Assembly (NCBI RefSeq): GCF_900169565.1 | Contig: NZ_LT828648.1 | Span: 248,001 to 312,000, forward strand | Reading direction: 5' to 3' | DNA: 64,000 bases | From: Nitrospira japonica | Lineage (GTDB): Bacteria; Nitrospirota; Nitrospiria; Nitrospirales; Nitrospiraceae | Shown: in pieces, positions 1 to 64,000 of the stretch | Layout of the letters: each line of letters starts with the position of its first letter | How positions within the stretch are numbered: the stretch's first letter is position 1 | Notes under the pieces: generated by a model | The model's database searches: none | The model's input: only the letters and a program-made list of their open reading frames with translations | Told to the model about the DNA's origin: nothing | Program-made: the position numbers and the translations under genes

Positions 1-1312
1 GCGGTCGCCGCCGGCTGAACTCCAGGAATTGTTCCACATCGAAATGGACGGAGTTCAGCAAATAGACATCGATGTCGTCTCGAAGCTGATTCTCCACCAC
101 GCAGACGCCGCGTCGACGCAGCGCCTTGCGTAGGGCCAACATGAATTGATTGCCTCCTCCGTACGGCGGTGCAAAGAACCGATGCCAGAGACAGACCTTC
201 AATGTATGTCCCCTCCAGGCTTTCAAGACGCGCCGAATGACCCCTGCCGGTGGCCGTGGCGGCGGCGCGGCATCTCCGCTCGTCCATTTCGGCTTCCGGG
301 CCATGGCGCCCTTCCCAATTCTGTCGTAAATGTCGCGAAACAGCGCGGCTACCGCTTCGGGTCGGTGGCGCGTCAGCACGTTGCGGTAATGTGTATCGAC
401 CGTACCGGATAGATAATTGGTCTGAATGTCTCGCCGAATCATTCCGACCGCCTCAACGGGAGTCCGGTACAGGCATGACGGATCGAGCAGATCGGGAGCC
501 AAACCGACAGGAGTGCTGATCACCTTTCGACGCGCCGCGGCTGCCTCCATCAATGTTCGCGGCCCTCCTTCTGATCGGCTCGACACAACGCAGAGATCCA
601 ACAGGTTGTACAACTGATTCAAGACCTGCTGCGGAAGCATATTGGTCTGATAGTCGTCCTCCTCCATCAGCTGGCCGACGAAGGTGTAGGGCACGCCCCA
701 CTCGGCAAATCGTTTTCTCACCCAATGACGTCGCGGTCCCGCAAGCACTGCGTGCACGGCGTGTCCTTCGCGATGGAGTCCCCTGACGATCTCGCAGAAG
801 ATGTCCGGGCCTTTCGTTCTTTTGGGAATACTGAGGTCGAATCCGGCCGAATCGCGATGGAAATTTCCGAGGAGATAACGGTCGGTCGGCAGACGCCATG
901 TCCGTCCCAATTCACCGAGCACCGTGTCTCCGGCGGAGATCGGATGAAACTTCGCAACGTCCGTGGTATAGGGGACGACGATATGGGGGAGCCCCACTGC
1001 TCGGCACTGGCGCGCCGCCTCGGCCGTCTGCGCGATCCAACAATCGACCAGGCCGACGACATGTCTGTGCTGAGGCAGGGTGAGGTATCGAAACGGCTCG
1101 CCTGACATATGGCAGACGACGAAAGCCCGAACTGCGATAGCTTCGGGAACCCGAAGCAACGATTCCCACCAGACCGAATGGATCACCTCACAATGATCCA
1201 GGTCGCTGAATTCGACGATATCGGACAGGGCTTGCCGAGTGAGCCTGAGATCCTCATCGAGCGCCCAACCGGTCCCGTCCCCGCCGGTCATGTGAACTTT
1301 TGGCCTGTTCAT
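1..1312 (-). CDS. Two-domain glycosyltransferase, 3' end cut by window edge
   Basis: The reading frame is open from the ATG at 1312 to the left edge (437 codons, no stop), so the C-terminus is missing. Residues about 40-335 form a GT-B glycosyltransferase; the donor-site motif SEGGPRTLMEAAAA (about 247-260) is typical of GT4-like enzymes. After a proline-rich linker (about 349-356) a second GT-like domain begins near residue 371, with LKVCLWHRFFAPPYGGGNQF. It therefore looks like a tandem fusion of two glycosyltransferases. The start overlaps the stop of the upstream methyltransferase as ATGA (1309-1312), which fixes the start and indicates translational coupling. Expected role: cytoplasmic assembly of the glycan exported by the adjacent Wzm/Wzt pair. 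Sugar specificity cannot be read from sequence. Confidence 0.8.
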   Translation of the reverse strand, partial: MNRPKVHMTGGDGTGWALDEDLRLTRQALSDIVEFSDLDHCEVIHSVWWESLLRVPEAIAVRAFVVCHMSGEPFRYLTLPQHRHVVGLVDCWIAQTAEAARQCRAVGLPHIVVPYTTDVAKFHPISAGDTVLGELGRTWRLPTDRYLLGNFHRDSAGFDLSIPKRTKGPDIFCEIVRGLHREGHAVHAVLAGPRRHWVRKRFAEWGVPYTFVGQLMEEDDYQTNMLPQQVLNQLYNLLDLCVVSSRSEGGPRTLMEAAAARRKVISTPVGLAPDLLDPSCLYRTPVEAVGMIRRDIQTNYLSGTVDTHYRNVLTRHRPEAVAALFRDIYDRIGKGAMARKPKWTSGDAAPPPRPPAGVIRRVLKAWRGHTLKVCLWHRFFAPPYGGGNQFMLALRKALRRRGVCVVENQLRDDIDVYLLNSVHFDVEQFLEFSRRRP

Positions 1313-2070
1313 GGCTTTACCGCTCGAATGCCGAATCCCGTCGTATAACGGCTGACATATTGTTCGCTGGCCACAGGGATCAGCTGTTCCCGCTCCAGAG
1401 CCCATTTCTTCGCCCGGCGAATGACCATCGTCGCAACCCTGTCGGACAAGGCCGAATGCAGACGTCCTGTTCTCCTGCATTCGCAGAGCCATCCACGCAT
1501 CATGTCGACGATCACGCTCCAGAAGAGCCCCTGCTTCTCGATCACGACATCTCGAAACCCGATGCGATCCAGATTCTCTTTCCAATATTGGTCCGTATAC
1601 CGGCCGTAATCATGTGGGTCTGCATGGATGTGGAACAGAAACGGGACGGACATCAGCAGCACACCATGCGGGCGCAACGTCCTATGTACTTCTCTCAGGA
1701 CCGGCAAGGGCTCCGGAACATGCTCAAGCAACTCCGAGCAAATAATGGCATCGAAACTCTCAGTCAAGAAGGGGAGACGCGACGCATCGGTCTGCACGTC
1801 GGGACGTCGTGACACCGATATGTTCGCAGAGCGCACGGAGAGGCCGTAGCGATCGATGTCGAACCGGCCACGCCTCGGAGGTCGGTGCCCGCCCAAATCC
1901 AAGACTGTGCTCCCTTTCGATATCACCGCGACATGACGGGAGAAAAATTCATCGACAAATTCTCGGCGAAGGGATCGGTTCATTGACCCATCAGACTGGA
2001 GTATCGCCGCTCTTTTCGAGATCACATGAGGCGAGGGAAGCGCATAGGCTGACACCGTTTCGGTCTTCAT
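1309..2070 (-). CDS. Class I SAM-dependent methyltransferase
   Basis: A Methyltransf_11-type protein. The SAM-binding glycine motif is VLDLGG, the adenosine-binding stretch is TDASRLPF, and the post-II/III region is FDAIICSELLEHVPEP, all in the usual order. It probably methylates a sugar or glycan terminus, as expected beside a Wzt protein that carries a C-terminal glycan-binding domain. The start is uncertain. The ATG at 2070 has a GAGGG about 12 bases upstream; an in-frame GTG at 2112 would add 14 residues but has no clear ribosome site. The stop overlaps the next gene by four bases (ATGA), so the two are coupled. Family assignment is firm; the substrate is inferred from context only. Confidence 0.8.
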   Translation of the reverse strand: MKTETVSAYALPSPHVISKRAAILQSDGSMNRSLRREFVDEFFSRHVAVISKGSTVLDLGGHRPPRRGRFDIDRYGLSVRSANISVSRRPDVQTDASRLPFLTESFDAIICSELLEHVPEPLPVLREVHRTLRPHGVLLMSVPFLFHIHADPHDYGRYTDQYWKENLDRIGFRDVVIEKQGLFWSVIVDMMRGWLCECRRTGRLHSALSDRVATMVIRRAKKWALEREQLIPVASEQYVSRYTTGFGIRAVKP

Positions 2071-2152
2071 GGAGTCGTGCAACCCTCGGACAGCCGTTTC
2101 GAGCCTGATCACACGAGCATCGGCCGGATGTTCCTCGGGCTTGTCCTCGCAA

Positions 2153-2989
2153 TCAGGGAACGATCACGTATCGGCCCGCTGCGTCGATATGGTTCAAGAA
2201 TACGGGACGAGCCAAGGTCGAGAGAAACTCGTCCACAGCTTTTCGACAGCCCGGCCATTTTCCATAGTCATCGATTACCACGATTCCTCCGGAACTCACC
2301 TTGGCATATAATGATTCAAGGCATATCTTCGTCGACTCGTACCAGTCTCCATCTATGCGCAGCAACGCAATGGTACCCACTGTTTCAGGCACCGTTCGTA
2401 GCGTGTCCTGGAACCAACCCACGTGATAGTGAGTCAATTCAGAAGGGTAGCCAACGATTTCTCCGAGCAATCTCTGATTGTCTTCGAGCGGGCCTACACA
2501 TTTCCCAATGCCGTTTAAGGAGCCGGAGGCGCGGTCCGCGGCATAGCGCACGGCCATATCACCGTCCTTTTCGCTCTGTGGTTCCGGCAATCCCTGAAAG
2601 GAATCGAACAAGTGAAGCGGTCGGGAGACGTCGCCGGCGCAGCGATGCGCCAGAACCATCATGCCGCACGCGCCTCCCTTCCACGTCCCGCACTCAACCA
2701 TGGCTCCCGGCACCGACGCTGTGTCGAGATACCGAATCTGCTGCCAGAGCGTGATCAGGCGCCGATATGACAACATCGTATAGGGCCGAACGACCTCGAG
2801 TGCGCCGCGTGCTGCTTCCTCATCATCGTAATTCTCAAGGGGATGGTCATTGGCTGACCCCGCCGCGCGCGTCACACGCACGTCCCCGGCCGCACTCGAC
2901 GGCGGAGATCCTCCAATCCATCGATTGAATGTTGTAACCACTCGACCAATCACGAAACCATCTCCGTGCGAGTTCACTATTGCAGCCAT
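2153..2989 (-). CDS. TylF/MycF-family O-methyltransferase
   Basis: Resembles macrocin O-methyltransferases (TylF family), cation-dependent SAM enzymes that methylate sugar hydroxyls. Family features seen: VRPYTMLSYRRL, MVECGTWKGGA (SAM site), LFDSFQGLPEP, then RIDGDWYEST and VIDDYGKWPGC, whose aspartates are the expected metal/catalytic residues. The ATG at 2989 follows the TAA of the upstream ATP-binding gene by one base, which favours it over a TTG at 3010 and implies coupling. In a Wzm/Wzt cluster such enzymes commonly modify O-antigen sugars or cap the chain. The exact acceptor is unknown. Confidence 0.85.
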   Translation of the reverse strand: MAAIVNSHGDGFVIGRVVTTFNRWIGGSPPSSAAGDVRVTRAAGSANDHPLENYDDEEAARGALEVVRPYTMLSYRRLITLWQQIRYLDTASVPGAMVECGTWKGGACGMMVLAHRCAGDVSRPLHLFDSFQGLPEPQSEKDGDMAVRYAADRASGSLNGIGKCVGPLEDNQRLLGEIVGYPSELTHYHVGWFQDTLRTVPETVGTIALLRIDGDWYESTKICLESLYAKVSSGGIVVIDDYGKWPGCRKAVDEFLSTLARPVFLNHIDAAGRYVIVP

Positions 2990-2990
2990 C

Positions 2991-4268
2991 TTATGGCCGA
3001 CTGTCTCCAATTACCGTGGTCCACTCGCGGCATTCGTGTGATTCAGTCGGTAACAGTCTCGTCAGGCTCCATCGGGCAGCAACCCTTACAATTCCTCTAG
3101 CGCGTCCGTGGCACGTGACGGAAAACCCCGTAACACCCGTCACCCGCTCCAGAGTCTCATAGGACGTTTTCTCCCGTAAGGAGAAATTGACTTCGTACGC
3201 GCCCTTGGCCAGCGCGTTGTCCGGATACCACACCCGCAACCGAAAGCATCCTTCTGATCGGGAAGCCATGAGTCCATCCTCGTCCGAAACATTCCAGACG
3301 CACACCACTCCAGCAGCGTTGAGAATCCCCACGGAAAACACGGGCTGTTCCAGCGTCCTATGTACCGTGCACTCTATTTCCACTCCGAACGGAACCCCAG
3401 CCTCCACCTCCGTCACGGTTGAGTCGTTCGCGTCAAATACCCGAGCCGCGAATAAGGTGAACTCGTTGGTTGAAATCCGGCGGCTCCGGCGTAGAATTCC
3501 TTCCGCCTCGGAATGGAAAACGAGTTGCTCGTACGCGCGAAGGCCGTCGTGCACCGAGCCTTCGGCGATGATACGGCCTTCGTGCAAAACGATTCCCTTC
3601 AGGGCGACCAACTGCAGCATGTCCAAGCTATGCGTGACGAGCAGAATCGCAGCCCCCTCATCCCGCATTGTCTTGATACGGGCGAGTCCCTTATTCTGGA
3701 ATCTAAGATCACCGACCGAGAAAGTCTCGTCGATCAGCAGAACGTCGCTCCGGATGCTCGTGGCCACGCCAAAACCCAGGCGCGCCAGCATGCCGCTCGA
3801 ATAGGTACGAACCGGCCGATCAAACCATCGTTCCAGTTCGATAAACTCCTCAATTACCGGCAGCGCTTCATTCATTTCTCCACGAGACAGTCCCATGATC
3901 GCCCCAAGAAGATAAACGTTCTCGCGTCCCGTGAGTTCGGGATGGATACCGGCGTTCAATTCGATCATCGAAAACACTCGGCCGCGCACTTCGACTCTTC
4001 CCCGGGTCGGCGGAGTGACGCCAGCCAGGATCTTGAGCAACGTGCTCTTCCCTGCCCCGTTGCGGCCGATAATTCCAAGAGTTTCGCCGCGCTTCACTTC
4101 GAAGGAGACGTCGCGAAGCGCCCAAGGCCCTTCCTCCTGCTCGGGCCTTTCATGATCCGGCCTATCGCCCGTCAACCGCTTGACGAAGCGGTGGAACGCG
4201 GGTGCTATCGGCAGGCCATACCGCTTCCACAGGCCTTCCACTCGAATAGAGGCGTCGTGTTTCATCAT
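2991..4268 (-). CDS. wzt: ABC transporter ATP-binding protein for polysaccharide export (Wzt type)
   Basis: The nucleotide-binding half of a polysaccharide or O-antigen exporter. Walker A GRNGAGKST is at about 68-76, the signature YSSGMLARLGF at about 156-166, Walker B DVLLIDE near 175-181, and the switch histidine in VTHS near 213. The roughly 170-residue C-terminal extension (about 255-425) has the beta-rich look of Wzt carbohydrate-binding domains, which recognise the modified non-reducing end of the chain; this fits the two methyltransferases directly downstream. The ATG at 4268 overlaps the permease stop by one base (TGATG). A longer in-frame start at 4322 would run into the permease gene and is rejected. 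Confidence 0.9.
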   Translation of the reverse strand: MMKHDASIRVEGLWKRYGLPIAPAFHRFVKRLTGDRPDHERPEQEEGPWALRDVSFEVKRGETLGIIGRNGAGKSTLLKILAGVTPPTRGRVEVRGRVFSMIELNAGIHPELTGRENVYLLGAIMGLSRGEMNEALPVIEEFIELERWFDRPVRTYSSGMLARLGFGVATSIRSDVLLIDETFSVGDLRFQNKGLARIKTMRDEGAAILLVTHSLDMLQLVALKGIVLHEGRIIAEGSVHDGLRAYEQLVFHSEAEGILRRSRRISTNEFTLFAARVFDANDSTVTEVEAGVPFGVEIECTVHRTLEQPVFSVGILNAAGVVCVWNVSDEDGLMASRSEGCFRLRVWYPDNALAKGAYEVNFSLREKTSYETLERVTGVTGFSVTCHGRARGIVRVAARWSLTRLLPTESHECREWTTVIGDSRP

Positions 4269-5080
4269 CACATTACGTCCGCGAAATACTGTGCCATGTA
4301 GCGAAACAGGGGCCATGAGCATGCGAGGAGGACTATGGTGCCGACCAACGCCAAGCCCAACAACGTCAGATCGGGGGCCGTGTTCTTGATCAAGACGCTG
4401 CGAAATCCTTCAATGAGACCCACCATGGGATTCATGAGATACACGGCCTTCCACCGCTCGGGCACCTGGCTGAGGGGATACATAATCGGTGAAACCAGCA
4501 GCCACACCTGCATCAGCAAGGGAACGGCAAACAGGGCGTCGTGCGCGTAGGTTCCGATAGCCGCAACCAACATTCCGACGGCCAATGCACAGAGCACCGT
4601 CAGTCCAATCAGCACCGGTAACCATACGATCGACCACCCGAGAGGGAAATGGTGCCAAGTCAAAAGTGCCCCGAGCAGCACGAAAGACACGCCGAAGTCG
4701 AACAACGCAATGAGAACCATGGAAACCGGAAACACTTCATAAGGCATGGCTATTTTCTTGACGATGCCAGCATTGGCGGACACGCAGGAACCGCAGCGGT
4801 TCACGATTGAAGAGAATAACGACCACAAGACCATCGCGCTGTAGGCAAAAACGACGTAAGGGGCGTCGGGACTCGGAATAGCCAAGATGCTTTGCATGAA
4901 CCAAAATACCCCTGTATAGAACAATGGAGGGAGCACGGCCCACGTAATGCCTAGCAGCGATCGACGATATCGGCCCTTGATGTCTCGAAGGGCCAATGCC
5001 CCCGTGAGATAGATCAATTGTCGGAGATTGCCGTTCCCCGGCTCAGAACGGACATATACTCCGTCAGTCATGATGTTCAT
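4268..5080 (-). CDS. wzm: ABC-2 polysaccharide export permease (Wzm type)
   Basis: An ABC-2 membrane protein of 270 residues. It has a basic cytoplasmic lead-in (LRDIKGRYRRSLLGITW, the coupling motif of this family) and about six hydrophobic segments, including VVFAYSAMVLWSLFSSI and LLMQVWLLVSPIMYPL. It ends with the conserved YLMNPMVGLIEGFR region. With the ATP-binding protein encoded immediately downstream (one-base overlap) it forms the inner-membrane exporter for an undecaprenyl-linked glycan. The start ATG is at 5080. No strong Shine-Dalgarno is visible, and the 120 bases before it hold no gene. Confidence 0.9.
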   Translation of the reverse strand: MNIMTDGVYVRSEPGNGNLRQLIYLTGALALRDIKGRYRRSLLGITWAVLPPLFYTGVFWFMQSILAIPSPDAPYVVFAYSAMVLWSLFSSIVNRCGSCVSANAGIVKKIAMPYEVFPVSMVLIALFDFGVSFVLLGALLTWHHFPLGWSIVWLPVLIGLTVLCALAVGMLVAAIGTYAHDALFAVPLLMQVWLLVSPIMYPLSQVPERWKAVYLMNPMVGLIEGFRSVLIKNTAPDLTLLGLALVGTIVLLACSWPLFRYMAQYFADVM

Positions 5081-5202
5081 GAGTCTGCCACTGAACCAGG
5101 AAATTCCCCGTCACCGTGCGTCCCCGGGTGGATAGGCTACTTGTCCCGCCCGAGCACAGCACTCGAGTGGGACGAGCGAGCCCATGGTGTCCATCCAACT
5201 CA

Positions 5203-6363
5203 TCAACACGGGAGCAGCCCGCGCTGTTGAACCCGATGGAACAGTCGGTCAAACCGATGCCGCCATGTATGGGAACTCATGGCTCGTCGATGACCGGCTT
5301 CCCGAATTCGTTCCGCCGCGGCGATGTTGCTGGAGTAATACGAGAGTTTGTCGATCAGTTCTTCAGGCTCCGACCATGTTTCAATTTCCTCTCCAGGCTT
5401 GAAGTACTCGGCATGATCCGGTGCCTCTTGAACCAAATAGAATCCGCCGGCCATTGGCACTTCGAAATCTCTCAGGCGGCACTGGAGATTCCTTGACGGC
5501 ACAACCGCATCGTTTCCATGCCAACCGGTGTCGGAGAATCCGAGATTGATCTTGCTGGACCGGAAGATTGCCGGCAGCGCCTCGTCCGTGCACGGAGGCC
5601 GAAACTCAGGCCCAGGCAGCTCATCGAACGCGACACTCCTTGACCACTTGCGCCTGAGCGCTCCTGTCAGACTCTGAGCGCCTTCTGCTTTCCATCGAGG
5701 CACCGCGTAAAACCAAAGGTCGTGCACGACCTTGTACGCGTCCCAATCGAATCGATACGGGCTCACGCTGCTGCCGTTCCACCCGCGCCCATACACCGTC
5801 GGCTTAAACCCGTGTCGGACACAATCGGCAAGTAACGCCCGCCGAAACGGATTAAAACTTCCGACGAAGGAAATGCCGTGCTCGTAGCCCCTGGACGAAG
5901 CATGCTCGAGGCAGAACTCTGGATTTGCCGCCATGGGCATCCACTCGATATTGGAGTTGTAGAACGCAAGATGCTCGGCATTCGTCTTCTGCGCCACGGC
6001 CAAGACGTGGAAGTACGGCGCCGTTCTTATGATGCGGTACCATTGGAATGCCATGTCGACGTGGTAATTCACCATCGGCACGTTGAGTTCGGCGAGTCGC
6101 CTGGCCGTCTCCACGAGCAGAAAGTCGTCATACACCATAAAAAACATGAGATCGAGACGGCCGTCCTTCTTGAGAGCCAAGGCCAAGCGAATCAGACGCT
6201 CGTTGAGTTCCTCCCTGGTCGTCCGCCAGGCCTTCGACCCCAGATTTCCCATGCCTCCCGGATAGTGCATGACATGCAATTCGTCACAGTAGTATCGGCG
6301 CAGCGTGGACAGAATATTGACCTCCATCCATGATTCCGGAGGCAGGACAGCAAGTAGGCGCAT
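5203..6363 (-). CDS. CgeB-type glycosyltransferase
   Basis: A 386-residue protein of the CgeB / Glyco_trans_1_2 type. The N-terminal half is Rossmann-like, beginning MRLLAVLPP. The C-terminal half has the characteristic RLRDFEVPMAGGFYLVQE, then a GEEIETWSEPEELIDK segment, then HTWRHRFDRL near the end. Such proteins transfer sugars in spore-coat, maturation or surface-glycan synthesis. The ATG at 6363 is preferred, with GAGG about 13 bases upstream; a TTG at 6387 would add eight residues. It lies between two ABC systems on the same strand, so a role in building the exported glycan is likely. Confidence 0.8.
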   Translation of the reverse strand: MRLLAVLPPESWMEVNILSTLRRYYCDELHVMHYPGGMGNLGSKAWRTTREELNERLIRLALALKKDGRLDLMFFMVYDDFLLVETARRLAELNVPMVNYHVDMAFQWYRIIRTAPYFHVLAVAQKTNAEHLAFYNSNIEWMPMAANPEFCLEHASSRGYEHGISFVGSFNPFRRALLADCVRHGFKPTVYGRGWNGSSVSPYRFDWDAYKVVHDLWFYAVPRWKAEGAQSLTGALRRKWSRSVAFDELPGPEFRPPCTDEALPAIFRSSKINLGFSDTGWHGNDAVVPSRNLQCRLRDFEVPMAGGFYLVQEAPDHAEYFKPGEEIETWSEPEELIDKLSYYSSNIAAAERIREAGHRRAMSSHTWRHRFDRLFHRVQQRGLLPC

Positions 6364-6395
6364 GAGTGGCGCGTTACCTCGAGACAAGACTTCTG

Positions 6396-7160
6396 CTAAA
6401 AATCACGCCGCCGGAAGAACAGGCACGCTGCCGCCAGCAGGAGTCCGCTGTACAAGAGTCCGTAACTGGTCGCCAGCGCTTGATAAGTCATGGATACGGC
6501 GACGCCGCTGGAGGCCTGGCCCTTGATGTTCAACCACTCTAGGTTAGGGCAGACATAATAAATCGCGGTCATGATCCCTTCGGTGATCGGATTCTGGCTT
6601 TTCGCCGCTATGGCCTTCATATCGTTCGTGAGATGACCGATGACATACACGCCCAAGGTCATAGTGGCACTGAGAATGGACGATGTAAAAGTGGAGAAGA
6701 AGATGGCCACTGCAACAATCAGCAGGGACTCGACCACCATGAGTTGAACGGACTGAAACAGAGACTCAGAGATCGGAGCATTGCTCACCCACACGGTGAT
6801 CAAGAACATCCCGAACATGAGCCCCATGTTCATGGCGATCACCACCGCCAACCCCAAATATTTCCCGATGAGAAACTGCGACCGGGTAATCGGCCGAGCC
6901 AGGATCGTATAAATGGTTCTTCGTTCGATCTCCTTGGCCACCAATCCGATCCCGACGAATATGGCAATGATCACGCCCACGATATTGATGGACGCGAGGC
7001 CGATGTCCTTCACGATTCTTGCTTGCTCGCCAATCGTCAAGGTTGCCAGAAGCACCGAGGCGCCGATGAGAAGCAGCGCGAACAAGACGAGGTTGTACAG
7101 AATCTTGTCGCGAAGAGTTTCTCTGAAGGTATTCCCTGCTACCGCCAGTATGTAGTGCAT
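6396..7160 (-). CDS. ABC-2 family transporter permease (NosY-like)
   Basis: A 254-residue protein with about six transmembrane segments. It begins with the family motif NTFRETLRDKILYNLVLFALL and contains IERRTIYTILARPITRSQFLIGKY, the conserved cytoplasmic stretch of NosY/ABC-2 permeases. It starts one base after the stop of the ATPase gene (TAG, C, ATG), so the two form one transporter. The substrate is unknown. Similar ATPase/permease pairs are found in multidrug, gliding-motility and copper (Nos) systems; here the company of surface-glycan genes is the only hint. Confidence 0.85.
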   Translation of the reverse strand: MHYILAVAGNTFRETLRDKILYNLVLFALLLIGASVLLATLTIGEQARIVKDIGLASINIVGVIIAIFVGIGLVAKEIERRTIYTILARPITRSQFLIGKYLGLAVVIAMNMGLMFGMFLITVWVSNAPISESLFQSVQLMVVESLLIVAVAIFFSTFTSSILSATMTLGVYVIGHLTNDMKAIAAKSQNPITEGIMTAIYYVCPNLEWLNIKGQASSGVAVSMTYQALATSYGLLYSGLLLAAACLFFRRRDF

Positions 7161-7161
7161 G

Positions 7162-8094
7162 CTAGCATCCCTGATTGGTTCGCTCGATAAAAAGGGTTTC
7201 CAAGTTGCCTTTGTGCGGAACGGCGGAGAGCAGTCGTCCGCCGGCCTGGCGAATGGCCGTCAGGACTTCGTCAAGTTGCTCGAGCCGTGGAAGCATAATG
7301 AGGCAGCGGTCTCCCCGTTGCAGAATGCGTGTGGCTACCCGCCTGATCAGCGGAATGTCCTCGCCGATGATTCCGTCGGATACGATCTCAACAGACTGCT
7401 GAGCCTGTTCGTTCACAAGTTCCTCGACCTTTCCGAGGGCGAGCACTTTTCCTTTTGACAGGATACATACACGGTCACACACCATTTCGACGTCAGAAAT
7501 GATGTGCGTGCTGAAGAATACCGTCTTCCCACGATCCCGAAGACTCAGGATAATGTCCCGAACTTCCTTCCGCCCAACCGGATCCAAACCGGACATTGGC
7601 TCATCGAGGATCACCAATTCCGGGTCGTGGATGAGGGCCTGGGCAAGTCCGATCCTTTGCAGCATGCCCTTGGAAAATTTGCGGAGCTGCCGATGCTGCG
7701 CATCAAGAAGACCGACCCGCTCCAACAGAGATGGGACGGCTCCGGCAAGTCTTCCTTTGTCCATCCCGCCAAGCCGTCCGTAGAATGAAAGAAATTCTTC
7801 AGCTGTCAGGTAGTCGTAGAAATAAGGCGATTCGGGAAGATAGCCGATGCGATGGTGCACCATAACATCGTCTCCCGGCATCCCGAGCAATCGAATGCTC
7901 CCGCGAGAAGCCTTCATCAGGCCGAGGAGGATTTTCATCGTAGTCGTTTTGCCCGCACCATTGGGGCCGAGAAAGCCAAAGATTTCCCCTCGGTTGACCG
8001 TAAAGCTGACGTTGTCCAGTCCTTGAACCGGTTTCTGCCATGGCCATGAAGGCGTATGCACTTTTGACACTCCGTCAAGAACAATCGCTTCCAT
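7162..8094 (-). CDS. ABC transporter ATP-binding protein
   Basis: A 310-residue ATPase: Walker A GPNGAGKTTTMK (about 43-54), Q-loop region IGYLPESPYFYDYL, signature FSKGMLQRIGLAQAL, Walker B LVILDEPMSGLDP and switch FFSTHIISD. The C-terminal 80 residues form the usual regulatory extension of CcmA/NatA-like ATPases. A strong ribosome site (GGAGGTAAGCG) precedes the ATG at 8094. It pairs with the ABC-2 permease gene immediately downstream. Confidence 0.9.
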   Translation of the reverse strand: MEAIVLDGVSKVHTPSWPWQKPVQGLDNVSFTVNRGEIFGFLGPNGAGKTTTMKILLGLMKASRGSIRLLGMPGDDVMVHHRIGYLPESPYFYDYLTAEEFLSFYGRLGGMDKGRLAGAVPSLLERVGLLDAQHRQLRKFSKGMLQRIGLAQALIHDPELVILDEPMSGLDPVGRKEVRDIILSLRDRGKTVFFSTHIISDVEMVCDRVCILSKGKVLALGKVEELVNEQAQQSVEIVSDGIIGEDIPLIRRVATRILQRGDRCLIMLPRLEQLDEVLTAIRQAGGRLLSAVPHKGNLETLFIERTNQGC

Positions 8095-8193
8095 TCGCTT
8101 ACCTCCGACTCCCGAATACGATCAACGTCATCAATCCAACAGCATAGGCCGAACGAATGTCCGGTCTCTGCCCAGGGATCTCGCGCCAGGCCT

Positions 8194-9078
8194 TTACAGC
8201 GAATCCCTTCTCCGCTTCATGGACAACGTCATGCGCTCGCTAATTTCGCTGCTTCGCACCGTGCCGGAATGGGGGTCGTATTCGTATCGTCCACCGTAGG
8301 GTTCAATCGGCAGTTTCTCCAATATCCCGCTTGTCGTCAGGTCTTCGAGTCTTGAAGGGAGGCCTCCATGCGACTGTCTGTAGCGGGCGATAGATCCTTC
8401 GATGAGTTGAAGGTCCCGTTCAACGGCGACACGTTTGAGGCGCTCACCCAAGAGACTTTTCGTCCCAGGGTCCGACGTCTTCTCGTACAGATCGGACAAC
8501 AGGTCAATGGCCTGCTGTGGCGCTTTGGCGGAGACAAAGAAATTGGCCGCCAAGCGCCCGAGGTTGCTCGGCGCCCCGGGCAGCTGGGCAGCGAGGGCCA
8601 TTGCCTCGGCCGCTTTGGCATCTTCGCCAAGCTCAAACGCATAGTTGATGCTCAAGAGAAAGGGGAATTTCCACTCCTCGGGGTTGTGCAACATTCCTTT
8701 TTCCAACAGGCGATTACTTTCTTCCGGCAAGACAACCAGGGTGCAGAGGGCGATCCCACCGGCTTCATAAGCCCATGTGAATTTCGGGTCTATCGTCGTC
8801 ACCACGTCGAGAAGCCGATAAATCCACCGCCCGGCCTCAGGAGACACCTTACGTTCGCCCATTACCTGAATGGCCTGCAGCCACAGAACATCCGCCGTCA
8901 ACTCGCGGTATCCCAAGGAAGCGGTGCGCAAAAAGTGACCGTCGGGCAGGAATCGTAGCCGTTGGCTCTTCTCTTCGTGCTGGTCCAACCCTCCGATCAT
9001 GAGATGTACCGATGCCAGGAGCAGGACCAAGCCGCTCATGACGATCCACAGGACTCTCGATCGAATCTGCGGAATCAT
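8194..9078 (-). CDS. Membrane-anchored TPR-like protein of unknown function
   Basis: A 294-residue protein with one N-terminal transmembrane segment (about 8-25, VLWIVMSGLVLLLASVHLMI). A helical, TPR-like periplasmic part follows (about 90-230). The C-terminal stretch (about 232-275) is built like the end of a type II pseudopilin: IARYRQSHGGLPSRLEDL, then PIEPYGGRYEYD. The gene starts 7 bases after the O-antigen-ligase-like gene ends and lies just upstream of the ATPase/permease pair, so it is probably an accessory subunit of that transporter. I do not recognise a characterised homologue. Confidence 0.65.
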   Translation of the reverse strand: MIPQIRSRVLWIVMSGLVLLLASVHLMIGGLDQHEEKSQRLRFLPDGHFLRTASLGYRELTADVLWLQAIQVMGERKVSPEAGRWIYRLLDVVTTIDPKFTWAYEAGGIALCTLVVLPEESNRLLEKGMLHNPEEWKFPFLLSINYAFELGEDAKAAEAMALAAQLPGAPSNLGRLAANFFVSAKAPQQAIDLLSDLYEKTSDPGTKSLLGERLKRVAVERDLQLIEGSIARYRQSHGGLPSRLEDLTTSGILEKLPIEPYGGRYEYDPHSGTVRSSEISERMTLSMKRRRDSL

Positions 9079-9085
9079 TTCGTCT

Positions 9086-11146
9086 TCATCCCTTTAGTGC
9101 ACGCGCCAAGGGCCGAGCATCCACCTGGATGTATGCCCGTTCCTCTCCTGTCAATGTACGGCCTTCATAAACCTGAAGAATCTCGTTAATGGCTCTGTAT
9201 TCGGCCTCGGCCTTCGCACGTTCTCCATTCCTGAGCAGAAGTTCTCCTCGAACCACCCTGGCAGGAAGAAAGTTCGGTTCATAGACAAGAGCCCGTTCGA
9301 GAAGATCCCGAGCTTCGTCGAAATGGGATTGGGAAACCAGAATTTTCGCCAATTCAAGATACGCTTGCGGCGCAAACGGGTCCTGCCCTATCGCTCGCTC
9401 CTGAGATTCGGAGGCAAGGGTCGTCCACTCAACGCGCTCGCGGTCAGAAGCGGACAAGCCCGCCCGACTCACATACAGAAGTCCCAGTCGGAAGGGAAAT
9501 CGGGCATCAAGCGGATTCAGCACCATGGCCAATCTCTCTTCCTCAATCGCCTCTTCCAACCAGTAAAGCTCACCTGTCAGATGGTGTTGATGGGCCGCAA
9601 TGCGAGCTATCGTGTCGTGGTACGCACTGGTACCTGGGTCAATGAAGGTTGCAAGACGAATTTGCGTCAATGCCTCGGCTGTTTTCCCATCCCGTAACCA
9701 TTGTTCGCCGGCCTCATGTGCATACCAACCGGCTGCAGGCTGCACGATGAGGACTCCCAGTAAAGCCGTCAGGCCAAAGACAAGGCCGGTTGAATGGATG
9801 CCTCGAGGAAGACGAAGCTCCCATGTCGGTCGGGTTGTGACCGCGTTCCAAGCACTCAGGACCGTTCCACCGGCAATGATCATGAGAATAACGAGGGCCG
9901 GTTCATGAAACACGGAATCCACTGCCGCATGAGCGAGAATGGCTATGGTGACCGATGCCAATCCCACGACAAATCCGCAGTGGAGAGAGCTCTTGCAGAT
10001 CCTCAAGGTATCGCGGACTTTCATACTCCAGACAAAGATTCCGACGATGAAAAGGCTCACCCCGCCCATCCCCAGTTCCACCGCTATCTGTATATATTCG
10101 TTATGAGCGGACTCGGCGCGTTTTCCGTACCGAGCAATCTCACGGGATACAGGAAAGCGATATTGGAACGATGTATATTTGTACATTCCCAATCCAAATC
10201 CCATGGGGCGATCCAGTATGCGTTCAAGTGAACTCTTCCAGATATCGATACGGCTATAGGCGTACGGATCCTGCGTGGAGACATCCACAAATCGTTGTTT
10301 GAGAGGATTTGGAATCGCCATGCTGGCTATCAGTCCGCAGAGAAGAACCGCGATCGCCCGGATCCGGAACCGATAGAGGCCCACAAAGGCCAGCACGGCT
10401 CCAAGTGCCAATACCGCCCCTCTCGACTGTGCGACGACAAACCCGCATGAGGCCATGACCAACAGCATCCAGAAGCCTGCCTTCTCCCAACGACGCAGCT
10501 CCTTGTGCGGGACGCAGCACAAGACGCCACAGGCAAGTCCCACCATGCATGCTTCATAGGTTCCGAAGAAGTTCGGATTGAAAAATGTTCCCTTCGCTCT
10601 GGACTCACCGAGCAGGAAATATTGGCACAGCCCCCAGGCGCTTTCGAGGATCCCCATTCCTGCAATCACAAGGACGAGCGTGCGGATCTCGATGGTGGAC
10701 CGGATCGTTTGAATCACGGCACCAAATAAGACGGTGTACATGAGGAGCGTCACCAACCACTGCACTCCGACATTTTTGTACGGAGTCCACCAGAGAGTCA
10801 GCCCTGCATACCCGACAAATATCAGAACCAGTATGCACAGCACGTTCTGTATGACCACAGCCTCGCCGCCACGCGCCAATCGAAATAGCCATATAGTCAA
10901 ACACATGAGCAGCGCCAGTCGGATGACCAGAATCGGTATATGTGTTGTGCCGCCATCGAGCAGTGGGGAGAAAATCAGGAGGCCGACAAGAATGGCGCCG
11001 CCTGATGCCACAATTCCCAACTTCTCACTGCCTCCAGGCTTTCTGAAGAGAGCGCTGGAGGCGGCAGTCAGGATGTCATCGCGCTCTTGAGCCGGCTTGA
11101 CGGCGCTCGGACTTTGGCGTTCGGTATCGGCAACGGAGTTCAACAT
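9086..11146 (-). CDS. O-antigen ligase / O-oligosaccharyltransferase-like protein with TPR tail
   Basis: A 686-residue polytopic protein. The first ~450 residues carry roughly ten or more hydrophobic segments and the Wzy_C/WaaL hallmarks: KGTFFNPNFFGTYEA, an SRGA motif after AQ, RIDIWKSSLERI, GFGLGMYKY, and ESAHNEYIQIAVELGMGG with the conserved histidine. The last ~220 residues are TPR-like (for example AYLELAKILVSQSHFDEARDLLERAL). WaaL-fold enzymes transfer lipid-linked glycans to lipid A, to pilin or to other proteins at the periplasmic face. It is the first gene after the type IV pilin, so pilin glycosylation or glycan ligation are both open. The family call is firm; the acceptor is inferred. 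Confidence 0.85.
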   Translation of the reverse strand: MLNSVADTERQSPSAVKPAQERDDILTAASSALFRKPGGSEKLGIVASGGAILVGLLIFSPLLDGGTTHIPILVIRLALLMCLTIWLFRLARGGEAVVIQNVLCILVLIFVGYAGLTLWWTPYKNVGVQWLVTLLMYTVLFGAVIQTIRSTIEIRTLVLVIAGMGILESAWGLCQYFLLGESRAKGTFFNPNFFGTYEACMVGLACGVLCCVPHKELRRWEKAGFWMLLVMASCGFVVAQSRGAVLALGAVLAFVGLYRFRIRAIAVLLCGLIASMAIPNPLKQRFVDVSTQDPYAYSRIDIWKSSLERILDRPMGFGLGMYKYTSFQYRFPVSREIARYGKRAESAHNEYIQIAVELGMGGVSLFIVGIFVWSMKVRDTLRICKSSLHCGFVVGLASVTIAILAHAAVDSVFHEPALVILMIIAGGTVLSAWNAVTTRPTWELRLPRGIHSTGLVFGLTALLGVLIVQPAAGWYAHEAGEQWLRDGKTAEALTQIRLATFIDPGTSAYHDTIARIAAHQHHLTGELYWLEEAIEEERLAMVLNPLDARFPFRLGLLYVSRAGLSASDRERVEWTTLASESQERAIGQDPFAPQAYLELAKILVSQSHFDEARDLLERALVYEPNFLPARVVRGELLLRNGERAKAEAEYRAINEILQVYEGRTLTGEERAYIQVDARPLARALKG

Positions 11147-11265
11147 ACAAGACAGGCAGACCTGTCACTCAATTGGCATTCTTCTCAGTGGGATGGACCA
11201 GTTTGTACGGTAGAGGTGATCCGAAAACCTGTCAACAAATTCATGGGTCTGCGCAGAAAACCGAA

Positions 11266-11297
11266 GGGGGAGAGAGACGATCTTGTCCCTCTCCCCC
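11266..11297 (-). terminator. Hairpin terminator after the pilin gene
   Basis: Arms 11266-11278 and 11285-11297 form a 13-pair stem with one mismatch around a 6-base loop. Read on the minus strand, a TTTT run follows shortly (11257-11260). It lies about 40 bases beyond the pilin stop, so pilA is probably mostly transcribed alone, with read-through to the ligase gene possible. Confidence 0.65.
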
Positions 11298-11338
11298 CGA
11301 AGCAGTGAGAAACGTTCGCGCTGCTTCAAACCGACGTA

Positions 11339-11860
11339 TTACAGAGACACGTCGTTGTTCGGATTCTGCAGATTGCGCACGTCATTGATGAACCAATGAT
11401 CGCACGCCACGTCACCGTCAATGTTGCCGTTTGCACCGGCGGTAAACCCTGAAGTGTTCGATGCCACAACAAATCCGCCGCTGGCAGGAGGCGCGGTGAC
11501 GTTGCACGGAGAGGCGGCAGATGAGCTTCCGGGGAAGAAGTTGATGGTCGTTCCAACGCCGGTCGTCGTGTTAACTCCATCCATGTAGAAGAAACGATAC
11601 CGCGGAGTTCCGGATGGCTGCCAGCCGATTTGAGAAATAGTTGCCGGCGCATAGCTCTGCGGATTCTGCGATTCAGCCTGATAGGCCACCGCCGAGGTGA
11701 AGATTGCCCCAAGGCTCACCTTGGCTTCCGACTGCTTCGACTTGGCCTGATACGCGATGAAGTTCGGAATCGCGATCGCCGCCAAGATACCGATGATCGC
11801 CACGACGATCATCAACTCAATAAGGGTAAAACCCTTATGACTTTTTAACTGCTTACACAT
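11339..11860 (-). CDS. pilA: Type IV major pilin
   Basis: A 173-residue prepilin. A 10-residue positively charged leader MCKQLKSHKG precedes the prepilin-peptidase site G/FTLIELM, followed by the hydrophobic alpha-1 helix; Glu5 of the mature protein is present. The C-terminal globular part is Thr/Ser/Gly-rich and has two cysteines (SPCNV and VACDHW) that could form the disulfide-bonded loop. The ATG at 11860 sits behind an excellent ribosome site (AAGGAGGAGCAGCG); upstream in-frame codons are ignored. It is the surface fibre subunit that would be assembled by pilus machinery elsewhere and retracted by PilT/PilU at 23.7-26 kb. Confidence 0.92.
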   Translation of the reverse strand: MCKQLKSHKGFTLIELMIVVAIIGILAAIAIPNFIAYQAKSKQSEAKVSLGAIFTSAVAYQAESQNPQSYAPATISQIGWQPSGTPRYRFFYMDGVNTTTGVGTTINFFPGSSSAASPCNVTAPPASGGFVVASNTSGFTAGANGNIDGDVACDHWFINDVRNLQNPNNDVSL

Positions 11861-11960
11861 CGCTGCTCCTCCTTGTTGATGGTTCACCGACTCCCCCATG
11901 AATGATGGGTTGCTGCATCCAGTCATCCTGTTTGTCATGCTGTCTGCACTCGTCCAAATA

Positions 11961-11975
11961 GCAGGTTCGATGCCG
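11961..11975 (-). promoter_or_regulatory. Possible sigma-54 (-24/-12) promoter for pilA
   Basis: On the minus strand this reads CGGCATCGAACCTGC, with GG and GC exactly ten bases apart, as in the TGGCAC-N5-TTGC consensus (two or three mismatches). It lies about 100 bases upstream of the pilin ATG. Pilin genes in Pseudomonas, Geobacter and Myxococcus use sigma-54 with PilR. The match is short, so this is a suggestion only. The rest of 11861-12290 holds no gene I can support. Confidence 0.35.
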
Positions 11976-12290
11976 TGCTGTGGACATCATGGTTCACCGA
12001 TGAGACCGCTGAATTGTCAATCTGTTACGAGCCAACCTGCCAAATGACACCATCCCACCTTGATCTCTCCCCTTCCGAGATTCGCTATCGCATGCCAATA
12101 ATTGTCGCGCCAATCCCTTCCTCACAACATCGTTGGTCAGTCACGTAATGAAGGTAATGGGGGGAACCTGCCTCATCGGACAACCCGTTATGGGCACAGC
12201 AGGCCAGAGACCATTGACGAATGTGAGTCAATAGCGGCTGGGGGCCTTAAAGTGTAGATGGGAACTAGGAACGGAAGAGATGAACGCTAT

Positions 12291-14105
12291 TTACTGAGAG
12301 GGAGCTTGTATCTTCTCTGATACACGCCGCTTAGCCTGTTGGATACGGTCTTCCTGAGTGGGATCTCCCATACCCAACTCGCGAAACCGTTCGATCAGCT
12401 TATTGTTGGAAGGATCCAGTTCCAACGCGTGCAACCATGCTTCGCGAGCATCCGCCATTCGGTCCTGTTTGGCATAGATGTCACCAAGATGCTCATAGAT
12501 CACCGGGTCGTCTCCAACCAGGGCCACCGCTCGCTTTATTTCCGTAAGCGCCTCAGCCAGCAGCCCGGACTTGAAGAAGGCCCACCCGAGGCTGTCCACG
12601 TAATAGCCGTTGTCCGGTTTCAAGGCCACGGCCTGCTTGGTCAATGAGACAGCCTGATCGATCTTGACGCCGCGTTCAGCATAGCTGTATCCGAGATAGT
12701 TGAGCGCATCTGCGTGGTGGGGATCCAGCTTGATCGCCGTTTCCATGACGTGAACGACGTCATCAAACCGATTGAGCTTGTCGTACGCCGTTCCGAGATT
12801 GAAATGCAAGTCTGCGTTCTTGGGATTGTGCCGAATACCCTCTTCGAAGACCTCGGCAGCTTTCTCAAATTGGTCGGTCTGCAAATAGGCCAGACCAAGA
12901 ACGATATGCGCTTCCGGCTGTTTGGGATTCAACGCCGTGGCTCGACTCAGATGTTCAATGGCTTCAGGAAATTGCTTGAGCCTGTAATACAGCACCCCTA
13001 AATGAAGGTGTCCTTCGTAAAAGGTCGGCTCGAGCTGAATATTGAACGTGTACGTCTCGATGGCTCGCTTGGTATCTTTTGACTCTTCGTAGAGATAACC
13101 CAGATAGTCCCGTACCTTGAGCTCAGCGGGACGTGTTTTGAGAATTATATTCAGACGGTCGATCGCCTTCGCATACTCCTTCTGCTCGCCATAAATCAGA
13201 GCAACTCTCAATTGTGCATCAAGGTCGGATGGATCATCGGCAAGAAGAGCTTCCAACTCGGCCATTGCACCTTTGTAGTCTTTGGCTTCGACGTAGAGGC
13301 GTATGAGTTGGTGCCGAATATCACGATTCTGCGGATTTACCCCCTGAAGGTATCGTCTCAGTATTTCTATCGCGCGATCTCGTTCCTGTTTCGATGCATA
13401 AATGGATGCCAAGGCCAGATAGGCTGGCTCGAACGAAGGGCTCACCGCAATCGCACGTTCGAAACTTTCGGAAGCCTGTTCGGGCTTCCCGGATTCGAGC
13501 AAGGCACGACCGAGATGATAATGGCCGACGGCTGAATCCGGCGAGTTCGCTAACCCCTCTCGGATTGCCGCTTCCGCTTCGGTCGGCCGTTTCAAACCCA
13601 GCAGCAACAGACCTTTCGCGAAATAGGGCTCACCGGCCGTCGGATCCTGAGCAATGGCTTTATCGATGATGTCGATCGCGCGATCAGTCTGCCCTGCGCT
13701 GGCAAACACCCCTGCCATTTGCGTCAAGACATGACCATCCTGATCCGGGCTTTCCACCACCTCTTGCGCGTAACGAAGCGCGTTGGGCATATCACCCAAC
13801 GAGAAATACAGTCCGGCCAATCTGGCCTTGACTGAGCTGGAAGACGGGTCCGTGACAAGGACGCTGTGATACTCTCTCAGGGCCCGTTCCGTATCCTGGG
13901 CCAACTCGGCCTGGTACCCCAACATGAAGTGATAGGCGGCTGACGCATCAGGCGGATGCGCCAGGGGACCAGCTTTAGGAGATCGTTGGGATACAGTCGA
14001 AGTGACCGGCGCTGCTGAGGGCGTTGCGCAGGCGGAGAGCAGGACTGAGGTTAGAACCGGTACGAATAAGGGACATAGCGGCAAGATCCGTTTCACCGAC
14101 GCCAT
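12291..14105 (-). CDS. Large TPR lipoprotein
   Basis: A 604-residue protein. The N-terminal signal ends in a lipobox (VLLSAC, Cys26), so it should be a lipoprotein. From about residue 55 to 590 it is made almost entirely of tetratricopeptide repeats; the spacing and W/G/A/P pattern are clear in DALNYLGYSYAERGVKIDQA and YEHLGDIYAKQDRMADAREA. TPR lipoproteins act as scaffolds, for example in outer-membrane secretin assembly or polysaccharide export. It lies next to the pilin but has its own long upstream region. There are no catalytic motifs. Confidence 0.85.
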   Translation of the reverse strand: MASVKRILPLCPLFVPVLTSVLLSACATPSAAPVTSTVSQRSPKAGPLAHPPDASAAYHFMLGYQAELAQDTERALREYHSVLVTDPSSSSVKARLAGLYFSLGDMPNALRYAQEVVESPDQDGHVLTQMAGVFASAGQTDRAIDIIDKAIAQDPTAGEPYFAKGLLLLGLKRPTEAEAAIREGLANSPDSAVGHYHLGRALLESGKPEQASESFERAIAVSPSFEPAYLALASIYASKQERDRAIEILRRYLQGVNPQNRDIRHQLIRLYVEAKDYKGAMAELEALLADDPSDLDAQLRVALIYGEQKEYAKAIDRLNIILKTRPAELKVRDYLGYLYEESKDTKRAIETYTFNIQLEPTFYEGHLHLGVLYYRLKQFPEAIEHLSRATALNPKQPEAHIVLGLAYLQTDQFEKAAEVFEEGIRHNPKNADLHFNLGTAYDKLNRFDDVVHVMETAIKLDPHHADALNYLGYSYAERGVKIDQAVSLTKQAVALKPDNGYYVDSLGWAFFKSGLLAEALTEIKRAVALVGDDPVIYEHLGDIYAKQDRMADAREAWLHALELDPSNNKLIERFRELGMGDPTQEDRIQQAKRRVSEKIQAPSQ

Positions 14106-14202
14106 ATTACTCGCAGGGGCAAAGATGACCAGGGGGCCACATGATGGTGGATAAACGCTCGCACAGTACTGGTAAAGATTATACGAAGCGCGGTCGGCTC
14201 GG

Positions 14203-15558
14203 TCAAACGGCTTCTCGATTGTCCAAGCTTTCGAATTTGGCGAAGCGATCGTGAAAGAACAGTTCCTTCTTTCCGATGGGCCCGTTTCGGTGTTTGCTCA
14301 CCAGAATGTCGGCAATGCCTTTGCGTTCGGAGTTTTGATCGTACACTTCCTCGCGATAGATGAACATGACGACGTCGGCGTCCTGTTCAATGGCTCCGCT
14401 CTCTCGAAGGTCGGCCAACATCGGGATCGGAGGCTTTCGCGCTTCGACGGCTCGGCTCAACTGGGAAAGCGCCACGACCGGCACGTTGAGTTCCTTGGCC
14501 AGAGCCTTCAATGAACGAGAAATATCCGAAATCTCCTGCTGCCGGGACTCGGCATCACTCCGTCCCTGCATCAATTGAAGGTAGTCGACAACGAGCAATC
14601 CTAGCCCCCGCTCGGCCTTGAGCCGCCTGGCCTTGCCTCGCATCTGCTGCACCGTAATGCCCCCGGTATCGTCGATGTAAATCGGCGCCTGCTCCAGCCT
14701 GCCCGCCGCTTCAGCCAGCCTCCACCAATCTTCTTTTTGAAGCTTTCCGGTCCGCAGCGCGTGGGAATCGACCCGTGCCTCGGAGCTCAGCATGCGAAGG
14801 ACAATCTGTGGTTTCGACATTTCGAGGCTGAAGATACCGACCGACGTCCCAGCGTGAAGCGCGGCATGGGCGGCCATGCCCAGAACCAGGCTCGTTTTGC
14901 CCATGCTCGGCCGGCCGGCAATCACAACCAGGTCGGAGGGCTGAAGGCCGGCCGTCAAATCGTCAAGATCGTAGAACCCCGTGGGAACGCCGGTCACCTG
15001 TTCTTTGCGCTTGGATAACTTGTCGACGAGATCAAGACTCTCCTTGATGATTTGATTGATCGGGCTGAAGGATCGATCCAATTTCCCCTGCGCGATGGCG
15101 AAGACCGACCGTTCGGCAAAATCCAAGAGATCGTCGATCTGGGTTGCGCCTTCGTACCCTCGGGTCAATACTTCCGTGGAGGTATGGATGAGTTCCCGCA
15201 GCAGCGCTTTGTCGCGAACGATCTTGCTGTGATACCGGATATTCGCCGCACTGGGAACGATTTGAACCAGCTCCGCCAAATACGCCGCCCCGCCGACCGC
15301 TTCAAGTTCGCCCTGTGCTTTCAAACGTTCGGTTAGCGTGATCTGATCGATGACCTCTCCGATTTCGGACAGTTCCACCATGGCGTGATAAATCTTCCGG
15401 TGAGCTGTCCGATAAAAATCGTTCTCGACGATCAATTCCATCGCCTTGGCCATGGCCTGATTGTCGAGCAACACCGCACCCAGTACGGACTGTTCGGCCT
15501 CGACGTTCTGCGGGGGGAGCTTCGGTTGGGAGAGATCGATGTCAGGCGCCGACTTCAT
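14203..15558 (-). CDS. dnaB: Replicative DNA helicase DnaB
   Basis: A 451-residue hexameric helicase. The N-terminal primase-binding domain opens with LPPQNVEAEQSVLGAVLLDNQAM, followed by the RecA-like core: Walker A GRPSMGKTS near 215-223, Walker B LLVVDYLQLMQG, the ISRSLKALAKEL segment, LSQLSRAVE and the arginine-finger region ESGAIEQDADVV. Length is normal and no intein interrupts it. The ATG overlaps the hisZ stop by four bases, so a core replication gene is translationally coupled to a histidine-biosynthesis regulator. Confidence 0.97.
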   Translation of the reverse strand: MKSAPDIDLSQPKLPPQNVEAEQSVLGAVLLDNQAMAKAMELIVENDFYRTAHRKIYHAMVELSEIGEVIDQITLTERLKAQGELEAVGGAAYLAELVQIVPSAANIRYHSKIVRDKALLRELIHTSTEVLTRGYEGATQIDDLLDFAERSVFAIAQGKLDRSFSPINQIIKESLDLVDKLSKRKEQVTGVPTGFYDLDDLTAGLQPSDLVVIAGRPSMGKTSLVLGMAAHAALHAGTSVGIFSLEMSKPQIVLRMLSSEARVDSHALRTGKLQKEDWWRLAEAAGRLEQAPIYIDDTGGITVQQMRGKARRLKAERGLGLLVVDYLQLMQGRSDAESRQQEISDISRSLKALAKELNVPVVALSQLSRAVEARKPPIPMLADLRESGAIEQDADVVMFIYREEVYDQNSERKGIADILVSKHRNGPIGKKELFFHDRFAKFESLDNREAV

Positions 15559-16964
15559 GGCGCACCATTGATGTTCGGCGTATTCGGCATATATTGCGTC
15601 GCCTTGATGAGGGCGGCAAGGTTCATCTTCTTTACGGACGGACGTCCATTCCGTGCGGGGTTCGTCCGATGTGCGGCTCGTTCGATGACCGTGAACTCGT
15701 CGCTACGGTTCTGTCCCGGCATCCCGATGACGACCACGGCCCTGGCCCCTTGTGCCTGGCCTTGTTGAACTGCACTGGTCAGAAGCCGGCGGGGACTCTT
15801 ATTCACGATCTGCTGCGCGACACGGAACTGCCGTCGGCGTAATTGGGCTGCAACCTCGCTCACGCCGGACATCGCGCGCTGAGGACCTATGACGAGATAG
15901 TCGATGCGCGGAACACCTTCCGTCTCTTCCGGAAATGCCACGGCGCGGAATAGCCGGTCCACGTCAAGTGCGAATCCGGTCGAAGGCAGATCGGCTCCGA
16001 AACGGCCGATGAGATGATCATATCGCCCGCCTCCCCCTAATTCTGCTCCCACCCCCGGCGCAAAGACATCAAAGACTGCCCCATCATAGTAATCGACTCC
16101 TCGGAACTCCCCAAGATCCAGCAGCACCGCATCCTCGTATCCAGCTGAACATAAAAGCTGATAGAGCTCTGCAAGGCGTTCCAATGGCTCAAGCAGAGCC
16201 GAGTCTCCGGCCGCCAGGGCCCGACCGCGGGTCAGAACCTCTTTCCGGCCGGTCAATTCCGGGGCTTCACGAATCGCCATGGCGGTGGATCTTGCGATCC
16301 GCTCGGCCTTCAGAATCTCTTCGAGACGGGGCAGATCCTTTCGAGCCGCAGCCTGTTCGGCTCGCTTCCGCGCTCGAACGGACAAGCCGGATCTCGCCAT
16401 CAACCCCTTGATGAACCCAACGTGCCCCAAGGCGATGGTAAACGATCGAAGTCCGATCGACTGCAAACATTCGATCAATATAGTAATGACCTCAGCATCG
16501 CCGGTTACATCTTTCAGACCAATCAACTCGGCGCCGATTTGAAAGATCTCCCTCCCACGGCCGGCGTGTTCAGGTTCATATCGAAACACCGAGGTGCGGT
16601 AGGCCAGTCTCTGGGGAAATCGTGCTCCGGTCAGACCCATAGCCACTGTTCTGGCCACTTGGGCGGTGGCATCCGGGCGAAGCAGGAGAGTTCGACCGGT
16701 GGTACGGTCGATGAATTGGTAACAGGTTTCGAGCAACTCGGTCTCCAAGCCAGGCGCGAGCACATCGAGATATTCGAACGTGGGGAGAATAATTTCATCG
16801 TATCCCCAACGCCCGATCTGAGCCAGCAATTGGCCTTCGAGGTGGCGAACCTGTCGAGCCGCGTGAGGAAGAATCGTCGCCATCCCGATCGGGATCAGAG
16901 AGCGCTCGCGAGAGGCTGACGCCTGCGCCGAAACACGGCGAGACTTCCGAGAAGCAGACACCAT
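15555..16964 (-). CDS. hisZ: ATP phosphoribosyltransferase regulatory subunit HisZ
   Basis: A class II aminoacyl-tRNA-synthetase-like protein of 469 residues. Motif 2 reads YRTSVFRYEPEHAGRGREIF, as in HisZ; the HisRS histidine-loop region is EFRGVDYYDGAVFDVFAPG, followed by GGGGRYDHLIGRFG and STGFALDVDRLF. These favour HisZ, the partner of short-form HisG in the first step of histidine biosynthesis, over a true histidyl-tRNA synthetase. It keeps a C-terminal anticodon-binding-like segment (about 370-440), making it longer than many HisZ proteins. A divergent HisS cannot be fully excluded. It lies between serA and dnaB on the same strand. Confidence 0.85.
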   Translation of the reverse strand: MVSASRKSRRVSAQASASRERSLIPIGMATILPHAARQVRHLEGQLLAQIGRWGYDEIILPTFEYLDVLAPGLETELLETCYQFIDRTTGRTLLLRPDATAQVARTVAMGLTGARFPQRLAYRTSVFRYEPEHAGRGREIFQIGAELIGLKDVTGDAEVITILIECLQSIGLRSFTIALGHVGFIKGLMARSGLSVRARKRAEQAAARKDLPRLEEILKAERIARSTAMAIREAPELTGRKEVLTRGRALAAGDSALLEPLERLAELYQLLCSAGYEDAVLLDLGEFRGVDYYDGAVFDVFAPGVGAELGGGGRYDHLIGRFGADLPSTGFALDVDRLFRAVAFPEETEGVPRIDYLVIGPQRAMSGVSEVAAQLRRRQFRVAQQIVNKSPRRLLTSAVQQGQAQGARAVVVIGMPGQNRSDEFTVIERAAHRTNPARNGRPSVKKMNLAALIKATQYMPNTPNINGAP

Positions 16965-16988
16965 AGATGGCCGAACGGTTAGCGGAGT

Positions 16989-18572
16989 TTAGGAAAGGTT
17001 CGCGACTTTGACCGAGAGAATATGCTGATTCGACTTGATCGCATTCAAGACCGTACCGGGAAACACCTGGTCGGATCCGATGATCAGCAGCGCATTTCCT
17101 CCGCGCTTTTCCAGCGCGCACTGCATTCGAACGATGTTGATGCTCTCGTCCCCCAGCACTTTGCCCACCATTCCAATGACACCGGGGCGATCAATATTAT
17201 GAATCAGTAACATGTTGCCTTCGGGAACCACTTCGACCTTGAATTGATCGATTTCAACCACCCGGGGATCTTTCTTATGATAGAGCGTACCGGCGACTTG
17301 ATGAGACACTTTTCCAGCCTCGACGCGCACCCTGATCAGGCTGGTAAAGTCTCCGGCATCGGAACTGCGAATCTCTTTGACTTCAATCCCGCGTTCCTTG
17401 GCCACGATCGGCGCATTCACATAGTTGACGGGGGCCTCCATGACCGGAGTCAGTAGTCCCTTCAACACGGCAATCGTCAGAGGAGCCACCGACAGCCCGG
17501 CGACCTCTCCGCTGTACTCCACGGTCACATGCTCCAGCCCTCCCTCGCACAACTGCGTCTGCAACTTCCCCAGTTGCTCGGCCAGCGATAGATAGGGCTG
17601 AAGCCTCGGAAGCAATTCGGGCGAAACCGATGGGATATTCACGGCCCCGCGCGCAATCCCCTTCTTGAAATAATCAGCAATTTGCTCGGCAATCCCGACG
17701 GCAACGTTCTCCTGCGCCTCCGTTGTCTGCGCGCCGATATGAGGAGTACAGATAAAGTTATCGAGGGTCAGCAGGGGATTCTCCGCCTTGACCGGTTCTT
17801 CTTCGAACACGTCAAATGCGGCCGCCGCAACGTGTTTGTTCTTCAACGCGTCGAACAGATCGCCTTCATGCACGATGCCTCCGCGCGCGCAATTTACGAT
17901 CATCACCCCGGGCTTCATCGTCGCGATCGTCTGGGCGTTGATGATGCCCTTGGTTTCGGGCGTCAGCGGCGTGTGCACGGAAATAATGTCGGCACGGCGG
18001 AATAAATCGTGGAGATCCACCATCTCCACCCCCATTCGCTCGGCCCGATCACTGGCCAGGAAGGGGTCATAGGCGATCACTCGCATCCCGATACCGTGGG
18101 CCAATTTTGTCAGATGACTCCCGATTTGCCCGACTCCGACGATTCCCAACACCTTATTGTAGAGCTCAACCCCCATGAACTTGTCTTTCTCCCACTTCCC
18201 CCCCTTGGTGGAGGCAGTGGCCTGAGGGATGCGTCGGCTCATGGCGCAAATCATCGAAAGCGTATGTTCGGCGGTCGTGACCGTATTGCCGCCCGGTGTA
18301 TTCATGACGACGATTCCGCGGCGGGTTGCCGCCGGAGTATCGACATTGTCCAAGCCGGAACCGGCCCGACCAACGACTTTCAGCTTATCGGCCGCGGCAA
18401 GCAGCTCTTCCGTCACTTTGGTGCCGGACCGTACGATCAATCCATCGGCGTCCTTAATCTCCTTAAAAAGCTCGTCTTTCGGCATCTTGGACTTCACGAC
18501 TACCGTAAAGCCCGCTTTCTCGAGGAGCTCGACACCTTGCTTCGAGAGACTGTCGCTGACCAGAATCTTCAT
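16989..18572 (-). CDS. serA: D-3-phosphoglycerate dehydrogenase
   Basis: Oxidises 3-phosphoglycerate to 3-phosphohydroxypyruvate, the first step of serine synthesis. Of 527 residues, the catalytic/NAD part (about 1-310) shows GIVGVGQIGSHLTKLAHG, the D-isomer 2-hydroxyacid dehydrogenase signature around NCARGGIVHEGDL, and the catalytic TPHIGAQT. The intervening ASB domain (about 315-445) and C-terminal ACT domain (LLIHNIDRPGVIGMVGKVLG) make it the long, type 1 form that is usually serine-regulated. It begins nine bases after the aminotransferase gene ends, so the two are one operon. Confidence 0.96.
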   Translation of the reverse strand: MKILVSDSLSKQGVELLEKAGFTVVVKSKMPKDELFKEIKDADGLIVRSGTKVTEELLAAADKLKVVGRAGSGLDNVDTPAATRRGIVVMNTPGGNTVTTAEHTLSMICAMSRRIPQATASTKGGKWEKDKFMGVELYNKVLGIVGVGQIGSHLTKLAHGIGMRVIAYDPFLASDRAERMGVEMVDLHDLFRRADIISVHTPLTPETKGIINAQTIATMKPGVMIVNCARGGIVHEGDLFDALKNKHVAAAAFDVFEEEPVKAENPLLTLDNFICTPHIGAQTTEAQENVAVGIAEQIADYFKKGIARGAVNIPSVSPELLPRLQPYLSLAEQLGKLQTQLCEGGLEHVTVEYSGEVAGLSVAPLTIAVLKGLLTPVMEAPVNYVNAPIVAKERGIEVKEIRSSDAGDFTSLIRVRVEAGKVSHQVAGTLYHKKDPRVVEIDQFKVEVVPEGNMLLIHNIDRPGVIGMVGKVLGDESINIVRMQCALEKRGGNALLIIGSDQVFPGTVLNAIKSNQHILSVKVANLS

Positions 18573-18581
18573 AAGTCTGTC

Positions 18582-19724
18582 CTACTTCGCCATCAAAATT
18601 TCTTGAGCCTTCGCAACACCGCTGCCGAGCTTCACAGGATGGCCCAGCCCCTTCAACACCATCTCAGTCGCCGCGACAGCCATAATAACGTCGAATCGAT
18701 CCATGTAGCCCATATGGGAGAGCCGGAATATCTTTCCCTTCAAATGATCCTGCCCACCGGCCGCGGTGATGCCGTATTGCACCCGGAGGTTCTTATAGAT
18801 AGCCTGACCATCGACCCCCTCAGGGGCCAAGACGGCGGTCAGTGCGTCACTGGGTGACTCCTTGGGGAGCAACGCCAAACCGGCAGCCTTCATTCCCTCT
18901 CTCATCGCCATCGCAAGATTTGCTTGCCGGCCGAAGACCTGTTCCAGTCCCTCGGCTTTGAGCATCTTCAGGACTTCCTGAAGTCCGATGATGAGAGACA
19001 CTGCGGGCGTATATGCCGTTTGGCTTTTCTGCTGATTCTCCCGCTCTTTCTTCAAATTGAAATAGAACGAGGCATTCTTGGCTTTCTCGGCCAGTCTCCA
19101 TGCCTTCTCACTCACGCTGACGAACGCGAGGCCCGGCGGTAGCATCAAGGCCTTTTGAGATCCGGTCACCACCACATCGATGCCCCACTCATCGGTCTTG
19201 ATGTCGAACACGCCCAATGCCGTAATGGCATCTACCACCAGGATCGTATCGGGATGGCCTTTGACGATTTGAGCGAGGGTTTTGATATCGTGAGCGACAC
19301 CCGTCGAGGTTTCACTGGCCTGCACATAGACGGCTTTGATCCCGGGGTCCTTCTTCAAGGAATCTGCGACAAGCTGGGGATCGATGGCACGTCCCCACTC
19401 GACTTTGAGTTCGGTCACCTGCGCGCCATAGGTCTTGCACAGCTTTCCCCACCGCTCTCCGAACTTCCCCCCATTAATGGTCAGCGCCTTGTCTCCGGGA
19501 GAAAGAAAGTTGGATACGGAGGCTTCCATCCCTCCGGTTCCCGAGGCGGCCAGCATGAGGACATCGCCGTTTGTCTGGAACAGCCATTTCAGGCCGTCGC
19601 GGACTTCGCCGAACAACTTGTCGAATTCAGGTGCCCGGTGATGAATCATCGGCCTCGCCATAGCCAGAAGTACTTCCGGCGGCACAGGCGTGGGTCCCGG
19701 AGCCAACAAATACCGCTTGATCAT
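18582..19724 (-). CDS. Class V aminotransferase (alanine-glyoxylate / serine-pyruvate type)
   Basis: A PLP enzyme of 380 residues. The N-terminus YLLAPGPTPVPPEVLLAMARP and the HHRAPEF segment are typical of the AGXT/SPT family. The PLP lysine lies in VVTGSQKALMLPPGLAF, and the aspartate of VVDAITALGVFDI contacts the ring. The ATG at 19724 has a strong ribosome site (AGGAGGAATGGTCG) and a good promoter upstream. Sitting directly before serA, it could supply glycine from glyoxylate or act as a phosphoserine aminotransferase in place of SerC; sequence alone does not decide. Confidence 0.9.
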   Translation of the reverse strand: MIKRYLLAPGPTPVPPEVLLAMARPMIHHRAPEFDKLFGEVRDGLKWLFQTNGDVLMLAASGTGGMEASVSNFLSPGDKALTINGGKFGERWGKLCKTYGAQVTELKVEWGRAIDPQLVADSLKKDPGIKAVYVQASETSTGVAHDIKTLAQIVKGHPDTILVVDAITALGVFDIKTDEWGIDVVVTGSQKALMLPPGLAFVSVSEKAWRLAEKAKNASFYFNLKKERENQQKSQTAYTPAVSLIIGLQEVLKMLKAEGLEQVFGRQANLAMAMREGMKAAGLALLPKESPSDALTAVLAPEGVDGQAIYKNLRVQYGITAAGGQDHLKGKIFRLSHMGYMDRFDVIMAVAATEMVLKGLGHPVKLGSGVAKAQEILMAK

Positions 19725-19776
19725 CGACCATTCCTCCTGGAGTGGAATGCAGAAAGTGTCTAACGAAAGAAACCGG

Positions 19777-19806
19777 ACGATACCATTGCATTCGGAAGAG
19801 TGTCAA
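19777..19806 (-). promoter_or_regulatory. Sigma-70 promoter for the aminotransferase-serA operon
   Basis: Read on the minus strand: TTGACA (19801-19806), an 18-base spacer, then TATCGT (19777-19782). This puts the transcript start near 19770, about 45 bases before the ATG at 19724. The -35 box is perfect and the -10 box matches four of six positions. Confidence 0.6.
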
Positions 19807-19971
19807 GGTAACGGCTGAGGCAGATGCGAGTGTTTTCGTGCAGTTGGAGCCGGCTGCTTTCCCAAAAGCAATGCCGAGTTCTTACAATTTTTTTTGTTCC
19901 TTTTTCTCACGCGTCCCTGGTTCCGCATGGACAGACCGCCTAAAGTTGGGGAGCATCCCTCGTGCGATTTC

Positions 19972-20000
19972 TTGACAAGTTTTCCGTCCCTCGATACTCT
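19972..20000 (+). promoter_or_regulatory. Sigma-70 promoter for the lytic transglycosylase gene
   Basis: TTGACA at 19972-19977, a 17-base spacer and TACTCT at 19995-20000. Transcription would start near 20007, leaving a leader of about 36 bases before the ATG at 20043. This position rules out the longer in-frame start at 19962. Confidence 0.6.
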
Positions 20001-20042
20001 ACGTCCACATCCTGGCAACGCAGGGGTCCGGAGCCTGATTCC

Positions 20043-21392
20043 ATGCCCTCTCTTTGTGCCATACAAATCCTGAGTCATAGCCTGATTGGGCTGTCGTTTC
20101 TTGCCGCATCGTGGGCGTCCCCGGTGTCGGCTACAACCCATTCCGACGCGTCCGACATCATGAATGCCCCCCTTCCCGCTCTCGACGGTGGAGAAGGTCC
20201 GGGAGATGAGGACGAACTCGATCCCAACCTAGTGCCACTGGAAACTGAGACACCCCCAAGCGGGCCTGCCGTGACGGAAGACCCATCTTCCGTTCCACAT
20301 GCCGAGGAAATCCTTGAAATTGCACCGTTGCCAAATTCATCGGCGTCGAGGTTCGCAGATTCTTTCAATCCGCCGGTCGAGACACCGCAATCCCAAGCTT
20401 CGGGAGCCAGCGAACTGACTGTTTATAATGTTCCGATCGTGATGGACCCATCCGTTCAATCGCATATTCGCTATTTCAACACCGCGATTCGCGACCGATT
20501 TGAACAGTGGCTCCTCCGCCTTAGTCGCTATCAACCGCTGGTGGAGAATATTTTTGCGGAGTTTCATCTGCCCAGCGACCTGGTATATCTGTCGCTGGTT
20601 GAAAGCGGCTTCAATCCCTATGCCTATTCGCGAGCGAAAGCGACAGGGCCCTGGCAGTTCATGAAGGGCACGGCGAAGGTTTACGGCCTTCGTGTGGATT
20701 CCTATGTCGATGAGCGGCGCGATCCGATCAAGTCCACGGTAGCCGCCGCTCGCTATTTGCGTGACCTCTACGACATGTTCGGCACCTGGCCTTTGGCGAT
20801 GGCCGCGTACAATGCCGGTGAAGGCAAGGTGATGCGCGCCCTGCACAAGGCTCAGGCTGAAAGTTTCTCCGACATCTCGAAAACCCGCCTCATTAGGAGA
20901 GAAACAAAGGAGTATGTACCCCGGTTCATGGCGGCCACCATCATCGCCCGGGACCCGGTTCGCTATGGATTTCCCCAGAGTTCCACGGAACCGCACCAGT
21001 TTGAAGAAGTCATCGTGAATCGGCCGCTGCACTTCCGGGCGATCGCCAACGTTACCGGTGTGCCCTACGAAGAATTGAGACTTTTAAACCCGGAATTGCG
21101 CCGGGATGCGACCCCACCGGGTGGTGAGAATTATCACCTAAAAGTTCCCGTCGGCTTCAAAGCGAAAGTCGAGCAATTGCTTGAACGGGTACCCAATCAC
21201 AAGTTTCCACCGCTTCCGGCAAAGCCTCAGTTTGCCACGGCAAAAACCTCGCTGCGGTACAAGGTCCAGGGCGGAGACACTCTGGAAAAGATTTCCAAGC
21301 GCTTCCGTATCCCCCTCAAGACGCTCAAGACCAGAAACAGCCTCACAAGCCCCGTGCTCCGGCCGGGTGATTTCCTGGTCATCAGCCGATAG
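20043..21392 (+). CDS. MltD-like membrane-bound lytic murein transglycosylase
   Basis: A 449-residue exported enzyme that cleaves the MurNAc-GlcNAc bond of peptidoglycan, leaving 1,6-anhydro ends. It has a signal peptide (residues 1-30, cut after SPVSA), then an acidic, proline-rich linker (about 30-120). The SLT domain (about 165-290) has catalytic Glu187 in VESGFNPYAYSRAKATGPW and the later MAAYNAGEGKV motif. One LysM peptidoglycan-binding repeat closes the protein (YKVQGGDTLEKISKRF to RPGDFLVI). The start is supported by GGAG nine bases before the ATG and by the promoter upstream. MltD of E. coli has more LysM repeats. Confidence 0.92.
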   Translation: MPSLCAIQILSHSLIGLSFLAASWASPVSATTHSDASDIMNAPLPALDGGEGPGDEDELDPNLVPLETETPPSGPAVTEDPSSVPHAEEILEIAPLPNSSASRFADSFNPPVETPQSQASGASELTVYNVPIVMDPSVQSHIRYFNTAIRDRFEQWLLRLSRYQPLVENIFAEFHLPSDLVYLSLVESGFNPYAYSRAKATGPWQFMKGTAKVYGLRVDSYVDERRDPIKSTVAAARYLRDLYDMFGTWPLAMAAYNAGEGKVMRALHKAQAESFSDISKTRLIRRETKEYVPRFMAATIIARDPVRYGFPQSSTEPHQFEEVIVNRPLHFRAIANVTGVPYEELRLLNPELRRDATPPGGENYHLKVPVGFKAKVEQLLERVPNHKFPPLPAKPQFATAKTSLRYKVQGGDTLEKISKRFRIPLKTLKTRNSLTSPVLRPGDFLVISR

Positions 21393-21478
21393 ACCGTACA
21401 CGGCCGTCAGCTCCTCCTCGACATTCCAACCATGGCATGCGTCGTGGCAGGCCTGCGCGATTTCCAGAATACAGCCGG

Positions 21479-22285
21479 CTACTTCTTTTTCTTGACTGCG
21501 TCTGGCTTGATGGGTTCCGATTGAGGAGCGGGGGGTTTTGTCGATGCGGCTGGCGCAGCCGAAGATGGCTCCGTCTGGTGCTTGGTATCCAGCATCTTGG
21601 TACGGACCATCGCCTCATTGGTATAAGGGGATGCCGGGTAGGATTTGATGAGTTCTTGATAGTGTGCGAGAGCGCCTTCCGGTCTCGATTGGGCCTCTTC
21701 AAGACGAGCCAGTTCGAATAATGCTTGATCCTTATTCAGGGCTCCGCCGGACTCGACAATGCTCGTAAAGGTCTTTACCGCCTGCTCACGATCGCCTTTC
21801 AACAGATACGCATAGGCCAGACGTTGCCGCGCCAGTCCTACAAGAGTCGTCTGTGAACTATACTGCATGATAAACCGCTGATACGTCTCGATGGCTCCGG
21901 GCTGATCATTCGCCTGCATCTGGGCATTCCCGAGATGAAAGAGCGCCAGCGGCGCCGACGAGGTCCTGGGATATTCGTCGACCACCTGCCGATACTTTTC
22001 GATCGCCCCCTTCAGTGCCGCGTCGGATTTTGCCGGATCGGCGACGGGCCGTGTCATGTAAAGCCGCGTTGCCTCCCGCTCGAGTTCTTGAGCTTTTTGC
22101 GATGCCTGACGATCAAACCAAAACACTCCGCCCACGACAAGAACGGCAAGGATGAGGACTCCCAATCCCACCAACAACGGCTTTCGATAGTCCTGCAACC
22201 GGATCAGAGCGTGCTCAAGCCCGCTCACGAGATGAGCTTCGTCGACTTCCAGTGTCCTTGTCGGAACCTTAATACGGTAACTCAT
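21479..22285 (-). CDS. Inner-membrane TPR protein (YfgM-like)
   Basis: A 268-residue protein with a short cytoplasmic N-terminus and one transmembrane segment (about 39-57, PLLVGLGVLILAVLVVGGV). The periplasmic part is built of TPR units (IEKYRQVVDEYPRTSSAPLA, AIETYQRFIMQYSSQT, ALAHYQELIKSYPASPYTNE), then a Pro/Ala-rich tail ending in lysines. The architecture matches the YfgM family (SecYEG-associated chaperone partner) and, less well, Tol-Pal-associated YbgF. It is a single gene with its own promoter, convergent with the transglycosylase gene. Confidence 0.75.
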   Translation of the reverse strand: MSYRIKVPTRTLEVDEAHLVSGLEHALIRLQDYRKPLLVGLGVLILAVLVVGGVFWFDRQASQKAQELEREATRLYMTRPVADPAKSDAALKGAIEKYRQVVDEYPRTSSAPLALFHLGNAQMQANDQPGAIETYQRFIMQYSSQTTLVGLARQRLAYAYLLKGDREQAVKTFTSIVESGGALNKDQALFELARLEEAQSRPEGALAHYQELIKSYPASPYTNEAMVRTKMLDTKHQTEPSSAAPAASTKPPAPQSEPIKPDAVKKKK

Positions 22286-22336
22286 GGTTGAAGCGGCGGG
22301 TGGAGAGAGGTCACTTCCTCCTCGACGTCCCCGCGC

Positions 22337-22366
22337 CTTATACTAAGGACGTCCCGATCTTGTCAA
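22337..22366 (-). promoter_or_regulatory. Strong sigma-70 promoter for the YfgM-like gene
   Basis: On the minus strand TTGACA (22361-22366), an 18-base spacer and TATAAG (22337-22342). The predicted start is near 22330, about 45 bases before the ATG at 22285. This is the best promoter match I found in the window. Confidence 0.65.
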
Positions 22367-22435
22367 TGAGGCACAGGATCATAGCGCGCTTTCATGCCAT
22401 TGGCGCGTTGTTCCCGGCGTATCGGACATCCCAAT

Positions 22436-23596
22436 ATGTTTGACAAATTGCTCGGCGATCTCGATGCGCAGCACCTGACACGACACCTGACGGAAGTGTC
22501 GACCGGGGTCGCTCCCACTGTGACCATCGACGGACGTGAGATTCTGCTATTGGCCTCAAATGACTATCTCGGTCTCGCCGGACATCCCGACATCGTCCAT
22601 GCGGCAACTGAAGCCACCCGCCGCTACGGAGTCGGTTCCGGGGCATCCCGCCTGGTTTCAGGGACGTTGTCCCCGCACAAAGATATGGAGCGGGCCCTCG
22701 CCCGATTCAAAAGAACCGCCTCGGCGCTCGCCTTCGGATCGGGATACCTCGCCAATCTCGGCGCGATCCCTGCGTTGATCGGCCGAGGAGGGCTCATTCT
22801 TGCGGATCGACTGTGCCATGCGAGCCTCATCGATGCCTGCCGTCTGAGCGGCGCCGATTTCCGGATCTATCGTCACAATGACCTGGATCATCTCAAGGCA
22901 TTGCTCTCGCGCAGGAAAGCGGCGCGGCGGACGATGGTTGTGACCGACGGCGTCTTCAGCATGGACGGGGATCTAGCCCCTCTGGCCGAATTGTTCGGCT
23001 TGACTCGACAGTATGACGCCGAATTGTATGTGGATGACGCACATGGGACCGGAGTGATGGGACAAACCGGCCGAGGCACGTTGGAGCATTTTCACCTCGA
23101 GGAGACCGTTCCCTTTCATATGGGCACGTTGAGCAAGGCCGTGGGCTGTGCGGGCGGCTATATCGCCGGCACGGAAACGCTCATCACCTTTTTGCTCAAT
23201 ACCAGCCGTTCATTCATGTATACGACGGCTCCTCCTCCCGGTATCGCGGCGGCCGTAGTCGCGGCGCTGGACATCATGCAGCGCGAACCAGAACGGAGAC
23301 AACGGCTGTGGGCCAATCGCGAGCGGCTGTGCGACGGATTGAACCGGCTGGGATTTACGATCGGAGCCAGCGCGAGCCCCATCATTCCCATCATCATCGG
23401 TCGGGCGGACCGGGCGCTTACCTTCGCCGAACAACTGTTCTCCAAAGGCGTTTTCGCTCCGGCGATCCGCCCGCCGACCGTTCCCGAATCGACCAGCCGT
23501 ATACGCGTCACCGTCACGTCGGCGCACACTGCCGAGCAGATCGACCACGCTGTAACTGCATTCCGGCTTGCAGGCGAATCGATCCGACTCATCTGA
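22436..23596 (+). CDS. bioF: 8-amino-7-oxononanoate synthase
   Basis: PLP-dependent condensation of pimeloyl-ACP/CoA with L-alanine in biotin synthesis. Family features: LLASNDYLGLAGHP, GVGSGASRLVSGT, DRLCHASLIDACRLSGA, VTDGVFSMDGDLAPL and the PLP lysine in GTLSKAVGCAGGY. At 386 residues it is of normal length. The ATG at 22436 (MFDKLL) matches the usual BioF N-terminus; an ATG at 22394 would add 14 residues that look unlike the family. No other biotin gene lies nearby, so bio genes are dispersed in this genome. A 2-amino-3-ketobutyrate ligase is a less likely alternative. Confidence 0.88.
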   Translation: MFDKLLGDLDAQHLTRHLTEVSTGVAPTVTIDGREILLLASNDYLGLAGHPDIVHAATEATRRYGVGSGASRLVSGTLSPHKDMERALARFKRTASALAFGSGYLANLGAIPALIGRGGLILADRLCHASLIDACRLSGADFRIYRHNDLDHLKALLSRRKAARRTMVVTDGVFSMDGDLAPLAELFGLTRQYDAELYVDDAHGTGVMGQTGRGTLEHFHLEETVPFHMGTLSKAVGCAGGYIAGTETLITFLLNTSRSFMYTTAPPPGIAAAVVAALDIMQREPERRQRLWANRERLCDGLNRLGFTIGASASPIIPIIIGRADRALTFAEQLFSKGVFAPAIRPPTVPESTSRIRVTVTSAHTAEQIDHAVTAFRLAGESIRLI

Positions 23597-23722
23597 CCGA
23601 ACATTCACGACTCTCCCCGACGATTTCTAGCGATTTCCTTGATTTCGCAATGGCATATGGCATGATGATTTTCGCATTCTGTCTTCATTGATCGTCATCC
23701 TTTCCCATCGAGGAGTTCTTTC

Positions 23723-24781
23723 ATGGATATTTCCAAACTGCTGACGTTCTCGGCCAAAGAGGGGGCTTCCGACTGTCACATCAGCGCCGGCGAGCCTCCG
23801 ATGATCCGGCTGCACGGCGATCTCAAGAAGTTGGATCATCCTCCTTTGACATCCGAGGAAACTCATGCGCTGATCTACGACATGATGAGCGATGCACAGC
23901 GTAAGACATTCGAGGAGAAGCGCGAGTGCGACTTCTCATTTGAATTGGGCGACATCGCACGCTTCCGCGTGAACGTGTTCGTACAGAATCGCGGGCTGGG
24001 AGCCGTGTTCCGAAACATTCCGACCGAAATCATTCCGATGGAAAAGTTGGGCATGCCTCCGATTCTCCGTCAGTTATGCGACAAGGAAAAGGGGCTCATT
24101 CTTGTCACCGGGCCGACCGGTTCCGGGAAATCCACCACATTGGCGTCGATGGTCGATTACCTCAACAATACGTTCGAAGGTCATATCATCACGATCGAAG
24201 ACCCCATCGAGTTCGTGCATAAGACAAAGAAATGCCTCGTAAATCAGCGTGAATTGGGAGTGCATACGCTTTCGTTCGCCAACGCGCTCAGATCGGCGCT
24301 TCGAGAAGACCCCGACATCGTCCTCGTCGGCGAAATGCGCGACCTGGAGACGATCCAACTGGCGCTCACCGCGGCCGAGACCGGGCACCTGGTATTCGGC
24401 ACCCTGCACACCTCGAGCGCGCCGAAGACCATCGACCGCATCATCGACGCCTTCCCCCCTGCCCAACAGGCGCAGGTCCGCACACAGCTCTCAGAGGCCC
24501 TTGAAGCGGTCATCACGCAAACTCTTCTCAAGAAGAAAGCCGGCGGGCGCGTGGCAGCGCTGGAGATCATGGTCGCCACGACCGCCATCCGCAACCTGAT
24601 ACGCGAAGCCAAACTGCATCAGATTCCGGGCATCATGCAGGCCAGTCAGCGAGACGGCATGCAGACCATGGACATGGCCTTGATCGATCTGGCCGCGCGC
24701 GGAGTGGTGACTAAGGGCGAAGCCCAGTCGCGAAGCATGAACCCCAACCTCTTCGGGGGCCCAGCGGTCGGCGCGGCCTGA
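23723..24781 (+). CDS. pilT: Type IV pilus retraction ATPase PilT
   Basis: A 352-residue hexameric GspE/PilT-superfamily ATPase that depolymerises the pilus. It has the PAS-like N-domain with GASDCHISAGEPPMIRLHG, Walker A GPTGSGKST at 130-138, the Asp box ITIEDPIEF, Walker B DPDIVLVGEMRD, and the His box. The PilT-specific AIRNLIREAKLHQIPGIMQ stretch near the C-terminus is needed for retraction. The ribosome site is GAGGAG, about nine bases before the ATG at 23723. It forms an operon with the paralogue 31 bases downstream. Confidence 0.96.
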   Translation: MDISKLLTFSAKEGASDCHISAGEPPMIRLHGDLKKLDHPPLTSEETHALIYDMMSDAQRKTFEEKRECDFSFELGDIARFRVNVFVQNRGLGAVFRNIPTEIIPMEKLGMPPILRQLCDKEKGLILVTGPTGSGKSTTLASMVDYLNNTFEGHIITIEDPIEFVHKTKKCLVNQRELGVHTLSFANALRSALREDPDIVLVGEMRDLETIQLALTAAETGHLVFGTLHTSSAPKTIDRIIDAFPPAQQAQVRTQLSEALEAVITQTLLKKKAGGRVAALEIMVATTAIRNLIREAKLHQIPGIMQASQRDGMQTMDMALIDLAARGVVTKGEAQSRSMNPNLFGGPAVGAA

Positions 24782-24812
24782 CGGCGGGAACTCGAAACCG
24801 GGAGAAACATCA

Positions 24813-25991
24813 ATGGATGTGCGGACGCTGCTCAAGGTAATGGTCGATCAGGAAGCCTCGGATATGTACCTGACCGTCGAGGCACCTCCGACCTATCGAG
24901 TTCATGGCTCGACCAAGCCGGCGAACATGCCGCCGTTTACGAACGAGCAACTCGAAGCGCTGGCTCTAGCATTGATGAGAGGTCAGCAGCGAGGCGAATT
25001 CGAAGAGAAGATGGAGATGAACCTAGCCCTTTATTACAAGGAGCTCGGCCGGTTCCGGGTCAACATCTTCCGGCAGCGCGGCAACGTCGGACTCGTCTTC
25101 CGACACATCAAGGCCGAGATTCAGACCGTGGAACAGCTGAGACTGCCCCAAATCATCAAAGACATCGCCATGACCAAGCGCGGACTCGTCCTGGTGGTGG
25201 GCGCAACCGGTTCAGGCAAATCGACCAGCCTCGCAGCCATGATCGACTATCGAAACGAGGTGCATCCGGGCCATATCATCACTGTCGAGGACCCGATCGA
25301 ATTCGTCCATAGCCACAAGAAATCCTTGATCACCCAGCGCGAAGTGGGATTCGATACGCTCTCCTTCCAAAACGCCTTGAAGAATACCCTCCGCCAAGCC
25401 CCGGACGTGATCCTGATCGGAGAAATCCGGGACACGGAAACGATGGAAGCCGCCATCACGTTTGCGGAAACCGGCCACCTTTGCATTGGCACGCTGCACT
25501 CCAACAACGCCAACCAGGCGATCGAGCGCATCATGAACTTCTTCCCGGTCGAGCGGCATGCGCAAATCTATCTGCAGCTTTCCCTCAATCTGCGCGCGAT
25601 CATTTCACAGCGGCTGGTGCCCTCACTCGACGGCAAGAGAGTTCCGGCACTCGAAATCATGATGGATACCCCGCGCATCAAGGATCTGGTCAAGAAGGCT
25701 GAAATCGACACGCTCAAGGAAGCCATGGAGCAGGGCATCGAGGAAGGATGCCAGACCTTCGATCACGTGCTGCTTCAGCTGTACAAGGAAGAGAAAATCA
25801 GCCTCGAGCAGGCCCTGATCAACGCGGACAGCGCCAACAACCTGCGGTTGAAGATCAAGCTCGAAGGGCTCAAGGGCGACGATGCGATTAACGCCCTCTT
25901 GGACAAAGGGCCCAACGCCACCGGGGAAGGCGCGGCCTTCAAACTGCAAGGCAATCCTGCGAGCAACGTGACCCCCATCAGGAAACGCTGA
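24813..25991 (+). CDS. pilU: PilT/PilU-family retraction ATPase
   Basis: A 392-residue paralogue of PilT. It has Walker A GATGSGKST at 130-138, Asp box ITVEDPIEF, Walker B APDVILIGEIRD and a His box in TGHLCIGTLHSNN. The C-terminal RIKDLVKKAEIDTLKEAMEQG and the extra ~40-residue tail are typical of PilU, a PilT-dependent accessory retraction motor. The ribosome site GGGAG lies just before the ATG at 24813. Having both motors side by side suggests force-bearing twitching motility or surface adhesion using the pilin at 11.3 kb. Confidence 0.92.
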   Translation: MDVRTLLKVMVDQEASDMYLTVEAPPTYRVHGSTKPANMPPFTNEQLEALALALMRGQQRGEFEEKMEMNLALYYKELGRFRVNIFRQRGNVGLVFRHIKAEIQTVEQLRLPQIIKDIAMTKRGLVLVVGATGSGKSTSLAAMIDYRNEVHPGHIITVEDPIEFVHSHKKSLITQREVGFDTLSFQNALKNTLRQAPDVILIGEIRDTETMEAAITFAETGHLCIGTLHSNNANQAIERIMNFFPVERHAQIYLQLSLNLRAIISQRLVPSLDGKRVPALEIMMDTPRIKDLVKKAEIDTLKEAMEQGIEEGCQTFDHVLLQLYKEEKISLEQALINADSANNLRLKIKLEGLKGDDAINALLDKGPNATGEGAAFKLQGNPASNVTPIRKR

Positions 25992-26010
25992 AGCCGGCTG
26001 GTTCGAATTT

Positions 26011-26502
26011 CTATTTCCCGGACACGCCGCTCTCTTCAGTCTGCCGCTCCAGATACGAGACGATTTTCTCCAAGGCGAGCGCGCTTAACTTGGTTCCATA
26101 CCAGGTGGGCATCGTGGCGGACGGATACCCCGAAACCACAAAGGCGCCGGGGTCCATAATCGACTCCGCGATGTATTCGGCAATCGTCGTGGCCGAGCCG
26201 TGATAGGAAGGGTCTTTCAAGCGGGCCTCGCCGGTGCGCCCAAGAATCAGCGGCGGGCCCACCTTGCCATTCGCACCGGTCACTCCGGGAATCGTGTGAC
26301 AGACGGGACAACCGGCGCGTGTCAAGATGACCTCAACCGGCTCCTCACCGGTGACAAGCGGAACTGTCCCAGGGGACAACGCAGCCTGACCGGAATCTCC
26401 TGACGTTGATGGAGCCGGCAACGGGGCGCGAACGAAAAGTGTCCATATCAGCCCCAGCCCAATGACTGCGACGATCAGCGCGCTGACAGTTCGGTCAGAC
26501 AT
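26011..26502 (-). CDS. Membrane-anchored monohaem cytochrome c
   Basis: A 163-residue protein. Residues about 5-24 are a single N-terminal anchor, followed by a Pro/Ser/Gly linker. One haem site is CPVCH (Cys65, Cys68, His69) and a likely axial methionine is in SATMPTWYG. This is a small periplasmic electron carrier tethered to the inner membrane; its partners are unknown. It is convergent with pilU and lies downstream of, on the same strand as, a SUMF1-type gene. Confidence 0.85.
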   Translation of the reverse strand: MSDRTVSALIVAVIGLGLIWTLFVRAPLPAPSTSGDSGQAALSPGTVPLVTGEEPVEVILTRAGCPVCHTIPGVTGANGKVGPPLILGRTGEARLKDPSYHGSATTIAEYIAESIMDPGAFVVSGYPSATMPTWYGTKLSALALEKIVSYLERQTEESGVSGK

Positions 26503-26610
26503 GCGGGACGGCCCGCCGACAATGATCTTCTGGCAGTGACGAATGACGCAGTGACGTGACGGACAGGCGATCGCCCTCGAGCATCGGATTGAAGAGCGTG
26601 AACCGATGCC

Positions 26611-27465
26611 TCATTTGTCCGCAGCCATGGCGCACCTGAACCCAATGGCGCGATCCTCGAATTCCGGTTCAGCAGAAAACCGTGCGGTAACACGGAGAGC
26701 GGGCGGTAAGTCGGCCCATGATCCCCCTCGTATGACGCGCTTTTCTCCCTTCGATGGACCGGTGGGATTTTTTTCAGGGCTTTGCTGATAATATTCACGA
26801 TCGTACCAGTCCGATACCCATTCCGCTGCGTTACCCGCCATATGAGCCAGACCATAAGGACTCTTGCCGCCAGTCTTGAGGCCGTGGCGAACGCTCATGC
26901 CCTCAAGGCCGCTCGTGACAGGAACTAATGTGACGGTTTCATTCACCCACACTCCGCGATTGTAGTTCGCGATGTCGACAAACGGCTGCATGTGGCCCCA
27001 AGGATACCGCCGTCCATCGGTACCGCGCGCCGCCTTTTCCCATTCCGCTTCGGTCGGTAACCGCTTGCCCGCCCATTCGCAATACGCTGCTGCATCGGCC
27101 CATCTCATTCCGACCGCCGGGCGGTCTCCGACCGTCGTTGCGGCTTCATCGTCCCATGTCGGAGGGGAATCGTGTTTTCCCGACTCGAGAAACTTCCTGT
27201 AAAGACTCATGGTCACTTCGTATTGATCGATATAGTAGCCGTCCAACTGAACTTGATGTTCGGGACGTTCGTTGGGCAGCCCGTCCTGACTGCCCATCTT
27301 GAACGCGCCGGGCACGATCAGAATCATCGGAGCTCCATCTCTTGCCGCTACCGTCTTGGTCTCGGTCGCCCCTCCGTCTTTTGCCGGCTCAGGCGATGCG
27401 GCGAGAGACAACAACCCCACTACGACGAACGCAAGGCAACAACCAACCCTGTATCCATTTTCCAT
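26611..27465 (-). CDS. Exported SUMF1/FGE-sulfatase-domain protein without the catalytic cysteine
   Basis: A 284-residue protein with a signal peptide (MENGYRVGCCLAFVVVGLLS) and an FGE-sulfatase domain: GAFKMGSQDG, YYIDQYEVTMSLYRKFL, AAAYCEWAGKRLPTEAEWEKAARG, YGLAHMAGNAAEWVSDWY, VIRGGSW and IGFRCA. The cysteine pair that makes formylglycine in true FGE is absent from the segment after GGSW (ADLPPALRVTARFS), so sulfatase activation is unlikely. It belongs with the EgtB/PvdO-like group or is a structural binding domain. The ATG at 27465 has GGAGGGGG just upstream; an ATG at 27477 is an alternative. The product is periplasmic. Confidence 0.8.
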   Translation of the reverse strand: MENGYRVGCCLAFVVVGLLSLAASPEPAKDGGATETKTVAARDGAPMILIVPGAFKMGSQDGLPNERPEHQVQLDGYYIDQYEVTMSLYRKFLESGKHDSPPTWDDEAATTVGDRPAVGMRWADAAAYCEWAGKRLPTEAEWEKAARGTDGRRYPWGHMQPFVDIANYNRGVWVNETVTLVPVTSGLEGMSVRHGLKTGGKSPYGLAHMAGNAAEWVSDWYDREYYQQSPEKNPTGPSKGEKRVIRGGSWADLPPALRVTARFSAEPEFEDRAIGFRCAMAADK

Positions 27466-27924
27466 CGCCCCCTCCATACCGCAAGCGCCCTAAGCCCCTT
27501 ATCACAGCCCCAAGTCTACTGAGGCCGCCTGATAAACACAATTGAGTGCGTATCGCTTTCTCCGCCTACCTTTCATCCAGCGCTCTCGTTTTGTCACCTC
27601 TGTAGGCAACCGACTACAACCTATCCTCCTAAAAACACAGCGATTAATCGATCGACACTCTGAATACCTACAGTTTCTACAGGTATGCGCTTTCACACGA
27701 TGGATTTCACCGCTAATTTGCTGGGTTTTCTGCGGCTCATTTTCACGACGCGAGGCATACACATTGCGTATGCCCGCCATGACAGTTTGAACGGCTACCC
27801 TCTGCGATTTCTTCACGGATCACGAGTTCGCCGACATTCCGGCACAGACTCCTGCCTGTGAGAACCGCCTTCTGCGAGACAGTTCGCTGTCCCGTCAGGG
27901 AAGACTGCAATAAGGAGCATCGAT
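27466..27924. other. Intergenic region without a supported gene
   Basis: This region lies between divergently oriented genes and should contain their promoters; I cannot pick convincing ones. It holds a perfect 10-base palindrome CGATTAATCG at 27641-27650 and an imperfect inverted repeat ATACCT...AGGTAT at about 27663-27685 that could be regulator sites. A 104-codon minus-strand frame here starts with GTG, lacks a ribosome site and is very Arg-rich, so it is not called. Confidence 0.5.
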
Positions 27925-28842
27925 ATGAATTGGTTCAGCGCGATAGCAGGTGTCATTATCTTCTGTGCAGGAACAGCAGAGGCGGCGACGTTGACGTGGA
28001 ATGCCAATACGGAATCAGACCTCGCAGGATACCGCGTGTATCAATGCGCCGGCCAAACGTGCAGCAAGTCCACGGGGAGTATCCTGACGACATTGGGAAA
28101 AGTCACGAGCTTTAATATCGGGACGCCCGTCGTCACGCAATCGTATTTCATCACGGCGTTCGACTCCAAAAACAATGAGTCGGGTAGCAGCAATGTCGTG
28201 GTCTATACAGTGTCTGGAGGTTCCACACCTCCGCCTACCACGCCGCCCCCAGTACAGGGCGTCAAGCTGACGGTCGTGGGGAATCCGACTACAGGCCCAT
28301 GGGGCGTCTCTGGCACGATTTCCGATACGCGAGCGATGACAGTGACGGTACGCCTGGATGGCTCCGTGCATCATACGGAAAACGTGGCGCCATGGAGCTT
28401 TCCTGGTGACGACGGCGTTTCAGTTACCACCGGAACATTCGGCAAGGGCTCCCATACGGTGGAGTTTATTTTCTATCTAAAAGGCACGACGACCGAAGTC
28501 GGAAGGGCCAGTGTGACCGTACAGGAAGGCAGCACGGGTTCCACACCACCGCCTCCGCCGGTGAACACTGTCGTCTTGACGGTGGTGGGAAATCCGGCCA
28601 CGGGCCCTTGGGGCGTTGCAGCGGAGATCAACGACCAACGGGCCGTCATGGCCAAGGTGTGGTTCGATGGCGCGTTCCATCACGATGAAAACCTATGGCC
28701 CTACTCATTCCCGAGCGACAACGGCGTGACGGCCGACAAGGCCAAGTTCGGCAGAGGCACGCATACGGTGATGTTCATCTTCTATCTCAAGGGCACTACG
28801 ACCGAAATCGGTCGTGCCAGCGTGACGGTCAACGAGGGATGA
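27925..28842 (+). CDS. Secreted protein with a fibronectin-III-like domain and two tandem repeats
   Basis: A 305-residue protein. It has a signal peptide (1-20, cut after GTAEA), then an FN3-like domain (about 21-96, TLTWNANTESDLAGYRVY). After a Pro/Thr linker come two closely related ~90-residue repeats (about 113-202 and 216-305) joined by a Pro-rich linker. Both repeats contain LTVVGNP, TGPWGV, HH, EN, PSFP-like and FIFYLKGTTTE segments. The repeats look like beta-sandwich carbohydrate- or surface-binding modules, but I do not recognise the family. The ribosome site AAGGAG lies eight bases before the ATG. It is a single gene ended by the hairpin at 28959. Confidence 0.75.
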   Translation: MNWFSAIAGVIIFCAGTAEAATLTWNANTESDLAGYRVYQCAGQTCSKSTGSILTTLGKVTSFNIGTPVVTQSYFITAFDSKNNESGSSNVVVYTVSGGSTPPPTTPPPVQGVKLTVVGNPTTGPWGVSGTISDTRAMTVTVRLDGSVHHTENVAPWSFPGDDGVSVTTGTFGKGSHTVEFIFYLKGTTTEVGRASVTVQEGSTGSTPPPPPVNTVVLTVVGNPATGPWGVAAEINDQRAVMAKVWFDGAFHHDENLWPYSFPSDNGVTADKAKFGRGTHTVMFIFYLKGTTTEIGRASVTVNEG

Positions 28843-28958
28843 TCAGGGGAACCCATTCGGCGTCTCGACCATACGGTTGGCATTCATGAACTTCGACGTG
28901 TCGCAGGACACGTGCCCCAACAGAACGCGAGATCGCCCCTCATGCGCTCTCGCGCCAC

Positions 28959-28988
28959 AAGGCTGAGGCCTACTCAGGCCTCAGCCTT
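28959..28988 (+). terminator. Perfect 12-pair hairpin downstream of the FN3 gene
   Basis: Arms 28959-28970 and 28977-28988 are fully complementary, with a 6-base loop; no T run follows, only CCCCC. A second 7-pair hairpin lies at 28896-28913. Together they probably stop transcription from the FN3 gene. The rest of 28843-29225 holds no gene. Confidence 0.45.
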
Positions 28989-29225
28989 CCCCCATCTCGC
29001 ATATCCCATCATCTACCCCGGCTCTCGTCATTCAATGATTCGGCGCACCCATCTCGCGATCTTCACGCGTTCCGACCAGCACAAAATTTGATCTCCGCTA
29101 TTCGGGTCAGGCCAGAGGGCATGATCGATGAAGTCACGTCGACGACAATGCGCATTGACAGCTTGGATGTTTTGAGAGACAACTACTGTATTACGCCGAT
29201 CACTCGGGAGAGAAAGAGGTGTGAT

Positions 29226-29498
29226 ATGAAATCGTTCATTCTGCTCCTTGTAAGCATCACGAGCGCGTCTTGTATCTCAGCCCCACGGACGGAGTTCACG
29301 GGATCGGACGGCAAGCTGATCGCAGCCGTGAGCTGTAATGGATGGTTCCAAACAATGGACGACTGCCGGCAGTATGCCAACGACGTCTGTTCGGCGGGCT
29401 ATGAACCGATTCAGCTTGCATCAGGAACCGACACCGTCTCCAAACGGGGCGGTCTGGGCGATGTCCCTGCACAGAAGCTGACGATTGCATGCCGGTAA
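29226..29498 (+). CDS. Small putative lipoprotein
   Basis: A 90-residue protein. Its signal peptide (MKSFILLLVSITSASC) ends in a borderline lipobox; if processed, Cys16 would be lipidated. The mature part has four more cysteines (SCNGWF, DDCRQYANDVCSAGY, IACR), probably as disulfides in the periplasm. AGAGG lies about nine bases before the ATG at 29226. The frame is open further upstream to 29088, but that part has no signal character. The following gene also encodes a small lipoprotein. Function unknown. Confidence 0.6.
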   Translation: MKSFILLLVSITSASCISAPRTEFTGSDGKLIAAVSCNGWFQTMDDCRQYANDVCSAGYEPIQLASGTDTVSKRGGLGDVPAQKLTIACR

Positions 29499-29561
29499 TT
29501 TCGGTACAACGAGTCGGCCAGCCGATATCGTATCGTCCAGAATATGAAAGAAGAGGTCACC

Positions 29562-29837
29562 ATGAATCGATCAATGATGCTCCTCTCTGCGCTGCTGTTG
29601 ACCCTCCCAGGCTGCGAATCCCACACCTGGCCGTTGCGATACCCCAATTCGGCGGTGGCCGATGCCAAACAAGGTGAGGACTGCAGGTATCTTGTCTTTG
29701 GAATGGGGCACATGCCTGACATGTCAGGGACGAAGGCCATGCGCCTCGGCAGCATTACGATGCTTCGCAGCACCGAATATCAGGTGAATACCTTGCAAGG
29801 GGTGGGTCGCGAGTGCATCATCGCGCACGGAGAATAG
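29562..29837 (+). CDS. Small lipoprotein, TRL-like
   Basis: A 91-residue protein with a clear lipobox (LLLTLPGC, lipidated cysteine near residue 18). The mature part, CRYLVFGMGHMPDMSGTKAM followed by GSITMLRSTEYQV and ending CIIAHGE, has the arrangement of TRL-like small lipoproteins (a glycine-rich turn, a short repeat, then a C-terminal strand ending in G-E). That match is from memory of the family pattern and is moderate. AGAGG precedes the ATG at 29562 by six bases. Role unknown, envelope location likely. Confidence 0.55.
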   Translation: MNRSMMLLSALLLTLPGCESHTWPLRYPNSAVADAKQGEDCRYLVFGMGHMPDMSGTKAMRLGSITMLRSTEYQVNTLQGVGRECIIAHGE

Positions 29838-30288
29838 CAACGGGCGAGGTTGTCCACGACATCGGAAACCTGCCCGGAACAGCCTTGCCGAGATCGCACT
29901 GAAAAGCACCTGACCAGTACCGTCACCGACCGCGGATCCTCCCGCTCGCGCCTTCCTGTCGGGTGACCCAATCGTGGTGGTCCCGGTGGTTCCAAGGGGA
30001 TCTTGCAGCATCGCTATCGCGCCGATCGGCGTTTGACGCAAGAAGAGCGCCATGATACGTTGAAGAGCCCCTTGTACATGTCCCTCCTTCCTTCACTGGT
30101 GTGCGGTCCGATTCAGTGATTGTGCCCTGCAGGACCCTGCTCTCAGGGCAATGCCGGTATGCGAACTGTCGGCAGCAGTGGGGCGAGGGCGATTGAGGCG
30201 GATCATCCATCATGCGTGAGGATGTCGGACCGGTTCTTGGGAAAAGCGTCTCGTGGGACAAACCTCAACGCTTTGGAAGAGCAACTAC
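29838..30288. other. Long stretch without a convincing gene
   Basis: No frame here has the composition of a real gene. On the minus strand an excellent ribosome site (AAGGAGGG, 30082-30089) precedes an ATG at 30079 (MYKGLFN) whose frame stops after 21 codons. A neighbouring frame continues with IMALFLRQTPIGAIAMLQDP, so this may be the shifted remains of a small gene reading towards 29.7 kb. Confidence 0.4.
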
Positions 30289-30528
30289 ATGGAGAAAAAA
30301 AAGACCCGTCCATCGTACAAGCCTAAAATCCGGTGGGAGTTGCTGGGTCTACCTTTTCCTGACAGCGGGACGACGACTCCTATCGAAACCATCAGAAAGG
30401 GCGTCTCGGTACTCGCTAGCCAAGGATTTCAACCGGGCACCTCGCGCACGGAGCATACGACGAGGGGACGCGGGCACAGCCGGATGGTTGGCGGAAACAA
30501 CGCACGGCGCCGCCGCCCCGGGAAATAG
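30289..30528 (+). CDS. Possible small basic protein (doubtful)
   Basis: An ATG at 30289 after a weak GGAAGAG opens a 79-codon frame, MEKKKTRPSYKPKIRWELLG to an Arg-rich end (NNARRRRPGK). The first ~30 residues look protein-like, while the rest is low in hydrophobic residues and could be chance. It lies 72 bases before the small basic-protein ORF with the ATC start. I have no family match. It may equally be non-coding. Confidence 0.25.
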   Translation: MEKKKTRPSYKPKIRWELLGLPFPDSGTTTPIETIRKGVSVLASQGFQPGTSRTEHTTRGRGHSRMVGGNNARRRRPGK

Positions 30529-30600
30529 CGCCTGCATTAACAGACAATCTTCATGGACCACGCGGTCTAGAAACGATTCCTTTTTGCCAAGGAGGACACC

Positions 30601-30789
30601 ATCGGAAGGCCAGGGAAAACAACTGTTGCTAAACGCGATCGCGAAAAGGCTTTGCAGCAACGCCGCAAGGAAAAAGAAGCCAAGCGAGCGGTTCGCAAGG
30701 CTGAGAAAGACTCACGTCCTTCCTCGGGAGGGGAAGACGATCCGGATTTGGCGGGACTGCAATGGGGTCCGCAGGATCCTTTGTATTAG
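30601..30789 (+). CDS. Small Lys/Arg-rich protein with an apparent ATC start codon
   Basis: A 62-codon frame beginning GRPGKTTVAKRDREKALQQR after the first codon, continuing as a charged helix (KEKEAKRAVRKAEKD) and ending in an acidic tail, DPDLAGLQWGPQDPLY. It resembles the short highly basic proteins that start MGRPxKxTxxKRxRE in many bacteria. A perfect Shine-Dalgarno AAGGAGG (30589-30595) stands five bases before codon 1, exactly where ATG is expected, but the codon is ATC. The next in-frame start-like codon is TTG at codon 18. Either ATC is used as a rare start, or an ATG has been lost by mutation or sequencing error. Confidence 0.55.
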   Translation: MGRPGKTTVAKRDREKALQQRRKEKEAKRAVRKAEKDSRPSSGGEDDPDLAGLQWGPQDPLY

Positions 30790-30950
30790 CGGCTCGTACG
30801 GCGAAGCCTACGTCACGACAACCGGCAATTCACGGGCCCCCATTCGCCTCATCTTGGAGGCGGAGACGTTCCGCGCGCGAAGCGTTGAACGCCCAGTTGC
30901 AGCATATCGTCGTTGAGATGCGACAGCGACTAGGCTGCCAGGCGCGTGGC

Positions 30951-31280
30951 CTATGCAGGACGCACAAAGCGGTCTGCAGTCAGTTCCGTTCGTAACCGTT
31001 CAGTCACGATACGGCGATAATCGATATTCTGTTTCTGCATCAGGACGATGCCGTCTGCATCGGTTAGGAGAAACAATGCTTCTTGAGTGACAAGCATCCG
31101 CTCCTGATCCCCGACGTTCAGACGGTATTGAGTCCGGCCGTCTGGGTTGCGGGCCGGTCCTACGACCAGTTCGGTCAATCCATCAATCACACCCTCCTGA
31201 CCTCCCTCACAGAGCCGGACCCTCGTCCCGTCTGGAATCCTCATCCATGATTTGGTTCCATTGATAGGCGTCGTGGACAT
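30951..31280 (-). CDS. Conserved-looking hypothetical protein
   Basis: A 109-residue soluble protein with no signal or membrane segment. The middle is beta-rich and resembles a small SH3-like or KOW-like barrel (MRIPDGTRVRLCEGGQEGVI, then LVVGPARNPDGRTQYRLNVG and MLVTQEALFLL). The tail is helical. The ATG at 31280 sits behind AGGAGAAAGG; an upstream frame to 31316 lacks a better site. Family not recognised. The 380 bases upstream hold no other gene. Confidence 0.55.
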   Translation of the reverse strand: MSTTPINGTKSWMRIPDGTRVRLCEGGQEGVIDGLTELVVGPARNPDGRTQYRLNVGDQERMLVTQEALFLLTDADGIVLMQKQNIDYRRIVTERLRTELTADRFVRPA

Positions 31281-31555
31281 CGCACATCCTTTCTCCTGAG
31301 TGAACGCGAACGACAATAGAGTGAGATCGTACTGGGGACATACAGAACCACCATACTGGCGGCATCGACCGGCGTCAACTTCATACTTCTATTTGATCGA
31401 GGCGCCGACACCTATCAGAACCTGGCTGACATCGCTATTCCCTAACGGAATTGAAGACTTTTGCAATCGCGTAGGCCTGGGAAATTTCGCAAAAAGACGT
31501 GTACGAGATGGCTGCAGATTGGGCTTTACGATCGCGATGATCCTGCGGTGGGGGG

Positions 31556-31583
31556 CTGGGGCGTAAGAAATCCTACGCCCCAG
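31556..31583. repeat. Perfect 10-pair hairpin in a gene-free stretch
   Basis: Arms CTGGGGCGTA (31556-31565) and TACGCCCCAG (31574-31583) around an 8-base loop. No T run on either side, so it is not a standard terminator; it lies about 80 bases beyond the stop of the small gene ending at 31661 and may end that transcript. The rest of 31281-31660 holds nothing I can support. Confidence 0.5.
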
Positions 31584-31660
31584 AAGTTCCAAACACTGAC
31601 TGAGATGCAACCTCTTTCATATGCTCACCGTAGGTATTGCCGTCCCCCGGCGAGTGGGAT

Positions 31661-31993
31661 TTAATTTCGCCTGATATCCCTGGCAGCATCGCGCGCATCG
31701 TCCTTGGCATCTCGCTTTTCCCGCCGACATTCCGCATTGCTCTTATCGTCTGCTTTCTTGCATTCTTCCTTTGCATCCTTGGCTGCCTCACGACCCTCTT
31801 GCCGGGTGTCGCGCGCATCTTGCCGGTCATCCTGCCTGTCATCCCGCTTATCTCTCCGCTGCTCACCGCGGTCGCCGGCATAGGCCGGCGCCGACGTCCA
31901 TGATAGGCCATCCATCACCACCAGAGAAGACAGAGCAAGCACGGTCGCTGCCAAACCCAATCCCTGCACCCAATCACCATTCCGTCGCGTCAT
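31661..31993 (-). CDS. Small exported highly charged protein
   Basis: A 110-residue protein. Residues 1-40 form a signal peptide (MTRRNGDWVQGLGLAATVLA... ending SAPAYA). The mature part is almost wholly Asp, Arg, Lys, Glu and Ala in short periods (RDDRQDDRQDARDTRQEG, KRDAKDDARDAARDIRRN), predicting a single long helix or coiled coil, with two cysteines (EECKK and AECRR) that might cross-link. The ribosome site AGGAGTGATC precedes the ATG at 31993. A stress-related or envelope role is a guess from composition and neighbours. Confidence 0.6.
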   Translation of the reverse strand: MTRRNGDWVQGLGLAATVLALSSLVVMDGLSWTSAPAYAGDRGEQRRDKRDDRQDDRQDARDTRQEGREAAKDAKEECKKADDKSNAECRREKRDAKDDARDAARDIRRN

Positions 31994-32087
31994 GATCACT
32001 CCTTTCGTGAATGCCGCTATAGCTGAAGCAGTGTGTACGTGCATCCTCCACTTCCATGAACACTCAAGACTGATGAGTAAGACAACC

Positions 32088-32663
32088 CTATTTTTTATCC
32101 TGTTTTGTAAATTTCGTGCCTTCTAGCGACAGGTTGTACATTAGCCCCTTCTGGCCCAAAACGAAGGCCACGATCGGCTCTTTCAGGTTGTTCGTATCGA
32201 TGGTTCCACCGGCTCCCAATGTCACCAGCGAGACCGAGCCGTCGACCCCCGCCTTCCAGCCCTCGCTTTCCCGGAAGCGTTTCAGCGCAACCTCATCCAG
32301 GAAAACAAGGTACACGGTCTTGATTTCCCCGCCGAGCTGCAATCCAAATGAACCCTGAAACATGTTGTAATAATCTGTGGTCTTGCCCGCGATTCGAAGC
32401 GCGCCTTCTCCATACTCTCCTCCGAATCCAGCTCCTCCCTTCAGGACTCTTGGAAACACCAGCAGGCCCTTGCTGCCATCCAGGAAACTCTTCCCGCCTT
32501 TCACTTCCTTCTCGAATTTCCCGATCGCCTCGTCAACGCCGGCATCGATCTCCTTCCCGGAGGCGGCCAAAGCGGAACCACCAAACAACCCCACAAACAT
32601 GAAGATTGATACGCCGAGCATGGTGACGAACTGTACGCCGCAAGAGACCTGCTTCCGCATCAT
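32088..32663 (-). CDS. SYLF/Ysc84-domain exported protein
   Basis: A 191-residue protein with a signal peptide (MMRKQVSCGVQF... ending GGSALA) followed by a SYLF domain. Family marks seen: GKSFLDGSKGLLVFPRVLKG, GAGFGGEYGEGALRIAGK, YYNMFQGSFGLQLGGEIK, VDGSVSLVTLGAGGTIDTNN and IVAFVLGQKGLMYNLSLEGT. SYLF domains bind phospholipids; bacterial secreted versions are of unclear function. GAGGAAGGAG lies just upstream of the ATG at 32663, favouring it over a longer frame at 32729. Monocistronic. Confidence 0.85.
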   Translation of the reverse strand: MMRKQVSCGVQFVTMLGVSIFMFVGLFGGSALAASGKEIDAGVDEAIGKFEKEVKGGKSFLDGSKGLLVFPRVLKGGAGFGGEYGEGALRIAGKTTDYYNMFQGSFGLQLGGEIKTVYLVFLDEVALKRFRESEGWKAGVDGSVSLVTLGAGGTIDTNNLKEPIVAFVLGQKGLMYNLSLEGTKFTKQDKK

Positions 32664-32830
32664 GAACGCTCCTTCCTCAAAGAGCCGGCACGGTACCGAC
32701 CCGTTAACTGCTATATGGACGGGATACACGTTACTCGAAGTATTTGTGATACGAAACTGTCAAAACTAACAGTCTCGCCATGCTTCTCTCTCATCATCCG
32801 TTGCCTCCGGTCAATCGTCCCTGCCCGTGG

Positions 32831-33955
32831 CTATTTCGTCACCGCAATCGACTTGCGGAAGAGCACCACGCTGTAGGAAAAGAAGGCCAGGCCGATCGCC
32901 GACACCATCGCGAAGTTGCGCCAGACGGCCATGAAGCCGCCACCCCGGTAGATGATCACTTGTGAGAAGCTGACGAAATGCCGTGACGGCAGGAAGTAGG
33001 TGATCGCCTGCAGCCATGCGGGCTGGCTTTCCACCGGTGTGGATCCTCCGGACAGCAACTGCAGCACGACGACCATCAGCACGATAAGCAGCGCAAACTG
33101 CGCCATCGATCGCGAGATGGTCCCGAGGAATACCCCGAGCGCAGTCGCGAAGAACAGGTAGAGTAGAACGCCCGCGAACCACAGCGGCATCGAGCCCTCA
33201 AACGGCACGTCGAGAACCATGCGCACGACGAGAAAAAGCGATAGCGCCGTCGCGATGAGAATGACAAGACCGTTGGCCCAGACCTTCGCCATCGCGATTT
33301 CAAACGCGTTGAGCGGCATCACCAGCAGGTGCTCGAGCGTGCCATGTTCGCGCTCGCGGATGACCGCCGCGCCGGTCAGCACGATCGTGAGCAGCGTCAG
33401 CTGATTGATGATGCCGACGATGCTGGAGAACCAGGCCGAAAGACCGTTGGGATTGAACAGCTTGCGCATCACGAGGTTCATCGGCTCGCGCACATCGACA
33501 TCGGCGCGCTTGAGGAAGGTTTCGGTGCGCTGGCTGATGATGTTTTTGATATAGCCGGCTCCGATACCCGCCTGCTGCATGGCGGTCGCGTCGATGTTCA
33601 GCTGGATCTCCGGCCGGCGCCCGGCCCGCAGGTCCCGCTCGAACCGAGGCGGAATCACCACGACGAACATGTAGCGCCCTTCGTCCATGGACCGCTCGAT
33701 CTCACCGGCCTGAATCACCTCCGGATACTGAAACCGGGGCGGATAGAACGCTCCGAACAGCTCCTTCGATAGCGCTGAATTGTCCTCGTCGGCGAAGGCG
33801 ATCGAGGCGTTGTTGACCTCGTTCGATGTTCCGGTCGCCTGCTGGTAGATCGTCCACGTGAAGGCATAGAGCACGAACACGATCAGTACCTTGTCGCTCA
33901 GAACGCTCTTGAGTTCCTTGATGCCGAGCCAGAAGATGTTGACCAACGATCTCAT
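32831..33955 (-). CDS. yhhJ: ABC-2 transporter permease (YhhJ-like)
   Basis: A 374-residue ABC-2 permease of the YhhJ/DrrB-type. One N-terminal transmembrane segment (VLIVFVLYAFTWTIYQ) is followed by a large periplasmic domain (about 45-170) and five or so C-terminal segments, with the signature LTGAAVIREREHGTLEHLLVMP. It starts three bases after the RbbA-like gene ends. In E. coli yhiI-rbbA-yhhJ is the same gene order, so the assignment rests on both sequence and synteny. It probably forms an efflux complex with the other two products. Confidence 0.85.
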   Translation of the reverse strand: MRSLVNIFWLGIKELKSVLSDKVLIVFVLYAFTWTIYQQATGTSNEVNNASIAFADEDNSALSKELFGAFYPPRFQYPEVIQAGEIERSMDEGRYMFVVVIPPRFERDLRAGRRPEIQLNIDATAMQQAGIGAGYIKNIISQRTETFLKRADVDVREPMNLVMRKLFNPNGLSAWFSSIVGIINQLTLLTIVLTGAAVIREREHGTLEHLLVMPLNAFEIAMAKVWANGLVILIATALSLFLVVRMVLDVPFEGSMPLWFAGVLLYLFFATALGVFLGTISRSMAQFALLIVLMVVVLQLLSGGSTPVESQPAWLQAITYFLPSRHFVSFSQVIIYRGGGFMAVWRNFAMVSAIGLAFFSYSVVLFRKSIAVTK

Positions 33956-33957
33956 GG

Positions 33958-36738
33958 CTACTTCTCCTGCTTGTTCAGCGCGAATGTGCTGATGGCCAGG
34001 AGTACCGGAATGCAGCCGAGGAGGTAGATCATGTCGGTCAGCATGAGATCGAGTCCGAGTCCCTTCGTATACGCACCCAGGCTTGCATGCATGTAGTAGG
34101 TCGTCGGCCAGATCGAGCCCATGACACGCGCGCTACCCTCGAGCGTCGAGACCGGCTGCAGCAGCCCCGCGAATTGGATGGTCGGCTGAATCGTCAGAAT
34201 CGCCGTGACGAAGACCGCCGCGACCTGCGTGCTCGTAAACGTCGACGTCACCATGCCGATGCCCGTCGTGACGATGACGTACAGCAGCGTGCATAACGTG
34301 AGGAACAGGAAACTGCCCTTGACCGGGACGCCGAAGACGAGCCGGGCGAGCGTCACGAGAATGAAGAAGTTGATCATGCCGATCGCCACATAGGGCAACT
34401 GTTTGCCAACCAGGTACTCAAGCCGTCCCGTCGGTGTGACATAGAAGTTGATGATCGAGCCGAGCTCTTTCTCACGCACGATGCTCACGGTCATCAGAAT
34501 CGCCGGAATCAGGATGAGGAGCAACGCCGGCACGCTCGGGACGATCGAGTAGATGCTCTCGAACGTGGGGTTGTACATGTAGCGTTCCTCGAATGTCGGC
34601 GAGAACTGGGGCGGACGGGCGGCGAGGCCGTTCGCGGGGTCTGTGATGAGCCTGTTCTGGACGCCTTGCACATATTGCGCAATTGTCTCGCCGCGAAATG
34701 GATTTGCGCCGTCTACCTGCGCGAGCACGTCCGGGCTGCTGCCGCGGCGCAAGTCTCGGCTGAAGCTCGGCGGAATTTCGATCACGGTCGAGACCTCGTC
34801 GGCTCTCAGGCGCCTCAGGGCCTCGACGTCGGAGTAGACCGGCTCCTCCCACCGGAAGTACCGGGAAATCGCACGGAACTGCTCGATGTAATTCCGGCTG
34901 TCCGGGGTCTGGTCCCGATCGAAGGCGGCAAGACGGACACGTTCGACGTCGGTCGTGATGCCGAAGCCGCAGACGAACATCAGAAGCGCCGATCCCAGGA
35001 AGGCAAACGCGAGCCGTATCGGATCACGCAGAATCTGAATCGCTTCGTTACGGGAATAGGCGAGCATGCGTCGCAGTGGCAGAGGCAGCACTCCGGTTCC
35101 GCGCGCCGAGGCGGAAGGGGACGGCGTGACCGCGGGTGTGTCGCTTACCGTCTTGGTCGAAACCGCGCCCGCGGGCGCCTGCGCGATTGCATCTTCCATG
35201 TGACCGATGAAGGCGTCTTCGAGGTTCGCCGCGCCGCGGTCATCGATGAGCTTTTGCGGAGAGTCGCAGGCGAGTACCTTGCCGGCGTGCATCAGCGAGA
35301 TGCGGTCGCAGCGCATGCCCTCGTTCATGAAGTGCGTCGTGACGAAGATCGTCACCCCCTGGTTGCGCGAGAGATCGACGAGCAGATCCCAGAAGCTGTC
35401 GCGCGCGACTGGATCGACGCCGGAGGTGGGCTCGTCGAGAATCAGCAGTTTGGGCTCGTGGAGCACCGCCACTGCCAGTGAGAGTCGTTGACGCAGTCCC
35501 ATCGGCAGCGAGTCGGCCAGCGCGTCAAGGTGCGGTTCCAATCCAAAACGCTCAACCAGTCCGGCAATGCGGGCTTTGGCCTTGTCGGAAGGCATGTGAA
35601 ACAGGCGCGCATCCAGCACGAGATTCTCACGGACGGTCAGCTCGCCATAGAGAGAGAACGCCTGTGTCATGTAGCCCAGATTGCGACGGACTTCCATGCT
35701 GCCGGCCTCGACGGAATTGCCGAACAGCGTCGCCGTGCCTTCGCTGGGAGGCAGCAGGCCCGTCAACATCTTCATGGTCGTCGACTTGCCGCAGCCGTTC
35801 GAGCCGAGAAAGCCGAAGATCTCGCCGCGTTCGATCTTCAGCGTCACGCGATCGACCGCGGTGAAGCTGCCGAACCGCCTCGTCAGACCATGCGACTCGA
35901 TCGCGATTTCTGGATTGTCGCTCACGGGACGCGGCGGGATGACGAGCTCGGCGTGGCCCCGGCGCTTCTCTTCCGGCAAGAGCCTGATGAAGCACTGTTC
36001 CAAATCCGTGGAACCCGTGCGCGCCATGAGGTCTGCCGGCGTGCCCGTCGCGAGGACCTTGCCGGCGTCCATCGCAACGATCCAGTCCCACTGCTGTGCC
36101 TCGTCCATGTACGCCGTCGCGATGACGACGCTCATGCTTGGACGACTCTTCCGAATGTCGTCGATGAGCGTCCAGAACTGGCGCCGTGAGAGAGGATCGA
36201 CGCCTGTCGTCGGCTCATCGAGAATGAGCAGATCCGGTTCGTGGACCAGAGCGGCACACAGCCCTACCTTCTGCTTCATGCCTCCCGAGAGCTTTCCCGC
36301 GGGGCGGTCGGGAAAGGGACCCAGTCCCGTCGCATCGAGCAGCTCCTTGACCTTGGCCAGCCGCTCGCTCGGCGAGAGCCCGAAGAGCTGCGCCATGAAG
36401 TCGACGTTGTCTCGGACACTCAACTCCAGATAGAGATTCTTGCCGAGGCCCTGCGGCATGTAGGCAATCCGCGGGCAAACGGCACGCCGGTGCCAGACCT
36501 TCCGCATATCGCCATTGAGCACGTCGACCTGTCCCTGCTGCAGTTTCTTCGATCCGGCGACGAGCGCCAGAAGCGTCGACTTCCCGACGCCGTCCGGCCC
36601 GATGATGCCGACCCTGATCCCGCTCGGAATATCGAGCGAGATCCTGTCGAGCGCAAGCACCTTGCCGTAACGATGCGTGACGTCTCGAATCGAAGCAACC
36701 TGTTTGCCGGCCGGCAACGGTTGTGCAGTGACGGTCAT
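33958..36738 (-). CDS. rbbA: RbbA-like fusion: two ABC ATPase domains plus ABC-2 permease
   Basis: A 926-residue protein. NBD1 (about 10-235) has Walker A GPDGVGKST, signature LSGGMKQKVGL and Walker B LLILDEPTTGVDP. NBD2 (about 275-505) has GSNGCGKST, a degenerate signature PMGLRQRLSLAVAV and LLILDEPTSGVDP. The C-terminal half (about 555-926) is an ABC-2 permease with a large extracytoplasmic loop and VSIVREKELGSIINFYVTPT. This is the architecture of E. coli RbbA, reported as a ribosome-associated ATPase but also plausible as an exporter. The ATG at 36738 has AGGA seven bases upstream; the frame before it lies inside the adaptor gene. Confidence 0.88.
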   Translation of the reverse strand: MTVTAQPLPAGKQVASIRDVTHRYGKVLALDRISLDIPSGIRVGIIGPDGVGKSTLLALVAGSKKLQQGQVDVLNGDMRKVWHRRAVCPRIAYMPQGLGKNLYLELSVRDNVDFMAQLFGLSPSERLAKVKELLDATGLGPFPDRPAGKLSGGMKQKVGLCAALVHEPDLLILDEPTTGVDPLSRRQFWTLIDDIRKSRPSMSVVIATAYMDEAQQWDWIVAMDAGKVLATGTPADLMARTGSTDLEQCFIRLLPEEKRRGHAELVIPPRPVSDNPEIAIESHGLTRRFGSFTAVDRVTLKIERGEIFGFLGSNGCGKSTTMKMLTGLLPPSEGTATLFGNSVEAGSMEVRRNLGYMTQAFSLYGELTVRENLVLDARLFHMPSDKAKARIAGLVERFGLEPHLDALADSLPMGLRQRLSLAVAVLHEPKLLILDEPTSGVDPVARDSFWDLLVDLSRNQGVTIFVTTHFMNEGMRCDRISLMHAGKVLACDSPQKLIDDRGAANLEDAFIGHMEDAIAQAPAGAVSTKTVSDTPAVTPSPSASARGTGVLPLPLRRMLAYSRNEAIQILRDPIRLAFAFLGSALLMFVCGFGITTDVERVRLAAFDRDQTPDSRNYIEQFRAISRYFRWEEPVYSDVEALRRLRADEVSTVIEIPPSFSRDLRRGSSPDVLAQVDGANPFRGETIAQYVQGVQNRLITDPANGLAARPPQFSPTFEERYMYNPTFESIYSIVPSVPALLLILIPAILMTVSIVREKELGSIINFYVTPTGRLEYLVGKQLPYVAIGMINFFILVTLARLVFGVPVKGSFLFLTLCTLLYVIVTTGIGMVTSTFTSTQVAAVFVTAILTIQPTIQFAGLLQPVSTLEGSARVMGSIWPTTYYMHASLGAYTKGLGLDLMLTDMIYLLGCIPVLLAISTFALNKQEK

Positions 36739-36745
36739 AGAAATC

Positions 36746-37801
36746 CTATTTGGAGGTTGCCGCGGCCTCGGGCGCTGTCGGCGCAGCGGGTTGAGCGCTG
36801 CCGGACTTCGGCAAGTTGACCACATCCTTCTGAAGCCAGGCCGGCCAGACGGCTGCGTCACTCAGCTTCACGTAGCCGACGCCTCGGATACCTGTTTTGA
36901 TACGCTCGATGTACTGTTCGACGAGGTCCGGGGGCACCTGAATCTTGACGCGGAACATCAGTTTTTCGCGCTCGCTCTTGGTCTCGACCTGCTTCGGCGT
37001 GAACTGGGCCTCCGGCGAGACGAAGCTAACGTACGCGATCGCCGATCTGGTCGGGTTGTAGTCCACCGTGATGCGCGCCTCCGCACCAACCTTGAGCGCC
37101 GCAGCATGTTCTGCCGGGAGGAAAAGTTCCATGTAGACATTGCTCAGGTCCACGATCGTCAGCGCCTTGCCGCCGGGGCCGAGAACCTCGCCCGGCTCGA
37201 CCAGGCGATACAGCACGCGGCCGGCCGTCGGCGAGACGAGCGTCGCATCCCTGATGCGAGATTCGGTCTTGGCCACACTCGCCTGAGTCACTTCGATCTG
37301 CGCCTGGGCCGCTGCTACCCCCGCCTGCGCCGCCGAGAGTGTCGCCGTCGCCGAGTCCAGAGCGGCCTTGCTGACGTCGTATTCGCGCTGTGACACGGCG
37401 TCCCCTTCGAGCAACTTGCGATCGCGCCTTTCCTCGATCTGCGCGAGCCGGATCCGGGCTTGTTGCTGGGCAACGGACGACTTGGCGGCTGCGAGCTCGT
37501 GTTTCGCGCCGGCCATGCTGGCCTTTTCCTTCGCCAGCTCCGCTTCGAGCGTTACCGTGTCGAGTTGAACCAGCACGTCACCCTGTTTGACGAGATCGCC
37601 CTCCTTTACCAGGATCTTCTTGACCCTAAGCGGTTCCTTGGCGGATGCGTCCACCAGCGTGGCCTCGATCCGACCGTTGCCCGACACGATTCCCGGAGGG
37701 AGCGCGGACTGCATCGACTTCCAGTGTTGATAGCCCAGCACTCCCCCACCCGCCACGACGATCGCGACGACGATCCACTTCTTGGAAAGTTTGACGGCCA
37801 T
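36746..37801 (-). CDS. yhiI: HlyD-family membrane fusion protein (YhiI-like)
   Basis: A 351-residue periplasmic adaptor. It has an N-terminal membrane anchor (WIVVAIVVAGGGVLGY), a biotinyl-lipoyl half-motif VKKILVKEGDLVKQGDVLVQLD, and a coiled-coil hairpin (about 85-190, rich in Ala, Gln, Glu). The second lipoyl half is LVSPTAGRVLYRLVEPGEVLGPGG, followed by a beta-barrel domain and an Ala/Pro tail. It would link the RbbA/YhhJ inner-membrane unit to an outer-membrane channel encoded elsewhere. The ATG at 37801 is the first gene of the trio. Confidence 0.88.
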   Translation of the reverse strand: MAVKLSKKWIVVAIVVAGGGVLGYQHWKSMQSALPPGIVSGNGRIEATLVDASAKEPLRVKKILVKEGDLVKQGDVLVQLDTVTLEAELAKEKASMAGAKHELAAAKSSVAQQQARIRLAQIEERRDRKLLEGDAVSQREYDVSKAALDSATATLSAAQAGVAAAQAQIEVTQASVAKTESRIRDATLVSPTAGRVLYRLVEPGEVLGPGGKALTIVDLSNVYMELFLPAEHAAALKVGAEARITVDYNPTRSAIAYVSFVSPEAQFTPKQVETKSEREKLMFRVKIQVPPDLVEQYIERIKTGIRGVGYVKLSDAAVWPAWLQKDVVNLPKSGSAQPAAPTAPEAAATSK

Positions 37802-37915
37802 GGTGCTCTACCTCACGTGTTTCACTTTGCTATCGGTTCGAAAGCATTTCTTGGGAAACGTGTGGAAGGATGGACAAGAACCCCAGCAAAAGCAAGTGGG
37901 GGAAGAGCGAAGGAA

Positions 37916-38251
37916 TTACCTGGACATTGTGAGGGGTCGAGCCGGTTGGACGTGATTCACGCAGCGGGATTGCCGACGCCGATCAAGCCACCACGCGACG
38001 ACAGGAAGGAGGACAAAAGACCCAGGCGCCAGCAAGGCCAGGAGGTACGGACAGAGGGCCACGACTCTGCGAAGCTCGAGACCCAGCCGACGCCGCTCCT
38101 CGGTCGCCCACCAGGCCCCATTGCGTTGTTTCATCAGCAACCCCAATAAGCCCCATATCCCAGCCATCTCTGTGCGGATACGTTCCCGTTCGCGCTGCAA
38201 AGGATCTGTGAAGCCGGTGCAGAATGTCCTCAGCCAGTCATGCCGAATCAT
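37916..38251 (-). CDS. Small protein with one or two membrane segments
   Basis: A 111-residue protein. The N-terminal half is Arg-rich and amphipathic (CTGFTDPLQRERERIRTEMA); a hydrophobic stretch (about 68-88, YLLALLAPGSFVLLPVVAWWL) follows, and the tail is basic. The ATG at 38251 comes two bases after the TAG of the PilZ-like gene, so it is translationally coupled to it. No family recognised. Confidence 0.5.
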   Translation of the reverse strand: MIRHDWLRTFCTGFTDPLQRERERIRTEMAGIWGLLGLLMKQRNGAWWATEERRRLGLELRRVVALCPYLLALLAPGSFVLLPVVAWWLDRRRQSRCVNHVQPARPLTMSR

Positions 38252-38253
38252 GT

Positions 38254-38625
38254 CTACCGTGCCGCTTTCTGGCGCTCGAGCGCCTGCTGAACGTACAGCT
38301 CCAAGTCACACGTGGAGACCTTGACCAAGGAGAGGAGGTCCACCACAAAGTGCCCATCCGCCACCTCCGATACTCGAGACTCCGCGATTCCCGCCGCCTC
38401 CTCTGCCCGTGGAAGAAAGATCAACAGCGTCAGTGACATTCCTTCACGTACCGGTTGTGTGCCTGTGAGGTCGAGTCGCCCCAACCCACCGCCTATGAGC
38501 ACTGCGTCGCCCATGACCAAGGTGCCGCGATCGATCCCGGAATACATCACCCGCAACTCGTCCGCATTCGACAGCCCCGATACGGGGTGTTCCGAGACAT
38601 TTACCCATACGTTCTCGTTTTCCAT
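38254..38625 (-). CDS. PilZ-like domain protein
   Basis: A 123-residue protein whose segments MYSGIDRGTLVMGDAVLIGG, LDLTGTQPVREGMSLTLLIFLP and VADGHFVVDLLSL follow the beta-barrel pattern of PilZ domains. The canonical c-di-GMP motif (RxxxR ... DxSxxG) is not clear: no leading Arg cluster is seen and LDLTGTQP stands where DxSxxG would be. It may therefore be a degenerate, non-binding PilZ or an unrelated barrel. The ribosome site GGAGGAAAG precedes the ATG at 38625. It is coupled to the small membrane-protein gene downstream. Confidence 0.5.
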   Translation of the reverse strand: MENENVWVNVSEHPVSGLSNADELRVMYSGIDRGTLVMGDAVLIGGGLGRLDLTGTQPVREGMSLTLLIFLPRAEEAAGIAESRVSEVADGHFVVDLLSLVKVSTCDLELYVQQALERQKAAR

Positions 38626-38639
38626 CTTTCCTCCTTGTT

Positions 38640-38858
38640 TCAGATCTGTTCGGCCGTTCCACAATCCATCGATTGCCTGATCCAAGCGTATCGTGGCCTC
38701 CCGTCAGTCGATATACCGAAAAGGCATGGAGTCTTCCCCCTCGGATGAGTGGTGATCTTGAGTCGCATTTCGCGCACGTTTTCAGAAAGTAGCCCGAGGA
38801 ACTGCCCGAACAGGCTTCCGGTCAGGCCCCCTCCTTCGAGATACCCACTCCGAGGCAT
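38640..38858 (-). CDS. Possible small protein upstream of the PilZ-like gene
   Basis: A 72-codon frame from ATG 38858 (GGAG about nine bases upstream), MPRSGYLEGGGLTGSLFGQF and on. It ends 14 bases before the PilZ-like ATG, which would fit an operon of three. Composition is acceptable (LLSENVREMRLKITTHPRG), but there is no family match and it may be chance. Confidence 0.3.
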   Translation of the reverse strand: MPRSGYLEGGGLTGSLFGQFLGLLSENVREMRLKITTHPRGKTPCLFGISTDGRPRYAWIRQSMDCGTAEQI

Positions 38859-38924
38859 GTGCAAACTCTCCGCATTCGCTATGCTTCACCTGTCAGGCAT
38901 TGATCAACCAAGGAGGGTTCAAAG

Positions 38925-39098
38925 GTGCATACTCAGAGCAACGGACTACGTGAGAGACTGGCAACCCTTTCAAGCAAGGAACTGATGGATGCGTTAATGG
39001 CAGCGGACATGCCAATGGGAGGGACGAACGCACAGCGGATTGACCGACTCCTCTCGATTGCTTCCCCGGTGGATGTGTCGCAGTTTCTCCCTTCATGA
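38925..39098 (+). CDS. Small SAP-motif-like protein, GTG start
   Basis: A 57-residue frame with an excellent ribosome site (AAGGAGGG, about seven bases before GTG 38925). The segment LSSKELMDALMAADMPMGGT followed by NAQRIDRLLSIA fits the SAP helix-extended-loop-helix pattern (hydrophobic-x2-Leu-x5-Leu, Gly-Thr, then RLL), a short nucleic-acid-binding motif. It is probably a real small gene missed by length filters. It lies 82 bases before another unknown gene on the same strand. Confidence 0.5.
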   Translation: MHTQSNGLRERLATLSSKELMDALMAADMPMGGTNAQRIDRLLSIASPVDVSQFLPS

Positions 39099-39179
39099 CG
39101 GTGGAAATATCCGGTTATTCCTCGAAAGGTTCGACTTGCACTCACCGACATTTCAAGCGTAGGGTTCTGTCTAGCAACC

Positions 39180-39674
39180 ATGAACCCACCACACGATGAA
39201 GCACAAAAGAACGCTTCCCACATCGTCGTAGCCTATGGGAGGATCTTGGAGGATAGTCCGACCTCCCTTACGATTCTCTTTCGTCCTGAATCAGACTTGC
39301 CGTATCCGAAATCAATAATCAGATCAGCTCTCGAACTACTCTTGCTCACGATAAGGGATGCTGAAACGCGAAAAAGCCTAGAAGCCTGCGATGTCTTACT
39401 AAATCGGTTCCTCCCCCAAGACGAGTACTGTGTGGCCTACCAGCAACGAGCAGGATTGGCGCAGGCGGTTGAACGGTTCAAGCCCGGTGTATCGGTCGAT
39501 ATCACCTTCTTGAAACCACTCGTCACCGAAGGAGCGACAAAGGAAGGTGAAGAGCGACTAGCCCAAATTGTTGAACAGTGGAAACGCGAATGTGATCGGA
39601 CGGTGCTACGACACCAAGAGATCAGAAGGGACGTCGAGCTTGTTCAAAAATCAGGGGAAAAGAGAGGAGAATGA
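39180..39674 (+). CDS. Hypothetical soluble protein
   Basis: A 164-residue protein without signal or membrane segments. It is mostly helical, with a hydrophobic core segment SIIRSALELLLLTIRDAETR and a C-terminal charged helix (EQWKRECDRTVLRHQEIRRD). No recognised domain. The ATG at 39180 lacks a strong ribosome site. It ends 142 bases before the outer attachment repeat, so it is probably the last chromosomal gene before the island. Confidence 0.5.
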   Translation: MNPPHDEAQKNASHIVVAYGRILEDSPTSLTILFRPESDLPYPKSIIRSALELLLLTIRDAETRKSLEACDVLLNRFLPQDEYCVAYQQRAGLAQAVERFKPGVSVDITFLKPLVTEGATKEGEERLAQIVEQWKRECDRTVLRHQEIRRDVELVQKSGEKRGE

Positions 39675-39816
39675 AGCAACGGAGTGGGATCACTTCTTGA
39701 CTGTTCGGATAATGTATCTTCGTAACCGCCTCCCATCTTCCTGCCGTCAATGCCGTTGAACCCAGAGATGAGTTTCGAGGTACTGCTTCAGCTCTTGGTG
39801 GGTCGTGCAAAGGCTT

Positions 39817-39838
39817 TGGTGTCCCCAACGGGATTCGA
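39817..39838. repeat. Outer attachment-site copy (tRNA-Glu 3' end)
   Basis: These 22 bases are identical to the 3' end of the tRNA-Glu gene at 52609-52630, including the encoded CCA, and then diverge. Similarity to the copy at 47247 extends to 39850 with two mismatches over 34 bases. It marks the far end of the island. Confidence 0.8.
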
Positions 39839-39974
39839 GGGCTTTTGCAATGCCTCCCGTCTTTCCTGGAGTATTGTATTTCGAGGTCTTGTGAAGGCAG
39901 CCTAAATCCAAAAGCAGTCTATTTGCGCCGTCGAAACTCAATTGGCGAGGGCTGATCCGATAGAGCTGGACAAG

Positions 39975-41588
39975 TTACTTGACTACCTCGATCTCGCTCG
40001 GCTGCCAGCTCTTGTCGAAAAACGATTCCGCCGGAAAGTAGAGACGCAGGATCACGAACCAGCCCTTATCTCGGGTCGTCTGTATCCAATTACCCTCCTT
40101 TGCATCGGCCGGCTTTGAGGGACCGAAATAGACTGTCGTTGAGCCGTCTGAATTTGCCACCGCCGCTGGTGACGGGTACGTCTGACTACCCGCGCGCGGT
40201 GAGCGCTGTGGAGTTTGTAACATGGAGCGGGTTTGATTGTCATACACGGTGAACGACCAGAATCTACCGGCCGGGATGTCTTTCGGCAATGTCACACGGT
40301 ATGTCTTGCCGCCATCAAAGGGATTACCGGTGGCATCCGCGAAGGTCATTAGATACTGGGAACCGGCATTGGTTAACCGCATGATCATGCCCGGTGAGTC
40401 CATCGTGTAGGCGTAATAGAACGCGGTCCGCGAGTCGAGGGTCCGCGCCCCTGTTGCTGGTAAGGGCATGATCCCGTCCTTCGTGACAAGCGGAGGCGGT
40501 GTTTGAAAGTCGAACCCGCCCTGCCACAGCATGTTGGACCACTTCGATCGTGGATAATAGGCCCAACCGGGGTAATCAGCTGCCCGAAAGTTCAGCACCC
40601 GCCCGGCCGCGTTACCAACGGCCGCGGCGTCGGTAAGGATTTTCTTCATTCGCGCGTCCGGCTTGAAGGGCTTGCCCTTGACGATGCCGATGGCTGCGAG
40701 TTGGCCCGAAAGCTCGACGTTGAAAGATGTTGCCGGCTCCATCTGCACCAGCTCATTGACCATCTCGAAGTAGGACAAGTCGTTTGGAGGAATAGTGTTG
40801 AACGATTTCCCACTGGCCTCGACAAACTTCGTTGGCGGGATGGATTGGTTGGCGCGCCCCGGCCTGACTTTACCCTCGAGGATTGCGGCCATGCTCGTGC
40901 CGAAGCCTCCGGGGATATACGGATAGATCTTCAGCGACTTCTTGATCGAGGCGACGGCAGGTTTGGGATTGTTGTTGTCCATGAACGCACGCACAGCGTA
41001 GAGCACATGCATGGTTTTCGAGTGGCCCACGTGGAACCCGCTCTCCGGAAGCGTCCCGTCATACCCTGGCGGCACAATGAGATACTTGCCTCCTTCGCCG
41101 CGATCGGGGCCAGGAAAGCCGATGTCGATGATCCAGCTGAACCACATGTCATTGATCGTGCCGAGCACCGCTGGTGGCGCCTCGATCACCAACGGACCGT
41201 TCGTGAGATCGAGAGCCGCAAGCGTGTAAATCGTGTCGGCATTAGCGGTCAGAAAGAGAGAGTTCGAATCCATTAACTCAGAAAAGATGACAACCGTGTT
41301 GTCTTCGGCTCCGATGCTCTGGAAACCCTTGCGAAGTGCATATGCCGATGCACCCGAGAAACTATTCATGAACGCGTCAAGTGCTCGCACGTAGTCCAAG
41401 TTGTTCTTGACCTTCTCCACGGTGGCATCAGTCGGCGCGCCGTCCCTGAATTCGAGCGCGCCGATGTGGGTCTCGACCCTGTCCGGCGTGGTGACGGACG
41501 TGGGAATGTTTTGCGCCTGAGCGGTCGTGAGGGTCATGGTGCCGGCGAGCACGCCCGCGATGAGATGCGGTTTGCGCCTGCGTATCAT
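39975..41588 (-). CDS. Exported DUF1254/DUF1214 protein
   Basis: A 537-residue secreted protein with a signal peptide (MIRRRKPHLIAGVLAGTMTL... AQA). A DUF1254 domain (about 50-190, ANADTIYTLAALDLTNGPLV, MWFSWIIDIGFPGPDRGEGG) is followed by DUF1214 near the C-terminus (YAYTMDSPGMIMRL, YRVTLPKDIPAGRFWSFTVY, GNWIQTTRDKGWFVILRLYFP). Function of the family is not established; some members are linked to envelope or xenobiotic responses. AGGAGCTGCGTG places the start at ATG 41588 rather than GTG 41591. Same strand as the small membrane protein 114 bases upstream. Confidence 0.85.
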   Translation of the reverse strand: MIRRRKPHLIAGVLAGTMTLTTAQAQNIPTSVTTPDRVETHIGALEFRDGAPTDATVEKVKNNLDYVRALDAFMNSFSGASAYALRKGFQSIGAEDNTVVIFSELMDSNSLFLTANADTIYTLAALDLTNGPLVIEAPPAVLGTINDMWFSWIIDIGFPGPDRGEGGKYLIVPPGYDGTLPESGFHVGHSKTMHVLYAVRAFMDNNNPKPAVASIKKSLKIYPYIPGGFGTSMAAILEGKVRPGRANQSIPPTKFVEASGKSFNTIPPNDLSYFEMVNELVQMEPATSFNVELSGQLAAIGIVKGKPFKPDARMKKILTDAAAVGNAAGRVLNFRAADYPGWAYYPRSKWSNMLWQGGFDFQTPPPLVTKDGIMPLPATGARTLDSRTAFYYAYTMDSPGMIMRLTNAGSQYLMTFADATGNPFDGGKTYRVTLPKDIPAGRFWSFTVYDNQTRSMLQTPQRSPRAGSQTYPSPAAVANSDGSTTVYFGPSKPADAKEGNWIQTTRDKGWFVILRLYFPAESFFDKSWQPSEIEVVK

Positions 41589-41702
41589 CACGCAGCTCCT
41601 TTCTGTTCTCTCCGTTCGTTAATTAGACGTGCTTCACACTTCGAAACTGTCCAGATTCCCTCTTCCCTCGCAGTTTCGACTTCGGCCGCAGTGTTGAAGT
41701 CA

Positions 41703-42245
41703 TCAAAGTGGGCGCGCTGCCCTTCGAATGCCGGCGAACGCATAACAGAGTCCGATCACATAGACGACGATGCTGAGACCCTGCGCTGCAAGCCATGCGT
41801 TCTTTCCCGCTTGTACCGGCTGAAAATAGAAATTCGGCCAAAAATAATTACAGATGACAAAGCCTGCAGCGGCGCTCACGAGTGTAGCGATAAGGCCATA
41901 GGCGCAGAGCATAGGCGCAGTACTCTCGTGGCTGGAAATAGTCATTGACTCGCCCTGTCTGGTTATTGCCAGATAAACCAATCCAATGGCGATCATGCCG
42001 AGGCCCCCAGTCTTGAGCGTCAACTCGGCCAGAATCGCCGGACAGCCCCACCACAACGTCACATTTTCTAGAAAATCTGCCCCAACATTTCCGGTTTGAG
42101 CCCCGGCCATGTAGTGTAGGATCGGGACGAAGCCGGTCAGGAATCCAGTGATGAACAGGCCGAGCCCCCAACGAATAAATCTCCAGCTTAGTTCACTGGG
42201 GGTAACGGCGGCTTTGCTGCCCATAGCTATCGCCGCGCTTCTCAT
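41703..42245 (-). CDS. Four-helix integral membrane protein
   Basis: A 180-residue protein with four hydrophobic segments (about 25-45, 70-90, 108-130, 145-170), ending FAGIRRAARPL. A conserved-looking HYMAGA follows the first helix. Size and topology resemble small four-helix membrane enzymes such as styrene-oxide isomerase, but I do not see enough to assign that. The ribosome site AGGAGGGAATGC favours the ATG at 42245 over 42251. Divergent from the AraC regulator, which probably controls it and the DUF1254 gene. Confidence 0.6.
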   Translation of the reverse strand: MRSAAIAMGSKAAVTPSELSWRFIRWGLGLFITGFLTGFVPILHYMAGAQTGNVGADFLENVTLWWGCPAILAELTLKTGGLGMIAIGLVYLAITRQGESMTISSHESTAPMLCAYGLIATLVSAAAGFVICNYFWPNFYFQPVQAGKNAWLAAQGLSIVVYVIGLCYAFAGIRRAARPL

Positions 42246-42382
42246 ATGCATTCCCTCCTATCGCGAGAGTAACCACAGGACCGACGTCAGCAAGGGATAG
42301 TATTCTTTGCCATGCAAAGGTATCAAGGCGCCCTACGCATTAATTGCCATTTCACGACATTGTTTGTTAGGGTTCGCTCCCT

Positions 42383-43426
42383 ATGAACGGCGGCCATCGG
42401 ATGTGCGAGTTGGGGAGCTTCGTTCCCTATCTGCTGTCAAAGGGGGAACAGCCAGGAAAAGTACTCAAGAAGGTGGGCTTCCCCACCCATTTACTTCTTG
42501 ATCCGGATGCATGGGTCCCTCGGGAACTATTTCTTACCCTCGTCAATGCTCTGTCATCCACGACCGGCGATCCACACTGCGGCATCCACGTTGGTGAAAT
42601 GGAGTCTTTCGTACAGTTTGATGCCTTTGGAACGGCCATTCTCAATGCTCCGACGCTGCGGACAGCGATTAACGTGGCTTGTCGCCGAATCACACTTATT
42701 CAGACGGGTACTGAGATTCGCTTGAGCGAATATCGCCGCACAGCACGCCTGAGTTACTCGCTTCTCGGACGGACAGGGGAAAATCCGGCGCAGTACTTCC
42801 AAGGCGTCCTTGTGTTTTTTCAAAACATTCTCGCTCTGACCGGCCAACCGGCCGTCGTCGATGTCGCATTCGATCACGTACCGTGCCGAAAATCAGATGA
42901 GCTGGAACGGGTGTTTGGACCGCGGTTGGTCTTCCGCGCGGGAGAGAACGCTGTAGTGTTCGATCGCGGGCTCCTCGACTTACCACTGCAATTCAGCAAA
43001 ACTGCGATTCAGATCCTTCCTGATAGGCCGGTTGAGGAAGAAGTCGTTCGAGCGGTGCTCAGCAACATGTCGGATCAGTTGGTCTACGAAACACCCAGTC
43101 TCGAAACTACGGCCGGCGTTTTAGGCCTTCATCCCCGTACGCTCGAACGACGTCTTACTGGATGGGGCATCCCATTTGAATCTCTGCTCGATGACTTCCG
43201 CCGAAACCGCAGTCTTCAACTCATCCACGAGGGGACACACACCCTGACCGACATTGCTTTCTTAGTCGGGTACTCAGATGCGGCGCATTTCACACGGGCA
43301 TTCCGACGATGGACCGGCAGGCCGCCTCGAGACTATGTCAGGGGTCTACGGCTGAGTCGTGAGTTTAGTACGCCTAGACCACCCCAACGACATTCTTCCC
43401 ATGTTGTCATTGCCGCTGACGGTTAG
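42383..43426 (+). CDS. AraC-family transcriptional regulator
   Basis: A 347-residue regulator. The N-terminal ~200 residues are of the OruR/ArgR-like ligand-binding type (GDPHCGIHVGEMESFVQFDAFGTAIL, and SLLGRTGENPAQYFQGVLVFFQN). The C-terminal double helix-turn-helix (about 230-325) has TTAGVLGLHPRTLERRLTGWG and LTDIAFLVGYSDAAHFTRAF, followed by RRWTGRPPRDYV. The divergent arrangement with the membrane-protein gene across 137 bases suggests it activates that operon. ATG at 42383, alternative ATG at 42401. Confidence 0.88.
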   Translation: MNGGHRMCELGSFVPYLLSKGEQPGKVLKKVGFPTHLLLDPDAWVPRELFLTLVNALSSTTGDPHCGIHVGEMESFVQFDAFGTAILNAPTLRTAINVACRRITLIQTGTEIRLSEYRRTARLSYSLLGRTGENPAQYFQGVLVFFQNILALTGQPAVVDVAFDHVPCRKSDELERVFGPRLVFRAGENAVVFDRGLLDLPLQFSKTAIQILPDRPVEEEVVRAVLSNMSDQLVYETPSLETTAGVLGLHPRTLERRLTGWGIPFESLLDDFRRNRSLQLIHEGTHTLTDIAFLVGYSDAAHFTRAFRRWTGRPPRDYVRGLRLSREFSTPRPPQRHSSHVVIAADG

Positions 43427-43512
43427 TTCGACGAAGTAACCGGATCACGACGCCCAATCTAGTGATTCTATGGATGCATGAGGCAACTCATCGCGGCACG
43501 CGCCCAGATAAG

Positions 43513-43557
43513 GAGCATTACCGGTAACGGTAAGGGCAATCAATGTTGCCTGAGAAC
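43513..43557 (+). repeat. Direct repeat, copy A
   Basis: A 45-base sequence containing ACCGGTAACG and ending CTGAGAAC. It matches copy B at 43729-43773 at roughly three quarters of positions. The whole gap 43427-43799 holds no supported gene. Confidence 0.5.
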
Positions 43558-43728
43558 AGGCGAATAACAGGCTGCGATCGGGCGCCCACGAGTCGGGGGA
43601 AAGGTCAGAAAACAGCTGACCCCAAAAACGAAGAAATGTGCTGAGGTACAAACGCGTCGCCCGCGAGGTGTACACCCCCAGCCCGCGGTTACCGAAGTTT
43701 CCAAGCCTGGAATACAAACCACGACAGG

Positions 43729-43773
43729 GAGCGTCACCGGTAACGAAAAGGCGATTCAATGCAGTCTGAGAAC
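43729..43773 (+). repeat. Direct repeat, copy B
   Basis: Partner of copy A, 216 bases away in the same orientation, just before the cytochrome gene's stop codon. Both copies keep ACCGGTAACG and CTGAGAAC. On the minus strand both fall in one reading frame (VTGDAP and VTGNAP), so they may be remains of a repeated coding sequence. Confidence 0.5.
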
Positions 43774-43799
43774 CGACAAGAAACAGACCTGGGATGACG

Positions 43800-45842
43800 C
43801 TATTGACAGCCTGGACGATCGCTATCGTTTACCCAAAACGTGTACTTCTCGCAATCGTCGGCTGCCGGAGGACGCGCCGCTGGAATCTGCTTCGACACTG
43901 GGGGTAAGGTTCGTAGATAGGCAATGATGGCGCGGAGGTCGACCTCGTCCCAATTCGACGCAAAATCCCAGATCATGCCCTGCCAGTGAAGCGTGCGGCC
44001 GTCGGGGGTCACTCCGCTGCGGATGGCACGAGCGATCTCCCGATCGCTCCACGCACCAATTCCGGTCGTGCGGTCCGAGGTGATGTTCCTGGTCCATAAG
44101 GTACCAAAGGCTTTCCAGCTAATCTTGAGCCCGCCGTAGCCTTCCGGACGGTGGCAGAATGCGCACGAGGCGACGGTGAAGAGCAGGCGCCCGCGCGTGA
44201 CCAATGTGGCCTGTTCTGGAGACGGAAGCGCGTTGACGTTGGGAGTTGGAATACGATCCAAAACCTGACGAGCGACCCGTTCAGGGGGCAGGAAACCGAC
44301 AGCGGGAAGGTGATACACCAACCAGCCGAGCAGGAAGCTTGCAAGAATGACGAAGACGATTCCGGCTCTCTTCCACCCGTGTCCAAGCTCTCGTGGCCCG
44401 TCACGCATTTCAGCGAAGCCGAATGCCACGATGCCCAGGATCAGGATGACCCATTGGGTGTTGATGAGAGCGGCTTGTGGCCAACCACGCGCAGCGACGT
44501 CTCCAGTTTGTCCGAAGTTGCCTTCAACGAATGTCAGGACGGCTGGTGGAAACGCGGGCCATCGAGGATCCTTAAGTTTCATGCCGAACGTTTCTAAGAC
44601 GCCGTAATGCAGCGGAGGGGGGATCCGGCTCGTGACTGGCGGCAGTGATTTCAAAAAACTGGCAATCGCGTTGGCATCCTCATCGGGCAAGGCGTGCAGA
44701 AAATTCCACGGCATGTCGAGGACATTCAGAATCCGATCTGGGGTATGGCCGTTTCTCAAAGCCTCAATAATTTGCCCGTTGCTCCATGCACCCAGTCCGG
44801 TCGTGCGATCGCCGGTCAGGTTCCGGCTGACCAGATGCCCATGTGCACCCACGTCAACCCGCATCCCACCAGCTAAATAAAAGTCATCGCTCCTATAGAT
44901 GCCAGTCCGGTTGATCTGTGTGTGGCACAGGCCGCACATCTGAGCATGAACCAAGTACGCCCCACGTTTGATCGGATCGGCGGACTGTCCGGGCCCATCG
45001 AGAACTCCCCCCGGTTCCCAGGGGGCCGTACGTGCTAGCGAAAGGACATAGTTGACGACGTCCCAACGCTGCGTCGGGCTTAACACGGTTTCAAATGCGG
45101 GCATAGGACTCGGCGCCAGTCCTATGGTAATCCGCAACCAAATTTGCTCCGGATTAAGACCTCCACGAAATGTCCACGGCGCGGAGAGGTCGCGCGACAT
45201 GATCGTATGGCCGTTCGTATCTTTCATCGGAATCAGGCCCCGTCCTTGGGGGCCATGGCAGACGCTACATCCAGCTCCGACAAAGTATGCCTTCCCACGT
45301 TCCAGGCTGGCCGCATCGCCTGGGACCTGAGGCGAGATCTGAAGCGGTTGAGGCGGGGTCTTCTGAAAGACCGGAGACAGCGTCTTGATGTGAGCCACGA
45401 CTTCGCGGATCTCTTGTTCCGTTAACAGATCTCGCCAGTACGGCATGGCACTTGCGGTCAGCCCGTTCGTCACGACGCGAACCAAATCCTCGTCGGTTGG
45501 CGGTTGTCCAGGCGGCGTCGACTTGTACTTGAATTGGCCTTGAGTGAAATCGCGTGGGTGGGGAATTAGCGAAGGGGCGGCCGGTCCGTTCCCTCGACCG
45601 TCCGGCCCATGACAGACCGCGCATCGCTGGGCGTAGATCCTTGGGCCGGGTGGCGTGTCAGGGGGTAGGCCGGTGCCTGGTGGCCAAACAAGGTCAGCAT
45701 AGTGAGCCGGATCCGGTTGCCACAACTCAACGGGATCAGCATAACCGATTCGAGCGTACAGCGAACGCGTGACGTCTAGAAGGAGGAGGAGTCCGAGCGT
45801 GACCAGTACAACACGTTTCCGCGAAAGCGACATCCAGCCCAT
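43800..45842 (-). CDS. Membrane-bound four-haem cytochrome c fusion
   Basis: A 680-residue protein with four CxxCH sites: CAVCH (74-78), CSVCH (192-196), CGLCH (303-307) and CAFCH (560-564). The N-terminal segment VVLVTLGLLLLLDV anchors it. Two more hydrophobic segments (about 462-477 and 493-512) separate haem domains 1-3 from domain 4. Domains 3 and 4 resemble the cytochrome subunits of periplasmic alcohol/sugar dehydrogenases (NLTGDRTTGLGAWSNGQI versus NITSDRTTGIGAWSDREI). It should pass electrons in the periplasm; its donor and acceptor are unknown. The ATG at 45842 (GAGG upstream) is preferred to TTG 45908. Confidence 0.82.
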   Translation of the reverse strand: MGWMSLSRKRVVLVTLGLLLLLDVTRSLYARIGYADPVELWQPDPAHYADLVWPPGTGLPPDTPPGPRIYAQRCAVCHGPDGRGNGPAAPSLIPHPRDFTQGQFKYKSTPPGQPPTDEDLVRVVTNGLTASAMPYWRDLLTEQEIREVVAHIKTLSPVFQKTPPQPLQISPQVPGDAASLERGKAYFVGAGCSVCHGPQGRGLIPMKDTNGHTIMSRDLSAPWTFRGGLNPEQIWLRITIGLAPSPMPAFETVLSPTQRWDVVNYVLSLARTAPWEPGGVLDGPGQSADPIKRGAYLVHAQMCGLCHTQINRTGIYRSDDFYLAGGMRVDVGAHGHLVSRNLTGDRTTGLGAWSNGQIIEALRNGHTPDRILNVLDMPWNFLHALPDEDANAIASFLKSLPPVTSRIPPPLHYGVLETFGMKLKDPRWPAFPPAVLTFVEGNFGQTGDVAARGWPQAALINTQWVILILGIVAFGFAEMRDGPRELGHGWKRAGIVFVILASFLLGWLVYHLPAVGFLPPERVARQVLDRIPTPNVNALPSPEQATLVTRGRLLFTVASCAFCHRPEGYGGLKISWKAFGTLWTRNITSDRTTGIGAWSDREIARAIRSGVTPDGRTLHWQGMIWDFASNWDEVDLRAIIAYLRTLPPVSKQIPAARPPAADDCEKYTFWVNDSDRPGCQ

Positions 45843-46004
45843 GAGCTGAAAACCTCGCAGGAACTTTGTTGCCAATATATTCTGAGCTCGGGAAAGAATC
45901 CCTGTCAACTGGAGCGAACAGGATCAGTGTGCGATGCTTCCGAGGATGCTGGCCCCGTGTGGCTAGACCCCAGATCGGAACCTTCAAATGCCGTGTGTGC
46001 AGGC

Positions 46005-46130
46005 CTATCGTCTAGTGCCGAGGTCGGTTCGTGGGCAACCCTCCACATAAAGTGCATGACGTTTCCGTCCTTGTCGGTACGCGTAAATACAGAGGCGCAA
46101 CTCCTCCGCGAGTTCCTCTGGTGTCGACAT
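46005..46130 (-). CDS. Possible 41-residue protein
   Basis: A short frame, MSTPEELAEELRLCIYAYRQ then GRKRHALYVEGCPRTDLGTR. GGAG sits very close to the ATG. The helix-like first half looks protein-like, but length and spacing make it uncertain. It lies in the gap between the cytochrome and the frameshifted repeat-protein gene. Confidence 0.3.
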   Translation of the reverse strand: MSTPEELAEELRLCIYAYRQGRKRHALYVEGCPRTDLGTRR

Positions 46131-46186
46131 CTCTCCACAAATGAAAGTGGTTGGGGATTTATTTGTCCGGACCATCCACAGGTTGT

Positions 46187-46638
46187 CTATCGACCCCCTT
46201 CAATTCGCCAGCCGTTCCCCAACCGATTTCTAGGGCTGTCAGGGTTGAGAGCATTCCCCGGTCCCAAGGGATTGTTGAGCGAATCGGGAGACAGCGGACT
46301 CCCATACCGGCCAAGCGGATTATTGATCGAATCCGGATCCAGGGTGTTAGTGCTCAACTTCCCACGGTAATGACCTTCCCGGTCGTACAACCGTGGCGCA
46401 TCGGTGGCCAAAGGATTGGTCGCCGAATAGGGACTGATCGGGCTTCCATATGGGCTTAGCTCATTTCTGAGACTGGTCGGGCTGAGCGCGCCGTGAGGGC
46501 CGACGTCGTTGAAGATGGAGCTTGGATCAGTGGATTGTCGCTCAGATCGCCGAGGTATTCAGCGTGAGCAAGAGGCGCCAGCCAGACGAAGGCCACGACG
46601 AGTATCCACATGGGGCACCTCCTGGCGAATGCGGACAT
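46187..46638 (-). pseudogene. Frameshifted secreted NPLG-repeat protein
   Basis: Frame 1 runs from ATG 46638: signal peptide (MWILVVAFVWLAPLAHA) and EYLGDLSDNPL. One base is then missing at about 46528-46529. The next frame continues without a break as DPSSIFNDVGPHGALSPTSL, NPLATDAPRLYDREGHYRGKL, DPDSINNPLGRYGSPLSPDS and NPLGPGNALNPDSPRNRLG to the stop at 46187. Joined, this is a typical small exported protein with (S/D)PDSxxNPxG repeats that starts YLGDLS after the signal. There is no homopolymer or slippery motif at the break, so a real mutation or a sequencing error is more likely than programmed shifting. It begins five bases after the truncated integrase stop. Confidence 0.7.
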
Positions 46639-46642
46639 GATC

Positions 46643-47146
46643 CTACGAGGTTGTCGCTATCACCGTCACTACGAGTTGGCTGACCAGTTTTTCCATCGGC
46701 CACTTCCGCACGTCAACTAAGCCGGCCATCAGGAGTGCGTCCGCCTCCTTCTCGATCTTGCGGTAGTCGTTGCCAAGTAAGGCTTCGTGAGCCTCATCCG
46801 ACATGATGTCCGGGCACGCTACATAGTCGTCCCGCTGTTGGTCAGAGATGGGACCAGCCAGTACCCGGCAGTCCTCAGCATAGTCCAACTCCGACTCCAG
46901 CCAGTGGGAGACGAGGATGTCCCGTTCTTCGTTGGTCATACGGTCCCCATACTTCTTCAGGGTGACAAAGAGTCGCTTGGTCTGAGCCTCGAACTGCGCG
47001 GAGCGTGCGGAGGCCTCGTCCTGATCAGCCGTTCTGAGGCTTCTCCAGACTTCTACACGACCCTTGAAATGCTGTCGAAGCTTTCGAGGAATGTGAACGC
47101 GACGATAGAACGTTGGACGGGAGGAATGCCGAAAAACTGTAGACAT
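46643..47146 (-). pseudogene. Truncated tyrosine recombinase (integrase), N-terminal part
   Basis: A 167-residue frame beginning MSTVFRHSSRPTFYRRVHIP, RKLRQHFKGRVEVWRSL, TADQDEASARSAQFEAQTKR. This is the start of a phage-type integrase (the arm-binding/DUF6538-like segment) found in tRNA-targeted elements. The SAM-like and catalytic domains with the R-H-R-Y residues are missing; the frame ends abruptly in QLVVTVIATTS. The start codon is 101 bases from the attachment repeat at 47247, the usual position for such a gene. It shows that the outer unit was once mobile by site-specific recombination and is now immobile unless helped in trans. Confidence 0.7.
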
Positions 47147-47246
47147 AGAACCCCCCAAACACCGTAGCTCATGTGGATAAGAGCTACAATTCCGTGAGGG
47201 ATCTGCGTGCGAATCGTCTCTGCTGGAGCGTATTTTGTGAGCTTTC

Positions 47247-47265
47247 TGGTGTCCCCAACGGGATT
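47247..47265. repeat. Middle attachment-site copy
   Basis: 19 bases identical to the tRNA-Glu 3' end (52609-52627) and to 39817-39835, in the same orientation. With the outer copy the similarity runs on to 47280. It is the junction between the two island units and lies beside the integrase remnant. Confidence 0.8.
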
Positions 47266-47402
47266 GGAGGGCTTTTGTAACGGTCCTGATCGCTCATGGG
47301 GTATCTCTTTCCGGGGGTTTGTGAATGCGGCATGAACTGCGATTTACGACTTTCCAGAATCCAACATCAGACGACCTAACCTCACAAGAAAACTCGTCCT
47401 CC

Positions 47403-47444
47403 GTGGAGTGAGGGCTACCAATATATTGGCAACCCTCACTCCAC
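47403..47444 (-). terminator. Long hairpin after the SBBP gene
   Basis: Perfect 12-pair arms (47403-47414 and 47433-47444) enclose a second palindrome CCAATATATTGG. On the minus strand a TTTT run follows about 12 bases later. It lies 46 bases beyond the stop of the SBBP-repeat gene and should end its transcript. Confidence 0.6.
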
Positions 47445-47489
47445 TGGCATTCGATTTAGCACCTTACTATCTCTTAAGGCCCACTTCCG

Positions 47490-50279
47490 TCACGGAGCAA
47501 ACGTTCCAACAAACGCCGCAGGACGGTCTGTGGCATCAAAATAGAGCCGGAGCCCCACCGCATTATTATGACTGCCTCCGGGCCCGGAACACTTGGTAGA
47601 GTCGGGGTTGGTTCCGATCCGCGCAGAGACCTTCAGGCTCAGAACATCGGTGGTCCCATTGAAACTCACTGCAGGGAATGCGGGAAAAGCGACACCGACC
47701 GCTGTCGCGAGATTCTCATTTCGCGTCACACCGGTAATACAGCGCGTCAGCCCTTCAACCACTAGAGTCGCGTTCTTGTATACCTCGGCGCGCACATCAA
47801 ATTGAGTGCCTTGATCGTCGCTATTCTTGAGCCCCACCCATACTTGAAGAGCGCTGAGTGTCGTGAGGTTTCCGTTGTTTGGCGTCGGGAGACTGGTAGC
47901 CCATGTACCAATTTCTTTCCAAAGATTGCCCCCATTGAACTTAAGACCGGCTGAATCCCGATACTTGGGAGCCGTCGCGGTAGGGGCAGTGGCATTCACA
48001 AAGAGGGTTGGCGGATTAGCGTTCGGGCCATTCCCGTGCAAGAAATAGTCGGCTATTTCAGGCGGAACTGCTGTAGCAATCTTGGCTACAAAACCGTCTT
48101 CAAGTCCACCGCCATAAGTGGGCTGGAGCGGGGTATGCGTCGTGAAGTCGCTTGCTCGAGTAACACCCGTTACATAGACATTCTCTTGGGAATCTACGGT
48201 AATCCCTAACCCACCACTAACGCCTGTGCTCCCTGTGAAAACCGTGAGGCTCAAGAGGTTGCTTCCGTTGGCATCAAGCTTTGCAACAATGACATGGTTG
48301 AAGGGAGCGCCTAGTGAGCAGCGGTCAATCTGCAACGGATGCGAGAAGTCAGGGATACGACATGAGTTTGTTGGGCCGGTGAGGTAAATGCGATCCGCCG
48401 GATCCAATGCGACGACCGAACCAAAATCGTCACCAACGCCTCCGAATAGAGTGGAGAAAATCAACGCGGTTCCCGTTGAATTGATCTTTGTGACGAAGTA
48501 ATCGTGAGCGGCGAGCGTTGATTGGAATGGAGTACCGGCCAGCGGGAAAGTCGATGATCCGGTGACGCCTGATACGACAGCATTTTCTGCGCTATCCAAT
48601 GCCAGTCCTGCCGCTAATTCATCACTGCTGCCACCTAGATAGGTTGAATAGATTAGCTGTGTGCCTGTAGGGTTTAGCTTTGCTACGATTGCATCAACGA
48701 GGCCTCCAAACGTCGGCTGAAAAGAAGTAAGCGCAGAGATCGAGCTTCCCGCCGTGCCGGGAAAATCACTCGAGAATGATCGACCAGCAACATGGGCATT
48801 TCCTGATGAATCCACACGGACCTTTGCAAGTTCATCTCTATCATTTCCTCCCAAGTATGTGGCATAGACGATTTGTGAGGAAGAGATGTCTAACTTCGCG
48901 AGAAAGCCATCCTGCACACCTCCACCATAAATGGACTGAGCAGAGCTGGGTGTAACACCCGGGAGGCTGGTCGAATTCGTATTTCCCGCGAGATGAACAA
49001 TTGAACCGCTTGCATCGACGGCGATTGACCTCGGGTTCTCTTGACCAGAACTTCCATAGAAAGTCGAATACAATAAAGTTGACGCGTTAGAATCAAATTT
49101 TGAGATGAACGCGTCGGCGCTACCGCCGTGAACAGGTTGAAGCGCCCCAGGTGTGATGGGAAATGTTGATCCACTTGTGCTTCCGGTCAACCATACATTT
49201 CCTGCGCCATCAAGAGCTACAGCAGGCGTATTGTCACTAAAGGTCCCCCCTAAATAGGTCCAAACAAGCAAAGAGCCGCTTGGACTCACTTTCAGAAGAA
49301 ACACGTCAAGCGAACCGTTGTAACTCGAGTCATAAGGTATCCCGACGACAGGTAAAGTAAGTGCGCTAAAGGCATGTCCGACGACCCACGCATCACCAGA
49401 GGAATCGACGGCAACATCGTGGGCATTGTCAATTCCTAATCCTCCTATGAAAGACGAGTAGATTATTACAGGGTCGATCACAATTGTCATGTTTGTGTCA
49501 TACGCTGCGAGTTGGATGCCAACCTCGCTCTCTGAACTGGTGGAAATTATGTAGTTCGCCTCTACAAGTGTCTTATGTCCATCCGCTCCTAGCTGGTACA
49601 CAACCGGTTTCTGCAGCTTTACTTCCCCGAGTGCCGTGGTCAGCAACAGATCTCCGCTCTTGGCCAAGTGAACATTCGAGTTGCCTTTGAACGCCAGCCT
49701 AATCTGAGTCGGATCGGCCCCTGGAGATACAATGAAATCGTATTCAAGCCGACCTTGGTTGCCGTAATAGGCGACGTCGATGCCCGGATACACATCCTTG
49801 TAATGCACCTGTGCGTAGGTCGGAATCTTTGTGTGCCACTTAGTGGGATCGGGGCCAATGAAGTAGTTGACGATCCCGGGTAGTTGGTCCAATCCTTCGA
49901 TCGCTGGATTTGGGTTAACTCCCTCTAATGCCATCCGCACGATGCTCTGCTTGATGGGTGCAGACTCCGTCTTCATGCCGAGATCATCTGTATTCGTCAG
50001 TGGCTCACGTTGCTGAAGCACCATCACAGATTCGGTTGGGGTGAGGAATAAGGTGTAGCCGTTTCCGCGGGAGATGAATTTTACGGAATCATCCGTCTGA
50101 CCCTGATTGGCTTCAAAACTCAAAGGTGCCTTCATAAGAGGGGCAATTACTTGCGCGCTATTCAATGGAGGGTTCATTGACGGCGGATGACTAGCCGCTT
50201 CGCAGATTAGGGGAGTTATCCAACCGATTACCAGGACTGTCACGACCCCAAGTTGCCTTGCTCCCTGCAAGTTTCTCAT
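47490..50279 (-). CDS. Secreted SBBP beta-propeller repeat protein
   Basis: A 929-residue protein. A signal peptide (MRNLQGARQLGVVTVLVIGW... CEAAS) is followed by the N-terminal domain usual for this family (about 45-270, LSFEANQGQTDDSVKFISRG; KDVYPGIDVAYYGNQGRLEY; DPVIIYSSFIGG). About eight SBBP-type repeats (270-760) then follow, each with a YSTYLGG-like strand, D..G...V.G.T.S..FP and G..DAFV.K. The C-terminal part (about 770-929) is a separate beta-rich domain with two cysteines (TRCITG, TKCSGPGG). These propellers are extracellular; binding partners are unknown. AAAGGAG eight bases before ATG 50279 sets the start. It is the largest cargo of the inner island unit. Confidence 0.88.
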   Translation of the reverse strand: MRNLQGARQLGVVTVLVIGWITPLICEAASHPPSMNPPLNSAQVIAPLMKAPLSFEANQGQTDDSVKFISRGNGYTLFLTPTESVMVLQQREPLTNTDDLGMKTESAPIKQSIVRMALEGVNPNPAIEGLDQLPGIVNYFIGPDPTKWHTKIPTYAQVHYKDVYPGIDVAYYGNQGRLEYDFIVSPGADPTQIRLAFKGNSNVHLAKSGDLLLTTALGEVKLQKPVVYQLGADGHKTLVEANYIISTSSESEVGIQLAAYDTNMTIVIDPVIIYSSFIGGLGIDNAHDVAVDSSGDAWVVGHAFSALTLPVVGIPYDSSYNGSLDVFLLKVSPSGSLLVWTYLGGTFSDNTPAVALDGAGNVWLTGSTSGSTFPITPGALQPVHGGSADAFISKFDSNASTLLYSTFYGSSGQENPRSIAVDASGSIVHLAGNTNSTSLPGVTPSSAQSIYGGGVQDGFLAKLDISSSQIVYATYLGGNDRDELAKVRVDSSGNAHVAGRSFSSDFPGTAGSSISALTSFQPTFGGLVDAIVAKLNPTGTQLIYSTYLGGSSDELAAGLALDSAENAVVSGVTGSSTFPLAGTPFQSTLAAHDYFVTKINSTGTALIFSTLFGGVGDDFGSVVALDPADRIYLTGPTNSCRIPDFSHPLQIDRCSLGAPFNHVIVAKLDANGSNLLSLTVFTGSTGVSGGLGITVDSQENVYVTGVTRASDFTTHTPLQPTYGGGLEDGFVAKIATAVPPEIADYFLHGNGPNANPPTLFVNATAPTATAPKYRDSAGLKFNGGNLWKEIGTWATSLPTPNNGNLTTLSALQVWVGLKNSDDQGTQFDVRAEVYKNATLVVEGLTRCITGVTRNENLATAVGVAFPAFPAVSFNGTTDVLSLKVSARIGTNPDSTKCSGPGGSHNNAVGLRLYFDATDRPAAFVGTFAP

Positions 50280-50348
50280 GATTGCTCCTTTGGTTATGTG
50301 CGATCTCTCATAGATCCGCACGTTCTGCAAGGACTAGCTAACATGGTA

Positions 50349-50390
50349 GAAAAAAGGCTGACGCACCCGAGTTCGGGGAGGTCAGCCTTC
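50349..50390 (-). terminator. Rho-independent terminator after the YezD-like gene
   Basis: On the minus strand AAGGCTGAC ... GTCAGCCTT (arms 50381-50389 and 50354-50362) with an inner CCGA/TCGG pairing, directly followed by TTTTTT. This is a textbook intrinsic terminator, separating the small gene from the SBBP gene. Confidence 0.85.
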
Positions 50391-50430
50391 GTGCCGCCAG
50401 TTGGGCTTTGCCAACTACGTGTCGATCTGG

Positions 50431-50622
50431 CTACGCTCTGTGGATTGCCACATGTTGTTGGAACGCCGCTTGCTGATGCGGGTTCAGTTCCTGATTCACC
50501 GACATGCCTTGGACTCCACCTTGTGTGAATCGAATAGTCACCGTGCCGGTATAGCCATGCTCAGAAAGCTTACGGAGCGTTTGCTCGGCCCATTGCATCG
50601 TCGGCTTCACATCTCCCATCAT
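50431..50622 (-). CDS. Small YezD/DUF2292-like protein
   Basis: A 63-residue protein; the core TLRKLSEHGYTGTVTIRFTQ followed by GGVQGMSVNQEL matches the short beta-hairpin pattern of the YezD/DUF2292 group (helix, G-x-V/I-x-I, then Gly-Val-x-x-hydrophobic). GGAGGAGG stands just before ATG 50622. It has its own strong terminator. Such proteins are cytoplasmic and of unknown role, often beside sulfur-metabolism genes; no such genes are seen here. Confidence 0.6.
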   Translation of the reverse strand: MMGDVKPTMQWAEQTLRKLSEHGYTGTVTIRFTQGGVQGMSVNQELNPHQQAAFQQHVAIHRA

Positions 50623-50904
50623 CCTCCTCCATACGAAGCGGAGTGAAAACTCTTACCCGTCGGAATTAGGCTGTAACTCCAGATCTCCAGGTTGAGCACT
50701 GGCTCCACGTATGTCGAATTCAATCTAAGCGTTTCGTGTTTGTCATGGGGAATGACAAAGGGTAACGCGGTTCCTGCAGGATCACGTGCAGGGCCTCAGT
50801 CACTGTATTACGCTAAATCGTGCGTATCATGCGAAGGAATGAGGCTCTATTTCTATGCGCCATCCGGCGTAGGTAGAATAATTTATTTGCTGCAGGCTGT
50901 ATCC

Positions 50905-51111
50905 TCATAAATGGAGGTGCTTTCCATCCTGATGGATGAAGACGATGGCTTCCGCTCGCGTCTGTACCCCTAGGCATTGATAAATTCGCTGCAAGTGCTT
51001 CTGAACTGTCCTCGGACTGATTGACTCCTTTTCGGCAATTTCCTTGTTTGACATGCCGTGAATAAGCCATTTGAGAATCTCTTGTTCCCGCTTGGTTAAA
51101 TCATTACCCAT
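50905..51111 (-). CDS. Stand-alone LuxR-type helix-turn-helix protein
   Basis: A 68-residue protein that is essentially one GerE domain: LTKREQEILKWLIHGMSNKE, IAEKESISPRTVQKHLQRIY, QCLGVQTRAEAIVFI. No receiver or ligand domain is present upstream in frame. It may be a natural small LuxR regulator or the surviving end of a larger gene. Its recognition helix is nearly the same as that of the divergent LuxR gene at 51.3 kb, so both may bind similar sites. ATG at 51111. Confidence 0.75.
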   Translation of the reverse strand: MGNDLTKREQEILKWLIHGMSNKEIAEKESISPRTVQKHLQRIYQCLGVQTRAEAIVFIHQDGKHLHL

Positions 51112-51291
51112 TGGTCAGGCCATTTATCCCTTACAGGAAACCGACTGTACTCGTAAGAGATACCATGGCTCCATACGTCACCAGGCGTAAATACTTATAC
51201 CTATACAATGATGATGCATGCCTATTTGCATTTCCTCGTAGGATTCAGGACAATGCGCGGCACGCTGCTCCAGGCATAACCAAGGGAATGC

Positions 51292-52404
51292 TTGGTGAAT
51301 AGGCTCACCCACCACTCCACAAGGCAGGCGCTAGAGTTTCTTCGCGAGCTATATGTTCTTCGCTCGTGGGACGCCCTTACCACACATATCGTGGAATCGA
51401 TTCCGACACTAATCCCGACTGGTATTTGCTCCTACAACGAAATGAGCTCTCGCCGTCGACACGCCACGTACAAGATGTGGCCCGCAAACCGAACGATGAT
51501 TCCTGATGCTCCGGAGATCTTGGGGCTATATTCTCACCAACATCCTTTAGTAACGCACATGGAGCGCACCAAAGATTTCAGATCTCAAAAAATCACGGAC
51601 TTTCTTTCTCAGCGACAATTCCGCACAACAGAGCTCTTTAACGAGCTATATCGACCGCTACAGATTCCCTACAACATGGCAGCTGGTCTCGCATTGGACC
51701 GCAATTGTCTCGTTGCTCTTGCCCTCAATCGTGATGGAAAAGATTTTACGCCTGACGAGTTGGCTATCCTGGAACTTCTCCGACCACATGTGCGGCAGGC
51801 ATTTGCAAACGCCAGCACCGTCACCAGCATGCTCGAGGAATTATCAGCACTCAATCGAGCGATGGAGGAGATCGATCGTGCGCTTCTCGCCTTTACGGAG
51901 GAAGGACGGATTCAATGGGCTACGAGTCGAACCCGGCGAATGATGAAAGAATACGGATTTCCTTGCCAACGCCCTTCAAAATGGCTACCAAGTCCTCTGC
52001 GCGAATGGACAAAAAGCGCACTCGAGAAATTGAATCGTTCGAGCGACTTCCCGTCTGCTCTCCAACCCCTCATCATCGCCAAAGGTGATCGCAGTCTGAT
52101 CATTCGGTTGGTGCGGGACGGCATCAGATTGCTGCTATTTTTCGATGAGGTTAGCGCAGAGTGCAGCGTGGAAGAACTCGAGTCACTCGGACTAAGTCGT
52201 CGTGAGACAGAGATTTTGTCTTGGGTGGTTCAGGGGAAAACCAATCCCGAGATCGGAGCGATTCTGAGCATCAGCTCCCGGACCGTCCAGAAGCACCTAG
52301 AACACATTTATAACAGGCTAGGGGTAGAGAACCGACATGCGGCAATTATCACGTCAATGGCAGTGCTGCGGCGAGAACGCGCCGGCTGTATCGCAGGCAG
52401 GTGA
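51292..52404 (+). CDS. LuxR-family regulator with N-terminal sensor domain
   Basis: A 370-residue protein. The first ~290 residues are a sensor-like region (GAF/PAS-like in outline: FTPDELAILELLRPHVRQAFANA, then a long linker helix and a second alpha/beta part). The C-terminal GerE domain reads LGLSRRETEILSWVVQGKTN, PEIGAILSISSRTVQKHLEH, IYNRLGVENRHAAIITSM. The start is uncertain: TTG 51292 or GTG 51295, both after AAGGGA. It is divergent from the 68-residue LuxR protein and is the last gene before the tRNA, so it may control the inner unit. Confidence 0.75.
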   Translation: MVNRLTHHSTRQALEFLRELYVLRSWDALTTHIVESIPTLIPTGICSYNEMSSRRRHATYKMWPANRTMIPDAPEILGLYSHQHPLVTHMERTKDFRSQKITDFLSQRQFRTTELFNELYRPLQIPYNMAAGLALDRNCLVALALNRDGKDFTPDELAILELLRPHVRQAFANASTVTSMLEELSALNRAMEEIDRALLAFTEEGRIQWATSRTRRMMKEYGFPCQRPSKWLPSPLREWTKSALEKLNRSSDFPSALQPLIIAKGDRSLIIRLVRDGIRLLLFFDEVSAECSVEELESLGLSRRETEILSWVVQGKTNPEIGAILSISSRTVQKHLEHIYNRLGVENRHAAIITSMAVLRRERAGCIAGR

Positions 52405-52608
52405 CCTTCTCATGAGCAGAATGTTCGCCACACATTGGCGACTCTACCGTACTAAGAGGCACTATTTACTATTGATAATTTCACAACGGGTGCCTATCCG
52501 CTGGGACGAGGACCAAGCTCGAAAATCCCAGAGTAAATACCGTCCAGACAGGTGGTTCTGATTTTGCTGCGGAGAGGAAAAGCTTTTTGCAGACTACGTA
52601 TTTCTACC

Positions 52609-52686
52609 TGGTGTCCCCAACGGGATTCGAACCCGTGTTGCCGGCTTGAAAGGCCGGCGTCCTAGGCCAGGCTAGACGATGGGGAC
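52609..52686 (-). tRNA. tRNA-Glu (anticodon TTC)
   Basis: On the minus strand the gene begins GTCCCCATCGTCTAGCC. Acceptor arms are GTCCCCA/TGGGGAC with discriminator A and encoded CCA. The anticodon arm GCCGGC-CTTTCAA-GCCGGC gives TTC, and the T arm is ACGGG-TTCGAAT-CCCGT. All arms pair fully. Its 3' end is the insertion target of the island; the whole gene is intact because the repeat restores the end on recombination. Confidence 0.97.
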
Positions 52687-52828
52687 CCGAGTGGCAGGCT
52701 ACCGAGAGACTGGACTCTTATCACACTCTGGGCCGACCTGTCACTAGACGATCGCTCCAGGTCGCGTTTTGCCGTGCATCTGGGGTAGGATGAGCATTCG
52801 GCTTGCCGCCTGGATGAAGGAGTATGAC

Positions 52829-53320
52829 ATGACCCCTCTCCCGCGACGTACCGCGTGGACCATTGTGCTGGTTCTGCTCAGCAGCTTATGGCTGAGCCAC
52901 TGCGCACACGACACCTATCAAGAACGCGCCGATCTCATCAAGGACCATACGGAAGCCTTCTACAATCACTTGAAAGCCAACCGGATCGAGGCGGCCATCC
53001 GTGAGAACGAACAGATCGAAGCTATGGCCAGCCGGATGGGAGAAACGGTCAGGAAGCAGGCGGCGAAGCAAGGTACGACCCATGTGGAACGCGAATTTGC
53101 GCTCATGAAGACCGCCAGTGAGACGGCCGCCACCAACTGGCTTGCCCTGGGCCAGTATTTTGCCATCAAGAAGCAGTACCCGCAGGCCCGCGCCACGTAT
53201 CAACGCATCATCGACACCTATACCAACCCGACCGACCGACCATATCGGGAACAGGCGGCTCGCGCCCTGGCGGATTTGGACATTCTCAATCCTCCGGCCG
53301 CATCTCCCGTAAACCCGTGA
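52829..53320 (+). CDS. Small envelope protein with TPR-like region
   Basis: A 163-residue protein with an N-terminal hydrophobic segment (TAWTIVLVLLSSLWLSHC) that may be a lipoprotein signal, although His before the cysteine is unusual. The rest is helical, and the C-terminal third resembles a TPR pair (NWLALGQYFAIKKQYPQARA, then TYQRIIDTYTNPTDR). The ATG at 52829 is supported by AAGGAG nine bases upstream. The next gene overlaps its stop by four bases. Confidence 0.65.
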   Translation: MTPLPRRTAWTIVLVLLSSLWLSHCAHDTYQERADLIKDHTEAFYNHLKANRIEAAIRENEQIEAMASRMGETVRKQAAKQGTTHVEREFALMKTASETAATNWLALGQYFAIKKQYPQARATYQRIIDTYTNPTDRPYREQAARALADLDILNPPAASPVNP

Positions 53321-53880
53321 CCGAGCGGCCGTCCACCCACCGCTCCGGTTTCATCCTGCTCGGTCTCGTCCTACTCTCGTCGCCGGGCTGCCTCCACAAC
53401 ATTCACGTGACCCCCTTGCCTCAGACGGAAGCCCAGACCACGATTCCCGCCTCGGCCCAGGTCGTGGTTCCGTTCCTCGCATTGGAAGGGGCCGATCACA
53501 TGCCAGGAATCGGATCGCTGGACTGGCCGGTCAAGGATTTCCATGCCGCGGCCATCGATTATTTCGCCAAGCGACGGACGTTCCTTTCCGTCGGCGACGA
53601 ACCCGCCGCTCTCACACTCACCATCAAGGCTTGGTTGACCATGAGGTCGCGGAGCTCGTACGTGTACAAGCTGCGGTTGGAATCAGATCTCGGTCCGGCT
53701 GGCGAACCCCCGACCAGTTCCTATCTCTCGGAGAAAACTGCGATCGGATCGAGCGTCCGTTGGGTCACGGCGTCGGACAGGGACCCCATCCAACGGGCGG
53801 TTCAGGAAGCGTTGGATGATTTGGCGCAACAAATCGAGGCGGACGCCAGGCTGCATGAAAGCAAGAAAAGCAAGAATTAG
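53317..53880 (+). CDS. Putative lipoprotein
   Basis: A 187-residue protein. The signal (GFILLGLVLLSSPGC) ends in a good lipobox, Cys25. The mature part is alpha/beta (VVVPFLALEGADHMPGIGSL; LTLTIKAWLTMRSRSSYVYK; IQRAVQEALDDLAQQIEADA), resembling small LptE- or GNA1162-like outer-membrane lipoproteins in outline; no firm family. It starts with GTG at 53317 overlapping the previous stop (GTGA), so the two are coupled. Confidence 0.65.
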   Translation: MTERPSTHRSGFILLGLVLLSSPGCLHNIHVTPLPQTEAQTTIPASAQVVVPFLALEGADHMPGIGSLDWPVKDFHAAAIDYFAKRRTFLSVGDEPAALTLTIKAWLTMRSRSSYVYKLRLESDLGPAGEPPTSSYLSEKTAIGSSVRWVTASDRDPIQRAVQEALDDLAQQIEADARLHESKKSKN

Positions 53881-53902
53881 ACGGGAATCGTGCTAAGGCG
53901 CG

Positions 53903-54127
53903 TCAGCGGGGTCGCCGGGCTCGGAAAATGAGCCAGGTGGCGGCGCTGCCGATTAGTGCACCGGATACCAACAAGGCGAGCGCGATTACCGGCGTGGCCA
54001 GTTGCCATGAGAAGCGTTCGCGGCGGCGAAGCTCGCGGCTCAGGTTGGGAACGTGGGTTTCCGCTCCCAGCCACGTCTCCGGGGACGCGGATTGCCGGGC
54101 TTTTGACAGAGAGATCGGGTCGCTCAT
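53903..54127 (-). CDS. Small single-pass membrane protein
   Basis: A 74-residue protein beginning MSDPISLSKARQSASPETWL. It has one C-terminal transmembrane helix (about 46-69, VIALALLVSGALIGSAATWLI) and a basic end, RARRPR. The ATG at 54127 is preceded by AGGGAAGAG; longer frames upstream have no such site. It lies 34 bases after the MarR-type gene on the same strand. Function unknown. Confidence 0.55.
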   Translation of the reverse strand: MSDPISLSKARQSASPETWLGAETHVPNLSRELRRRERFSWQLATPVIALALLVSGALIGSAATWLIFRARRPR

Positions 54128-54161
54128 CTCTTCCCTTGGCAGATGCCTGGTTCGCAAGGAA

Positions 54162-54869
54162 TCAGCTGGTCGCCGTCTGCTCTCCGGCAAAGAGAGCCCA
54201 GGCGTCGCGTGCCTGATCGGGAACCGCCGCTTCATACTCTCCGCAATCGAGTCTGAGCGACACGTCGCCGAATGGCGCATTGACGTAAGAACAGTGGTGC
54301 GGCCGGTCCGGATCCGGATATCGGTTGGGTTGGAAATATCGGCAGGACACGCACATGCGAGCCACCGAGATTTCCCCTTTGTTCTGCAGCGTCCGAATGA
54401 CCTTGACGAGAGCCTTCAGCAACGACGCTTGTTCCGCCGCAGGCAGCAAGCCGATTGCCATGGTCAGGTGATCAGGCGCTCCGGCGGTCGGACCACAGGC
54501 CCGCAAGCCGCGAGCGGTCAGCTCAACGGTCACGACCCGGCCGTCCTGCATGGTTCGGCGCCGGCGCACCAATCGTTTGCGTTCGAGCGTCGCCACCGCC
54601 TCCGACGCAGTCGGGAGTCGCACGACGAGTTCATTGGCAATCGTGGAGACCTGAGCGGTTCGTCCCGGTTTGGAGCGAAGCAGCGTGAGAATCTGCCGCT
54701 GCAGCGGACCCAGCCCAGGCCGGCCCTCGCGCCTCCAGCTGCGGCTTTTCATCGCCAGGCCGATTTTTTCAAATCCGGACGCCAACTGCACCACCATCGG
54801 TTCGGACGGTGTCGGAGTCGCCTCGGATGAAGGCTGGGCAGCCGGATCGATCATGTGCAATTCAGACAT
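54162..54869 (-). CDS. MarR-type regulator with cysteine-rich C-terminal domain
   Basis: A 235-residue protein. The winged helix (about 50-125) reads GLGPLQRQILTLLRSK, then VSTIANELVVRLPTASEAVA, LERKRLVRRRRTMQDGRVV and ELTARGLRA. After a helical linker comes a metal-ligand pattern: Cys173-x2-Cys176 (RMCVSCRYF), His191-His192-Cys193 (RPHHCSY) and Cys209 (RLDCGEYE). This would suit zinc or an iron-sulfur cluster and so redox or metal sensing. The pattern is visible in sequence; the sensing role is inferred. Confidence 0.8.
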   Translation of the reverse strand: MSELHMIDPAAQPSSEATPTPSEPMVVQLASGFEKIGLAMKSRSWRREGRPGLGPLQRQILTLLRSKPGRTAQVSTIANELVVRLPTASEAVATLERKRLVRRRRTMQDGRVVTVELTARGLRACGPTAGAPDHLTMAIGLLPAAEQASLLKALVKVIRTLQNKGEISVARMCVSCRYFQPNRYPDPDRPHHCSYVNAPFGDVSLRLDCGEYEAAVPDQARDAWALFAGEQTATS

Positions 54870-54972
54870 GGGGATTACACCAGCTCACATGCAGTTCGCG
54901 GGCAGTCTAGTGTGGAATTGAGGCTTTCGTCAACAGTCTGTCTCGTGCTGCGAATATTCAGATCGTCTCCCC

Positions 54973-55365
54973 TTACTCACATCCAACCCGATACCCATCC
55001 AGAATCGTCCCCTTCTCATCGGCAAAAAAATGCAGTTGGCAATTGAGGTTACTCCCATAGAGGGGAAACAAATTATACTCGTCCGCCTGGCCCGGCATCC
55101 GGTCGATGGCGAAATCCCACACCATTTCGGTTCTGCCGTCCGGAAGCTCGTGGGGATGAAGATTCGGCGGTCCCAATTCGAGATACAGCTTCTGCCGATC
55201 CCCTCCGATCCATCGATTCACCACGTCGTCCCAGGTCTGATACGGCCCGGATACATCCCGTTTGGCTTTGTCGGCCGCACATCCGGTCTGTAACAGAGTC
55301 AGGCATCCCGCCATCATCACTCCGAGCACCAGGGTGTTCCGTTTCAGCATCTTCTTGTCATCCAT
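54973..55365 (-). CDS. Small lipoprotein
   Basis: A 130-residue protein; the signal peptide ends LTLLQTGC (Cys29), a fair lipobox. The mature part contains WDDVVNRWIGGDRQKLYLEL, GPPNLHPHELPDGRTEMVWDF, then YGSNLNCQLHFFADEKGTIL, DGYRVGCE. This G-PP...L.DG...W.F pattern resembles outer-membrane lipoproteins of the SmpA/BamE-like fold. Two further cysteines may form a disulfide. It is the last gene of the Mla-type operon (24 bases after the PqiC-like gene). Confidence 0.65.
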   Translation of the reverse strand: MDDKKMLKRNTLVLGVMMAGCLTLLQTGCAADKAKRDVSGPYQTWDDVVNRWIGGDRQKLYLELGPPNLHPHELPDGRTEMVWDFAIDRMPGQADEYNLFPLYGSNLNCQLHFFADEKGTILDGYRVGCE

Positions 55366-55389
55366 ACGAAGAGCCTGCTCCCAACCGAC

Positions 55390-56034
55390 TCATCGGGAGC
55401 GGGGGGAAGGCTCCAATGACACCCCGTCGAGATCCCGATCGAAGTCGATCAACACTTGCCGCGCCGCCTGGGACAGTCCCGCCGCCAACGCATCGGGAGC
55501 CCGGCCGGCAAGCGGCACCTCCTGACGGTAGCTGCGACGGAAGAGTACGGTCTCGTCCTTTCGGTCGTCGATCAGCAGCATTATCTCCACCCCGAGCACT
55601 GCTTGCGGCGATCCGCCGGACCGGTAGTCGCCATAGAATTCAGTGACGGTCGCATCCAACACATGCGTCGGCTCGACATGATTCATTCCGGTCAACACGA
55701 ACCGAAACCGGTTCGACTTCGACAACCACCCCTGGACCTGTTGGGTCAGCAGGACACTCGGCGATACCAGCCATTCGTTGTAGAAATCATTGTCGTACTG
55801 CAACTCCCCCACCCGATACACCATGGCTCGACCGGCGAACAACGGCGAGACCCGAAACCGGCTGACCCTCAGAACGGCGGACCCGGCCGTGGGAGTCGGT
55901 TGGTGATCGGACCCGACGTCCAATGCGAACGACCGCTTCTCCGGATAGCTCTTGTTCAGATTGACGCAGCCGCCGAGCATCAGCGGAACGATCACGGCGC
56001 AGAGCACTTTCGTCTTCACGTCCCGAGCGGTCAT
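55390..56034 (-). CDS. PqiC/ABC_trans_aux-type lipoprotein of the Mla-like system
   Basis: A 214-residue lipoprotein (lipobox LMLGGC, Cys23). Family marks: YPEKRSFALDVG, VLRVSRFRVSPLFAGRAMVYRV, YDNDFYNEWLVSPSVLLTQQ, YGDYRSGGSPQAVLGVEIML. Such ABC_trans_aux lipoproteins sit on the inner leaflet of the outer membrane and contact MCE rings, completing the lipid path. The ATG overlaps the MlaD-like stop by four bases. Confidence 0.85.
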   Translation of the reverse strand: MTARDVKTKVLCAVIVPLMLGGCVNLNKSYPEKRSFALDVGSDHQPTPTAGSAVLRVSRFRVSPLFAGRAMVYRVGELQYDNDFYNEWLVSPSVLLTQQVQGWLSKSNRFRFVLTGMNHVEPTHVLDATVTEFYGDYRSGGSPQAVLGVEIMLLIDDRKDETVLFRRSYRQEVPLAGRAPDALAAGLSQAARQVLIDFDRDLDGVSLEPSPRSR

Positions 56035-57044
56035 CGCGGCACCGTCTGGGAGCGCGGCGGCGGTTCACCGAAGAGCACCTGTGACGGGTATTGCTCTATC
56101 GTCTTCGTGAGATACCGCAGCTCTTCGGACACGGAGCGCAGGTTCTCAAAGACATCGTCGACCTTTTCTCCCTGGCCGACGAGCAGCGCGTCGACCCGAC
56201 GTACGCTTCTATTAACCCGCGCCATGAGATCCGGGAGTTGCTCGGTCGCGAGACGGACCGTCTTGGCCGTGTGGCTGAGGTCGTCGGCGGTCCGGTGGAA
56301 ATCCTCCAGCGTCTTCGCGACATGCGGGCTGTCGAGCACTCGTCGCGCGTCTTGAACCGTGGCACGCAACTCCGTCATGACCAGTTTGGCTTCCGCCCCC
56401 AATTGTTCCGCCTGCACGTCCTTTACCAACCGCGTGACCGACAGGATCATGGCGTCCAGATCCTTGGTCACCTTCTCGAACTCGACTTGATCCAGTTTTC
56501 TTGCAATCGACCGGAGGTCGGTGCCCAGCTCCGAGATCGTGCTCGGAGCGGACGGAATATACGGTGTCTTCGGCGTCCACGCGATCGCCATGGGAGGATA
56601 GCGCTCGGGGTCGAGAAACTCCGACTCGATGTACAGGACCCCGGTGATACCCTGCGACGCCAACCGGAAGCGGAATCCCGCGTCGGCCGCGATCTTCATG
56701 ATCGTCTTTTCGTCTTCCTCCGGCGAGCGCACCACGACGCTGGGACGGACGGACATCCTCACCACCACGACACCCTTGAATGGAAACTTTCCCTGGGTGT
56801 TCATGGGCAGATCGTATTCTTCCCGAGCCAGATGGATGGACTCGACCCGTCCGACCGGAACCCCGTGGATACGCACCGGGGCGCCGACTTCCAGTCCCTG
56901 CACCGACTCGATGAAGTACGTCTCCACCATCGTCTTGGCTTCGAACCATTTGCCGGCTCCCAAAAGAATGACGGCAAAAACGGCCAGACTGACCGCGCCG
57001 ATGACGAACAAGCCGATCTTGAAGTACCGCGCTTTCTGACTCAC
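56031..57044 (-). CDS. mlaD: MCE/MlaD-family lipid-binding protein
   Basis: A 337-residue protein with one N-terminal anchor (IGLFVIGAVSLAVFAVILLG), then one MCE domain (about 38-125, VETYFIESVQGLEVGAPVRI; HGVPVGRVESIHLAR; FRLASQGITGVLYIESEFL). A long helical, amphipathic C-terminal region (about 175-310) follows that could form a needle across the periplasm, as in PqiB/YebT-like proteins. It is longer than E. coli MlaD (183 residues). It starts with GTG at 57044. Hexameric, carries phospholipid between membranes. Confidence 0.9.
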   Translation of the reverse strand: MSQKARYFKIGLFVIGAVSLAVFAVILLGAGKWFEAKTMVETYFIESVQGLEVGAPVRIHGVPVGRVESIHLAREEYDLPMNTQGKFPFKGVVVVRMSVRPSVVVRSPEEDEKTIMKIAADAGFRFRLASQGITGVLYIESEFLDPERYPPMAIAWTPKTPYIPSAPSTISELGTDLRSIARKLDQVEFEKVTKDLDAMILSVTRLVKDVQAEQLGAEAKLVMTELRATVQDARRVLDSPHVAKTLEDFHRTADDLSHTAKTVRLATEQLPDLMARVNRSVRRVDALLVGQGEKVDDVFENLRSVSEELRYLTKTIEQYPSQVLFGEPPPRSQTVPR

Positions 57045-57079
57045 GCTATCCCGATCGACCTCCGTACCAGGCGCTCAGC

Positions 57080-57844
57080 CTATACTGCGGCTTCGCGGTT
57101 GAAAAACTGCCGCACCCACGGGTTGTCCGAATGATCGCGCAACTCCTGCGGCTTGCCTTCGGCGATGATGCCTTTCGTTCTCTTGTCCAGCATGATGACG
57201 CGGTCAGCGATCGTGTCGATGCTGGCAAGCTCGTGCGTCACGACGACAAAGGTGATACGGAGCGCGCGCGCGAGACCGACGATCAGATGATCGAGTTCGG
57301 CCGACGTGACGGGGTCCAAGCCGGCCGAGGGTTCGTCCAGAAACAGGATCGGCGGATCCAACGCCATGGCTCGCGCGATGGCGGCCCGCTTTCTCATGCC
57401 TCCGCTGATCTCATCCGGCAGCTTGTAGGCCGCCGCTCCCAGGCCGACCAGTTGCAATTTCATCATGGCCACCCGGTCCATCGCCTCGTCCGGCATGTCG
57501 GTGTACTCCTCCAGCGGCAAGCGGACGTTTTCGAGAAGACTCATCGATCCGAACAAGGCGCCTTGTTGATACATCACGCCGATCCCGGTCAGGATCTTGA
57601 GCCGTTCGGGTCCTTCCGCGCTTGCGATGTCCCGCCCCTCAATGAGGATCGATCCCTGCACCGGGCGGTGCAGCCCGATCATATGCTTCAACAGAGTGCT
57701 CTTGCCGCAGCCGGACCCGCCGAGGATCACGAACACTTCTCCCGGATACACGTCAAACGTCAGATCGTCGAGCACGACCACGTCTCCGTAGCCCGCCGTC
57801 ACATGCGCCACCCGGATGATCGGCCGCCGGCCGGACATACCCAT
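57080..57844 (-). CDS. mlaF: Lipid-transport ABC ATPase (MlaF type)
   Basis: A 254-residue ATPase: Walker A GGSGCGKSTLLKHMIGL, signature ISGGMRKRAAIARAMA, Walker B ILFLDEPSAGLDP, switch FVVVTHELASI. The MlaF family marks GVMYQQGALFGSMSLLENVRLP and the AAAYKLPDEISGGM context are present. It works under the MlaE-like permease whose gene is nine bases upstream. Confidence 0.92.
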   Translation of the reverse strand: MGMSGRRPIIRVAHVTAGYGDVVVLDDLTFDVYPGEVFVILGGSGCGKSTLLKHMIGLHRPVQGSILIEGRDIASAEGPERLKILTGIGVMYQQGALFGSMSLLENVRLPLEEYTDMPDEAMDRVAMMKLQLVGLGAAAYKLPDEISGGMRKRAAIARAMALDPPILFLDEPSAGLDPVTSAELDHLIVGLARALRITFVVVTHELASIDTIADRVIMLDKRTKGIIAEGKPQELRDHSDNPWVRQFFNREAAV

Positions 57845-57853
57845 ACGCCGTAC

Positions 57854-59011
57854 TCAAACGCCGAGATAGTAGAACACCACGGCAAATACGCCGTCGACGA
57901 TCGTAATCAGCACGAGTCCGCTCACCACGGCCCTGGTCGTCGATTCTCCTACGGCGCTGGCCCCGCTTCTCGTCTGCAGTCCGCGCAGGCAGCCGATCGC
58001 CGCCACGACGATGCCGAACACGAACGCCTTGCTGAGCCCGCCGATCATATCGCTGACGGTCACGGCGGATTCCACTTGAATGACGTAGGTCACGAACGGA
58101 AACCCCAGCGACCGCATCACGACCGCTCCCCCGATGAGACCCAAAAATCCCGCCCAGATCGCCAGCAGAGGGGTCATGACGACGGCCGCGAGCACACGCG
58201 GCACCACCAGGAAGTCGACCGGCTCCAATCCCATGGTGACCAGGGCGTCGAGTTCCTCGCTGACTTTCATGGTACCCAGTTCGGCGGCGAAGGCGGACCC
58301 GGAGCGTCCGGCCAGAATGATCGCGGTCAACAACGGGCCTAGTTCGCGAAGCATCGAGAGACCGATCAAATTGGCGACATAGATATCCGCGCCGAACTCG
58401 CGCATCGGGATGGCGGACTGAAAGGCCATGATCAACCCCAGGAGAAAACCCAGCAGCGCCACGATCGGCAATGCATTGACGCCCGCCAGTTCTGCCGTCA
58501 GGAACACGTCCCTCCAGCGTACGAGTCCGGGGCGCAGAGCGGCCCGCCCGAGCGCCGCGCACAGTTCGCCCACGAATGCGATCAAGGCCACGACATCGCG
58601 GCAGAGCGTGACGGTGGCACGGCCGATCTGTTCGACAGACGACCATCCGGGCGACGCGGACTCGGGGCTCGAACGATCCGAACGGCCGTACAAATCGAGA
58701 AGCGATTGAGCCGCGGCATTGAGAGACCGGATCTCATAGGATCCGCGGGATTCCAGTTGGCGCCGCTGGAGTTCCAACAAGAGAGCCGCGCCCGCCCCGT
58801 CGCAATAGGTCAACCGGGCGGCATCGACGATGACACGTCTGGGATTTGACCGGCTCAAGGCATCGAGCGCGATTCGCCAGGCCCGTCCGGTGGTATGGGT
58901 GTCGAGCGGGCCGTCGATGAACAACACGAGTCCGCCGTCGGCGTCGGAATTCGCCTGAAGGACGACCTGAGCGGTCTCGGCGGAGGCCATCACACGCGCT
59001 TCTCCGGCCAT
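57854..59011 (-). CDS. mlaE: MlaE permease with fused N-terminal STAS domain
   Basis: A 385-residue protein. Residues about 15-110 are a STAS domain (MlaB-like: DGPLDTHTTGRAWRIALDAL; VIVDAARLTYCDGAGAALLL). The rest is the MlaE permease with five or so transmembrane segments and the motifs GLILAFQSA-like (LGLIMAFQSAIPMREFGADI), LRELGPLLTAIILAGRSGSA, FAAELGTMKVSEELDALVTM and GLEPVDFLVVPRVLA. Fusion removes the need for a separate MlaB. It is the first gene of the operon mlaE-mlaF-mlaD-pqiC-lipoprotein. Confidence 0.92.
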   Translation of the reverse strand: MAGEARVMASAETAQVVLQANSDADGGLVLFIDGPLDTHTTGRAWRIALDALSRSNPRRVIVDAARLTYCDGAGAALLLELQRRQLESRGSYEIRSLNAAAQSLLDLYGRSDRSSPESASPGWSSVEQIGRATVTLCRDVVALIAFVGELCAALGRAALRPGLVRWRDVFLTAELAGVNALPIVALLGFLLGLIMAFQSAIPMREFGADIYVANLIGLSMLRELGPLLTAIILAGRSGSAFAAELGTMKVSEELDALVTMGLEPVDFLVVPRVLAAVVMTPLLAIWAGFLGLIGGAVVMRSLGFPFVTYVIQVESAVTVSDMIGGLSKAFVFGIVVAAIGCLRGLQTRSGASAVGESTTRAVVSGLVLITIVDGVFAVVFYYLGV

Positions 59012-59242
59012 GAAGAGAATGTGAATTGTACGGGAGAAAACAATGTGGATTCAACCATCGTCATGAAATTCAAGCAATTTCCCTAAGCATCACCTGGAGA
59101 TTCTTCCACGGCATCGACCGCACCCGTGCCCGTCAGCATTGACGGCAGGAGGGCAGGCGGCTAGAGTGTCGCCGCCGGGGCGACCGGCCCGACACACCGT
59201 TGCCGGAGCTGAATCAGGCACGTCCTGAGGATATGACGTCCG

Positions 59243-61633
59243 ATGCCTTCCCTCCGATGGAACCTTTCTCTGCTCGCCGTGCTGGTCATCGCGTTCCCTG
59301 CTTCGCTGTTTGCGGCATTGCCGACCGATCCGCTTGTCGGCCTCACGAACGGAAACGGCAAAACGGCGGCCGGCTCGAAACCCTCCCCTGATCCACAAAC
59401 GCCTCAGTCCATTCTCGCGGACCTTCACACAAAGCTCTCCGCGGCTGAGAAGGAACTCAAAGAGGCGGAGGCAATCGTCAAACAGGAGAGCGCTCCGTCC
59501 GGGGAGACGCTCGAGCGCCGGGCCCTGCTCCAGCGGCTGGTGCGGGCGTACGAGCGCGAGATCGACCACCGCAAGTCGCTTGAACAAGCCGGGGAGCGGC
59601 GTCAGGAGGCCGAGCGCCGCGTCACCGAATGGCAGGGATTTCCGACCCCTCCTCCCTATTCGATCCTGATGCTCGACGAACTTCGCGACGCCGCGCGCTC
59701 GACCGCGTTGGTCATTGAAGGGCTGCAGGCCAAACTCGCGCTTACCGACGGGTTCTCCGAGCGCGCACAACAAACTCTCGCCGCCTCCGAAAAGGACCTG
59801 CGTCAGGCCTCCGAACGGCTGGAGGCCGCCCGGGACCCGGCCGAGAAAGCCCGGCTGAACAAAGCCCGCGACCTTTCACGTCTCCGCAATCGCGCCGCCG
59901 CCGCCACGGCGACCATGACCGCCGCGAACAAGAGGCAGATCGAGGAAGAAGCGGCCGAGATGCGCCAGCGGGCTCTCCTGCTCGAACGGCAAATCCAGAC
60001 AGCCGCCCAGCATGTCGTGTTCGGCGAGCAGGATCTGGCCAAGATCAAGAAGCAGCTCGATGCCGACCAGACGACGCTGGAAAACGAGGTGTCACGGGCG
60101 CTCGCGGAGCATCCCTTGCGTCAAGAGGCGATGGCCGCCGCCGCGGCCACGCTGCGTGCAGCGGAAGCCGCGCTCCCGCCGGCCGGCGCGCGCACCGACC
60201 AGCGCACCGCGGAGATCAAGGATCTCGCGGACGCCGCGGACCTGACGCGCCTCCAATTCGACAACGTGAATCTCCGCATCGACATGCTGCGGCACCTGCT
60301 CGACGTCACGGAACGGGTTCGACGGTTCTGGGAAATCCGGTTCGAGGCGGCGCAGACGACCGATCCGGTTCGTTCGCGGGAGGCCTATGACAAGATCGCG
60401 CCCACCCTCCAGACCCTTCAAGCCTCCCGCAATTATCTTCACCGGCAAGTCGATCTGTTGACCGGCCAGATCAGCGACGTGACTGCCCAATTGGAGCAGC
60501 CGGCTTCTCCCTCGCATGCCGCCCATTTGCGGGAGAAGGTCGAGGCCTACAGACAACGGGAACAGCTGTACCGCCGGATGCTGCCCCGCATCGATGAATT
60601 CGCGCAATTGATCGAGCGTTGGAAGATCGAATTCGCCGAACAGCACCGGGGGCTGCCCATCGCCGCCAGGGTCGAAGACTGGCGGGTCGTGGGAGCCGAC
60701 ATGCTCCACCGCGTCTGGGAGTTCGAGCTGTTCGCGGCGGAGGACACCATCGAAGTGGACGGACAGTCCATCACGGGCCGCCGCAGCGTGACGGTGGGCA
60801 AGGCGGTGAGGGCCCTCGCCATCCTGATCGTCGGCTACTGGATCTGCCTCGTCATCGCCCGCCTGGTCGAGCGGTTGGCCGTCAAACGGCTGGGCATCGA
60901 CCATAACCTGGCCAACATCCTCCGCCAATGGATGATGGTCCTGCTGTTCGCGATTCTGCTTATCGTCAGTCTGATCTACGTCAAAATTCCCCTGACGGTC
61001 TTTGCGTTCCTGGGAGGCGCGCTGGCCATCGGCGTGGGCTTCGGCACCCAGACGCTGCTCAAGAACTTCATCAGCGGCATTCTCTTGCTGATCGAGCGGC
61101 CGCTCCGATTGGGAGATCTGATCGAGGTCGACGGCGTGCGCGGCCGCGTCACGCACATCGGCTTCCGCTCCTCGACCATCCGCGAGGGTAACGGCATGGA
61201 AATGCTCATCCCGAACAGCAACCTTCTGGAGAAAAACCTCAACAATTGGACCTACTCGACCGCCAGGACCCGCTTCACGCTGCGCGTGGGAGTCGCCTAC
61301 GAATCACCGACCGACCAGGTCCGCGACCTGCTCCTGGAAGAAGCGAACCGGCACGGGCTGGTGCTCAAACATCCGGAGCCGCAGGTCCTGTTTCGTGATT
61401 TCGGAGATAACACGCTGCTGTTCGACTTGAGATTCTGGCTCGACATCGCCGCCGACGTGGACTCGGACGTCGTGGCAAGCGATCTGCGCTTCATGATCGC
61501 CAAGGACTTCGCCGAAGCCGGCATCGTCTTCGCCTTCCCTCAACGGGACGTCCATCTCAAGACCGTCCAGCCGTTGCCTGTGCAGGTTGTTCACCCCCCG
61601 CCAGAGACCGGCACTGCGGGCCTCGAGCGGTAA
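59243..61633 (+). CDS. Large MscS-family mechanosensitive channel
   Basis: A 796-residue protein with a signal peptide (MPSLRWNLSLLAVLVIAFPA). A long periplasmic coiled-coil region (about 45-470, rich in Glu, Arg, Ala, Gln) is followed by a transmembrane segment near 515-535. The MscS core has the pore helix FLGGALAIGVGFGTQTLLKN, FISGILLLIERPLRLGDLIE, GVRGRVTHIGFRSSTIREGN and PNSNLLEKNLNNWTYS. The cytoplasmic vestibule ends around 770. The layout is like MscK/MscM-type channels that relieve osmotic pressure. It is followed at once by a gene for an outer-membrane protein. Confidence 0.9.
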   Translation: MPSLRWNLSLLAVLVIAFPASLFAALPTDPLVGLTNGNGKTAAGSKPSPDPQTPQSILADLHTKLSAAEKELKEAEAIVKQESAPSGETLERRALLQRLVRAYEREIDHRKSLEQAGERRQEAERRVTEWQGFPTPPPYSILMLDELRDAARSTALVIEGLQAKLALTDGFSERAQQTLAASEKDLRQASERLEAARDPAEKARLNKARDLSRLRNRAAAATATMTAANKRQIEEEAAEMRQRALLLERQIQTAAQHVVFGEQDLAKIKKQLDADQTTLENEVSRALAEHPLRQEAMAAAAATLRAAEAALPPAGARTDQRTAEIKDLADAADLTRLQFDNVNLRIDMLRHLLDVTERVRRFWEIRFEAAQTTDPVRSREAYDKIAPTLQTLQASRNYLHRQVDLLTGQISDVTAQLEQPASPSHAAHLREKVEAYRQREQLYRRMLPRIDEFAQLIERWKIEFAEQHRGLPIAARVEDWRVVGADMLHRVWEFELFAAEDTIEVDGQSITGRRSVTVGKAVRALAILIVGYWICLVIARLVERLAVKRLGIDHNLANILRQWMMVLLFAILLIVSLIYVKIPLTVFAFLGGALAIGVGFGTQTLLKNFISGILLLIERPLRLGDLIEVDGVRGRVTHIGFRSSTIREGNGMEMLIPNSNLLEKNLNNWTYSTARTRFTLRVGVAYESPTDQVRDLLLEEANRHGLVLKHPEPQVLFRDFGDNTLLFDLRFWLDIAADVDSDVVASDLRFMIAKDFAEAGIVFAFPQRDVHLKTVQPLPVQVVHPPPETGTAGLER

Positions 61634-61642
61634 GGATACGCG

Positions 61643-62686
61643 TTGCTCGCCGATCGGACGAACAGGGTGGCGGCTGGGGCTCTCATCCGTCTCTCGTTCA
61701 CATTGGCTTCACTGCTCTCGCTGCACGATCCCGCCTACGGCATTGACTGGGTCCCGACCGATGCGGAGATGGCCAGATACCGCGAGAGCTGGAATCCGCC
61801 GACGCACGGCACCACCTTCACATCAAGCGCGGACTTGGCGCGTCAAGGGCAGTGGTACGTCCGTGCCTATGTGCAAGGGCAGATCGGTTCCGGTCAATAT
61901 GTGAACAGTCCCTCGTCGACCAGCACGGCCACGCCGTTCAGTCCCGACGCCGTCTCACCGGCCGCCATCCTCTACTACGGATTGACCCGCCATGTCAGCG
62001 TCGCGATGGGCGTGTCGTGGATCTACTGGCGGTCTGATAAACCCGACTCCGAGGGAAACACGTCGGGAGGAGGCATCGGCTCGACGAGCCTGATCTTCAA
62101 GTACCGGCCGATCGTCCAGAATCCGGACTCCTGGCGTCCGTCGATTTCGCTTTATACCAAACTGTCGCTGCCCACGAATCGCTGGTTCGGGACACCGGAG
62201 ATTCCCGGCGGCTTTACGCCTCTCTCGCGCGTGCCGTCGAGCCGGTTCGAGGCGGCCGCGGTCACGGAAGGGCTGCTGTTCAGAAAAAACGTCGAGCCCT
62301 TTCGCATCACCGGGAACGTGTTCTACTCCTACAATTTACCGGGACCGAGCTCGACGGTAGGCATGACGGCCTATGCCGGCGACTTGATCAGCTCCCACCT
62401 GGCGCTGGAACACGTCCTCGATCAGCGGACCGGCTTCGGATATCTTCTGGAATTCGCGACGCTCAACCAGCTCACGACAAGGCTGGACGGCCATCCCACC
62501 AATACGACACCGGCCAGTTTTTGGCTTCTCGGTGTGCAACCGGGACTTGAGTACACCTTTTCACGCTACGAATCGGGCGCGAAGCTGGTCGGCGCCATCG
62601 GCGTCATGTTCACGATCGCGGGACAAAACGACATCCGCGCCGTCTATCCGAACATCAGCTTCAAGTATTTCTTCGATCAAAACTAG
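61643..62686 (+). CDS. Outer-membrane beta-barrel protein (transporter-like)
   Basis: A 347-residue protein with an N-terminal signal-like segment (ALIRLSFTLASLLSLHDPAYG) and many alternating amphipathic strands (for example SVAMGVSWIYWR, FEAAAVTEGLLFRKN), ending in an aromatic strand PNISFKYFFDQN. The general pattern is that of outer-membrane transporter/Phenol_MetA_deg-type barrels. It starts with TTG at 61643 behind AAGGATACG, 9 bases after the MscS gene ends, so the two are probably cotranscribed. Confidence 0.7.
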   Translation: MLADRTNRVAAGALIRLSFTLASLLSLHDPAYGIDWVPTDAEMARYRESWNPPTHGTTFTSSADLARQGQWYVRAYVQGQIGSGQYVNSPSSTSTATPFSPDAVSPAAILYYGLTRHVSVAMGVSWIYWRSDKPDSEGNTSGGGIGSTSLIFKYRPIVQNPDSWRPSISLYTKLSLPTNRWFGTPEIPGGFTPLSRVPSSRFEAAAVTEGLLFRKNVEPFRITGNVFYSYNLPGPSSTVGMTAYAGDLISSHLALEHVLDQRTGFGYLLEFATLNQLTTRLDGHPTNTTPASFWLLGVQPGLEYTFSRYESGAKLVGAIGVMFTIAGQNDIRAVYPNISFKYFFDQN

Positions 62687-62783
62687 CGTCCGCGCGAATA
62701 CGCATCGACGACGTTCTTACTTCTGAAAGGTGCGATGTCGCGTTGAGCCTCTGAGCGATGTGAGCATGCCGCTGAAGTTTGTC

Positions 62784-62803
62784 ATTCCCGCGGACGCGGG
62801 AAT
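62784..62803. repeat. REP/dRS3-like palindrome
   Basis: ATTCCCGCG-GA-CGCGGGAAT, a perfect 9-base inverted repeat within GTCATTCCCGCG...GCGGGAATCCAG. Such sequences are dispersed in many bacterial genomes. It lies between convergent genes and could also act as a transcription barrier. Confidence 0.75.
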
Positions 62804-62846
62804 CCAGGCGAGTCCTTTTCTCAGCGTTGAGTCCTTCTACCTTAAA

Positions 62847-63617
62847 CTAAATTCCTGCGTACCACTCGTACCCCTGATCCTCCCAATACCCCCCCTTCCC
62901 GCCTCCGATCCCGTCGAGCGACGCGACCAGTTCGATCCGTTCCACATACTTCGCGTGCTTATATCCCAATTGACGTTCCAATCGTAAACGGAGCGGCGCG
63001 CCGTGGGGCACGTCGAGAGCCTTACCGTTCAGTTCGTACGCCAGGATCGTTTGCGGATGGTACAGATCCTCGACGGCCACACTTTCGTAATACGCGACGC
63101 CTTGCTCGTCGATATCCGCGCAATGGAACACGGCATACCGGGCGCCGGGAGTCGGCCGCACCTGCCGCATGAGGTCGCCCAGCGGCACGCCGGTCCACTT
63201 GCCGATGGCGCTCCAGCCTTCGACGCAATCATGTCTCGTAATCTGAGTCCGTGCCGGCATCGCCTTCAACGCTCCGATCGAGAAGGAGGCGGGAGCTTGC
63301 ACCAGCCCGCCGACCGTTACTTCCCAGCGGGCAAACTCATCCCGAACCATCTCTGCATACTTCTGTGTACCAGGATCGATGTTGCCGTTCGCGGGAAAGA
63401 CGGCGGAAATATCCGCCTCGCGGTATTCCTTGGCCATGGCGCCGACCGGCGTGACCGCCCGCTGTACCAGTTCAGTGAGCGTCTCCGCCCGGCTCAGGAG
63501 CTCCGCGAACCAGTCGCTTCTCGTGAGGTTGTCGCAACCGGCCAGCGCGATCACGCTCGTGGCCCCGAGGGTTCCCTTCAAAATCTCTCGTCGCTTCATG
63601 CCGTGCTTAGGCGTCAT
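62847..63617 (-). CDS. Exported sulfite-oxidase-fold molybdoenzyme (MsrP/YedY-like)
   Basis: A 256-residue periplasmic oxidoreductase. The Tat signal (KRREILKGTLG) is followed by IALAGC, so it may be a Tat lipoprotein. The molybdenum-ligating cysteine is Cys131 in RHDCVEGWSAIGKWTGVPL. Other family marks are AVFHCADIDEQG and HGAPLRLRLERQLGYKHAKY. It lacks the C-terminal dimerisation domain of eukaryotic sulfite oxidase. GGAGCC before ATG 63617 supports this start, which overlaps the stop of the cytochrome b gene by 11 bases. Electrons probably come from or go to that cytochrome. Confidence 0.88.
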   Translation of the reverse strand: MTPKHGMKRREILKGTLGATSVIALAGCDNLTRSDWFAELLSRAETLTELVQRAVTPVGAMAKEYREADISAVFPANGNIDPGTQKYAEMVRDEFARWEVTVGGLVQAPASFSIGALKAMPARTQITRHDCVEGWSAIGKWTGVPLGDLMRQVRPTPGARYAVFHCADIDEQGVAYYESVAVEDLYHPQTILAYELNGKALDVPHGAPLRLRLERQLGYKHAKYVERIELVASLDGIGGGKGGYWEDQGYEWYAGI

Positions 63618-64000
63618 GGGAGGCTCCTTCGCGTTCGACCACGAACCAGCCGGTCGTCATCGAACGAATGTTGTTCATAAACCCCGTGATGACCACCTGG
63701 GTGACATGAATCACGATGAAGGCTACAAATGCAAAGCAGGCGACAAAGTGGAGCGTCCGCGCCGCCTGCCTACCGCCCAGACCCGTGACCAGCCACGGGA
63801 CGGCCGCGTCGATCGTCGGGGACATCGCCAAGCCGGTCAGCACGATCACCGGGGCAAGGCCGAAAATCACGACCAAATAAGCGATTTTCTGCAGGACATT
63901 ATAGTGTTTCGCTGCGTCTCCTTTCGGATGGCGCAGGACCAGGTGGTCTTTCACGACCCGGCCGATGCTCCCGACATCGCGTGTCGTCGGCAACAAATCC
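63607..64000 (-). CDS. Cytochrome b561-type membrane subunit, 5' end cut by window edge
   Basis: The frame is open to the right edge, so the N-terminus is missing; 130 residues are visible. Helices include VLQKIAYLVVIFGLAPVIVL and ARTLHFVACFAFVAFIVIHV, with histidines (KHYNVLQK, RTLHFV, VIHVTQ) placed like the haem b ligands of thiosulfate-reductase/b561-type cytochromes. It is the expected quinone-linked partner of the molybdoenzyme encoded next. Confidence 0.85.
   Translation of the reverse strand, partial: DLLPTTRDVGSIGRVVKDHLVLRHPKGDAAKHYNVLQKIAYLVVIFGLAPVIVLTGLAMSPTIDAAVPWLVTGLGGRQAARTLHFVACFAFVAFIVIHVTQVVITGFMNNIRSMTTGWFVVEREGASHDA

Follow-up and report, generated by a model that had tools for sequence, protein, structure and literature searches.

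SCCmec-type composite islands make use of a serine recombinase at the 3' end of a gene, a protein-coding target in their case, and form tandem composites with short direct repeats. The ssrA islands of Dehalococcoides are also arranged in tandem, bounded by 20-bp repeats with conserved sequence around them, and some are devoid of an integration module (PMC3146451). For integrative mobilizable elements, integration at gene ends can be followed by a decay that keeps the att sites and by the entry of another element at the gene-end site, and tandem integrases can share specificity yet be distantly related; ICE/IME-CIME tandem accretion is reviewed in the same work from Pavlovic 2004 and Bellanger 2011 (PMC5704250).

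The island described here, found in a 64,000-nucleotide stretch (the window, positions 248001-312000 of a complete 4.08-Mb genome), is a decayed member of this known tandem-accretion kind in another lineage, and the mechanism is a known one. The likeness to SCCmec (serine recombinase, 3' end, short repeats, and tandems) applies to the relatives of the window and not to the window itself, where no serine recombinase remains and the target is not protein-coding. With the Dehalococcoides islands it shares the tandem arrangement at one RNA gene, the ~20-bp copies of the 3' end, the conserved arms, and units without an integration module; however, the target there is tmRNA and the enzyme a CcrB-like serine recombinase, whereas here the target is tRNA-Glu and the sole remnant is a DUF6538 tyrosine integrase (PMC3146451). 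At tRNA-Glu, the window's relatives also use a large serine recombinase. Integration at a 3' end, decay with retention of the att sites, and re-integration at the same end are common to ICE/IME-CIME accretion (PMC5704250) and to this island, although the ORFs scanned in the latter include no recognised gene for conjugation or mobilization. Among the matches listed for the literature on Nitrospira and genomic islands or tRNA-Glu, no title deals with a tRNA-Glu hotspot, although such a paper could exist.

We consider it highly probable (roughly 0.87) that the segment 29.84-52.61 kb is a tandem-accretion island, in which the 3' end of tRNA-Glu(TTC) would have received, on separate occasions, at least three integrative elements, all now decayed. 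Each element would have entered by site-specific recombination on a core of ~17-22 bp, and each entry would have rebuilt the tRNA, leaving one copy of the core at the far end of the element. Then, decay would have affected all units, one keeping the first quarter of a DUF6538 tyrosine integrase and the others no recognisable recombinase, so that the array would now be probably immobile, carrying accessory genes (export, cytochrome c, and regulators).

Core repeats at the tRNA-Glu gene

The boundaries of the units are the following:

31439-31467, plus strand: fourth, degenerate att repeat (local alignment score)
39817-39838, plus strand: distal att repeat, same sequence as the tRNA-Glu 3' end, with a right arm conserved to ~39901
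47247-47268, plus strand: middle att repeat, 19 bases exact; conserved right arm to ~47331
52609-52686, minus strand: tRNA-Glu (TTC), integration target, whose 3' end is the att core (ARAGORN, Rfam)

The Rfam scan returned nothing besides the tRNA. The 22-mer TGGTGTCCCCAACGGGATTCGA, which is the 3' end of tRNA-Glu(TTC), is present at 39817, 47247, and 52609, always in the same orientation. The copy at 39817 matches in 22 of 22 positions with 0 mismatches, and the copy at 47247 is exact over the first 19, with one mismatch over 22 (position 20). As none of these 22-mer repeats is expected by chance (100 dinucleotide shuffles of the window), the two copies reported in the initial annotation, of 22 and 19 exact bases, stand and are not fortuitous. 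That annotation had named an abundance of the repeats elsewhere in the genome as an argument against its reading; a search of the whole complete genome with up to one mismatch found the core at no site beyond the three, and the sole match with two mismatches is the second tRNA-Glu gene (CTC). Moreover, the right arms of the 39817 and 47247 repeats are 76% alike over 85 bp, in line with the claim that the two distal repeats share more sequence rightward.

The fourth core copy (31439-31467) is followed by a right arm of the same type, TCCCTAACGGAATTGAAGACTTTTGCAAT. Its alignment, TCCCTAACGGAATT-GAAGACTTTTGCAAT versus TCCCCAACGGGATTCGAGGGCTTTTGCAAT, reaches a local score of 37; shuffling the whole window 60 times (dinucleotides, both strands searched) gave at most 32. 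This degenerate repeat is the weakest of the boundaries of the island; with it, at least three units are to be counted, and direct repeats of the tRNA 3' end bound each of them. Site-specific recombination would have made these repeats.

Extent of the island and occupancy in congeners

Two features describe the left side of the island:

28447-29838, no strand: conserved chromosomal flank, ending at the left island edge in the window (blastn against L016/L017)
29839-31438, no strand: 1.6 kb between the flank and the outermost repeat, assigned to none of the units (no match in the tRNA-Glu loci of G005 and G001)

Genome G005 is the closest congener compared, its flanks having 79-83% nucleotide identity, and its site is empty: the 3' end of tRNA-Glu is followed by 137 bp and then by a match to window position 29838 that continues down to 13099 (blastn). 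Nothing of window 29.84-52.61 kb is found at the tRNA-Glu place of G005. Because the homologue of the flank ends 137 bp from tRNA-Glu in that genome, the island extends over ~29.84-52.61 kb (22.8 kb), with its left edge 10 kb further out than initially claimed. Therefore, the proposal of a two-unit island of 12.8 kb, with a 7.4-kb outer and a 5.4-kb inner unit, holds for the repeats of both units and fails for the extent, which is of at least three units over 22.8 kb.

The comparison of this locus among relatives, suggested together with that proposal, shows sites that are empty or differently filled (G005, G001, G002, G130, and G137). G001 is nearly empty, with a match to window 25533-27356 that ends ~250 bp from the tRNA. 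In G002, ~54 kb occupy the same site, between the end of the matching flank (1746907) and the tRNA (1801244), and stacked arrays are present in other genera. This comparison supports the reading of repeated, site-specific entries at one tRNA.

Gene content and decay of the units

From the outermost unit to the tRNA, the features are as follows (assigned by Pfam, except where another basis is given):

31468-39816, no strand: unit 3, with a Ysc84-domain protein, an ABC-2 permease, a fused ABC ATPase/permease, and an HlyD-type protein
39839-47246, no strand: unit 2
39975-41591, minus strand: DUF1254/DUF1214 protein, unit 2
41703-42251, minus strand: small membrane protein, unit 2
42383-43426, plus strand: AraC regulator, unit 2
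43800-45908, minus strand: large cytochrome c, unit 2
46643-47158, minus strand: remnant of a DUF6538 tyrosine integrase, catalytic domain missing (Pfam and comparison with relatives)
47269-52608, no strand: unit 1
47490-50330, minus strand: SBBP/DUF7948 protein, unit 1
50905-51111, minus strand: LuxR-type regulator, unit 1
51292-52404, plus strand: LuxR-type regulator, unit 1
52482-52577, plus strand: tail of a fatty-acid hydroxylase gene and downstream sequence (86% identity to G003, L019 1994-2089)

An ICE or IME would have a working integrase plus relaxase or mating-pore genes; here the integrase is truncated, and Pfam, run on the larger ORFs, recognised no gene for a relaxase, a mating pore, conjugation, or mobilization. 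In unit 3, Pfam found no recombinase among the ORFs, and its portion 36746-39816 has no long match in the congeners. Unit 1 presents neither a recombinase nor a transfer domain in the scanned ORFs, as the initial annotation had stated for its integrase. PADLOC detected no defence system among six ORFs of the window, its two LuxR-protein matches falling on the helix-turn-helix. With both att cores (47247 and 52609), no recombinase, and no recognised transfer gene, unit 1 would correspond to a CIME. Since no recombinase is present in either, the origin of units 1 and 3 as integrative elements rests on their ends.

The integrase remnant said to lie in the outer unit beside the middle repeat is indeed there, with an N-terminal DUF6538 domain (Pfam, E 6e-12). 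It corresponds to the first ~147 of ~530 residues, the relatives being of ~520-570 residues. Among the relatives scanned, the C-terminal Phage_integrase catalytic domain scores above the cut-off in L061 and below it in L057; a search of the whole window found neither this domain nor any other part of the rest of the integrase, and a contig scan with the integrase fragment as query returned no relative.

Relatives of this DUF6538 integrase are often located where tRNA genes end on their 3' side (tRNA-His, tRNA-Leu, and tRNA-Glu). In G005, the DNA homology over the 5' region of the integrase ends 43 bp short of tRNA-His, and in G119 it ends 47 bp short of a core; the equivalent distances to the middle repeat in the window are 43 and 48 bp. 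Also, to the left of the middle repeat the arm is similar to those found on the tRNA-Glu side of elements whose integrase is intact, the score being reached by 0 of 1000 shuffles for G088 and 1 of 1000 for G071. Because of this spacing and this likeness, the best reading of the middle repeat is that it once lay next to the tRNA as the end of an element, in agreement with the initial annotation.

The closest DNA relative of the remnant in the genus (window 46864-47204 versus G005:C1:458142-458481, L063 2142-2481) has 77% nucleotide identity. It is also broken by stops and sits at tRNA-His with the same spacing, whereas the window copy is at a tRNA-Glu core, and a change of integrase target between close relatives is possible. 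To the right of the middle repeat, window 47330-47396 resembles the sequence beside an integrase at G000:C1:1823937 (L071, in the same genome) and is also resembled in G073, G078, and G137; part of an anticodon arm similar to that of tRNA-Thr may lie in this block. Adjoining that second integrase, L071 422-1049 contains two small genes with the look of a toxin-antitoxin pair (on visual inspection, PIN-like and DUF433-like).

Order and mode of insertion

It is plausible that the unit nearest the tRNA would be the youngest. The initial annotation had newer units next to the tRNA pushing older ones outward, and this agrees with the outermost repeat being the most decayed and with a G+C content that rises outward (51.2, 56.5, and 58.9%). 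However, the same anatomy would result if a later element had targeted a distal repeat, since the distal repeats retain the core, and unit 2 could then be younger than unit 1. We regard such outward growth as unlikely, if still worth weighing, because the repeat decay and the G+C gradient run against it and because unit 2, on its tRNA side, ends in a way similar to the ends that abut the tRNA in G088 and G071.

The arm of unit 1 on the tRNA side has conserved counterparts, one next to tRNA-Glu in G003 and one next to a tRNA-less core in G004:C516 (0 of 1000 shuffles each). In G003 the fatty-acid hydroxylase gene is intact (L019 1212-2048), 1.7 kb from the tRNA, whereas the window keeps only its last codons and the downstream sequence (52482-52577), so part of unit 1 has been lost on its tRNA side. 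This conserved 96-bp block was also considered as a transfer origin, a candidate rejected on its identity as the gene tail. With the loss on the tRNA side, the integration in trans that was proposed for the inner unit becomes an unnecessary step. Unit 1 could be an element of the cis-mobilizable type that never had a recombinase and was integrated by the integrase of another element, as its lack of a recombinase and eleven other places of the genome that match the integrase catalytic family would allow. We find this rather improbable, because with sequence lost at the tRNA end the loss of its own recombinase is simpler, and nothing in this genome comes near the serine recombinase that relatives use at tRNA-Glu (31% at best). 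Finally, a single element of 12.8 or 22.8 kb that entered once, its inner repeats arising later by end duplication or chance, would explain why the right arms of the units are of one type but is very improbable given the integrase remnant at tRNA-adjacent-end spacing beside the middle repeat, arms that are just 76% alike, and the stacked arrays of relatives with different recombinases at each core.

The tRNA-Glu(TTC) gene in the family

Judged from these genomes, tRNA-Glu(TTC) is an integration hotspot across the family for two unrelated recombinase families. Genome G088 has a single DUF6538 element of 15.2 kb at this gene; across the family, a large serine recombinase is found at it more frequently than DUF6538 integrases. 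This recombinase has Resolvase, Recombinase, and zinc-ribbon domains, and in many genomes its gene has the 3' end at most ~70 bp from tRNA-Glu or running into it, and the named database records for this enzyme are mostly from Nitrospira, for example, JAMPUU010000020.1 (Nitrospira sp. BO4). In G130, G026, G057, and G087 there is one serine-recombinase unit, of 14.6-30.5 kb, with a 15-17-bp copy of the core as its boundary, whereas G137, G060, and G076 have stacked arrays. The array of G137 consists of a distal core, a 15.2-kb unit, a full DUF6538 integrase at the middle core, a 29.8-kb inner unit, and the tRNA, a plan nearly equal to that of the window but with the outer integrase intact.

Moreover, G130 and G137 are 99.7% and 99.5% identical to the left and right of the array, yet the first has one unit and the second has two. 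The identity of their serine recombinase genes is just 78%, and the array has turned over between these near-identical genomes. In Nitrospira-type nitrifiers, tRNA-Glu(TTC) is thus a recurrent hotspot: mixed arrays arise at it from two unrelated recombinase families, and the arrays differ even between near-identical genomes. As these organisms are hard to culture, the gene offers a fixed place to seek newly acquired genes, useful for the study of gene flow.

The synteny of G137 and G130 breaks off precisely where a tRNA-Lys gene ends, 3.7 kb past tRNA-Glu (L066 12327-12521; G137:C20 near 52521), probably another tRNA island. Also, partial 3' ends resembling that of tRNA-Glu(CTC) are found 0.8-0.9 kb away from cores of the tRNA-Glu(TTC) type at G103:C144 5867 (L180) and in the joined G098 locus at 18180 (L173), and this second tRNA-Glu gene (CTC) may be an integration target as well.

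Repeat arms and the recombinase tail

The right arms of the distal repeats of the window are conserved in several genera and, with many third-position changes, read as a short protein tail of ~28 conserved residues ending in forms of WGIPFRGFVNAA. They show no match to the right arms of the complete DUF6538 elements, of which two were found (G088 and G137), and this leaves doubt about which recombinase carried the units in. An assignment to serine-recombinase elements was rejected, the complete ones having other right arms; at three sites, a serine-recombinase end lies to the left of a window-type arm. A likeness of the 39817 left arm to the G137/G130 flank (14 bp, 4 of 1000 shuffles) was discarded, being too weak once the several comparisons made are taken into account.

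The serine recombinase of G137, as integrated, has codons supplied by the tRNA at its end, WCPQRDLNPCYCLERAMS, and its presumed own distal arm continues the recombinase frame as PSDKGASLEHPLSFKIELLVEAA (PSDKGALPEHPLRFTIELLVEAA in G130). In the free form of the G137 and G130 elements, the frame would thus run on into a tail of the kind just described. The tail is in another frame in other elements, which makes this reading uncertain. On a rather unlikely reading, the att site would in this lineage lie inside the 3' end of recombinase genes, and integration would swap the last codons, which could act as an integration-dependent switch of the recombinase.

Follow-up and report, generated by a model that had tools for sequence, protein, structure and literature searches.

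The gene described here encodes a membrane-anchored cytochrome with four haem domains. We propose that, on balance, it acts as a non-catalytic, membrane-tethered periplasmic electron bridge, which would connect a dehydrogenase-type haem pair with an oxidase-type dihaem pair. This reading is based on the prediction of three membrane helices, the constant order of the four haem domains, modules resembling CcoP and the haems 1c/2c of dehydrogenase subunits, spread between genera and the lack of a constant neighbour. The gene is located in a 64-kb stretch of Nitrospira DNA (hereafter, the window), and its features are summarized in Table 1. The initial annotation called the layout unusual, and the present results support this view. 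The protein seems to be a new arrangement of known domains that is apparently unnamed so far; it was not named in the titles or abstract openings of the literature searched.

Table 1. Positions of the cytochrome gene, its domains and the surrounding island in the window
Feature	Position	Strand	Remarks
Putative att site	39817..39838		22-base repeat of the tRNA-Glu 3' end; same orientation
DUF1254/DUF1214 protein	39975..41591	-	Island cargo; unlinked to the cytochrome elsewhere
Small membrane protein	41703..42251	-	No Pfam/NCBIfam family
AraC-type regulator	42383..43426	+	Divergent from the small membrane protein and DUF1254 genes; convergent with the cytochrome gene
Four-haem membrane-anchored cytochrome	43800..45842	-	680 aa; stop codon included
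C-terminal tail	43806..43853	-	Two invariant cysteines, C664 and C679, which may form a disulphide
Haem domain D4, placed like 2c	43869..44225	-	Residues 540-658; CAFCH 560-564; invariant M623
Membrane hairpin in the D3-D4 linker	44310..44495	-	Model helices 450-476 and 486-511; hydropathy ~458-476 and ~494-512
Haem domain D3, 1c-like	44619..44987	-	Residues 286-408; CGLCH 303-307; invariant M377
Haem domain D2	45018..45323	-	Residues 174-275; CSVCH 192-196; invariant M247
Haem domain D1	45363..45671	-	Residues 58-160; CAVCH 74-78; invariant M133; D1 and D2 match 6h5l_B
N-terminal membrane helix	45744..45821	-	Residues 8-33 in the structure model; hydropathy peak 11-29
Integrase remnant	46643..47158	-	DUF6538 domain only; 171 aa
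Putative att site	47246..47265		20-base repeat of the tRNA-Glu 3' end; same orientation
tRNA-Glu (ttc), island anchor	52609..52686	-

The open reading frame starts with ATG at 45842. A TTG codon located 66 bases upstream is an alternative start and would yield a protein of 702 aa; most relatives in the alignment described below start near the position of the ATG. The initial annotation reported four CxxCH domains in one 680-residue chain, with two membrane helices ahead of the last haem domain. The frame, the motif positions (residues 74, 192, 303 and 560) and the hydropathy profile agree with this description. The CxxCH pattern was found 7 times in the DNA of the whole window against 3.87 expected, and 8 of 100 shuffles were equally high; therefore, the count alone is not above chance. 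However, four of the seven patterns belong to the cytochrome gene. Since these four are in one frame, match the Cytochrom_C/CBB3 domains of Pfam at E values of approximately 1e-30 and are conserved in all 18 aligned sequences, the haem motifs of the cytochrome are not due to chance. Pfam identified Cytochrom_C and Cytochrome_CBB3 in the protein and nothing else, and no NCBIfam model reached its own cut-off. A promoter and terminator scan did not reveal a signal exceeding that of shuffles.

A single scan of genome contigs with the cytochrome identified 32 loci. The alignment comprised 18 rows, namely, the window protein, 13 of the 32 contig loci and four whole-genome loci, each with a single frame carrying four CxxCH motifs. 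Loci with broken frames (L044 and L046), two contigs of one MAG (L047 and L048), a partial match with three motifs (L049), partial and weak matches (L051-L064) and the same genes as later loci (L009-L011) were left out. Identity to the window protein ranged between 48 and 78%, with a mean column identity of 68%. The record titles name Nitrospira, other Nitrospirota, Nitrospinia, Acidobacteria, Gemmatimonadetes, Deltaproteobacteria, Rhizobiales and Chloroflexi; the named records are MAGs, and single placements may be binning errors. The order of haems and helices was the same in all 18 full-length sequences, which represent several phyla. All haem cysteines and histidines, one methionine per domain and the C-terminal cysteine pair were invariant (18/18). 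The four methionines are the presumable haem ligands.

Two hydropathy peaks were present between haems 3 and 4 in every row, and an N-terminal peak was present in all 17 rows that retained the N-terminal end. Two of the 18 rows had one extra weak peak. Since the number of helices between D3 and D4 is even, both domains should be on the same, periplasmic side of the membrane. In 17 of 18 rows, K/R outnumbered D/E in the loop between the hairpin helices. The exception was the window protein itself (2 K/R and 3 D/E among residues 471-490), which counts against the bridge. The full-length structure model, built without haems, had a pLDDT of 76.2 and a pTM of 0.79. The C-terminal half folded separately gave a weak model (pLDDT 64.7, pTM 0.66), inferior to the full-length one and a point against the bridge; however, its PDB match agreed.

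The N-terminal half (residues 63-271, D1-D2) is 35-36% identical to Kustc0457 of the Kuenenia HAO-like complex (6h5l_B; E 2.4e-39), and the modelled D1-D2 region appears to share its fold (Z 16.2, rmsd 2.2, 207 residues). In contrast to Kustc0457, the dihaem module of the window protein is fused to membrane helices and two further haem domains. The 6h5l entry is a complex of Kustc0457 and Kustc0458. In excerpts of the literature, kustc0457 is described as the dihaem redox partner of the octahaem kustc0458 (PMC6423088), and the nitrite-reducing role of the complex is disputed (PMC11897245). Because this role is disputed, the match suggests that D1-D2 is an electron-transfer module and nothing further. 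A gene for an octahaem HAO-like partner was not found in the window, in which the cytochrome accounts for four of only seven CxxCH patterns.

The same half also resembles CcoP of cbb3 oxidases. The NCBIfam model TIGR00782 matched with an E value of 1.2e-15, but at 57.6 bits against a cut-off of 179.95. In CcoP, two class I haem domains come after an N-terminal helix, and the cytochrome begins in the same manner. However, CcoN and CcoO do not adjoin the cytochrome gene. COX1 was below the cut-off in the genome of the window (33.6 versus 34.8 bits) and above it in 3 of 14 genomes. Similar dihaem modules were present at the end of a COX1-FixO fusion in G127 and ahead of the EB_dh domain in a 596-residue protein of the window's own genome. 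We noted a 982-residue Nitrospiraceae frame that joins COX1, FixO and a dihaem CcoP-like module (L104:4994-7942, minus strand), a one-chain cbb3-like oxidase, and a 960-residue frame with COX1 in G172.

The C-terminal half matched the cytochrome subunits of fructose, alcohol, aldehyde and glucose dehydrogenases. The nearest known systems are the three-haem subunits of membrane-bound fructose, alcohol and aldehyde dehydrogenases (7w2j/8jej, 8gy2 and 8gy3). Over 260 columns, D3 and D4 were collinear with the first and second haem domains of nine three-haem proteins (hhalign, E 2.5e-34). The D3-hairpin-D4 region of the full-length model matched 8jej_C with a Z score of 18.8 over 262 residues; the C-terminal half folded alone matched dehydrogenase subunits with 16.9 over 260 residues, and the first unrelated row scored 7.7. 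Furthermore, 9jqa_C, the entry title of which states that it is truncated for haem 1c, aligned with D4 (residues 253-371 of the half). The collinear alignment, the structural matches and the position of 9jqa_C place D3 as 1c and D4 as 2c. D4 alone scored higher against domain 1 of the three-haem proteins than against domain 2 in a profile comparison.

The cytochrome also differs from these subunits. The three-haem proteins have 3c after 2c, whereas the present chain ends approximately 20 residues after D4 with no further CxxCH. It carries a dihaem module in front, which the three-haem subunits lack, and no dehydrogenase gene adjoins it. Haems 3 and 4 are separated by 248-263 residues in the 18 rows, whereas 1c and 2c are separated by 146-149 in 10 of 10 comparators. 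The 1c-2c linker of the cytochrome is approximately 110 residues longer, including the two membrane helices, while none of the 10 comparators showed a helix in this linker (no hydropathy peak above 1.3). As separate observations, a Caballeronia plasmid (L111:1-5302, plus strand) carries a three-haem relative of the D3/D4 type next to cytochrome c oxidase genes, and a Methylobacterium nodulans plasmid (L108) presents a similar case.

The initial annotation noted the similarity of domains 3 and 4 and attributed it to internal duplication. The similarity was confirmed: D3 and D4 were 42% identical over 111 positions (z 21.9, 200 shuffles), and the other five haem-domain pairs gave z values of 2.9 to 7.6. 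The duplication fared less well. In a tree of 47 rows, which left out six of the 18 aligned rows and used identical contigs once, D3, D4, tri-haem domain 1, tri-haem domain 2 and single-domain cytochromes each formed one group. The D3+D4 grouping had 81/82 support, which is under the starred level, and trees that instead placed D4 or D3 with the single-domain cytochromes were not rejected (p-AU 0.27 and 0.30). Moreover, D3 and D4 correspond in order to domains 1 and 2 of the three-haem proteins in the alignments. A duplication inside the cytochrome is possible; however, D3 and D4 may be an old 1c/2c pair that predates the fusion rather than a new duplication.

The initial annotation regarded the cytochrome as island cargo, and this is supported: the gene is located in a tRNA-Glu island. 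Repeats of the tRNA-Glu 3' end bracket the DUF1254, small membrane protein, AraC and cytochrome genes together with an integrase remnant, the DUF6538 domain of which we take to belong to an integrase family. These two inner repeats share bases beyond the tRNA sequence. On the right flank, the alignment with four of six congeners (G181, G182, G184 and G185) begins exactly at the tRNA end; in G183, it begins 35 bases further out, and G186 showed nothing beyond a tRNA-sized match on another contig. Of five congener loci that were examined, four contained the tRNA end (L115-L118), and the sequence on its opposite side is different in these. The GC content is 0.565 between the repeats (39817-47265), 0.512 in the next segment, 0.616 on the right and 0.570 on the left. 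The repeats, the congener junctions and the contents and GC of the segment led us to this assignment. The next segment (47266-52608), with its low GC, adjoins the element and is likewise linked to tRNA-Glu; it contains an SBBP/DUF7948 protein and a LuxR-type regulator. Between the cytochrome and the integrase remnant, two short frames (46187-46638, minus strand) contain fragments of a small secreted protein that has NPLG-type repeats.

The gene is transferred between bacteria, and no partner gene accompanies it consistently. G185 belongs to the window's genus; its copy is 93% identical to that in G141, a member of another genus, and 60% identical to the window's copy. A single clade for the window's genus was rejected (p-AU 1.6e-93). 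The rejected clade and the cross-genus identity indicate gene transfer between genera. Among phage records, there was one weak match (29.5%), and none of 632 matching plasmid records covered 80% of the query.

The seven neighbouring window genes did not recur beside relatives in 21 loci, except for short LuxR-domain matches in two. Of 10 other genomes with the cytochrome, 2 had a match to DUF1254; the better match (36%) was far from the cytochrome. The initial annotation proposed a pathway shared with the AraC regulator, the DUF1254 protein and the small membrane protein. We rejected this link because the AraC gene converges on the cytochrome gene and the neighbours do not recur. In some Nitrospira, a ROK kinase, a Rieske-FMN_red protein and a SoxH-like metallohydrolase are recurrent neighbours. 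This could be the sign of a partner, which would count against the bridge; however, these neighbours all occur in related genomes and may reflect shared descent. In G182, an Act-like cluster is located approximately 1.5 kb downstream of the cytochrome. ActD was present in 11 of 175 family genomes and coincided with the 17 cytochrome-matching genomes in G182 only; therefore, a role as an accessory cytochrome of alternative complex III was rejected. A congener carries, at L077:11670-17011 (plus strand), a cluster resembling alternative complex III, with genes for a multihaem cytochrome, a molybdopterin protein, an FeS protein, NrfD and ActD.

In the mechanism that we favour, all four haem domains would face the periplasm, and each haem would be ligated by His and Met and hence have a high potential. 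Electrons would hop between the N-terminal and C-terminal modules and be exchanged, in either direction, with the respiratory chain through its soluble c-type cytochromes. The gene would be a stand-alone accessory that plugs into whichever chain the host has. Alternatively, the protein may be the cytochrome subunit of a periplasmic dehydrogenase whose gene lies elsewhere in the genome, since dehydrogenase cytochrome subunits are the nearest solved structures to D3 and D4; this would correspond to the oxidation pathway of the initial annotation, minus the neighbouring island genes. Sugar-related genes also lie near some relatives: a trehalase, a debranching-like enzyme and a ROK kinase in G201/G235, and xylose-isomerase-like and Gfo/Idh/MocA proteins in a Chloroflexi MAG. 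However, a search for three dehydrogenase families, GMC_oxred_N, MoCoBD_1 (aldehyde dehydrogenase) and PQQ_2, in the window's own genome (99.96% complete) found none of the first two and PQQ_2 below the cut-off; control genomes were matched in these searches and in that for COX1 alike. Such a subunit is, therefore, unlikely here for these three families. GMC was found in 6 of 11 cytochrome-bearing genomes and is not required. Domain 3c, the domain nearest the flavin in FDH, is also absent from the cytochrome. We consider a dehydrogenase subunit of this type unlikely overall. With dehydrogenase-type haem domains in a genome without GMC or MoCoBD_1, the cytochrome probably has another partner, which may be of a different kind from the three families searched.

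Related dehydrogenase subunits pass electrons to ubiquinone. The hairpin and D4 of the cytochrome might similarly be a site of direct electron exchange with membrane quinones, with the dihaem end as the other source or recipient, and the placement of D4 as haem 2c beside an added hairpin kept in 18 of 18 rows favours this. However, the hairpin sequence is poorly conserved and the 18-row alignment did not reveal a quinone-site motif, and we regard quinone exchange as quite improbable. The patchy distribution would also fit a passenger gene, selfish or in decay, that is carried by mobile elements and lacks a settled function in Nitrospira. The C-terminal half matched at an E value of 1e-10 in only 17 of 175 family genomes; 10 of these matches were near full length, and 8 of those were unbroken. 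Broken or partial copies occur in G231, G166, G108, G141 and G252; among loci, L085, L087, L080, L074 and L086 are such copies in several Nitrospira genomes. In contrast, the conservation across phyla, with invariant haem and Met residues and the mean column identity given above, makes a mere passenger highly improbable. The periplasmic electron bridge remains our preferred reading. We also raise, as a long shot, that the protein represents an unnamed, horizontally spread one-chain respiratory module in which a quinone-facing dehydrogenase-type haem pair around the hairpin is wired to an oxidase-type dihaem head. If so, a host would be able to join its quinone pool and cytochrome c pool without complex III or a dedicated dehydrogenase.

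The present study describes a cytochrome architecture that is conserved over several phyla and in which general libraries recognise only cytochrome c. It provides a clear target for the question of which respiratory accessories Nitrospira nitrifiers acquire via tRNA islands.
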